Source: Chitinophagaceae bacterium (lineage in GTDB: Bacteria > Bacteroidota > Bacteroidia > Chitinophagales > Chitinophagaceae). Taken from it: a stretch of DNA of 37,997 nucleotides. The position numbers were made by a program, and so were the translations under genes. The stretch is from the NCBI GenBank assembly GCA_004297075.1, contig SCVK01000344.1, positions 1-37,997 on the forward strand. Direction: 5' to 3'. Position 1 is the first letter of the stretch, and every line of letters starts with the position of its first letter. Positions 1 through 37,997 of this stretch are shown here, piece after piece. The notes beneath the pieces are model-generated. The model was not told the origin of the DNA. It was given only the letters and a program-made list of their open reading frames with translations, and did not search any database.

Positions 1-363
1 AAACTGTACGTTGTTACCGTCTCCTATATCAGTTCCCGTTTCGTGCCAGCCCCAGAAAATATTGCCATAACTTCTTCCCGCTTTCGGATCGGTGATCATT
101 CTTGTTTTTACCAGTTTCAATAACCATTCTACTTCTGCGGGTTGTAGAAAATTCACATCCATGGCATCTACCAGGAACAGGAAACAATCTCTTACTCCCA
201 ATTGCCGCGGCGTTTTCTGCACAGCTGCCCATTCACGTTCCAATGTGGCTTTGCGTTCTGCAGCATTGGGCATAGCAGGAATGGTATAAGCGGCTGGTTG
301 CTGTGCCATCAGACAAGAAGGAACCAAAACGGTTAGTAGCAGGGAAAAGAATATTTTTTTCAT
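1..363 (-). CDS. Secreted protein of unknown family, truncated by left window edge (N-terminal 121 codons present)
   Basis: Open minus-strand frame from ATG at 363 to base 1, not in the ORF track because it has no stop in the window: MKKIFFSLLLTVLVPSCLMAQQPAAYTIPAMPNAAERKATLEREWAAVQKTPRQLGVRDCFLFLVDAMDVNFLQPAEVEWLLKLVKTRMITDPKAGRSYGNIFWGWHETGTDIGDGNNVQF. Clear signal peptide; 9 bp downstream of the GH27 stop. Confidence 0.8.
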   Translation of the reverse strand, partial: MKKIFFSLLLTVLVPSCLMAQQPAAYTIPAMPNAAERKATLEREWAAVQKTPRQLGVRDCFLFLVDAMDVNFLQPAEVEWLLKLVKTRMITDPKAGRSYGNIFWGWHETGTDIGDGNNVQF

Positions 364-372
364 ATCAGTATA

Positions 373-2385
373 CTATTGTTTGGTGAGTCTGAGCATGACC
401 ACACCATGGTAAGGGATCCTTGTTGGGAAACGCTGCTGGAAATGACCCAGGTCTTTCTGCCGCCACAGATCACGGATCTTCCATTTTCCTTTCAGCCCCA
501 ATGCGGCAAAATCGAATACATATGATCTGGCAGATTCATTACCCCAGCGGAAATAAGATTGCGGCGTGCTGCCAAACCCGTCGATATTAAATAGTCCCAC
601 TGCATAAGAACCATCTTCCAGTGGTTTCAGCCAGGTTTGTACGCCATTGGTATCCGCTACCAGTCGCGCAGCTTTACCCAATGGATCCTGGTTAACAGCG
701 ATCACTTCATCATTGGAAAGAAGGCTCAGCGTAAAATCATCCAGTCTTTCAATAGGGCAACCGATCAGCATCGGCGCAGAGAGCAGACTGAAAATACTCA
801 CATGACTGTATTGCTCATCCGGTGTTAAACGGGTGGGATGTAATACAGGACCAATCGATACATCTCCCACGATCATCATATCCGGATCGGCCCAATGACC
901 CGGCCCGGTATAAGGCCCCCATTTATCCAGCGAAAAACTGGTCTGGTATAAACTGTTCCAGCTGTCTTTGATATCGGGTCCGGTACGATACATATTGGAC
1001 AAACGCACCCAATCTTTTACTTTTTCAAAAGGCGCGTTATTAGATAAACTCAATACAATATCTCTTCCTGCGTTACGCAGCGCCTGCGACATGCGCTCGG
1101 TAGAAGCCACATCGATGCGCCAATCGTATTTCAGAAAATCCACTCCCCATGCCGCCATCTGCCTCGCATCGTTCGGCTCAAATTTATATCTGGCGATTCG
1201 ACTAAAAGGAGGGCGGTTTACTTTGATGAGTTCATGCGTTTCGCCACCGGCCGGATAATCGGAAGAAGCACCTACATAGCCGGCATAACTGGCAATATAA
1301 GGAGTGGAATAGAGGCCGGCTTTTAATCCCATCGCGTGAATCTCATCGATCATGCCTTTGATATCGGGAAATTTTTCATTGGGTTGCAAAGCCGTATCCT
1401 TTCCTGTTCTGGTTCCCTGCCAGGCATCGTCAATATTGATATAGGTCCAGCCATGATCCCTCAATCCCTTGTTCACCATAGCATGGGCAGAAGCCAGTAC
1501 TTTTCCGCGATCAATTTTTGATTCCCATGAATTCCACCCGTTCCAACCGATAGGGGGTGTTAATGCGATCGTATCGCCAATTTTGATCTGCAATTTTTGC
1601 GTTGCTTCACCCAAGCGATTCCTGGCTTTGAGTATGGCGGTGTAGATTCCTCTTTTGGCAACAGTACCAGTGATAATACCGGTTGCTGAAGATACCGACA
1701 AACCTTCGGGCAGCTGCTGCGCCGAGAACTGCATGGGTCTTTCGCCGGTAGCGGCAATGGTATACAGAAAAGGATTTCCGGGTGTGGCACCAAATACTTT
1801 CGCCGAATTGATCCTAGGTTGGGGTGATGGTTTGGGTGTAAGAATATATTTTTCATCGGTGAACTGCATGTGTCCGGGTTTATGTCCCGCATACATTTCC
1901 AACTTGGCATTGGCCCAGTTCGCATACGTACGTTTATTACTGATGCCTCCGATCTTATCTGTGATCAGCAAACCCAGTTGTTTAATACCCGTGAGATCCA
2001 CTTCCACTTTTATGGGCGCATCTCCCATTTTCATTTCCGGACTCTGAAAAAGGATCTTTTTATCTCCCAGTACATAAAAGATCAAGGGTATCTCTTTGTT
2101 GCCCATATCGTCTAAACCAACCAGTGCAGAAAACTGCGTGGCTTTTCTATCCAGATCAAATACCAGGATACTGATGCTTTGTACACCCACTCCCCGCTGG
2201 TATCGCACACCACTCATCCGCATGGTATCGTGCCCGTAATTGCTCTTTAGAGAAACAGGACGAATGGCTTCCGAAAAAGTTTGCATGGGCAGATCATCCA
2301 GCCATACAGTATGGGTTGTTTGTGCGGTAATGATTGTAGACAAGCACAAACCAGCGGTTAAAAAAAGGCTATATATTTTTTTCAT
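373..2385 (-). CDS. GH27 alpha-galactosidase-like protein with N-terminal NPCBM-like and putative Ig (He_PIG-like) domains
   Basis: TPPIGWNGWNSW...YINIDDAWQG, FLKYDWRID (nucleophile region), RTGPDIKDSW (acid/base region), GHWADPDMM are GH27 hallmarks. Signal peptide starts at MKKIYSLFL (ATG at 2385; the longer ORF starts at 2397). Confidence 0.92.
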   Translation of the reverse strand: MKKIYSLFLTAGLCLSTIITAQTTHTVWLDDLPMQTFSEAIRPVSLKSNYGHDTMRMSGVRYQRGVGVQSISILVFDLDRKATQFSALVGLDDMGNKEIPLIFYVLGDKKILFQSPEMKMGDAPIKVEVDLTGIKQLGLLITDKIGGISNKRTYANWANAKLEMYAGHKPGHMQFTDEKYILTPKPSPQPRINSAKVFGATPGNPFLYTIAATGERPMQFSAQQLPEGLSVSSATGIITGTVAKRGIYTAILKARNRLGEATQKLQIKIGDTIALTPPIGWNGWNSWESKIDRGKVLASAHAMVNKGLRDHGWTYINIDDAWQGTRTGKDTALQPNEKFPDIKGMIDEIHAMGLKAGLYSTPYIASYAGYVGASSDYPAGGETHELIKVNRPPFSRIARYKFEPNDARQMAAWGVDFLKYDWRIDVASTERMSQALRNAGRDIVLSLSNNAPFEKVKDWVRLSNMYRTGPDIKDSWNSLYQTSFSLDKWGPYTGPGHWADPDMMIVGDVSIGPVLHPTRLTPDEQYSHVSIFSLLSAPMLIGCPIERLDDFTLSLLSNDEVIAVNQDPLGKAARLVADTNGVQTWLKPLEDGSYAVGLFNIDGFGSTPQSYFRWGNESARSYVFDFAALGLKGKWKIRDLWRQKDLGHFQQRFPTRIPYHGVVMLRLTKQ

Positions 2386-2398
2386 GATACGATACAAT

Positions 2399-4438
2399 TC
2401 AGTTAGTTGGAAAAAGCCGGATCATGGACACACCATGGTGCCGGATCCTGGTTTCAAATGTGTTGGTATAAGTGCCCAGTTCTTTTTGTCTCCATATATC
2501 TTTGACCTTCCACTTACCCTTCAGTCCGAGTTGGCTAAGATCCAGCGTATAGGTCCGCTCCTGTTCATCGCCCCAGCGGAAATAAGATTGCGGTTTTTTT
2601 CCATAGCCGTTGATATTGAACATGCCCACTGCATAGGAGCCGTCTTCCAGTGTTTTAAACCATACCTGTACATTACCATCATCGGCCACCAGTCTTGCCG
2701 GTTTACCGAGTGGGTCCTGGTCTATAGCGATCACTTCATCATTGGTCAGCAGGTTCAGGGTAAACGCATCCAGTTGTTCTATCGGACAACCGATCAGCAA
2801 TGGCGCGGATAATAAACTGAACAGGCTCACATGACTGTATTGCTCATCCGGTGTTAAACGGGTGGCATGTAGTTTGGAACCAGTGGTAACATTACCGAGG
2901 ATCATCATATCCGGATCGTTCCAGTGGCCCGGTCCACCATAAGGCATCCATTTATCCAGTGTAAAAGCAGATACATAGAGGCTTAGCCAGTTATCGCGGA
3001 TATCCGGACCTGTTCGCCATGCATTGGCGATCCTTGCCCAGTCTTTGGCCAGTGCGAATGGAGCGGAGTTGGATAAACTGTATAAAATATCCCTGCCCGA
3101 TTGTTGTAAGGCAACAGACATGCGTTCTGCAGAATTGAGGTCGATGCGCCAGTCGTATTTTAAATAATCCACGCCCCATTCCGCCATCTGCAACGCATCT
3201 TCTTTTTCGAAACGGTATTTACCGATGTAGCGGTTGGCGCGTTTATCTTTTTCGATGGAATCTGTGTACGCCCCATTCTCGAAATTGGAAGAGCCTCCTG
3301 TTTTACCCACATAACTGGAGATCCACGGAGTGGAATAAAGACCCAGTTTTAATCCTTTGGCATGGATCTGGTCTGCCATGCTTTTAAAATCCGGAAATTT
3401 TTGTGTGTTGGGCTGGATGGCGTTGTATTTACCGCCCCGTAATCCCTGCCAGGCATCATCAATATTGATATAGGTCCAGCCATGACGCTGTAACCCCATA
3501 TTCACCATGGCATTGGCCGATGCCAGTACTTTTTCCTGGTCAATTTCCCTGGCCCAGGAGTTCCATCCGTTCCAGCCGATGGGTGGGGTAAGTGCAATGG
3601 TATCGCCGATCCTGATCCGTAAGGTTTTGGAAGCCACCCCTAATTTATTTTTAGCACGGAGGGTAGCGATATAAGTTCCGCTTTCTTTTACGGTTCCAGT
3701 AATAATACCCGTTGACGGATCCAGCTGCAATCCCCTGGGCAAACCCGATGCTGTATATACAATGGGCATATCTCCTGTGGCTACGATCGTATATAAAAAA
3801 GGATTACCCGGTCTTGCACCAAAAATAGCAGGTGAATTGATGCGGGGAGTGGCAGGGGGTTTGGGTGTGAGTATGTATCGTTCTCCATCATTCGGAATAG
3901 AAGCTGGTAAAGCGTTCCCCAGCATGACCAGCTGTGCATTGGCCCAGTTGGCGTAACCGCGTTGCGATTCTTCGTTGGGGAGGACCAGCAAGCCGAATCG
4001 TTTGATTCCGGTCAGGTCTACTGTTACTTTTCTGGCCGCTTCCCCCTTTTTCATTTCTCCACTTTCAAAAAGGATTTTTTTATCGCCGATCACATAAAAA
4101 CGACTGACTGTTCCTTCTGCGGCTTTATCATCAATACCTGCTTCTGCAGTAAATGCTGCTGCTTTTCCATCCAGTAAAAAAAACATGGCGCTGGTACCAT
4201 GAATACCCAGTCCACGTTCGTACCGTACGCGGTTGATCTCGATGGCCCCACCGCCCGAAGCTGTTTTCAGCGAAACAGCCGGTATGGCCTCGTTAAAAGA
4301 AGGGATACTGAGCTCATCCAGGTAAACAGCTGTTGGGGCTTGCGCGTTGGCAGTGCTCAGCAGGACCATTGCCAGTAAACAGGCAGCAGCTTTTTGCCAC
4401 ATCCTGTTCATTTTCCGGTTCTGAATAATTGTATGCAT
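2399..4438 (-). CDS. GH27 alpha-galactosidase-like protein with NPCBM-like and Ig-like domains, paralogue of the adjacent gene
   Basis: Same domain order and motifs: TPPIGWNGWNSW, YINIDDAWQG, YLKYDWRID, RTGPDIRDNW, GHWNDPDMM. Signal peptide present; start may be the internal ATG of MNRMWQKAAACLLAMVLL (4411). Confidence 0.92.
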   Translation of the reverse strand: MHTIIQNRKMNRMWQKAAACLLAMVLLSTANAQAPTAVYLDELSIPSFNEAIPAVSLKTASGGGAIEINRVRYERGLGIHGTSAMFFLLDGKAAAFTAEAGIDDKAAEGTVSRFYVIGDKKILFESGEMKKGEAARKVTVDLTGIKRFGLLVLPNEESQRGYANWANAQLVMLGNALPASIPNDGERYILTPKPPATPRINSPAIFGARPGNPFLYTIVATGDMPIVYTASGLPRGLQLDPSTGIITGTVKESGTYIATLRAKNKLGVASKTLRIRIGDTIALTPPIGWNGWNSWAREIDQEKVLASANAMVNMGLQRHGWTYINIDDAWQGLRGGKYNAIQPNTQKFPDFKSMADQIHAKGLKLGLYSTPWISSYVGKTGGSSNFENGAYTDSIEKDKRANRYIGKYRFEKEDALQMAEWGVDYLKYDWRIDLNSAERMSVALQQSGRDILYSLSNSAPFALAKDWARIANAWRTGPDIRDNWLSLYVSAFTLDKWMPYGGPGHWNDPDMMILGNVTTGSKLHATRLTPDEQYSHVSLFSLLSAPLLIGCPIEQLDAFTLNLLTNDEVIAIDQDPLGKPARLVADDGNVQVWFKTLEDGSYAVGMFNINGYGKKPQSYFRWGDEQERTYTLDLSQLGLKGKWKVKDIWRQKELGTYTNTFETRIRHHGVSMIRLFPTN

Positions 4439-4453
4439 CTGGTTGAATAATTA

Positions 4454-6631
4454 CTACAAGTTAGTTTGTATGGTTATTGACCTTGTGGGATCAGCGATAG
4501 TTACTTTTGTTCCTGTTCTCTCTACCTTAATAAATACATCCGCTTCTCTGCTGAGTCGCAAGATGTCCTTTCCGTTTTGTTGTATGGCAGAAAATCCCGT
4601 AGCTGCCAGTTTTTGTACATTACCCTGCGCATCCAGTTTTACGGCTGCCAATCCTTTGTATTGCCCGGTGTACAGTTTGCCCTTGTATGCAAACCGGAAA
4701 ACTGCCGGTTGGTTATTGGCGAGTGAGGCTGTATTGGTAAAAGTGAAAGAGCCTTCTTCGTTGGTTACCCCATCTTCCAGCTGATTGGCTGGTATCCCCA
4801 GCCGCGCCACGTTCTCGAGAGAATAACCGATGGCTACTGCTTTACTGGCAATCTGTTTCCAGGTGGCAGTTATATCTTTTCCGATAAAATCATGTGTAGC
4901 ATTTCCTTCCAATAACAGTTTACCGCCTTTGCTCACATAGTCCTGAAAAAAACGGGTGGTAGCTGGTTTGGCATATTGGGGGTTGAGGAGAACGATTGCA
5001 TCAAACGTATATCCGTTCAATACGGGTTTACCCGCTGCGTTGAGGTGCAAACGTCCGTCTTCGATCAGGTCGGTAGGTACGGAAGCATTCAGGTATCCTT
5101 TCTGCCAGAGCTGCATGGATCTTTTCTCCATTTCCAGTTTATCATTGATATCATACATTCCCCGCTTCGAATTATCGGGATACCAGTTGTACATGGCTTC
5201 CATACCATATACCACCAATAATTTGATCTGCGGGAAAGGTGGATCAAAGCGGTTCAGCAGCCGGGCCGCGTTCTCTACTTTATTGATCCTTTCCAATGCA
5301 ACAGGATCATCTATTGAAACACCCCAGCCCTGCACGTCATTGGCCGCATGGTAATGTGTGCGGATGCCATAGCGGAGATCGGTAAGGGCTTTGGTCCAGA
5401 TGCGGGTCAGGTCTTTGCCATAATACATATTGTACATCGCATTCTTCCTGTAACCCATACCGATACCCATCTGTATAGGCGTGGCCGTTTCTTCGTCGCT
5501 GTGTCCATAATCTCTTTTAATACTCCACCAGCTTACACCGGTTTGCCATACTTCATCCCTGTCCAGGTTGTTGTGAAAGGTATTGTGCAAGCCGATAAAG
5601 GCCTCTTTCCCATACATTTTTTTTCCCAGATCATACACGGCTGCTTCTACCGGTAAAGTAGCAAACCGCAGGAGGTTCATATATTGATTGATCGCACTGA
5701 TCCTGACTTCAGGTTTACCTTGTGGTGCATACCGCATATCCAGCAACACCCGATCCAGTTCTTTACCGGTCTTCTGTTTCATTTGTTTTGCCATACCCAG
5801 TGAATACAGCCGCTCTCTGAAAACACCAGCTTCTTTTTCCAGTACTTTCTGCTGGGTGATTTTCAGATTTTTGTACTCGTCGAGGCCAATCCCATCAAAA
5901 GGGATATCGCGGTAGGCTTTGAATACATTCAACAACACAGACATGGCCTGTTCAGAAAAATTACTGCAGGAGTTATAATAATGCTGGGTAAGAATATAAG
6001 CGGTATACCCTTTCAGGTCCTTACCTGCATGCAGCGATAGAGAAACCTGTTCTTTTGTAACATTGGTTTTAGCAAAAGCCGAGATATCTTTTAGTGAGGC
6101 GGGATCATACACGCCATCTGCTGTTTTCTTAAATGCATATACTTTGAACAATTCACTTTTTAACAGGGTCTGCATTTCTCTGGCTCCTTTGGCAGCAACT
6201 GCATAGGTAGCCGCACCCGCATCATCCAGTGTTACTTCACCCTCCTGTATCAGTCGGTCCGTATTTTCGAGGGCGATGTTAAAATCCCTTTTCCATACCT
6301 GTAATCCTATCTGCAGGCCCTTACTGTGTGCATACGCTACCAGCTTTTCAAAAACCGGGTGCATGGCGGTGGTGTCGTAAAAACTATTCCCGCTTCTTTC
6401 AGTGAGAAAAACCAGTGTGTACTTACTGTACCTGACAAAACTGTCGATCTTGGCCTGGTAGGTTTCTTCCTTCGCCATATTCTCCGTAAAGAACCAATAG
6501 GCTACCTGTGGATGATTCACATTTTCAAACGCATCTACATAACTGGTTGTAACGGCTTGTGCATGGCCATTAAAACCAGCCAGCCAGCAAAGTGATGTTA
6601 CTAGAAAAAATTTGACATTCATTATTTTCAT
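4454..6631 (-). CDS. Secreted glycosidase-like protein of unassigned family (putative TIM barrel plus GATase-like domain), paralogue of 12585..14759
   Basis: 725 aa, signal peptide; IPFDGIGLDEYKN acidic strand-end motif; HNTFHNN...WWSIKRDYG; LLVVYGMEAMYNWYPDNSKRG followed by ...VLLNPQYAKPATTRFFQDYVSKGGKLLLEG reminiscent of the trimerization/GATase-like domain of GH42-type enzymes. No named family recognised. Confidence 0.85.
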   Translation of the reverse strand: MKIMNVKFFLVTSLCWLAGFNGHAQAVTTSYVDAFENVNHPQVAYWFFTENMAKEETYQAKIDSFVRYSKYTLVFLTERSGNSFYDTTAMHPVFEKLVAYAHSKGLQIGLQVWKRDFNIALENTDRLIQEGEVTLDDAGAATYAVAAKGAREMQTLLKSELFKVYAFKKTADGVYDPASLKDISAFAKTNVTKEQVSLSLHAGKDLKGYTAYILTQHYYNSCSNFSEQAMSVLLNVFKAYRDIPFDGIGLDEYKNLKITQQKVLEKEAGVFRERLYSLGMAKQMKQKTGKELDRVLLDMRYAPQGKPEVRISAINQYMNLLRFATLPVEAAVYDLGKKMYGKEAFIGLHNTFHNNLDRDEVWQTGVSWWSIKRDYGHSDEETATPIQMGIGMGYRKNAMYNMYYGKDLTRIWTKALTDLRYGIRTHYHAANDVQGWGVSIDDPVALERINKVENAARLLNRFDPPFPQIKLLVVYGMEAMYNWYPDNSKRGMYDINDKLEMEKRSMQLWQKGYLNASVPTDLIEDGRLHLNAAGKPVLNGYTFDAIVLLNPQYAKPATTRFFQDYVSKGGKLLLEGNATHDFIGKDITATWKQIASKAVAIGYSLENVARLGIPANQLEDGVTNEEGSFTFTNTASLANNQPAVFRFAYKGKLYTGQYKGLAAVKLDAQGNVQKLAATGFSAIQQNGKDILRLSREADVFIKVERTGTKVTIADPTRSITIQTNL

Positions 6632-6646
6632 TTTAGCATGAATCGA

Positions 6647-8149
6647 TTATTTACCCGCCGCCTTATCCGCTACCATCTGCAAAACCGCTTTATCGTTCCA
6701 TTCGGCCGTGTGGCCGGCCATGGCGGTAAAGGAGATCCTGGCATCTGATACAGGATGGGTTGTTTTATCCAGGAACATTTTCAGGAAACGTGTTGCTACA
6801 TTGGAATAGAGTCCATCCATATCACCGGTCCAGATCCAGAGCTTGCCCTGCAGTTTAGGCCCCAATGTATTCCAGTTCTTTTCCAGTATTTTTTTCAGGT
6901 CATATTTTTCCCATTGCCGGGCAATCTGGTGATCAATTTTCCCGGTAAACGGATCAAACATAAGAGAAGGAAGTCCATCTGCCCCCCTCGGCCCGAAAAC
7001 CGCATTGTATGCTCCGAACTGCCCACCGGATACCCGGTAATCGCCGGTTCTGCTGTTCACATTTTCACCCGCTATCCAGTCTTTCATCGAAAAAGTAGGT
7101 TCACCATAAATGGTTCTTCTTCCAGGTTGCAGGTATCCGAACTTGTTATAGAAGATAGTTTCGTCCTGGTAAATATTGATGAGGCCATAATGTTCAAAAT
7201 CAACCGGATCAGGACTATAAGACCAGGTACCATCAAAAAAATCGGGATACATGATCTGTAAACCCAGCGATACCCAACCGCCTGTGGATGCACCACATAC
7301 GTAACGCTTCCGGGTTTCTGTTTTATAGTTCACCTGTTTCTCAATAGCAGGTATCAGTTCTTCAGTCAGTGCTTTTCCGCATGGACCGTTGTTCTCTGAA
7401 TCCATCTGGTACGTATCACCATATGGTCCCTGCGAATCCAGGAATACATAGATCACCTGCGGTGCTTCTTTGGTAAACCACCAGTCTGTAAAATTTTTCT
7501 GTGCCATCAGGTTATTGATGGCATTGTATCTTCCATTCAATCCGGCAGCCCGGTAACAGATCGGATAATTTCTTTCCGGATGATCGAAATAACCGGAGGG
7601 AAGCAGTATCGCAGCTTTCAGTTGTCGAGGTTTACCAAAGAAAACGGAGAGGTATTTACTTTCAACAGTAACTACTTTCACAAAAGGATGGTCAACGATT
7701 ACTGTGGGCGGGATGATTTTACTAAGCGTAAGATATAAAGATGCTGTACTAGTCAGTGAAAAAGAATCTACCACGCTATACAGATTACCCGGTACATTCT
7801 CATTACCATCATCCGTGTTCTGCTTATATGTTATCTGATAATAATATTTTTCGGAAAGATGGTCGGTTAGCTTCTGCATTCCCGTAAACTGGACATTGTT
7901 CTTACGGGTATTGATCACAAAAGCATTTTCCCCATCCCAATCTTCCGGCGTAACACCAATGGTCACTTCGGAACGGTTTCGGGGTTCCCTTTCATGTTGA
8001 CTGGTGAGATGAAAAAGCAAACGTCCCCCCTTTTGAAAAGCAGAACGCATGTCTGGCGATACCGACACCGCAATCTTTAGCGATACCTGTTGCTGACTTT
8101 GAACAGCAACAGCAATAAACAATAAGAAAACGGTTATATACTTTTTCAT
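6647..8149 (-). CDS. Secreted alpha/beta-hydrolase, putative esterase (esterase D/enterochelin-esterase-like fold)
   Basis: 500 aa, signal peptide; nucleophile elbow VCGASTGGW, candidate Asp in IWTGDMDGLY, candidate His in MAGHTAEW. Confidence 0.75.
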   Translation of the reverse strand: MKKYITVFLLFIAVAVQSQQQVSLKIAVSVSPDMRSAFQKGGRLLFHLTSQHEREPRNRSEVTIGVTPEDWDGENAFVINTRKNNVQFTGMQKLTDHLSEKYYYQITYKQNTDDGNENVPGNLYSVVDSFSLTSTASLYLTLSKIIPPTVIVDHPFVKVVTVESKYLSVFFGKPRQLKAAILLPSGYFDHPERNYPICYRAAGLNGRYNAINNLMAQKNFTDWWFTKEAPQVIYVFLDSQGPYGDTYQMDSENNGPCGKALTEELIPAIEKQVNYKTETRKRYVCGASTGGWVSLGLQIMYPDFFDGTWSYSPDPVDFEHYGLINIYQDETIFYNKFGYLQPGRRTIYGEPTFSMKDWIAGENVNSRTGDYRVSGGQFGAYNAVFGPRGADGLPSLMFDPFTGKIDHQIARQWEKYDLKKILEKNWNTLGPKLQGKLWIWTGDMDGLYSNVATRFLKMFLDKTTHPVSDARISFTAMAGHTAEWNDKAVLQMVADKAAGK

Positions 8150-8203
8150 CTTAAAATCAATTCAGATCAATGTGTTTGTCAGCTATCGCTATTATATCAA
8201 TCC

Positions 8204-9793
8204 CTATTTATAATTTGTTTTCAGGATCCCTTTTTCTTCCGAAACCGGCATCCTGAGATTTTTAAAATTCACGTTAGTGGCATTATTCAATTGTATTACC
8301 GGCATTTCTTTCGCTGTAGGGATCTGTACATCAGTAAATGTGATCCGCTTTACATCATCCAAAACAAATGCTGGCCTGAAATCGTCTTCGAGGTAGCTTA
8401 GTTTTACATTCTTTAATTGTATCCCTTCTGCATGACGCATGTATAATCCCCAGGCTGGCAATTCACCAAACATGGAAAATTCAGGATAAGCGGCTGCGTT
8501 TTCAGGGATGCGGGTGATCTCAGCTAGCGGAATATGCGCGATAGACTTATCTGCTCTTCCGCCATAACTGATTTCAATATTTTCCAGTGTCACATTTTGT
8601 ACAGGATATCCCGGTAATCCTACAATAGAAGAAGGTACCAGGTTATAAGGCAGATACGGATGCCCATAAATATGAAAATGAGAAGGACGCACCGGCATTT
8701 TATCAAAACCCGGGCGTAAATGATCCGGCGGCCCCTCGATCGGATACCCCTGATCCGGTTTCAGCAAAGGTGTTTCCACTTTTACATTGGCGATATAGAT
8801 ATCTTTGAGTGTACCCACTTCACCAGTGGTGTTTCTGCGACCGCGACGGATAAAAATGGCATTGCCGGTATTTTTGGCCTGTACATTCCGGATATCGATA
8901 TTATCCATAAAACCTCCATCCACCGATTCCAGTGCAATAGCCGAGCGATATGTATCAAAAATGGTGAGGTTGGTGATCTTGAAATTCCGGAAACCGCCAT
9001 GGTTGGCTGTACCAAACTTTAAACCGTTGGCGCTGGAACGTAAAGTGCAGTTGTCTACATACACATTCTCGCAGGAGCTATTCGGATTATCCGATTTAAA
9101 ACAAAGCGCATCATCAGATGCATTGATAAAACAGTTAGTGATACGTACATTTTTAGAATCGGTCACATCCAGCCCATCATTGTTCCAGTAAGCAGTACTC
9201 TGTACAGTGATCTTATCAATGACCACCCCATCACATTCGCGGTAATCCTGCACCCAGTCAGAAGCATTCTTCAGCGTAATACCGGTTACGGTAACATTCT
9301 TACAGCCTTTCAGTATCAACCCAAGGGCGCGGCCCGGACCGGGTCTTTTCAGCAACCAGGCAGAGTCTGACTTCACTTCTCCACTTCTCAACTTTTTAAA
9401 CACATCCATCATCAGTTCCTGGCCCTGAAAATCAATGATCCCCTCTCCTGTAATAGAAATATTTTTTTGTCCTTCTGCTATAATCAAAGCGGCCCGACCC
9501 GCCAGTTTTTTATAATCGGTGGTAAGATGAGAGCCCAGCAACACAGCTCCCAGTTCCACATGCAGTTCCACACCGGATTTCAATTCCAGAGTGCCGGTCA
9601 TATAATTACCGGGGGGTACGATCAGTTTGCCGCCGCCTTTTGCAGACAGATCATCGATCAACTGCTGTATAATTCTGGTATTCACCGTTCTTCCATCTGC
9701 CACGGCACCGTGCTGACTGATGATCACATCTTTCTGTGCGATTGCTGCAACAGTAGTTATCAGCAGGGCAACAACAACATATAATTTTTTCAT
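8204..9793 (-). CDS. GH28-like (polygalacturonase-type) parallel beta-helix protein, divergent active site
   Basis: DVIISQHGAVADGRTVNTRIIQQLIDDLSAKGGGKLIVPPGNYMTGTLELKSGVELHVELGAVLLGS is a typical GH28 N-terminus; NNDGLD and SDDALCFKS match the NTD and DD segments. Start at MKKLYVV (9793), since the 9841 ORF start overlaps the upstream gene. Confidence 0.82.
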   Translation of the reverse strand: MKKLYVVVALLITTVAAIAQKDVIISQHGAVADGRTVNTRIIQQLIDDLSAKGGGKLIVPPGNYMTGTLELKSGVELHVELGAVLLGSHLTTDYKKLAGRAALIIAEGQKNISITGEGIIDFQGQELMMDVFKKLRSGEVKSDSAWLLKRPGPGRALGLILKGCKNVTVTGITLKNASDWVQDYRECDGVVIDKITVQSTAYWNNDGLDVTDSKNVRITNCFINASDDALCFKSDNPNSSCENVYVDNCTLRSSANGLKFGTANHGGFRNFKITNLTIFDTYRSAIALESVDGGFMDNIDIRNVQAKNTGNAIFIRRGRRNTTGEVGTLKDIYIANVKVETPLLKPDQGYPIEGPPDHLRPGFDKMPVRPSHFHIYGHPYLPYNLVPSSIVGLPGYPVQNVTLENIEISYGGRADKSIAHIPLAEITRIPENAAAYPEFSMFGELPAWGLYMRHAEGIQLKNVKLSYLEDDFRPAFVLDDVKRITFTDVQIPTAKEMPVIQLNNATNVNFKNLRMPVSEEKGILKTNYK

Positions 9794-9804
9794 AGTTCTT
9801 TTTT

Positions 9805-12513
9805 TTACTTGAGTTCGTAAGTAATCGCTGGAATATTCCATCCCTTTACCACCAGTTTTACCTGATCAAGGCTTTTACCAATGGTATAGGTTTCAATGGC
9901 AACCTGTTTGGTTTCGCCCGGTAAGAGCGAAAAGAAATTATCTGTGTAAAAAGAGGGGCGAACTGGTTTTAGTGCCTGATCCAGTAACTGCAGTTGTGTG
10001 AAAAATGCAATCTGTTTGCCGGGATTTTTGATCTCGATTGCTATGTGATGAGCTTGCCCTTGTTTATGCACAGTTAGCTTTGTCTGCAGCTGCCCCTGTT
10101 TCATGGTGGCCAGTGATTCAAAACCGGCAGATGCAGGACCGGAAAGGGTTTCCTTACCGCGATACGGATCGGTGGAACGCCAGTAAAAACTATTCGTTAC
10201 CGGATTCCCCTTTTCATCCTCAATAGATAACCTGATAAAATGCACCGGCGTTATCTGCTCACCAAATTCAATGGTTAATAGATTATTCAATACCGCATCT
10301 TCCGGTATGGAAGGCAGTACAACCAATTTTGAAAACACTTTTTTACTGTTCAGATCATATACTTCTGCCCTGAGACGATAGTTGGCAAAGGAGGTGAAAT
10401 AATCATTATACACAGACACTGTATTCTTCAGATAATCAAACTGAGCATGCAATGGCTCCAGTGCGTTTTGCGTATAATACAAAGCGGAAGTAGGCTCAAG
10501 CGACCAGTCCCACATTCTGCCACAAACCTGCCGGGTAGGTGAGTTGTGATACCAGAACAATAAACCAGAACAGTATCTGTTGCCATAACCAAACTTATTC
10601 GCATTCCACACTTCCCAAACAGACTTCGCATTGATAGCATTCAGCAACTGGGCTTTTTTTGCGAACTCATCAATAGAAACAGATGTGCCATACTGATTAA
10701 CAAGATCTTTGAACTTGCCTGTCATTCCGTGAAAAGCATCTCCATCCAGGTAATCCCATACGGTTTTGTTAAAGGGCCAGAGATCTTTTTCATCCATCAT
10801 CTCGCGTAGTACTTCTACAGTAGGTAATGAGGGCGCCCCATATTCCGGATTAAATCCATCCACCCGGCTACCGCGTGCCGATGCGGTGTTTTCGTAATGC
10901 TGCATGGGGTTTACCTGCTGGTAAGGGCTCCCGTCATGCACACCATCTACTTCAGACTGCATCTGGTAAGGTCGGGTGCCGTCCAGGTTATTCAGCACAT
11001 CACGGATGCCCGATACTTCTGTGCTTTCGTTGGAAGCCACATAAAAAGCCACGGAGGGATGATTACGGATCCTTTTGATGGTAGAACTAAGATTGCTGAA
11101 ATACAGATCCTTATCGTTCGGATGTTTGGTATCGCCTGTGAGCCAAAACTCCTGCCATACCAGCAAACCCAGTTCATCGCAGCGCTGGTAAAAATAATCT
11201 GACTCTGCAATGCCGCCTCCCCATAAACGCAGCAGGTTTACACCGGATTGCCGGGTATAACGCAATTCCGCATAAGTTCGTTCATCTGAGCCACGTAACA
11301 TGGCTTCGGGAATCCAGTTGGTACCCCGGATAAATATCTTACGGCCATTCACATAAAAGGTTTTGGAACTGTCGGGTGTTCTTCTGTCGGTTGTGATCTC
11401 CCTGATCCCGAATTTGGTTTTAATAGAATCTCCTGCTACCCCATCTACATACGCCACCATTTTTAATTCATATAATTCCGGTTTGCCTTTAAACACCGGC
11501 CACCACAAACGGGGATGTTGGATGCTGAGTTGCGGAAAATCTTTTGCTGTAAAACTGACTATCTTATCCTCGCCCCGCAAAAGGGTAATTGTTTTTTCAA
11601 ACCGTATACCTTCGCCCACAATTTCACCCTTCACCACACAGGTAACCGTTTTCATGGCTACATTAAACAGTTCTACCGAAACGGTTTCATCTGCTTTGTT
11701 GTAAAGTGGTTTAGCCAGTTCCGAACGTACAAAAGGATGTCGCAAAGCCACTTTATTGGTAGCGTACAAACTGATATTTTTCCAGATCCCGGTATTCCGG
11801 TCGCGGATACCATCTTTGAAAGTAAAGTCCCAGCCAACAGACATCAGCATGGTTGTATTTAAACCGATATTACCATCGCCGCCATTGCGGTTCTCGCCCC
11901 TGGCACGCCAGGGTTTGGCTTTATTGGTTCCGGGAATATCCACCGGGTATACTTTGATGGCGATCGCATTTTTTTCTCCGGCTTTGGCAAAATCGGCAAT
12001 ATCTACCTGGTCCTGGCGGAACATGCCCGACAGGTTCATCACCTGTGTTCCGTTTACCCAGATCTCTGCCCGGTAATTAATCCCATCTATCTGCAGCCAG
12101 ATATTTTTTTCTTTGAAAGAAGCCGGAATGAGTACTTCTGTGCGGAACCAGTATGTATAAAAATCCCTGCCCACCTGCGCAATATCCGGTATCAGTTTAT
12201 TGGATAGTTTATTGTTGATACCATAATAAGGTTCCGGATACACTTTGTTAAACACCAGTGAAGTAAGCACCGTTCCCGGAACGATGGCGGGCATCCAGCC
12301 ACTGGTGGCAAAACCGGGGCGGGAGATCTCTTCCGGCGAAGCCGTTAGTTCTCCTGCTTTTTTCATTACCCAGTCAAAATAGCCACCATGCACTTCCTTT
12401 GAGTTGAGGTAGATCCTGCTGGCATCCCATACAAGATTATTCACCTGTGCATTGACAGCCGTGAACAGCAACCCCATCCAGATAATAGATAACCCGATTT
12501 TCAACTTCATCAT
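9805..12513 (-). CDS. GH2 family glycosidase (beta-mannosidase / exo-beta-glucosaminidase-like)
   Basis: IRGTNWIPEAMLRG, GVNLLRLWGGGIAESDYFYQRCDELGLLVWQEFW, NHPSVAFYVASNES, FNPEYGAPS; signal peptide MMKLKIGLSIIWMGLLFTAVNA (start 12513; the ORF track extends to 12585). Confidence 0.88.
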   Translation of the reverse strand: MMKLKIGLSIIWMGLLFTAVNAQVNNLVWDASRIYLNSKEVHGGYFDWVMKKAGELTASPEEISRPGFATSGWMPAIVPGTVLTSLVFNKVYPEPYYGINNKLSNKLIPDIAQVGRDFYTYWFRTEVLIPASFKEKNIWLQIDGINYRAEIWVNGTQVMNLSGMFRQDQVDIADFAKAGEKNAIAIKVYPVDIPGTNKAKPWRARGENRNGGDGNIGLNTTMLMSVGWDFTFKDGIRDRNTGIWKNISLYATNKVALRHPFVRSELAKPLYNKADETVSVELFNVAMKTVTCVVKGEIVGEGIRFEKTITLLRGEDKIVSFTAKDFPQLSIQHPRLWWPVFKGKPELYELKMVAYVDGVAGDSIKTKFGIREITTDRRTPDSSKTFYVNGRKIFIRGTNWIPEAMLRGSDERTYAELRYTRQSGVNLLRLWGGGIAESDYFYQRCDELGLLVWQEFWLTGDTKHPNDKDLYFSNLSSTIKRIRNHPSVAFYVASNESTEVSGIRDVLNNLDGTRPYQMQSEVDGVHDGSPYQQVNPMQHYENTASARGSRVDGFNPEYGAPSLPTVEVLREMMDEKDLWPFNKTVWDYLDGDAFHGMTGKFKDLVNQYGTSVSIDEFAKKAQLLNAINAKSVWEVWNANKFGYGNRYCSGLLFWYHNSPTRQVCGRMWDWSLEPTSALYYTQNALEPLHAQFDYLKNTVSVYNDYFTSFANYRLRAEVYDLNSKKVFSKLVVLPSIPEDAVLNNLLTIEFGEQITPVHFIRLSIEDEKGNPVTNSFYWRSTDPYRGKETLSGPASAGFESLATMKQGQLQTKLTVHKQGQAHHIAIEIKNPGKQIAFFTQLQLLDQALKPVRPSFYTDNFFSLLPGETKQVAIETYTIGKSLDQVKLVVKGWNIPAITYELK

Positions 12514-12584
12514 TTCACGGCTTTGTCTGTACAACTTTTTCTGCTTCCTGATTAACAGTAACACTATCCTTTCTGAGGGCAGCA

Positions 12585-14759
12585 TTATAATTTATTGATC
12601 ACCGGTCTTTTCTTCCCGGTTTTGTCGGCAATGATCAGTTTCACTTCCTTCGCCTTCCGCTCTACAAAAACATCTGTAGGCTCCTGAAAACGTAATATTT
12701 CTTCTCCGTTACGACGTAAACTGGTAAAACCGGTTACACCCATTTTCTGCAGGCCTGTTTTTTTACCTGCCTTGATCACGGCCAGTCCGCGGTATTCACC
12801 GGTATATTCATCTCCCTCAAAATTCACTGTAAAACTGGCTGCCTTACCGGTACGCATCGATGCCATGTCGTTGAACGTGTATGATCCATCTTCATTACGG
12901 CAACCGTTGGGCAACAGGTTCTTCTGTAAACCCAATCTTGGCAGGTTCTCTACCGAATATCCCACCACTGTAGCCTTATCATAAATCGCTTTGAAACGGT
13001 TAGTGATCAGGTTACCTGTAAAATCACGATCCGCACTACCTTCCACCATCAGTTTGCCACCTTTGCTTACATATTGTTCCAGAAACTTCAGTACAGGTTC
13101 TCTGGCATATTGAGGATTGATATAAAGTACCGCATCAAACTTGTGCCCGTTCAGTACAGGTTTGCCATCTGCACCAATGGTAAGCTGGTTATTCACAATA
13201 AGGTCCGATGGTACCAGTGCATTCAGGTAACCCGATTTCCAGATCTCTACGGCCCTTTCTTCGATCTTCATTTTGTCGTTGATATCATACACCCCCCTGT
13301 TAGCATAATTAGGATACCAGTTAGAGAGACCTTCCATTCCAAAAATCACCAGCAGCCGGATATCGGGTAAAGATGGATTGAACTTGTTCAGCAGCCGGGC
13401 ACAGTTCTCATTGGCATTGATACCTACAATAGCATCCGGATCTTCCAGGTCAAAACGTAAGGGGCGTTTATCATTCATAGCATGGTAATGGGTTCTTACG
13501 CCATACCGCAGATCATTGAATGATTTTACCAGTACCGGTTCCAGCACGGCATCGTAATACTGGTTGTACATGGCGTTTTTAGGATGCGCCATGGCAATAC
13601 CCATCTGTGTGGGCAGAAATGTTTTTTCGTCTGTTTGTCCGTAAGCCCGGGGAGCGCTCCACCAACCAATACCATTGGCCCAGATCTCATCATTGATCAA
13701 ACTGTTGTGATATGTATTATGGATTCCGCTGAAAATCTGTTTGCCATATATTTCACGCGATGCATGGTATACTGCCGTTTCTACCCTCACTCCGCCTTTG
13801 CGCATGAACTCCATGTATTCGTTGATGGCTTTAATGCGTACTTCGGGTTTACCGGTGGGCGCATAACGGCCATCAAAAAGCGTTTGCTCCAAAGAACGAC
13901 CTGTTTCTTTGGTATACTCCCTGGCCATGGCATTGGAATACCAGCGGCCACGAAAAGGCGTGGATGTATTCAGGTCAAAAATGCGTTCTATAAATTTGTT
14001 TCCATATTCATCCAGCGAAAAGCCATCGAAAGGGATATCGCCGTAGGCTTTCATGGCTGCTACAAAACCATCGATTTCTACATTGTCCCAGTTACTGCTC
14101 TGGCTGCAGTATTGCTGTGTTATGACGCAGGCTGTCAGACCTTTCATAGACTCCCCGGCTTTGATCTTTACTGCTACCGTTGCTTTATCAGGCAAAACCA
14201 CTTCGCAATGTTGGGTAATATCTTTCAGTGTGGCGGGGTCGTAAAAACCATCTCCGGTTTTCCTGAATGCATATACTTTAAAAAGATCCGATTTCAATAA
14301 CCGGTGTTCGAAACGAATGAACTGGGCTTTGATGGTAGCTGCTGCATTACCTGCCTGATCCAGCGGCAGTTCCGTTTCAATGATCATTCGTTGAGAACCC
14401 TCAATCGTTTTATCATTGTAGTTGCCCCAGAGCTGCAGTCCTACTTTTAATCCCTTTTTATGTGCCGCTGCTACCAGGTTCTTGAAAACAGGATACATTT
14501 TTTTATAGTCATAGAAATTCGCTCCTTCCCTCGCGGTTAAAAAGATCAGGGTGTATTTACATTTTTCTGCAATACTATCGATATGTTTCAGATACAGATT
14601 TTCATCGGTGATCAGATTGGGAGAGATAAACCAATAACCGATCTGCTCATGGTTTTCATTGGCAAACTCAGGCACATAGGTTGTTTTTTTTGTCTGTGCA
14701 AAAGTTACAGCGGTACTCACTGTTAACAGAAAAGCGATGGGGAGAAATAATTTTTTCAT
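12585..14759 (-). CDS. Secreted glycosidase-like protein of unassigned family, paralogue of 4454..6631
   Basis: 724 aa, signal peptide; shares collinear motifs with 4454..6631: IPFDGFSLDEYGNKF, HNTYHNSLINDEIW...GWWSAPRAYG, THYHAMND, WYPNYANRGVYDINDKM, INPQYAREPVLKFLEQYVSKGGKLMVEGSADRDFTG. Confidence 0.85.
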   Translation of the reverse strand: MKKLFLPIAFLLTVSTAVTFAQTKKTTYVPEFANENHEQIGYWFISPNLITDENLYLKHIDSIAEKCKYTLIFLTAREGANFYDYKKMYPVFKNLVAAAHKKGLKVGLQLWGNYNDKTIEGSQRMIIETELPLDQAGNAAATIKAQFIRFEHRLLKSDLFKVYAFRKTGDGFYDPATLKDITQHCEVVLPDKATVAVKIKAGESMKGLTACVITQQYCSQSSNWDNVEIDGFVAAMKAYGDIPFDGFSLDEYGNKFIERIFDLNTSTPFRGRWYSNAMAREYTKETGRSLEQTLFDGRYAPTGKPEVRIKAINEYMEFMRKGGVRVETAVYHASREIYGKQIFSGIHNTYHNSLINDEIWANGIGWWSAPRAYGQTDEKTFLPTQMGIAMAHPKNAMYNQYYDAVLEPVLVKSFNDLRYGVRTHYHAMNDKRPLRFDLEDPDAIVGINANENCARLLNKFNPSLPDIRLLVIFGMEGLSNWYPNYANRGVYDINDKMKIEERAVEIWKSGYLNALVPSDLIVNNQLTIGADGKPVLNGHKFDAVLYINPQYAREPVLKFLEQYVSKGGKLMVEGSADRDFTGNLITNRFKAIYDKATVVGYSVENLPRLGLQKNLLPNGCRNEDGSYTFNDMASMRTGKAASFTVNFEGDEYTGEYRGLAVIKAGKKTGLQKMGVTGFTSLRRNGEEILRFQEPTDVFVERKAKEVKLIIADKTGKKRPVINKL

Positions 14760-14768
14760 TAGTGGTGT

Positions 14769-16397
14769 TTATTCGGATTTAGTAGCACTTCTTCTGGGTG
14801 GTTTTACATGCATGTTCTGCGCCCAGGTTTCATATTCTTTTTTCATACTGCTTACCCTGTCGGGATATTGTGTAGCCAGGTTGCGGGTTTCAGAAGGATC
14901 ATCTGTAATGTTATACAGTTCCCAATCGGGATCTTCCCAATCTTTCACCAATTTCCAACTACCGGTACGGATCGCTTTGTTACCCTCATGTTCCCAGCAA
15001 ATGGTCCGTTCAGGAGCCTGTTTGTTTTTCCAGAGATAACTGAGACTTTGTCCGGCTATCCCTTCCGGGGCAGCGGCCCCGGCCAGCTCAAGTGCAGTGG
15101 GCATCAGGTCGGTTACATGTCCTGTAGAGGACAGATACCCTTTCTGGGGGTTGATGGCTTCGGGCCATTGCAGTATGCAAGGGGTAATAATCCCTCCTTC
15201 ATGCATAAAATGTTTGTATTTGCGGAACGGGGTATTGGATACATTGGCCCATGGCATATCGTAGGTATAATATGAACCGCGTTGGCCCACCAGTTTGGTA
15301 CTGTCATTAAAATTTCTATTATTGGTATTTTCAGCACAGCCTCCGTTATCCGACAGAAAAACAATCATGGTATGCTCATATTGTCCATTGGCTTTTAATG
15401 TAGCAACCAGCCGGCCTATGTTCTGATCCATCCGTTCTATCATAGCAGCATATACCGCCATCTTCCGGATCCATGTTTTTTTGTCGGTAGCATTTTCCCA
15501 TGCAGGAATATCAGCAGGTCTTTCGGTCAGATGATAACTTGCATCTACCAAGCCCAGTTTTTTCATTTTAGCATACCGTTCTTTTCTGATGATATCCCAT
15601 CCGCTGGCATATATCTTTTCATACCTTGTAATGAGTGCCTCATCGGGAGAATGGATCGGAAAATGAGGGGCCGTATAGGCGAGGTATAAAAAGAAGGGGG
15701 CCGCATCTTTTCTTTTTTTCTCTGTTTCCAGGTATTCCAGGGCATGATCGGTAAACGCATCCGTCATATAAAACCCTTCCTGCGGAATATCATAGTCCTT
15801 ATCTTCCAATACCACATGTCTTTTGCTTTTTTCCTGCGGCAGGATCTCATAATAACTGCTGGCACCTGAGATAAGTCCGAAATAATGATCAAAACCTCTT
15901 TTCCTGGGCCAGTGTTCCGGGCGCTCTCCTACATGCCATTTACCCGACATGTAGGTATGATAACCTTCTTTTTTCAGCAGCTCTGCTACCGTGGCATAAC
16001 CGGGATCAAGAAACCCCTGGTAATTACCCGGTTCATATGATGCGGGGGGCGTAGTAACCATTAAGCCCATTCCCACCTGGTGCGGGAAACGGCCGGTAAG
16101 CAGACTGGCGCGGGTAGGACAACAACGTGCGTTGTTGTAAAAGCTCCGCAACTTGATACCTTTGGCCGCCAGCTGATCGAGGTTGGGTGTATTCACTTCT
16201 CCTCCGTAGCAACCGATATCGGAATAACCCATATCATCGGCCATGATATAGATGATGTTAGGGCGTGAGGGTGTTAAGCTAGGTACATTAGCAGATAGCA
16301 AAAACGAGCAGGTAGTTACCAGCAACAACAGCTGTAACCTATGCTGGTTGTACCATGCCTGCCCGGGCGCATCTGTGCTTTTTCTTATTGTATTCAT
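14769..16397 (-). CDS. Arylsulfatase (S1 family, Cys-type)
   Basis: PNIIYIMADDMGYSDIGCYGGEVNTPNLDQLAAKG; formylglycine signature CCPTRASLLTG; GYHTYMSGKWHVG; FLSDNGG. ATG overlaps the upstream stop (ATGA). Confidence 0.95.
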   Translation of the reverse strand: MNTIRKSTDAPGQAWYNQHRLQLLLLVTTCSFLLSANVPSLTPSRPNIIYIMADDMGYSDIGCYGGEVNTPNLDQLAAKGIKLRSFYNNARCCPTRASLLTGRFPHQVGMGLMVTTPPASYEPGNYQGFLDPGYATVAELLKKEGYHTYMSGKWHVGERPEHWPRKRGFDHYFGLISGASSYYEILPQEKSKRHVVLEDKDYDIPQEGFYMTDAFTDHALEYLETEKKRKDAAPFFLYLAYTAPHFPIHSPDEALITRYEKIYASGWDIIRKERYAKMKKLGLVDASYHLTERPADIPAWENATDKKTWIRKMAVYAAMIERMDQNIGRLVATLKANGQYEHTMIVFLSDNGGCAENTNNRNFNDSTKLVGQRGSYYTYDMPWANVSNTPFRKYKHFMHEGGIITPCILQWPEAINPQKGYLSSTGHVTDLMPTALELAGAAAPEGIAGQSLSYLWKNKQAPERTICWEHEGNKAIRTGSWKLVKDWEDPDWELYNITDDPSETRNLATQYPDRVSSMKKEYETWAQNMHVKPPRRSATKSE

Positions 16398-17581
16398 AGT
16401 ATCCAGATTAAAGGATGACGGAGAGGAAGATTACGTATCACTTCATCGCCCTTGGGCTGATGATCAAGGCGTTTCCAGATATCGAACCAGCTTTGTGTAT
16501 GGTAAGCAACAGCACCCAATAACAAAGCCGGTTGTGCAACGGGCCATTCATCCCAATGCATTACGTCTTTACGATAAGGCCAATCATTTTTCTCAGCAAT
16601 AAAAGGAACCATATACTCCATTGCTTTTCGGAAACTCCGGCCATCAGGTGTGGTGTAGTTCCAGAGATTGTCTTCGGGAGTAGAGAGCAGCTGACATACT
16701 GTTGCCATTGCATCCAGGTTAAACAGCGAATAGCCGTAGGGTTTGGTCCGTTTTAATTCCAGCGGAAAACTACCATCGGTGCCAATTTGCTTCGGAAGCA
16801 GTGTATTTTTAAACCGATCCTTACAAAAAGCAATCTCAGCAGGCATTTGTGCAAACCTTGCAAATGCTGCCACCTGCATTACCCAGCAAGTGCCATGATT
16901 ATTTTCCCGTTTCATTTCATCCTGTCCGTAAGGATGTTGCATCAACCAGTTTACATAATCTGCAAACCATTGGCGGATAGGCGCTATCTCTGCCTGAGAG
17001 CTTGGGTCTTGCTCCAGCATGGCTATCAGTCCCTGCGCCACTTCTATCAGATGGATGGTATCAATGATCCCGATACCTCTGCCGGTTACACGTCCTTTAA
17101 TGGCCTGTGCATACAGCAGCCGGGGATTCATACGCGTTGCCGTATCAACAAACCAGGCCCGGCAGTGAAGCAATGCCTGGTTCAGGTATTTTCTGTTATG
17201 TGTAAGTGTATAGGCCGAAGCCAATGCCGCCACAATATTGCTGAAACGGATCATCACATGACGGTGGGCCACAAAATTGCCGGGATTAGACATGCCATCA
17301 TGATTGATATACGGGCTATCCGGATGTGTGGGATTGGGCCAGAAATAATCAGCTTCAGAAAAAAAATCATGAATTCCCCCGGCAGTTCCGGGTGCAGCAA
17401 ATGCGGTAATGGTTTGTGGTGCCTGCTGCATGGCCCATGCTGCTTCTTTCATTACCTGGCTTCGCAATACCTGTACAACAGCCTCTCTGTAAGAAGCTGT
17501 TCTGCGATTATTGCCCGCTTTGGTAAAAGCACACAATATCGCAGTTACAAAAAGCAAACAGGTAATGGGGTATTTTTTCAT
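16394..17581 (-). CDS. Alginate-lyase-domain polysaccharide lyase-like protein (PF05426-like)
   Basis: EADYFWPNPTHPDSPYINHDGMSNPGNF, RENNHGTCWVMQVAAFARFA (NNHGT motif), RTKPYGYSLFNLDAM; signal peptide. Confidence 0.83.
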   Translation of the reverse strand: MKKYPITCLLFVTAILCAFTKAGNNRRTASYREAVVQVLRSQVMKEAAWAMQQAPQTITAFAAPGTAGGIHDFFSEADYFWPNPTHPDSPYINHDGMSNPGNFVAHRHVMIRFSNIVAALASAYTLTHNRKYLNQALLHCRAWFVDTATRMNPRLLYAQAIKGRVTGRGIGIIDTIHLIEVAQGLIAMLEQDPSSQAEIAPIRQWFADYVNWLMQHPYGQDEMKRENNHGTCWVMQVAAFARFAQMPAEIAFCKDRFKNTLLPKQIGTDGSFPLELKRTKPYGYSLFNLDAMATVCQLLSTPEDNLWNYTTPDGRSFRKAMEYMVPFIAEKNDWPYRKDVMHWDEWPVAQPALLLGAVAYHTQSWFDIWKRLDHQPKGDEVIRNLPLRHPLIWIL

Positions 17582-17602
17582 GATAAGTTTACTGGTAATA
17601 TT

Positions 17603-18742
17603 TTATTTAAGAATCTGCAGCATGGCCGAACCTGCCAGTAAAAAAGCCCCTGCCCCGTATGACTCCCAGCTTTCTGCATTAAAATTTCTCCTTGGGTCTG
17701 CCCCAATGGGCTGCACCCAACCTACTTTACCTTCTTCTGTAACCAGGGTATTCAGTGCCTCCCATGCTTTTTTTACCACGGGCATATATGTTTTTTTATC
17801 GAGCAGTTTCTGCTGGACCCCCCAGGCCAGTGCATAACAATAGAAACCGGTTCCGCTTCCTTCTCCACCTACGTAAGATCCGGGATCCAGTAAGCTGGTT
17901 CTCCATAATCCATCGGGTTGCTGCAGGGTGATAATTTTTTCTGCCATCTCTTTGTATAACTGTATATAAAATTTCCGGCCGGCATATTTTCCGGGCATTT
18001 CCTGCAGGTATCTCGCCAATCCGGCCAGTACCCATCCATTTCCCCTTGACCAGAATATTTTTTCACCATTGGCTTCTTTTTTACCCACCCCATTTGCATC
18101 TACCAGGTAAGAAGCATCTCTAGCAAAAAGATGAGCCTCTGAATTATACAGCAATGCATAGGTCTGCCTGAAAAGGGTATCGCTCCATACAAGATAAGAG
18201 GGTTCCTGCAGGGTTTTGGCTAGTTTGGCCATAGCGGGCGGTGCCATAAACAAAGCATCACACCACCACCAGGTAATACCGTGCTTTTTTACCTCATTAC
18301 CCTCCACTTCTTTCATTTTCTGCAAAGAATCGAGTGTGGGTTGTATCATTTTTTTGTCTTTCGATAACCTGTACAGGTCTATGTAGGTTTGACAGATAGC
18401 ATAATCATCCGCATGATCAAACCGACGACCGGGTTGCCATTGTTTCCGCTCTCCCATTGCAATCATAGAATCCAGCAGGGTATTAGACCTGGTGGCTTCG
18501 AACGCTGCAAATACGCCTGTGTAAAAAGCGCCATTGGTCCAGTCGTTCAGGGGTTTCCGGTTGGAATGATTCATTTGCCAGTCTGCCACTTTCAGCATAG
18601 TTGCCCTGATCTGATCAGGCTGAAAAACGGTTGATGTCTGTGCCATTGTACCGGAATACATACCGAAACAAATAATCAGCAACAGCATAATCCTGCGATT
18701 ACAATAAGGTAGATGCATATAATTGATTTTATCAATGGTCAT
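17603..18742 (-). CDS. GH105 (GH88-like) unsaturated glucuronyl/rhamnogalacturonyl hydrolase
   Basis: ADDYAICQTYIDLYRLSKD, TWWWCDALFMAPPAMAKLAK, FWSRGNGWVLAGLARYLQEMP, DPGSYVGGEGSGTGFYCYALAWGV; signal peptide. Confidence 0.92.
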   Translation of the reverse strand: MTIDKINYMHLPYCNRRIMLLLIICFGMYSGTMAQTSTVFQPDQIRATMLKVADWQMNHSNRKPLNDWTNGAFYTGVFAAFEATRSNTLLDSMIAMGERKQWQPGRRFDHADDYAICQTYIDLYRLSKDKKMIQPTLDSLQKMKEVEGNEVKKHGITWWWCDALFMAPPAMAKLAKTLQEPSYLVWSDTLFRQTYALLYNSEAHLFARDASYLVDANGVGKKEANGEKIFWSRGNGWVLAGLARYLQEMPGKYAGRKFYIQLYKEMAEKIITLQQPDGLWRTSLLDPGSYVGGEGSGTGFYCYALAWGVQQKLLDKKTYMPVVKKAWEALNTLVTEEGKVGWVQPIGADPRRNFNAESWESYGAGAFLLAGSAMLQILK

Positions 18743-18782
18743 GTCAGTAACGTAACTATAGACAATACTTCATACAAACGTT

Positions 18783-20351
18783 TTATTGGGTAACCCTTTT
18801 ACCCCTGGGTGCTTTCTGTATCTTTTTTAATTCCTCCATCAGTTCATTCACTTTCTCCGGATGTTCGTTATACAGGTTATGGTCTTCATGAATATCTGTT
18901 TCAAGGTTATACAGCTGACCCACAGGTTGCCCCGGCTGGGGGGTAATATTAACCGGAACGGTAAACCCACCGGATCCCAGTTTGGTAATCAGCTTCCAGG
19001 AACCTTTTCGGATATTCAGTGTTCCCTTGGAAGAAATATTGACAATAGCGGGTTGTTCTTTGATCACCTCAGTTTTACCCGTCAGTATCGGAAAAATAGA
19101 ATAGCTGTCTTCTGTTTCAAAACGCTCAGCATGATTGCCGATGAGATCGGCACAGGTGGCCATAAAATTGGCCAGTGTGGTAGATACAGCTGATTGGGTT
19201 CCGGCTTTTACCTTACCGGGATACCGAACAATCAGCGGCACCCGATGACCACCTTCAAATACATCCCCTTTCATTCCCCTGAACTCGCCAGCCGCTTTGT
19301 GTCCAAACTGCTGTACAAAATTTTCGCGCCAGTAGGGTCCGTTATCACTGGTAAAAACCACCATCGTATTTTTAGAAAGTCCCATACTATCCAGCACCTG
19401 CAGTACTTTACCAACGGCGGCGTCAACTTCCTGTACATAATCGCCATACTCACCGGCCTGTGAAGTACCGCTATATTCTTTCGTGGGAACCCAGGGTGTA
19501 TGTGGTGCCGGCATGGGGAAATACAGGAAGAAAGGATTTGATGCACCTGCCTGCTTACGGATAAAATCATTTGCTTTACGGGTAAAAAAAGGCAGTACAT
19601 CGAAAAAATCAAAAGAGGGTGACATTAGCCCTTCTCTCCAGAACGGACCGGTATAACCCGATTCCAGTTTATTCCCTTTGGTATATCCGTTCAGGGATTC
19701 CGTTAAACGGTCATTTTCGAGATAACAGTAAGGTGGCATATCCAATGAAGCCGGCAGAATAAAAGAATAATCAAACCCCTGTGTGATGGGGCCACGGTCA
19801 GGCGCTTTGGTAAAATCGATCTGTTCAGGTTTCATTTCGTTGAGGATCCCATACAGGTTATTGCGGTTGTTCTCCGGCTTCAGTGAATCTTTGTATGCTT
19901 CTTTCGGCACCCAATCCAAACCCAGATGCCACTTACCCACTACACCTGTTCGGTAAGACTTTGTCTGCAGAAGATTGGCTACTGTTGGTAGCCCATCTTC
20001 AATCAACGTACGGCTGTATCCACGCAGCACACCCACCGGCAAGCGGCTTCGCCAGGGATACCTGCCCGTAAGTATGGAATAACGTGATGGCGTACAAACA
20101 GAAGAAGTAGTATGCGCATCAGTAAAACGCATACCCTGCTTAGCCAGTCTGTCTATATTGGGCGTTTTGATTTTTCCATCCGGGTTATTAACGGATACAT
20201 CTCCATACCCAAGATCATCGGCCAGGATATAAACAATATTGGGAAGCTGCGCTTTCTGCGCAAACAATCCTGTATTAGTGCCCAGTAACCCATATCCCAG
20301 CATAACAGCCAGGGAGAACCTGCATTTTACGAAAGTGTAGGATTTATTCAT
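18783..20351 (-). CDS. Sulfatase (S1 family, Cys-type)
   Basis: PNIVYILADDLGYGDVSVNNPDGKIKTPNIDRLAKQGMRF; CTPSRYSILTGRYPWRS; GVVGKWHLG; FTSDNGPYW. Confidence 0.95.
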   Translation of the reverse strand: MNKSYTFVKCRFSLAVMLGYGLLGTNTGLFAQKAQLPNIVYILADDLGYGDVSVNNPDGKIKTPNIDRLAKQGMRFTDAHTTSSVCTPSRYSILTGRYPWRSRLPVGVLRGYSRTLIEDGLPTVANLLQTKSYRTGVVGKWHLGLDWVPKEAYKDSLKPENNRNNLYGILNEMKPEQIDFTKAPDRGPITQGFDYSFILPASLDMPPYCYLENDRLTESLNGYTKGNKLESGYTGPFWREGLMSPSFDFFDVLPFFTRKANDFIRKQAGASNPFFLYFPMPAPHTPWVPTKEYSGTSQAGEYGDYVQEVDAAVGKVLQVLDSMGLSKNTMVVFTSDNGPYWRENFVQQFGHKAAGEFRGMKGDVFEGGHRVPLIVRYPGKVKAGTQSAVSTTLANFMATCADLIGNHAERFETEDSYSIFPILTGKTEVIKEQPAIVNISSKGTLNIRKGSWKLITKLGSGGFTVPVNITPQPGQPVGQLYNLETDIHEDHNLYNEHPEKVNELMEELKKIQKAPRGKRVTQ

Positions 20352-21886
20352 TATTGTACTTTATCTGATTTTTGAATACCGTTTTTATAATTTTTCAGGA
20401 ACCGTGTACGCAGATCATCCGGCAGGCTGAGCCTGTCGCCTGTCTGTTTCATGTAAGTGGATAATTCACGGATCATATCGTCTGCAATAGCGGCAAACGA
20501 CGGATTGAATAAAAGGTTTACGCTCTCTTTGGTATCTTTCAGCACATCGTATAATTCAAGATAAGCTTCATCTTTGAACAGGTCTACCAACAGTTTATAA
20601 TTTCCTTTGATCACACAACGCTGCGAACTACCCAGTGATCCATTACCATCATATTGCAGGAAAATAGATTGCCGCTGCTCTGGTTTTCCCCTGATGACAG
20701 GTATGAGAGATGTTCCATCCATGGTAGCGGTAGTTTTGATACCGGTATAATCGAGCAGGGTAGGCAGAAAATCTACCAGGCTGATAAGTGCCCCCGACTC
20801 TTTTACAGACACGGATTCACCGGCAGGCATTTTCAGAATAAACGGAACCCTTGCCGATTCTTCATACATACACATTTTCTGCCACAGAGAATGGCTACCC
20901 AGCATTTCGCCATGATCGGCGGTAAAAAGAATGATGGCCTGATCATATAGTCCTTCTTCTTTTAAAGCAGCTATCACACGTCCCACTTCATCATCCAGTA
21001 ATTTTACCAGACCCAGGTATTTGGCCCATACTTCTCTCCATTGCTCCCTGCTGTATCTTGAACCGATAAAACCTGTAAGGTTGTACATCTGCAGAGGCGA
21101 TTGGCCGGGGTACCATTGGCCTACATTATCCGGTAACGAAAAATCCTTTGGTCCATACATCGAATAATAGGGTTCCGGGATGCTGAAAGGCGGATGTGGT
21201 GCCAGAAACATGCTATTCAGTAACAGCGGTTTCTTTTTATCCCGGTTCCGGATAGCTTTGATACTTTCATTGGCGATATACCTGTCGAGGAAAAAATCCG
21301 GCCCGTCCTTATACACACCCACTGCCGGAGTTGAATAAGAACGCAGCTGCGTATGTGTACCCGACACCAGTTCCGGTGCATTGTCTTTATACTGTTTTCC
21401 ACCCGGTTTTGTTTTCTTTTGCTCTTTTATCCAGTTGCTGTAATCTTCCTGTGTAATCCATTTGGTTCCGGAAGTTGGATTCTTATCTATTTTCTCTTCG
21501 GTAAAAAAATGCTGTTTACCAACATGGTAACTGTCCCAGGTTCCCTCCATCAGCTGGTACAGATTGGGTAATCCGGCCCGGGTATTACCAAACACTTCGT
21601 CTTCTTTTTCCCATGGATTAATCATCGATCCGGTTCGGTTGGGATAATTGCCTGTAAAAAATGATGCCCGCGAAGGCGCACAAAGAGGTGCAGCACAGTA
21701 AGCCCTCGAAAATACAATGCCATCTTTCTGAAGGGCGTTAATATTAGGTGTGAAAGGGCCTAACACATCGGCCCGTAACTGGTCTGCCATGATAACAATC
21801 ACGGGCGGGGTCACCTTTTTTTGTGCAGATATGTTTATCTGCAACAACAAAGCCAGGAACAGCAACAGGTTATTCTTTACAGACAT
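20351..21886 (-). CDS. Sulfatase (S1 family, Cys-type)
   Basis: PPVIVIMADQLRADVLGPFTPNINALQKDGIVF; CAPSRASFFTGNYPNRTG; HVGKQHFF; FTADHGEMLGSHSLWQK; signal peptide. Confidence 0.94.
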   Translation of the reverse strand: MSVKNNLLLFLALLLQINISAQKKVTPPVIVIMADQLRADVLGPFTPNINALQKDGIVFSRAYCAAPLCAPSRASFFTGNYPNRTGSMINPWEKEDEVFGNTRAGLPNLYQLMEGTWDSYHVGKQHFFTEEKIDKNPTSGTKWITQEDYSNWIKEQKKTKPGGKQYKDNAPELVSGTHTQLRSYSTPAVGVYKDGPDFFLDRYIANESIKAIRNRDKKKPLLLNSMFLAPHPPFSIPEPYYSMYGPKDFSLPDNVGQWYPGQSPLQMYNLTGFIGSRYSREQWREVWAKYLGLVKLLDDEVGRVIAALKEEGLYDQAIILFTADHGEMLGSHSLWQKMCMYEESARVPFILKMPAGESVSVKESGALISLVDFLPTLLDYTGIKTTATMDGTSLIPVIRGKPEQRQSIFLQYDGNGSLGSSQRCVIKGNYKLLVDLFKDEAYLELYDVLKDTKESVNLLFNPSFAAIADDMIRELSTYMKQTGDRLSLPDDLRTRFLKNYKNGIQKSDKVQ

Positions 21887-21890
21887 GGCA

Positions 21891-23309
21891 TCAGTATGTT
21901 TTAGCTAGTGTTGGGTTTACCTGATTGATATACCGTAGTAGTTTTGCTTCCAGTTCTTTTACTTTTCCGGGTTCACGGGAAGCGATATCAGTAAGCTCAC
22001 CTATATCATTGTGCAGGTTATAGAGTTCGATCTTTTTGGTTTTCCAGAATTTGATCAGCTTATAGTCACCGGAGATGATCGCTGAATGCGGATAACCGTT
22101 GTTATAGCGATGAAAATAAAAATCATCCGCAGTGCGGTGCAGGCTTCCTTTGCCGCCGTTACGTAGTAAAGCTGCCAGGCTTACGCCATCCCTATCAGCA
22201 GGTGCCTGTTGAACCGTTTGACCAGCCAGTTCGGTTATCGTAGGCAGTAAATCCCAGCCCGCCACTGGAATATCCGTTTGTGCACCGCCACTGATGCCCG
22301 GCCCTCTTACCATAAAAGGTACACGGATACCTCCTTCATACAGGGTCCATTTACCGCCCCGCAACGGGTAGTTACGCATCTGTGTGGTAAAAGAGGACGG
22401 AGGATCCAGGCGATTACGCACAGGTGGTATAAATTCTACTGCGCCATTATCAGCCATCAGAAAGATATAGGTATTATTGGCAATACCCAGGGCATCTACC
22501 GATTTCAATAATTCCCCGATAGCTTCATCAAGGTCATTGATCATACCTGCCCAGGCTGGATTATTGTGTTTATTTCCGACTGGTTTACGACTGAACCGTT
22601 CATAGCTTTCTTTTCTGGTTTCAAAATTGACATGTGTGGCATAATGTGAAACCTGCAGATAAAACGGTGTCTTTGTTTTCACCTGCGCTTGCATAAAACG
22701 GATGGAACGATAAGTAATACTGTCTATCTGTTTGGGATTATCTGTGATAAAAAACTGTGACCATTTCTCTTCCCTGTCGGATGAAATATCACCATTTTTA
22801 TTGCCTGTATCTCCATCGCTTTCATCATATCCCAATTGTTCAGGGCTAATTTTTGCCCGAAGATCCCATTTGCCAAAATGGGCGGCTTTGTAACGGCTAT
22901 CAATACTTTTTAATACCTGGGGTATTGCCTTGTAACGGCTTTCTGCAGGCGCATACGCAGCAGGAAATGATTCATCGCCCTGCCGAATGGATGTTTGTCC
23001 GAACTGGATACTTCTCCTGCTGGGGGTGCAGATGGGGTCGGGGGCATAGCCTCTTGTAAACCGTAAAGATTGTGCAGCCAGACGATCGATATTGGGTGTT
23101 TCATAATAATCACTTTTCGAATCGGGCAGCCTGTCATCCATACGGGAAGAAAAACAGGACCAGCCAAGATCATCCGTCAGGATCAGAATAATATTCGGGC
23201 GTTGTTGTTTCTGCGCCTGTAAAACGGAGATTGATACAATGCCTAACAGCATCAGGCAAAGGAATATCCGCATGATTTGCATAAAAGATATGATACTGTT
23301 ATACTGCAT
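21891..23309 (-). CDS. Divergent sulfatase (S1 family, Cys-type)
   Basis: PNIILILTDDLGWSCFSSRMDDRLPDSKSDYYETPNIDRLAAQSLRF; CTPSRRSIQFGQTSIRQGD (non-canonical after CxPSR); AAHFGKWDLR; FLMADNGAVE. Confidence 0.92.
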   Translation of the reverse strand: MQYNSIISFMQIMRIFLCLMLLGIVSISVLQAQKQQRPNIILILTDDLGWSCFSSRMDDRLPDSKSDYYETPNIDRLAAQSLRFTRGYAPDPICTPSRRSIQFGQTSIRQGDESFPAAYAPAESRYKAIPQVLKSIDSRYKAAHFGKWDLRAKISPEQLGYDESDGDTGNKNGDISSDREEKWSQFFITDNPKQIDSITYRSIRFMQAQVKTKTPFYLQVSHYATHVNFETRKESYERFSRKPVGNKHNNPAWAGMINDLDEAIGELLKSVDALGIANNTYIFLMADNGAVEFIPPVRNRLDPPSSFTTQMRNYPLRGGKWTLYEGGIRVPFMVRGPGISGGAQTDIPVAGWDLLPTITELAGQTVQQAPADRDGVSLAALLRNGGKGSLHRTADDFYFHRYNNGYPHSAIISGDYKLIKFWKTKKIELYNLHNDIGELTDIASREPGKVKELEAKLLRYINQVNPTLAKTY

Positions 23310-23314
23310 AGATT

Positions 23315-24904
23315 TTATTTTTTCAGGTAAGCCGGATTATACTTACCCCGTTCCTTAAATCCATCAAAAGGGCGCATGAGGCCAAACCTTGGATACGCAT
23401 CAAACACATCTCCCTTACCCGTCATCCGCGGATCACCCTGCAGGGTCAATTGTTGCTCCAGCTGTTTTCTGAGTGAGTTGCGGACTTTTTTCATACCAGG
23501 ATTGTCCGAAAGATCATGCAGGCAATCAGGATCTTTGCTGATATCATATAATTCCTCACTTCCCCTTTTGGCAAAACCCAACTGAAACAATTCGGGAAAG
23601 AGTGATTTGTTTTTGATGATAAAAGATTTGGTTGGTGAATCATCAATGTCTTCATACCCTTCCAGGATCGGCTTCATATCTGTTTTCCCGGTAACAGGTC
23701 TTTGTTCCGCAGGTGGCGGATCTCCCAATGGCCAGCGATCGGGTTTATCATTTTTAATAAACAGGTATTGTTGTGTTCTGATGGCACGTGCGGGGTAACC
23801 CAGGTTATCCGGTCGCGCATGCGAATGCCGTTCCCTTCCGGCCAAAATAAAACTGCGCGAAGTATCTATGATTCCGGACCGGGTATCTGAAAAAATGGGC
23901 ATTAGTGTTTTGCCGGTAATGCCGGCAAAGTGATCCAGTTGTGCAATATCCAGGAAAGTGGGCGCCAGATCTGTCAGGCTGACCAGATCGTTGATTTTTC
24001 TTTGTTTACCGGTTACCACAGGACCGCATACAGCAAGCGGCACATGTATGCCATACTCCTGCAGGTTGGCTTTTGCATACGGAAAAGCCATGCCATTATC
24101 GGAAGTGATCACTACCACCGTATTGGCCAGCTCGCCCCTTTCCTTCAGCAGTTGCAGCATTTTTCCTAACTGCGTATCAAACCATTGTATCTCTAGTGCA
24201 TAATCCAGCATATCATTTCTTACCAGTTGCTGATCGGGCAGAAAAGCGGGTACATGTACCGAGTCGGGATGTAAACCGGCAGCAGCGCCGGATCCTTCTT
24301 CGTAATTGCGATGCGGCTCCTGTGCACCAAACCAGAAAAAGAAAGGCTGGTCAGCTGATTTTGCCGATAGGAAATCTTTAAAATTGGCAACGTAATCTGT
24401 TTTACTGATCCCTGTTGTGGGGGGCCTGGTTAATTTCCTTGCATTGTATTCGGGACCCACCGGATTTCTTTTCCAGCCGCCTGCGAGATAATTACCCGGA
24501 TCCCATGGTTTACCTGTATAACCAATCAGGTAACCGGCTTTCTCCAGTGCATCCGTAAACACTGGAAACTTATCAGGAAAAATACTGGCATGCGTTCCAG
24601 CCTCTTCCAGTTGCCAGATAAGTCTGCCGGTTAAAATGGCTGCCCTTGAAGGGCTGCATTGCGGAGCCGCTACAAAAGCATTGGTAAACAAAAGTCCATT
24701 GGCAGCAACACTATCAAACACCGGGGTATGAAATACTTGCTGACCATAAGCAGATGAATGCGGATAAGACTGGTCGTCTGAAATAGCAAACATGATATTG
24801 ATATGCGGAACAGGAGGGTTCTGCTGTGCCCGGCCTGTCAGGCAACCGGCCAGCACAGCCAGCAGCGGTAGACGTGTAATAATATGTTTTATCTTCCTTA
24901 TCAT
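23315..24904 (-). CDS. Sulfatase (S1 family, Cys-type), heparan N-sulfatase-like subtype
   Basis: INIMFAISDDQSYPHSSAYGQQVFHTPVFDSVAANGLLF; CSPSRAAILTGRLIWQLEEAGTHAS; GYTGKPWDPGN; ITSDNGMAFPYAK. LAVLAGC may be a lipobox. Confidence 0.94.
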   Translation of the reverse strand: MIRKIKHIITRLPLLAVLAGCLTGRAQQNPPVPHINIMFAISDDQSYPHSSAYGQQVFHTPVFDSVAANGLLFTNAFVAAPQCSPSRAAILTGRLIWQLEEAGTHASIFPDKFPVFTDALEKAGYLIGYTGKPWDPGNYLAGGWKRNPVGPEYNARKLTRPPTTGISKTDYVANFKDFLSAKSADQPFFFWFGAQEPHRNYEEGSGAAAGLHPDSVHVPAFLPDQQLVRNDMLDYALEIQWFDTQLGKMLQLLKERGELANTVVVITSDNGMAFPYAKANLQEYGIHVPLAVCGPVVTGKQRKINDLVSLTDLAPTFLDIAQLDHFAGITGKTLMPIFSDTRSGIIDTSRSFILAGRERHSHARPDNLGYPARAIRTQQYLFIKNDKPDRWPLGDPPPAEQRPVTGKTDMKPILEGYEDIDDSPTKSFIIKNKSLFPELFQLGFAKRGSEELYDISKDPDCLHDLSDNPGMKKVRNSLRKQLEQQLTLQGDPRMTGKGDVFDAYPRFGLMRPFDGFKERGKYNPAYLKK

Positions 24905-24919
24905 AATCAGTAACCCGTT

Positions 24920-27580
24920 TTATCGGATCGGTGGCAGCAATTGATCACCTGTTTCTGTGAATGTTATTTTACCGTTTACCAGTTCTATCAGTTTTGAGCT
25001 ATTGGCGGTTTTGCCTTTGTATGTATTTCCCAGAAAACCGAGTTCTTCGCCATAGGCAGTAAAAGCCACTTTACGCGCCATAGACTGAATTTGCAGATGG
25101 GGTGCAAGATCACTGGATAGTGCTGCTTCAATTTCCCAATCACCTACGCTTATTTTCGTTATTCTTTTTTCGGTGGTAGTTTCTTTGAAACCAATAACAG
25201 CTCCGTTCTTATCCACCTGAATAATGGCAAGAAAACGCAGTTGTTTGTTTTTCTGCCTGTTGGTTGCTTTTACATGCCATTGGGCATTTTCATATTTTTT
25301 GGTCATCATTCCTGTATAATTCCTGTATACGACTGCCGGTACTGCAAAAGTGTCCGTGATATCCCAAGAAAAAGGCGCTGAACTCCATAACCTGCCAACA
25401 CCCCTCCAATCCTCCATCGTAGCGGTAAAGCTGTTATGCACTGTATCCAGCTTCATGTTTTTTAAACTATGGATCAGCCATGACCAGCTTACCTCGTTTT
25501 CTGCCTTTAGCTCATCATAGATTACAATGATACCCGGCTTCAGGAGCACTGTATGACGGTCAAATTTTGATACACCATAATCTTCTTTGGTTTCCTTACT
25601 TTGGTAGGCATTGGCTGCATTACCTTTCATATAAGCCAGTTCTCCGCCCTGCAGAAACCTGCTGAAATAACCGTTCGATTCTACGCTGTAGGGCTGGCCT
25701 TCGCCGTTAATCAGCATGCCATTCATACTTCTGGTATGTTTGCTCCACTTCAGTCTGTGCGGGTCATCCATGGCTACCTTATATCCTGTTCGGTAGAATA
25801 AGCGTTTACCGCCGGCAAGAATGTTGAACGTATTCTGATCGGCGAGGATATGACCGTAGGCGCCGAACGGGCTGCTTCGCATCGTTACCATCACATCATT
25901 TTTTGTATTCGCAGGATTTGTGTGCAGTGCCGCAATACCCGTTTCCCTTGATATATATCCCATCGGAAAATATTTAGGGTTGGCAGCTGCAGGCATGCTG
26001 AGATGACTGGTATACTTCATCCTGAACCATCTTAAAACCAACTCTTTGGCAAGATCTGGTTGTTGCTGCCTGATTAACTGATCTGCATACCAGGCATATT
26101 TTTCGTTCTGCATCAGTTTGGCCATCACTGTTGCAAAAGAGGCATAAGAAGCCGGCGGCTCAAACAGATCTTCGGTATTATCGCCATAACCGTCTGCAGA
26201 AGACAAAGGCGGGAAATGATAGATCAACCAATCTGCCTGCTGTTGATACCAGGGATGTGCTTTCATGAAATCAAACCCGGTATATTGTTTAATGAATGCG
26301 GGTATCTCTACCAATGTTTCCATATTCATCTGGAAATAAGAAGCCCCTTCACCCCAGCCACCGTCTGTGCCTCCCAAAACGGGTGATCGGCCAAGGAACA
26401 ATTCGTAGCCATAGGAAAGCCAGGCCCCTGCCGTTGCTTCATGACCGTATAAAGCCAGGGTTGATTTAAAAAATTCATTCAGTATGAGCTGCCATACATG
26501 TCCGCTCAAAACTTTTGATTCAATATTGTTTACCCAGCTGTTATAAAATTTTGATAGTCGTAGTGCAATAGCTTTTTGCAGAGTCTGCCGCTGGATTGCA
26601 GAAAGATCGTCATAAAACGTATCAAAAACGAGCGCCATATTATACATACACATCCCGTCTGTAAAATCACGCGAGCCCGAAACGCCTTCCGGATCCCATT
26701 TAGCCACTTCCATACCCATGGCAATGGCTTTATCCCTGTATACAATTTTACCTGTGAGCAGGTAGGCCTGGCATAAGGGCAGCACCATTTTATATACATG
26801 GTTGCCAAGCGCTACAATTGCATCAGACAGAATTTTTTTATCCTGCTCGGCATTAAAGCCTTTTACGGCAGGTTGCGCATCTGCTTCCGTATAGATTCCC
26901 CTGCTGAGAGCCCGGTCTGCTTCTGAAAGAATTGTTCTGGCGTCTGGTGTATTTATAAACGCTGTTAGTTTATCCGCTTTGCCATTGGCCAGAATCCGCG
27001 GATGTTCATTGGGAACTGATGCTAAAAATTTTTCGGCCGTAGGAGATACCATAGATACGGCTTTATCTGTAATCCTGAAATGATACACTGCCGACCAGTC
27101 TTTACCTGTAACCTTATAACGCCAATACCAATTACCTGTAGCCAATGCCTGATGCGGATTATACATGGCTCCACTTAGTTTTTCTGCAGTAAGTGTGGCG
27201 CTTTTTTCAAAACTACTACTGGGCGAAAGCTGAACGTCGTAAGTGGCCCGTTTCCCTTTCTGAAAAGGCCAGCGTAACACTGGTGCATTAAAGAACACCT
27301 CAGTTCCATTGGCAGGTATGGGTTCTTCGAGAAACATATTATAGACAGCCTTCTGCTGCGCAGATGAGTTGTTGTTAAAGCCAGCAAGAAAGAAAAAAAC
27401 TACTACTGCCAGACCATACACGTACCGGCGAACAGATCTTGTGTTCCGGGTTTGTACGTTTTTACTATTCCCTGTCAAAAAAGCATTCTGGCTGCAAGTG
27501 ATTATATCTACTTGCTTCTGAAAATCTCCGGAACCCTTTACACCGGGGTTTAGCTGATAAAGTAATTTTCTTTTTTGCAT
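24920..27580 (-). CDS. DUF4962/heparinase II/III-like polysaccharide lyase-like protein
   Basis: N-terminal Ig-like segment (PVLRWPFQKGKRATYDVQLSPSSSFEKSATLTAEKLSGAMYNPHQALATGNWYWRYKV), (alpha/alpha) toroid region (SGHVWQLILNEFF, DGGWGEGASYFQMNMETL), heparinase-like beta region (SSPFGAYGHILADQNTFNILAGGKRLFYRTGYK...DPHRLKWSKHTRSMNGMLINGEGQ). Confidence 0.83.
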   Translation of the reverse strand: MQKRKLLYQLNPGVKGSGDFQKQVDIITCSQNAFLTGNSKNVQTRNTRSVRRYVYGLAVVVFFFLAGFNNNSSAQQKAVYNMFLEEPIPANGTEVFFNAPVLRWPFQKGKRATYDVQLSPSSSFEKSATLTAEKLSGAMYNPHQALATGNWYWRYKVTGKDWSAVYHFRITDKAVSMVSPTAEKFLASVPNEHPRILANGKADKLTAFINTPDARTILSEADRALSRGIYTEADAQPAVKGFNAEQDKKILSDAIVALGNHVYKMVLPLCQAYLLTGKIVYRDKAIAMGMEVAKWDPEGVSGSRDFTDGMCMYNMALVFDTFYDDLSAIQRQTLQKAIALRLSKFYNSWVNNIESKVLSGHVWQLILNEFFKSTLALYGHEATAGAWLSYGYELFLGRSPVLGGTDGGWGEGASYFQMNMETLVEIPAFIKQYTGFDFMKAHPWYQQQADWLIYHFPPLSSADGYGDNTEDLFEPPASYASFATVMAKLMQNEKYAWYADQLIRQQQPDLAKELVLRWFRMKYTSHLSMPAAANPKYFPMGYISRETGIAALHTNPANTKNDVMVTMRSSPFGAYGHILADQNTFNILAGGKRLFYRTGYKVAMDDPHRLKWSKHTRSMNGMLINGEGQPYSVESNGYFSRFLQGGELAYMKGNAANAYQSKETKEDYGVSKFDRHTVLLKPGIIVIYDELKAENEVSWSWLIHSLKNMKLDTVHNSFTATMEDWRGVGRLWSSAPFSWDITDTFAVPAVVYRNYTGMMTKKYENAQWHVKATNRQKNKQLRFLAIIQVDKNGAVIGFKETTTEKRITKISVGDWEIEAALSSDLAPHLQIQSMARKVAFTAYGEELGFLGNTYKGKTANSSKLIELVNGKITFTETGDQLLPPIR

Positions 27581-27625
27581 GAGTTGTCAGGATAGGCAGA
27601 ATAATTCATTTATACCAAGCGGTTA

Positions 27626-28657
27626 CTATTTTTTAATTTTGGGAGAAGACTCCCTGATAATGATCTCAGGTTTAATAATCTCTCCCACTGTCATAGATTG
27701 TTTCTGTTCTTTTTTAATCACTTTTAATAACAGTTCAATCGACTGGATCGCGATTTCCTTAATAGGTTGTGCCGCCACCGTGATGGAAGGAGACAATAGC
27801 CGGAACAGGTCATTATCATCAAAACTAACTACCGCAATATCTGTGGGAATGGTCAGCTTGCATTTCTGTAAAGCATCAATTCCCATCACACCGAGGTAGT
27901 TGGTGGCAAAAAACAAAGCATCCAGCTGGGGATTGGCTTTTACGTATCGGGTAATGGTTTTGATAATCTTCTCTTCGCTGTCAGAAAAATTTACTTTCAG
28001 GATTGATTTGGCCGGAACGGTAAGTTTTGCATCTGTCATCGCCTGCTGAAATCCTTTTTCTCTTTCTGTCATCATCGACATTTCGCTGAAGATGGAAATA
28101 AAACCGATCTTTTGATACCCGTTATCGATAAGATGACGGGTAAGATTATAGCTACCTGAATAATTATCGAGTATTACATAATTGGTTTCCACATCAGGAA
28201 TTAACCTGTCTATGAGTACAAAGGGAACATTTTCCTTTTTCAGCTTCAGGATCTCTTCGCGGATACCCTGTGTGGCCGTAATGATATATCCATCTACAGA
28301 ACTGTTTCGCATTTTATTGATCAGCTGACGTGCTGTATCATCATTATTTTCGGTGCTGCTGAAAAAGACACTGTACCCGTTTTTATTGGCTTCTACTTCA
28401 ATGATCTTGGCAATATTTCCGAAAAAATAGTTCCCGATATCTTCTACAATAAGTCCAATGGTTTTGGACTTGCCGGTTCGTAACATTCTGGCAGCACTGT
28501 TGGGATTAAAGCCTCTTTTTTTGATAAGGTCACGCACTTTTTTTTCCGTAGCCGGACTGATACCCATTTCGGCACTTTTCCCGTTGATCACAAATGAAAC
28601 CGTTGTGATCGAGGTATTGAGTTCCTGGGCTATATCTTTCATTGAAATTTTCTTCAT
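27626..28657 (-). CDS. LacI-family transcriptional regulator
   Basis: MKKISMKDIAQELNTSITTVSFVINGKSAEMGISPATEKKVRDLIKKRGFNPNSAARMLRTGKSKTIGLIVEDIGNYFFGNIAKIIE: N-terminal HTH plus periplasmic-binding-like sensor domain. Longer ORF starts at 28672. Confidence 0.95.
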   Translation of the reverse strand: MKKISMKDIAQELNTSITTVSFVINGKSAEMGISPATEKKVRDLIKKRGFNPNSAARMLRTGKSKTIGLIVEDIGNYFFGNIAKIIEVEANKNGYSVFFSSTENNDDTARQLINKMRNSSVDGYIITATQGIREEILKLKKENVPFVLIDRLIPDVETNYVILDNYSGSYNLTRHLIDNGYQKIGFISIFSEMSMMTEREKGFQQAMTDAKLTVPAKSILKVNFSDSEEKIIKTITRYVKANPQLDALFFATNYLGVMGIDALQKCKLTIPTDIAVVSFDDNDLFRLLSPSITVAAQPIKEIAIQSIELLLKVIKKEQKQSMTVGEIIKPEIIIRESSPKIKK

Positions 28658-28678
28658 AGGAATTGTTTTCAATTTCTT

Positions 28679-31066
28679 TTATTTAGAACCCGACATGGAA
28701 GGTGGTGCTTTGCCCAGATCGCTGCCCCATAACTCGTTAGGCCTTGCATCCATGTCGAGCACCAGTTTTCCACCCTTCACCAGCGTATCATGCAGAAACC
28801 AGGGTTGGTTCCAGGATATTCCGTTCAGGCTCGCTTTCCGGATGTATACATTGCCCGGCGCGTTGTTTCTCGCTACTATCACAAATTCTTTTCCCGGATA
28901 ATATCTGGGATCAAGTTTAATGGTGATCTTATTGAAAACAGGACTACTGATCTCATAAAAAGGTTTTTCGGAAGTACCGCCGTTCGTAGAGAAAAGTCCG
29001 ATTTTAAGTAAGACCGCCAGTGACCCCATCAGGCCCTGGTCTTCATCGCCACTATATCCTTTCTGCGGAGAGATGCCACTGTATACTGAATCAATCAATT
29101 GGCGGGTCCAGTATTGTGTTAACCAGGGTTTTCCCGCATAGTTGAACAGGAAAGGCGTTTGCATACAGGGCTGGTTACCGTAATTGATATACACTCTTCG
29201 CAGTAATTCCTGGTCGGTCGGATTCTCTGATTTACCCGAAACAAAACTGTGGGTTCTGGCTTCGAGAAAAGAGCGGTTCAGTTTATTGGTAAAAACTTCT
29301 GCTCCACCCATCATGTTTATCAATCCTTTTACATCATGCGGCACCCACCAGGTGTATTGGGCTGCATTTCCTTCTTCAAACCCATGTTCATACTGCAGGA
29401 TATCAATTGGCTGGTTCCATTTTCCCTCGCGGTTACGTGTCCACATCCATCCGGTATCTTTGTTAAATACATTCTGGTAGTTCAACGCCCGTTTGCTGAA
29501 TAACTCATAGTCTTCTTTTTTACCCAGCACTTTGGCCATCTGTGCCAGTGCATAATCCTGGTAAGCATATTCCAGTGTCTGGGTAGCACCATCCATATGG
29601 AATCCGTATTTGATCTTACTGAGCGGATAAGGCACATATCCCAGCTCCATATATTCTTCAATCCCACCACCTTTAAAAGTAGTGTGCTCATACCCTACCT
29701 TACTCATCATGCCACCCGGAAAATGATCTTTGCGCATACCCTCGTAAGCTTTGGCAATATCAAATCCCCTGATGCCTTTCAGGTAAGCACTCACAATAAA
29801 GGGAGTAGTGGCAGCTCCCGTCATTACATAGGTATAATTGCCGCCGGATGGACCGCGGGGTATCAGCCCGCCATCATCATACATTAATAAAAGCGAGTTG
29901 ATGAACGATTCTGTCACTTCGGGATACACGAGGTGCCACAAAGTGTTCAGCGACCATTGTGCACCCCAAAAAGAATCAGAATTGTATTCATTGAATTTTG
30001 GCTTACCGTTTGCACCCAGCGGAACCTGGCGCTTACGGGGTTGTGTCCCTGTATTGTCGATGTAGGTGCCGCTGGCATCACTCACAATTCTCCGTCCCTG
30101 CAGTGCATGCCAGAGATCAGTATAAAAACGTCTTTGTTCGGTAAGGGTACCTCCTTCTACCTGTATTCTGCTGAGCCATTCGTTCCACTCGTTGGATGAT
30201 TCTTTTACGATGCGGTTAAAATCCCAATGTGGTAATTCAGCCTGCATATTCTTTCTGGCCTCTTCAATACTTACGTAAGAGATGGCTACTTTCATCTGTC
30301 TTACTTCATTGGCTGTGGTGGCAAAACTTACATAGACACCGTTGTGCGAACCAGATACCTGTTCCTGCACACCGGTCAGTTTACCATCCTGCCAGCCGTT
30401 GAACGACTCGAAGGGTTTATCAAAATCGGTAACAAAATAAACGGTAATGGGTTTGGGTCGGCGAATGGTTGCTGCCATTGTTACTTCTCCCTCTATCGAC
30501 TGATTACTTATTTTTTTCACGCGGGCACTCTGTGTTTCGGAAGAACCGAGCATGGTGGTGAAATCGAAAAGGATATGACTGGCCGCCGATTTTGGATACG
30601 TGTATTTATGAAATCCTACGCGGGTGGTTGAACTGAGTTCTGCTGTAACCCCATAATCTTTCAGTACTACTTTATGATAACCCGGTCTGGCAATCTCCTG
30701 CTGGTGCGAATAACTGGAGCCATAATTGTCGGGACCCAGCTGTCCTTTGAACACGCCCGTAGTAGGCAGTACCGGAATCCCGGAAAGCTCCCAGCAATGA
30801 ATATGGCTGAATACCTTGATGGTATCCTCGTTGTAGCGGTAACCGGTATTCCAGGTGCCCTTGAGTACCATATCCGGACTCAGGTTTACCATTCCGAACG
30901 GACGCGAAGCCGAACTAAAATAAAAAAATCTGGAATGGGCGGCATCTACCATCGGTTCTACCAGGTCTACAAAACGGGGCTTGGGTTTGCTAACGCCTTG
31001 TGCAGAAGAGACTGCACCCTGTAAAAGGAACAGCGAAACCAATAAGGCAATTTTACTGCATCTCAT
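28679..31066 (-). CDS. GH92-like exo-alpha-mannosidase
   Basis: FVDLVEPMVDAAHSRFFYFSSASRPFGMVNLSPDM, TGYRYNEDTIKVFSHIHCWELSGIPVLPTTG, TWWVPHDVKGLINMMGG, YSGDEDQGLMGSLAVLLKIGLFSTNGG; signal peptide. Confidence 0.88.
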   Translation of the reverse strand: MRCSKIALLVSLFLLQGAVSSAQGVSKPKPRFVDLVEPMVDAAHSRFFYFSSASRPFGMVNLSPDMVLKGTWNTGYRYNEDTIKVFSHIHCWELSGIPVLPTTGVFKGQLGPDNYGSSYSHQQEIARPGYHKVVLKDYGVTAELSSTTRVGFHKYTYPKSAASHILFDFTTMLGSSETQSARVKKISNQSIEGEVTMAATIRRPKPITVYFVTDFDKPFESFNGWQDGKLTGVQEQVSGSHNGVYVSFATTANEVRQMKVAISYVSIEEARKNMQAELPHWDFNRIVKESSNEWNEWLSRIQVEGGTLTEQRRFYTDLWHALQGRRIVSDASGTYIDNTGTQPRKRQVPLGANGKPKFNEYNSDSFWGAQWSLNTLWHLVYPEVTESFINSLLLMYDDGGLIPRGPSGGNYTYVMTGAATTPFIVSAYLKGIRGFDIAKAYEGMRKDHFPGGMMSKVGYEHTTFKGGGIEEYMELGYVPYPLSKIKYGFHMDGATQTLEYAYQDYALAQMAKVLGKKEDYELFSKRALNYQNVFNKDTGWMWTRNREGKWNQPIDILQYEHGFEEGNAAQYTWWVPHDVKGLINMMGGAEVFTNKLNRSFLEARTHSFVSGKSENPTDQELLRRVYINYGNQPCMQTPFLFNYAGKPWLTQYWTRQLIDSVYSGISPQKGYSGDEDQGLMGSLAVLLKIGLFSTNGGTSEKPFYEISSPVFNKITIKLDPRYYPGKEFVIVARNNAPGNVYIRKASLNGISWNQPWFLHDTLVKGGKLVLDMDARPNELWGSDLGKAPPSMSGSK

Positions 31067-31113
31067 AAGAGGATACTTTTCTGGAAAAATGATTGAAAAG
31101 ATTACTAAACTAT

Positions 31114-31127
31114 TGGAATCGGTTACA
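31114..31127. promoter_or_regulatory. Possible LacI-family operator upstream of the GH92-like gene
   Basis: TGGAATCGGTTACA is an imperfect palindrome with central CG (10 of 14 positions match the reverse complement), 48 bp upstream of the GH92 start codon. Confidence 0.3.
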
Positions 31128-31193
31128 CAAAATGCGCTGCAACCCAGATCACTATCAGGTACGTATAACCATACTATACACCAGTTTCACAGG

Positions 31194-31250
31194 TAAAGAA
31201 AAAGGACCTGTTCAGCAACAGGAGACATATCCCACTGAACAGATCCTTTT
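31194..31250 (-). terminator. Rho-independent terminator/attenuator between susD and the downstream enzyme genes
   Basis: Arms AAAAGGACCTGTTCAG (31200-31215) and CTGAACAGATCCTTTT (31235-31250): 15 of 16 positions complementary, 19-nt loop. On the minus strand the stem runs into ...GGTCCTTTTTCTTTACC. Starts 12 nt after the susD stop codon. Confidence 0.75.
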
Positions 31251-31261
31251 ACCAACAACCA

Positions 31262-33130
31262 TTAATAACCAGGATTCTGTGACATAGCAGGATACGACAA
31301 GTCTATCTCACTCTGTGGAATCGGTCTTAAATAATGTATGTCTTTGATGCTGTTGCTCTTCTTGGCCCATGGGTTGAACCTCAACACGCGCTCAATCAGT
31401 TTGCCCGTTCTCTTCAGATCAAACCACCTGTCGTATTCACCCAGCAGTTCCCTGGCTCTTTCATCTAAAATCAGGTCAACAGAAATATTGGCAGCAGTAG
31501 CACGGTAAGAAACGGCAGCCTGCGATTTGATATCTTCCGGTGCCTGTGCACATTTAGGATCAGCACCGGCAGTGGTCAGCGCACGGTCGAGCACTTTGTT
31601 ATAGTACACTTCCGCACCACCTAATTTACCACCGGTAGCACCTTTTACAATGGCTTCGGCTGCAATCAGGTAAGCTTCTGCGGCACGGAAAACAGATTCG
31701 TTAAAGGTTCCGTAAGCATCACCGTAAGGAATGCCCGGCTGCCAGAACTTCCACATGTTGGGTTCGCCGGCAGGCAGATTGGTAACCGACACACCTCCCA
31801 CAATCGCATATCCACCACCCCACTCATCGCAGTTAATAACAGAGTATTTACGCGTACCTCCCACATCAACACCTCTTTCAGCGGAAGTAGTGGCAGGTCT
31901 GTTCCATGGACGATAATAAACAACTGTATCGCCCGCTTTGAAATCTACTTTTACGGTTGTATTATTTTTGATAGGTAAAAATCCGGTTACAGGTAACAAG
32001 GCATAACCCACATCCAGAAAATTATGGTCATAACGTGAATCTATCTGGGGATCATACATACGGTAGATAGCTGCACCCAACGGGTAAATAGGTTGCGAAC
32101 GATTATAATCACTGGTTCTTCCCTTGGTACCGGGAAAACCTTCGCCACCACCGCCAAATACAGAATGCAGGTTATTACCACCCGCCGCATCCTGTGTAAA
32201 AGCAGGATCGGTTTTATTGGTGAGTACATCAGCGTTCCACTGAATAGAAAAAATGATCTCGGCATTTTTATCATTCTGTGCACCGGTATACTGTGTTAAC
32301 GGATTTTCGGAGCGTACCGGGAACAGGTCTTTGTATTTCGCAGCCAGTGGATACGCAGTGATTACTTTATCAGCATATTGCAGGGCTGAATTAAAATCCG
32401 CCGGTGTACCACCTAATGCATTCTTAAAGTTCCAGCCTCGTGTCAGGTAAACCTTAGACAACAAGAACTGTGCTGCACCTTTAGTTACTCTTCCATAATC
32501 AGAAGCAACGGCCGGCAGACTGGCCTCGGCCTCCAGCAGATCACTGATGATCTGTTTGTAAATATCAGCAGAAGGAACTCTTTTGGCTTCTTTACTCGCA
32601 CCTTGTGTTTCTGTTAACGGCATCGGAACATCTCCCCACTGCTGCACCAGGTAGAAATAAGATAAGGCACGCAGGAACTTGGCTTCAGAAACCCTCGTAG
32701 CTTTTAAGGCATCCGTCATACCGCTAACACCTGGCGCACGGGTAATGGCTGTGTTGGTACGGCCGATCTCTGCATAGAGAAAGGTCCAGAGCGTACCAAG
32801 ATCAGCGAGAGACCCATTCAGCCCCACATCGTACTGGTTCAGCGAACCGGCATTGGCGGGCGCTGTGGCAAACTTGGGATCGTTATAACCACCTGGGTAA
32901 AACAGGTCGGTACCATTCAGCACCAGCGATCTTGCCTGGTGGATATTCCGCAATAAAGGGTAACAGGATTTCACCAGGTCATCAAAACCCGTGGCTGTTT
33001 TATAATACACATCCGTTGTAAGTGTAGATACCGGATTCTCATTCAGAAAATCCTTTTTGCAGCCCGTACCCAAAACACCCGCAAAAGCGAAGGTGATGAC
33101 TGCATTCCGTATATTAAATATTGATTTCAT
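31262..33130 (-). CDS. SusD/RagB-family outer-membrane nutrient-binding lipoprotein
   Basis: Lipobox FAGVLGTGCKKDFLNENPVSTLTTDVYYKTATGFDDLVKSCYPLLR; C-terminal LDERARELLGEYDRWFDLKRTGKLIERVLRFNP...HYLRPIPQSEIDLSYPAMSQNPGY. Confidence 0.97.
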   Translation of the reverse strand: MKSIFNIRNAVITFAFAGVLGTGCKKDFLNENPVSTLTTDVYYKTATGFDDLVKSCYPLLRNIHQARSLVLNGTDLFYPGGYNDPKFATAPANAGSLNQYDVGLNGSLADLGTLWTFLYAEIGRTNTAITRAPGVSGMTDALKATRVSEAKFLRALSYFYLVQQWGDVPMPLTETQGASKEAKRVPSADIYKQIISDLLEAEASLPAVASDYGRVTKGAAQFLLSKVYLTRGWNFKNALGGTPADFNSALQYADKVITAYPLAAKYKDLFPVRSENPLTQYTGAQNDKNAEIIFSIQWNADVLTNKTDPAFTQDAAGGNNLHSVFGGGGEGFPGTKGRTSDYNRSQPIYPLGAAIYRMYDPQIDSRYDHNFLDVGYALLPVTGFLPIKNNTTVKVDFKAGDTVVYYRPWNRPATTSAERGVDVGGTRKYSVINCDEWGGGYAIVGGVSVTNLPAGEPNMWKFWQPGIPYGDAYGTFNESVFRAAEAYLIAAEAIVKGATGGKLGGAEVYYNKVLDRALTTAGADPKCAQAPEDIKSQAAVSYRATAANISVDLILDERARELLGEYDRWFDLKRTGKLIERVLRFNPWAKKSNSIKDIHYLRPIPQSEIDLSYPAMSQNPGY

Positions 33131-33151
33131 AATGATAAGTTTTGATGAAGT

Positions 33152-36139
33152 TTAGAAACTGACATTAAAGCCGAACGTTAACAATACAGATGGCACATCA
33201 TCCTGATAGATCGCAGAATTGAATTCCGGATCAAATCCTGTATACTTGGTGAAAATAAAAGGATTGGTAACCTGCCCATAAAAACGGGCACTACTGATTT
33301 TCAGTCTATCTAAAGTTCTTTTAGGCAATGTATAACCCAATGTTATATCAGACACGCGCAGGAAACTGGCATCCTGGTAATTGATGGCCGATCTGTAAGG
33401 ATTGGCCACATAAGGTGAAAAATAAGTGTTTGATGGATTGTCTTTTGTCCAGTAATTCAAAGATGCCAATGAATTGTAACGTGTGCCCAGCTCTCCGAAA
33501 GTTCCGGACAAAGTTGAGTTACTGTACTGAACACCGTTTCTGTAATACAGGAAGAAAGAAAGATCAAAATTCTTGTAATTAAAACGGTTGGTTACACCCA
33601 GAATCCAGTTAGGCATTTGTGTTCCCAGGTAAACCCTGTCATCAATATTATTGGAGGAAGAGATCTGGTTATCGTTGTTCTGGTCTACTACCCGTACAGA
33701 ACCGGGTAACTGCTTATATACTTTGGCAGCATTCGAATCGGCCAGTTGCCAGATACCGGCAAACTGGTAATCAAAATTGGCCCTGATGGGATAACCTACA
33801 AACAATTTATTTCCTTTATCCACCAGTTGTCCATCGCCATATAGTTCCAGTAATTTGTTTCTGTTAAGCGTAAACGCAAAAGAACTGTTCCATCTGAAAT
33901 TTTCTTTCGCAATGTTCACTGTATTCAGGGTAAGTTCAATACCCTTGTTCTGGATCTTACCTACGTTGGCCGTAACCTGGTTAAAACCGGTTACATTCGG
34001 GATCTTCTGGTTCAGAATCAGATCCACCGTTTTTCTGCTGTACAATTCTACGGAAGCGGTAACACGGTTCTTCAATACACTGAAATCAAGACCCAGGTTC
34101 AACTCCTTACTTCTCTCCCATTTCAGGTCTTTATTGGCCAGGTTCAGCGGCGCAAAACCCATAGCAGCTGCACCATCAAAATCATAACCCGTATTCAGCA
34201 AACTGGCCTGTGTACTGTAGGGATTAACTGTTGAGTTACCTACTTCTCCATAACTCATGCGCAGTTTTACATTAGAGAAAACATTCTGTTTCATCATAAA
34301 ATTCTCGTCTCCCAGTCTCCAGGCCAATGCTACTGAAGGGAAGAAAGCCCATTTATTACCTTCGGCCAACTGAGAAGCACCATCTGAACGACCTGTTACC
34401 GTTAAAAGATATTTCTCATTAAAAGTATAGTTGATTCTTCCCATATAAGATGATAAAGAACGTTCTACCAGTGAGCTACCCTGTGCCGTAATGGTTCCGG
34501 TATTTAAGGCATACCAGTAGGATACATAGGGCAGGTCTTTTACAGCAATGGTAGCAAGTTCATCACGCTGGTAAAAGGCACTCTGCAATCCGGTAAATTC
34601 CAGTCTGTGTTTGCCGAATTCTTTTTTATAATTCACAATATTATCAATGGTGTAATTGGCTGTCTTCCTGTTATCCAGCTGGGTACGAGGTTTGCTACCG
34701 ATCTGAGATTTGGACCAGGTGCCTCTCCAGTCGCCGATCTGCTGTGTATTATAAGAAGCAGAAAGTGATGAACGGAAAGTAAGTCCCTTGGCAATAGCCA
34801 CTTCCATATAAGCATTGGTGATGGCAGACAAAGTGGTGGTCTGCAGTTTAGAAGTAGTAGGATCAATATCACTCAAAGGATTAGGCACCTGTTTGTCGTT
34901 GATTCCCATCCAGATGGCCAGACCGTTTACATCAATATCTCCATTCTGCGATGGATTGGTGAGGTCTTTATAGTAAACAGTACCGGTAGGTCTTGCACGG
35001 AAAGCACCACGCAGTGATTCCTGAGAACCCCAGTTCTGGTCGCTGTAGGTAAGATAAGAAGTGAACCCTACTTTTACATGCTCACCCACTTTACTGTCTA
35101 GTCCGGCATTCAGGTTATACCGTTTGAATCCGGTATATAACACATTACCTTTCTCATTCAGGAAACCACCCGAAAAACGGTAAGTGGTTTTCTCACTACC
35201 ACCTGAAACGCTGATATTATGGCTGGTTTGTAATCCCGGATCGGTGGCAAGATCTACCCAATCAGTGGTTTGCCCCGCATCAATCTTCTGCTGCTCTGCA
35301 GTAGTAAATACTGTTCCCGATAAACCCGCTGCAACCCTGTCTGTAAAAGCCAACTTATAAAACTCCGGAGTTGTTCTCAGTCTGGGAACATGTGCCAGGT
35401 ATTTGGAACCCACATACCCATCGTAGGTTACTTTGGGTTTGCCGGATATCCCTTTTTTGGTGGTAACGATTACCACACCATTGGCACCACGGGCACCATA
35501 TATAGAGGTGGAAGAAGCATCTTTCAGCACATCCATTGTCTGGATATCGTTCGGGTTCAGGTTGTTGAGATCACCGCCCATCAAACCATCGATCACGATC
35601 AGGGGTTGTGTGGAGTTATTGATCGTATTTTCTCCTCTGATAGTAATACTGTAACCGGCACCGGGTCTGTTACTCGATTTGGTTACCGTAGCACCTGCTA
35701 CCTGACCTTGTATCGCTTTGGCCGCCTGCACCGGGTTGGCACGAACAATATCTTTGGATTGCACCGAAACCAACGCACCAGTGAGGTCGCGCTTTCTTCT
35801 TTCACCGTAACCAACTACTACGATGTCTTCCAGCGATTTTATTTCTGAAACCAGACTCACCGTTAAAGTCGTCTGTTTTTCCACATACACTTCCTGGCTG
35901 GCAAAACCAACCGAAGCAATCACAAGGACCGTAGTCCCGTTAGAAGGAATACTGATGGTAAATTTACCGTCTGCATCTGTAACCGTGCCGCGGGAAGTAC
36001 CTTTTACAGTAACACTGGCACCCGACAGAACCGTTCCGTTTTCGTTGTTAACAACGCGGCCGGTCAGGTGGCGGTTTTGGGCCCAGGCCATGCTGGCTAT
36101 GGATAACAGCAGCATAGAGAGGAGGAAAACTTTTCTCAT
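33152..36139 (-). CDS. SusC/RagA-family TonB-dependent outer-membrane transporter
   Basis: Signal peptide MRKVFLLSMLLLSIASMAWAQ; carboxypeptidase-regulatory-like domain (LTGRVVNNENGTVLSGASVTVKGTSRGTVTDADGKFTISIP); plug motif DIVVVGYGERRKRDLTGALVSV; DVLKDASSTSIYGARGANGVVIVTTKKG; C-terminal FTKYTGFDPEFNSAIYQ...LTFGFNVSF. Confidence 0.97.
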   Translation of the reverse strand: MRKVFLLSMLLLSIASMAWAQNRHLTGRVVNNENGTVLSGASVTVKGTSRGTVTDADGKFTISIPSNGTTVLVIASVGFASQEVYVEKQTTLTVSLVSEIKSLEDIVVVGYGERRKRDLTGALVSVQSKDIVRANPVQAAKAIQGQVAGATVTKSSNRPGAGYSITIRGENTINNSTQPLIVIDGLMGGDLNNLNPNDIQTMDVLKDASSTSIYGARGANGVVIVTTKKGISGKPKVTYDGYVGSKYLAHVPRLRTTPEFYKLAFTDRVAAGLSGTVFTTAEQQKIDAGQTTDWVDLATDPGLQTSHNISVSGGSEKTTYRFSGGFLNEKGNVLYTGFKRYNLNAGLDSKVGEHVKVGFTSYLTYSDQNWGSQESLRGAFRARPTGTVYYKDLTNPSQNGDIDVNGLAIWMGINDKQVPNPLSDIDPTTSKLQTTTLSAITNAYMEVAIAKGLTFRSSLSASYNTQQIGDWRGTWSKSQIGSKPRTQLDNRKTANYTIDNIVNYKKEFGKHRLEFTGLQSAFYQRDELATIAVKDLPYVSYWYALNTGTITAQGSSLVERSLSSYMGRINYTFNEKYLLTVTGRSDGASQLAEGNKWAFFPSVALAWRLGDENFMMKQNVFSNVKLRMSYGEVGNSTVNPYSTQASLLNTGYDFDGAAAMGFAPLNLANKDLKWERSKELNLGLDFSVLKNRVTASVELYSRKTVDLILNQKIPNVTGFNQVTANVGKIQNKGIELTLNTVNIAKENFRWNSSFAFTLNRNKLLELYGDGQLVDKGNKLFVGYPIRANFDYQFAGIWQLADSNAAKVYKQLPGSVRVVDQNNDNQISSSNNIDDRVYLGTQMPNWILGVTNRFNYKNFDLSFFLYYRNGVQYSNSTLSGTFGELGTRYNSLASLNYWTKDNPSNTYFSPYVANPYRSAINYQDASFLRVSDITLGYTLPKRTLDRLKISSARFYGQVTNPFIFTKYTGFDPEFNSAIYQDDVPSVLLTFGFNVSF

Positions 36140-36235
36140 AATAGCAATTTTATGTTTAGCAATTGTTGGTTCCATTACAACGTCATACAGTGTACGATCG
36201 GAGCAATGGTGAACTAAACTTATTAAATCCTTTTA

Positions 36236-36280
36236 GTAAAACGTTTAAACCAGCTTAAAATAAGTACGAAAACGATTTCG
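36236..36280. promoter_or_regulatory. Candidate operator region in the divergent susC/36343 intergenic region
   Basis: Two AAAACG-type palindromic elements: CGAAAACGATTTCG (36267-36280, 12 of 14 positions self-complementary) and GTAAAACGTTTAAAC (36236-36250), similar in form to LacI-family operators. A TAnnTTTG-like element on the minus strand (TAAGTTTA, plus 36215-36222) could be the susC -7 region. Confidence 0.4.
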
Positions 36281-36342
36281 GAGAATAGGGGATTCTGCGC
36301 GGTAAAGAAGCCGCTAAGCATGTATATTTATTCAAAAAGAGC

Positions 36343-37134
36343 ATGAAAAAACACTTCGCCCTGCTGTTATATAGTCTCCTGGTTCTCTCTGGCAGCCTGC
36401 TGGCACAGCCCGCTACCGTAACCTTGGATTACTTTTTCAATAATGAATATAAAAAGAACGCACAGGGTGTAGTGGAGCGTTTTCACTATACATGGGAAGA
36501 TAAAAGCATCAATGGTTATTCGATCTGGGCAGACAGTTTCAGATCAAAAAATGCCATTGTAAAAAGTCTGCCGGCAGCTCCCACCGCAGCCAGTCTGAAG
36601 GGAACAGATATCTATATTATCACCGATCCGGATACAGATAAAGAAAGTCCGGCACCCAACCTGATGACGGCCACCCATGCAGCAAACATCGCAGCATGGG
36701 TAAAAAAGGGAGGCGTTCTGGTAATGATGGTGAATGATTCTGCCAACGCCGAACTGCATCAGTTTAACCAGCTGGCAGATCTGTTCGGCATGCATTTCAC
36801 AGACAAAGTGCGCAATTCGGTACAGAAAGATATTAGTGTAGGAAAGATCATGGTGCCTGCCCAACACCCCATTTTTCAAAAAGGCAAACAACTGTACCTG
36901 AAAGGGATCTGCACCATTGCCCTGCAGCCCAATGCCCGGGCGGTACTGGAAGACAAAGGGGATGTGATCATGGCTACTGCCCGGTATGGCAAAGGAACCG
37001 TGTTCGCTGTTACAGATCCATGGATCTATAATGAGTATATCGTAAACGACAGACTCAACCCAGATTTCCAGAATGCAATAGCCGCCGGAGAATTCAGCAA
37101 CTGGTTGCTGCAACAGATTCCGGCCCGTCGTTAG
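36343..37134 (+). CDS. Secreted GATase-like/DUF4350-like protein
   Basis: Signal peptide MKKHFALLLYSLLVLSGSLLAQ; TVTLDYFFNNEYKKNAQGVVERFHYTWEDKSINGYSIW; DIYIITDPDTDKE...NIAAWVKKGGVLVMMVND; ARYGKGTVFAVTDPWIYNEYI. Oriented divergently from susC. Confidence 0.85.
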   Translation: MKKHFALLLYSLLVLSGSLLAQPATVTLDYFFNNEYKKNAQGVVERFHYTWEDKSINGYSIWADSFRSKNAIVKSLPAAPTAASLKGTDIYIITDPDTDKESPAPNLMTATHAANIAAWVKKGGVLVMMVNDSANAELHQFNQLADLFGMHFTDKVRNSVQKDISVGKIMVPAQHPIFQKGKQLYLKGICTIALQPNARAVLEDKGDVIMATARYGKGTVFAVTDPWIYNEYIVNDRLNPDFQNAIAAGEFSNWLLQQIPARR

Positions 37135-37203
37135 CAGACAGGTTATGACAAATAAACACTAACTACCCACCAGGGCAGGTTGATGCAGTTATGGTACCCC
37201 TTT

Positions 37204-37611
37204 CTAATCACTGTCTTCCAGGTGCAGTTTCTGGTGGTGAGCCCCGGCTGCCAGGTGCAGGGCAAAACCCGCAATAGCTGTATCATTCAGCATATTGATC
37301 AATGCCATGGCTTTGGTTTCTGCGTTACCGGCATTCAGGTAATTGGGCAGGTGAATGACGATCACAAATACAAAAAGCAGTATTGCCAGCAGGTAACCTG
37401 CCATTTTTACCCAGCGGTTCAGTATAAAAGAGAGCCCACCCAGGATAAAAGCAACACCTACCACATGTACCCATAATACACCACCCGGAACATAATCGGG
37501 GATATATACAACAAGATCATGTGGTTTGAATAAGTGAATGAAGCCGTAGGCAATCATCACTGCTGCTAACAGATAGATAGCGATCCGGGAAACAATATGA
37601 TACTGTTTCAT
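37204..37611 (-). CDS. DoxX-like small integral membrane protein
   Basis: 135 aa with about four hydrophobic helices (IAIYLLAAVMIAYGFIHLF; LWVHVVGVAFILGGLSFIL; AGYLLAILLFVFVIVIHLPNYL; AIAGFALHLAAGAHH). Confidence 0.65.
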   Translation of the reverse strand: MKQYHIVSRIAIYLLAAVMIAYGFIHLFKPHDLVVYIPDYVPGGVLWVHVVGVAFILGGLSFILNRWVKMAGYLLAILLFVFVIVIHLPNYLNAGNAETKAMALINMLNDTAIAGFALHLAAGAHHQKLHLEDSD

Positions 37612-37721
37612 GGGATAAATTTTGGTTGCTAAAAGTTACAACAGTTCCCAGCCAAATGCAATAGCTGCCGCATCTTTATTTTAGTACCTATCAGGCAGCA
37701 ACAAACGCCTGTAAATCCATC

Positions 37722-37997
37722 TTACAGGTTCTCGTAATAAGGGATCTGGTCGTGTGGAAACCGTTCTTTCTGTTTCCAGTAAGCCAGTGTTACAATTCTG
37801 CCATTACTGGTTTTCAGCAAACGGCCAAATATGGCATTGGTGGCATTGAACATCACATCGGTAACCCCAATGGTAAATGTTTCAGGTGCGGGAGGTGGCG
37901 GAGGAGGTGCTTCGGTGCCTTCTGCTACAGGTGCAGCCGGGGCGGCTTTGGGTGGCGGACTGGCTACCACCACTACGGTATATCCATTGGTTTCGAG
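37722..37997 (-). CDS. Truncated protein (C-terminal part), Ala/Pro-rich linker plus ~50 aa C-terminal segment, unknown function
   Basis: Frame is open to the right edge (LETNGYTVVVVASPPPKAAPAAPVAEGTEAPPPPPPAPETFTIGVTDVMFNATNAIFGRLLKTSNGRIVTLAYWKQKERFPHDQIPYYENL); the GTG start in the ORF track is probably internal. Confidence 0.65.
   Translation of the reverse strand, partial: LETNGYTVVVVASPPPKAAPAAPVAEGTEAPPPPPPAPETFTIGVTDVMFNATNAIFGRLLKTSNGRIVTLAYWKQKERFPHDQIPYYENL

Follow-up and report, generated by a model that had tools for sequence, protein, structure and literature searches.

The GH106 enzyme BT_0986 is proposed to use E461 as the acid and E593 as the base, and its calcium ligands include D458, S459 and E538 (PMC6828813). 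The GH106 enzymes under comparison in that work have the general base E593, and the Ram106B group carries Asp-Glu for D458-S459, His for E538 and Asp for E561 of BT_0986 (PMC6828813). The window analyzed here, a stretch of 37,997 nucleotides from a Chitinophagaceae bacterium, encodes two paralogous proteins, A and B, of a conserved family that our computations link remotely to GH106. We consider it reasonably probable that both proteins are secreted glycosidases with a shifted catalytic pair and that they make up an unrecognised family with remote homology to GH106. Little is known about freshwater enzymes for sulfated polysaccharides, and a conserved pair of unassigned enzymes with a central place in these PULs would identify a missing pathway step.

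Two paralogues within a sulfatase-containing PUL

The two collinear, full-length open reading frames of the original prediction are present (Table 1); their location on the minus strand had not been mentioned in it. A and B share 47% identity over 695 collinearly aligned amino acids (E=0) and are full-length paralogues. Both possess an N-terminal signal peptide, as judged by eye, and in both we found the LDEY and HNT[FY]HN...DE[VI]W...WWS motifs described before. In the predicted model, the latter block spans beta5 through the beta5-beta6 loop. The strongest second acidic motif, YG[HQ][ST]DE, ends beta6 and was missing from the earlier description.

The window represents a PUL of the SusC/D type that encodes five sulfatases, enzymes of GH28, GH2, GH88 and GH92, two GH27-like proteins and an esterase. 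Its annotation confirms the claim that A and B are separated by the genes for the esterase, GH28 and GH2. The placement of A and B in such a PUL is conserved in many genomes, and the pairing of A with GH27 is kept across genomes, GH27b typically following A. Judging by the appearance of related MAG records, the setting would be a freshwater one.

Table 1. Features of the window, with positions counted from its first nucleotide
Feature	Position	Strand	Remarks
Two NPCBM + GH27-like (Melibiase_2) genes	373..4438	minus	directly downstream of A
Paralogue A (P0001), 725 aa	4454..6631	minus	signal peptide, TIM barrel with beta insert, GATase-like alpha/beta domain, C-terminal beta domain
A, C-terminal beta domain, residues ~616-725	4457..4786	minus	predicted model
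A, Rossmann-like (GATase-like) domain, residues ~466-612	4796..5236	minus	predicted model
A, predicted TIM barrel, residues ~40-462	5246..6514	minus	AlphaFold/DSSP; residues ~124-222, following beta3, form a beta insert
A, N401 on beta7	5429..5431	minus	invariant; GH106/GH42 have a catalytic Glu on beta7
A, D379-E380 (YGHSDE), end of beta6	5492..5497	minus	model and conservation; candidate second catalytic carboxylate
A, E360 (DEVW)	5552..5554	minus	paired by hhalign with invariant Glu of GH106 'GEFW'
A, D251-E252 (LDEY), end of beta4	5876..5881	minus	model and conservation; candidate catalytic acid
Putative esterase (PF00756)	6647..8149	minus	
GH28	8204..9841	minus	nearest NCBIfam models are rhamnogalacturonidases, scores under their cut-offs
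GH2	9805..12585	minus	directly downstream of B
Paralogue B (P0002), 724 aa	12585..14759	minus	collinear with A
B, D377-E378 (YGQTDE)	13626..13631	minus	counterpart of A D379-E380
B, D250-E251 (LDEY)	14007..14012	minus	counterpart of A D251-E252
Sulfatase, PF05426 lyase, GH88, four further sulfatases	14769..24904	minus	
DUF4962/heparinase-like lyase, LacI regulator, GH92, SusD, SusC	24920..36175	minus	

A and B matched no Pfam family (newest models 2025) and no NCBIfam family (June 2026) at cut-off; neither had a match among the PHROGs, no sequence among all PDB chains was matched by phmmer or by profile searches, and literature searches yielded no account of the family. The assertion that the two proteins fit no glycoside hydrolase family thus holds against Pfam, NCBIfam and PDB sequences, and as it is judged against these resources and PHROGs, a recent CAZy family with neither a Pfam/NCBIfam model nor a solved structure is possible.

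Distribution and subfamilies

Our profile searches for relatives covered Bacteroidota including Chitinophagaceae. Of 399 Chitinophagaceae genomes, 19 carried the family, the window's own counted; of 396 Bacteroidota genomes, 2 did so, both from the window's genus. A scan of GTDB genome contigs with narrow peptide patterns picked up 16 loci, from Chitinophagaceae and from Bacteroidota MAGs. Class- and phylum-level searches provided no convincing members outside Chitinophagaceae, and no relatives of A or B were present in plasmid and viral collections. Weak matches in G837, G1114 and G396 look like chance and were not accepted as family members.

The family alignment contains 42 members, and three groups can be distinguished: A-like proteins (64-80% identity to A), B-like proteins (61-86% to B), and a distant subfamily of about 770 aa that is 23-28% identical to both A and B, occurs in other gene contexts and likewise lacks a Pfam or NCBIfam match. 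In the tree, A and B fall into separate clades, each distributed across several genera; the duplication is consequently old, although some deep forks are weak. A and B are found together, beside homologues of the same PUL genes, in G150, G682, G432, G633, G505 and L011, and a third copy directly adjoins A in BSSC1 and 24-39-8. This ancient split, kept jointly in several PULs, fits the suggestion that the two proteins carry out the same chemistry on different linkages or sulfation states. In the reading that we favour, A and B are old, specialised copies.

Probable remote kinship to GH106 and the predicted fold

Comparison by hhalign of the 42-member profile with 33 GH106 proteins drawn from Chitinophagaceae and relatives gave a probability of 95.9% (E 5.9e-9) over 580 collinear columns, in contrast to 0.1-10.9% over 21-90 columns for the controls (GH42, GHL6, GH27, GH2, GH92, GH28, DUF4962, esterase and sulfatase); since the E-values are those of single comparisons and the control sets were smaller than the GH106 set, this contrast weighs more than the value itself. 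Six GH42-type proteins reached 7.1%, and a GHL6 (PF14871) set, mixed in content and presumably tied to GH151, reached 10.2% over 22 columns. As the signal drops with smaller alignments, to 27% for A and B alone and to 3% for the distant subfamily alone, we regard the kinship to GH106 read from these profiles as probable. A GH106 alignment of just four sequences gave no usable signal, and no GH112 members were recovered via PF09508 in relatives or controls. The family HMM matched one GH106 protein, within the GATase-like domain (E 8.7e-6), and had no match in ten other protein sets.

One could ask whether A and B are simply divergent GH106 alpha-L-rhamnosidases with a metal-assisted, inverting mechanism, forming a distant subfamily like Ram106B. 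The profile match speaks for this, and so does the GH28 of the PUL, which is nearest to rhamnogalacturonidases. Rhamnogalacturonidases are partners of rhamnohydrolases in RG-I breakdown. The Asp-Glu at beta4, the His and the Asp of Ram106B are moreover reminiscent of D251-E252, H349 and D379 of A (PMC6828813), the DE of A lying at beta4 and H349 at beta5. However, the GH106 model PF17132 matches neither A nor B at E<=1 and finds nothing in the window's genome, an HMM built from Chitinophagaceae GH106 matched no family member, and the position of E593 of BT_0986 appears, by strand count, to be taken by Asn401; we thus hold this assignment to be not very likely.

AlphaFold2 modeled A with a pLDDT of 89.6 and a pTM of 0.89, and this confident prediction backs the proposed TIM barrel followed by a GATase-like alpha/beta domain. 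The better of the AlphaFold2 models was built with 37 diverse sequences. By our manual reading of the DSSP string, the barrel strands are beta1 (43-48), beta2 (73-78), beta3 (107-112), beta4 (247-251), beta5 (345-349), beta6 (376-378), beta7 (399-402) and beta8 (423-426), with a beta insert at 124-222; DSSP places the Rossmann-like domain at 471-609 and the beta domain at 621-723. Foldseek matched the better model to GH42 (E 3.5e-9), GH151 (2.3e-8) and GH164 (5.2e-7), with neither GH106 nor GH112 among the top 50 matches. With the first, poorer model, GH106 stood on top (6.1e-12), followed by GH112 (2zuw, 1.3e-9). For both models, matches below 1e-4 were glycosidases or glycoside phosphorylases, bar one pyruvate kinase barrel. 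TM-scores to the best matches were about 0.35-0.47, which indicates a similar architecture rather than close structural relatedness, the overall superposition being loose. The GH42-type likeness that had been proposed stands for the overall architecture, but the deep relationship, judged by profile comparison, points to GH106.

It is very improbable that A and B are glycoside phosphorylases like GH112, operating with one carboxylate and phosphate as the nucleophile. The 2zuw match to the first model, the missing beta7 carboxylate, the invariant Arg424 and the near-invariant His428 would suit such an enzyme, but A and B carry signal peptides and are encoded among secreted PUL hydrolases, GH112 leaves the top 50 once the better model is used, and two acidic motifs are invariant.

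The candidate active site and what it may act on

In A numbering, W46, F47, E132, E252, W368, W369, D379, E380, N401, Y404, R424 and E453 are invariant in all 42 members; D251, H349 and H428 are each conserved in 41 of the 42, and position 360 is Glu in 40 and Asp in two. The invariance of E252, W368, W369, D379, E380, N401, Y404 and R424 holds despite the roughly 25% identity between subfamilies. On beta4, the family has LDEY/KDEW where GH106 has the D-S-x-E acid/metal motif. Of the two catalytic Glu of GH42, the acid/base on beta4 and the nucleophile on beta7, the beta4 Glu is present, and beta7 reads NAMYNMYY, with no carboxylate. Strand count and one non-significant sub-alignment set the GH106 base strand 'KTIVGAEAFT' opposite 'KNAMYNMYY', so that the base Glu would correspond to Asn401, whereas the full-length hhalign alignment positions E417 of the GH106 protein L073 opposite A383, next to DEET. 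Because the active-site segment alone does not align significantly with GH106, the equivalence of individual residues is weak.

Since the beta7 Glu of GH106 and GH42 appears to be replaced by the invariant Asn401, we place the candidate catalytic pair at beta4 and beta6, where the model of A offers a plausible carboxylate pair at the strand ends. The C-terminal face of the barrel would be where substrate binds, and catalysis would most likely rest on the carboxylates of E252 (with D251 as its partner) and of E380 or D379, which H349, N401, R424 and H428 may assist. The same two carboxylates could instead belong to a retaining enzyme with a beta4 nucleophile and a beta6 acid/base, like the GH29, GH151, GH27 and GH36 alpha-glycosidases, acting for instance on alpha-L-fucose or alpha-galactose. 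Their invariance, the Foldseek match to the fucosidase 6tvk and a GH29 gene in one related PUL are compatible with this, yet GH27 and GHL6 show no sequence-profile link to the family, and we deem such an enzyme unlikely. We give very little credence to a non-catalytic, glycan-binding role on the TIM-barrel scaffold: the absence of the beta7 carboxylate of GH106/GH42 speaks for it, but the other carboxylate positions and the aromatics are strictly conserved across the three subfamilies.

Export, PUL context and fold collectively make a glycosidase likely. Returning to secreted hydrolases with the shifted pair, we infer that A and B hydrolyse their substrates in an exo mode. They probably trim alpha-linked end residues (rhamnose or a different sugar) off oligosaccharides that derive from a sulfated polysaccharide with uronic acids, in alternation with the PUL's own sulfatases and its GH28, GH27, GH2 and GH88 enzymes. 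The GH106 kinship, together with the below-cut-off resemblance of the GH28 to rhamnogalacturonidases, gives a hint of a uronic polymer containing rhamnose or a deoxy-sugar. The rhamnose isomerase RhaA is absent from 47 of 48 Chitinophagaceae, GH106 carriers included, and is uninformative on rhamnose.

The original prediction of a glycosidase family not described before, combining a TIM barrel, a strand-end LDEY acid and a GATase-like domain, is supported by profiles and model, no confident sequence match to a characterised family having emerged. The family is rare, undescribed, distantly related to GH106 and probably catalytic, with two ancient paralogues kept together. More tentatively, and with somewhat less than even confidence, we envisage a new family at CAZy level plus a sister subfamily of about 25% identity, in which an ancestral GH106/GH42-like scaffold lost its catalytic beta7 Glu, catalysis moved to beta4/beta6, and A and B were duplicated as specialists for a sulfated freshwater polysaccharide. 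Such a family would bring a different active site into the structural group of GH106 and GH42, and the beta7-to-beta6 shift, if true, would make the evolution of a catalytic pair on a shared barrel directly testable.

Among known systems, GH112 lacto-N-biose phosphorylase shares with A the Rossmann-like domain behind the barrel and the Foldseek match with the first model, but A and B are exported, and with the better model GH112 drops from the top list, a sequence link being absent. The alpha-L-fucosidase 6tvk, which we take to be GH151, and the GH164 beta-mannosidase 6t6g resemble A in predicted architecture (Foldseek), whereas A and B have no PDB sequence match and TM-scores are 0.35-0.41. 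GH42 beta-galactosidases, the top Foldseek matches of the better model, likewise combine a TIM barrel with GATase-like and C-terminal beta domains; unlike them, the family lacks the GH-A nucleophile Glu on beta7, has a beta insert after beta3 and shows a profile link of just 7%. With GH106 (PF17132; BT_0986, RHA-P 6q2f, Ram106B), the family shares the 580-column profile match, a barrel with a beta insertion followed by a Rossmann-like domain, a helix after beta4, an Asp at beta4 and a His at beta8. It differs from GH106 in size (725 aa for A, about 940-1140 aa for most GH106 proteins compared), in having no Pfam match, in carrying LDEY rather than DSxE on beta4, and in apparently presenting Asn401 at the position of E593.

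Genes beside A and its third paralogue

The tandem NPCBM-Ig-GH27-like genes are kept next to A, the 725-aa candidate glycosidase, in most relatives, and this conservation suggests a coupling of activities. In two genomes (loci L005 and L006), A is directly adjoined by a third paralogue of the A/B family, 41% identical to A; these third paralogues form a separate group on a long branch.

Further genes of the window and of related PULs

Divergent from susC lies the gene for a small exported, DUF4350/LBP_M-like (GATase-like) protein with weak Pfam matches. Related PULs repeatedly carry, besides A/B, another orphan family of ~640 aa, with no matches in Pfam (two members tested) or NCBIfam (one member tested). 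A 721-aa ORF of L011, flanked by both GH27-like genes of that locus, matched nothing in Pfam or NCBIfam and was not picked up by the A/B family profile.

Coordinates of the genes discussed
Feature	Location	Strand	Remark
DUF4350/LBP_M-like	window 36343-37134	+	weak Pfam matches
Two tandem NPCBM-Ig-GH27-like genes	window 373-4438		
Third A/B paralogue	L005:12160-14328		
Third A/B paralogue	L006:5560-7734		
721-aa ORF	L011:14325-16490		
~640-aa orphan	L005:19967-21886		
~640-aa orphan	L006:13352-15280		
~640-aa orphan	L013:16329-18245		
~640-aa orphan	L017:16723-18657		
~640-aa orphan	L059:3024-4940		
PhyH-like oxygenase	L063:8627-9457		

The distant subfamily

In L063, the neighbour of a member of the distant subfamily (~770-aa relatives of A and B) is a PhyH-like oxygenase, located after SusC/SusD-like genes; the substrate of this subfamily therefore likely differs from that of A/B.
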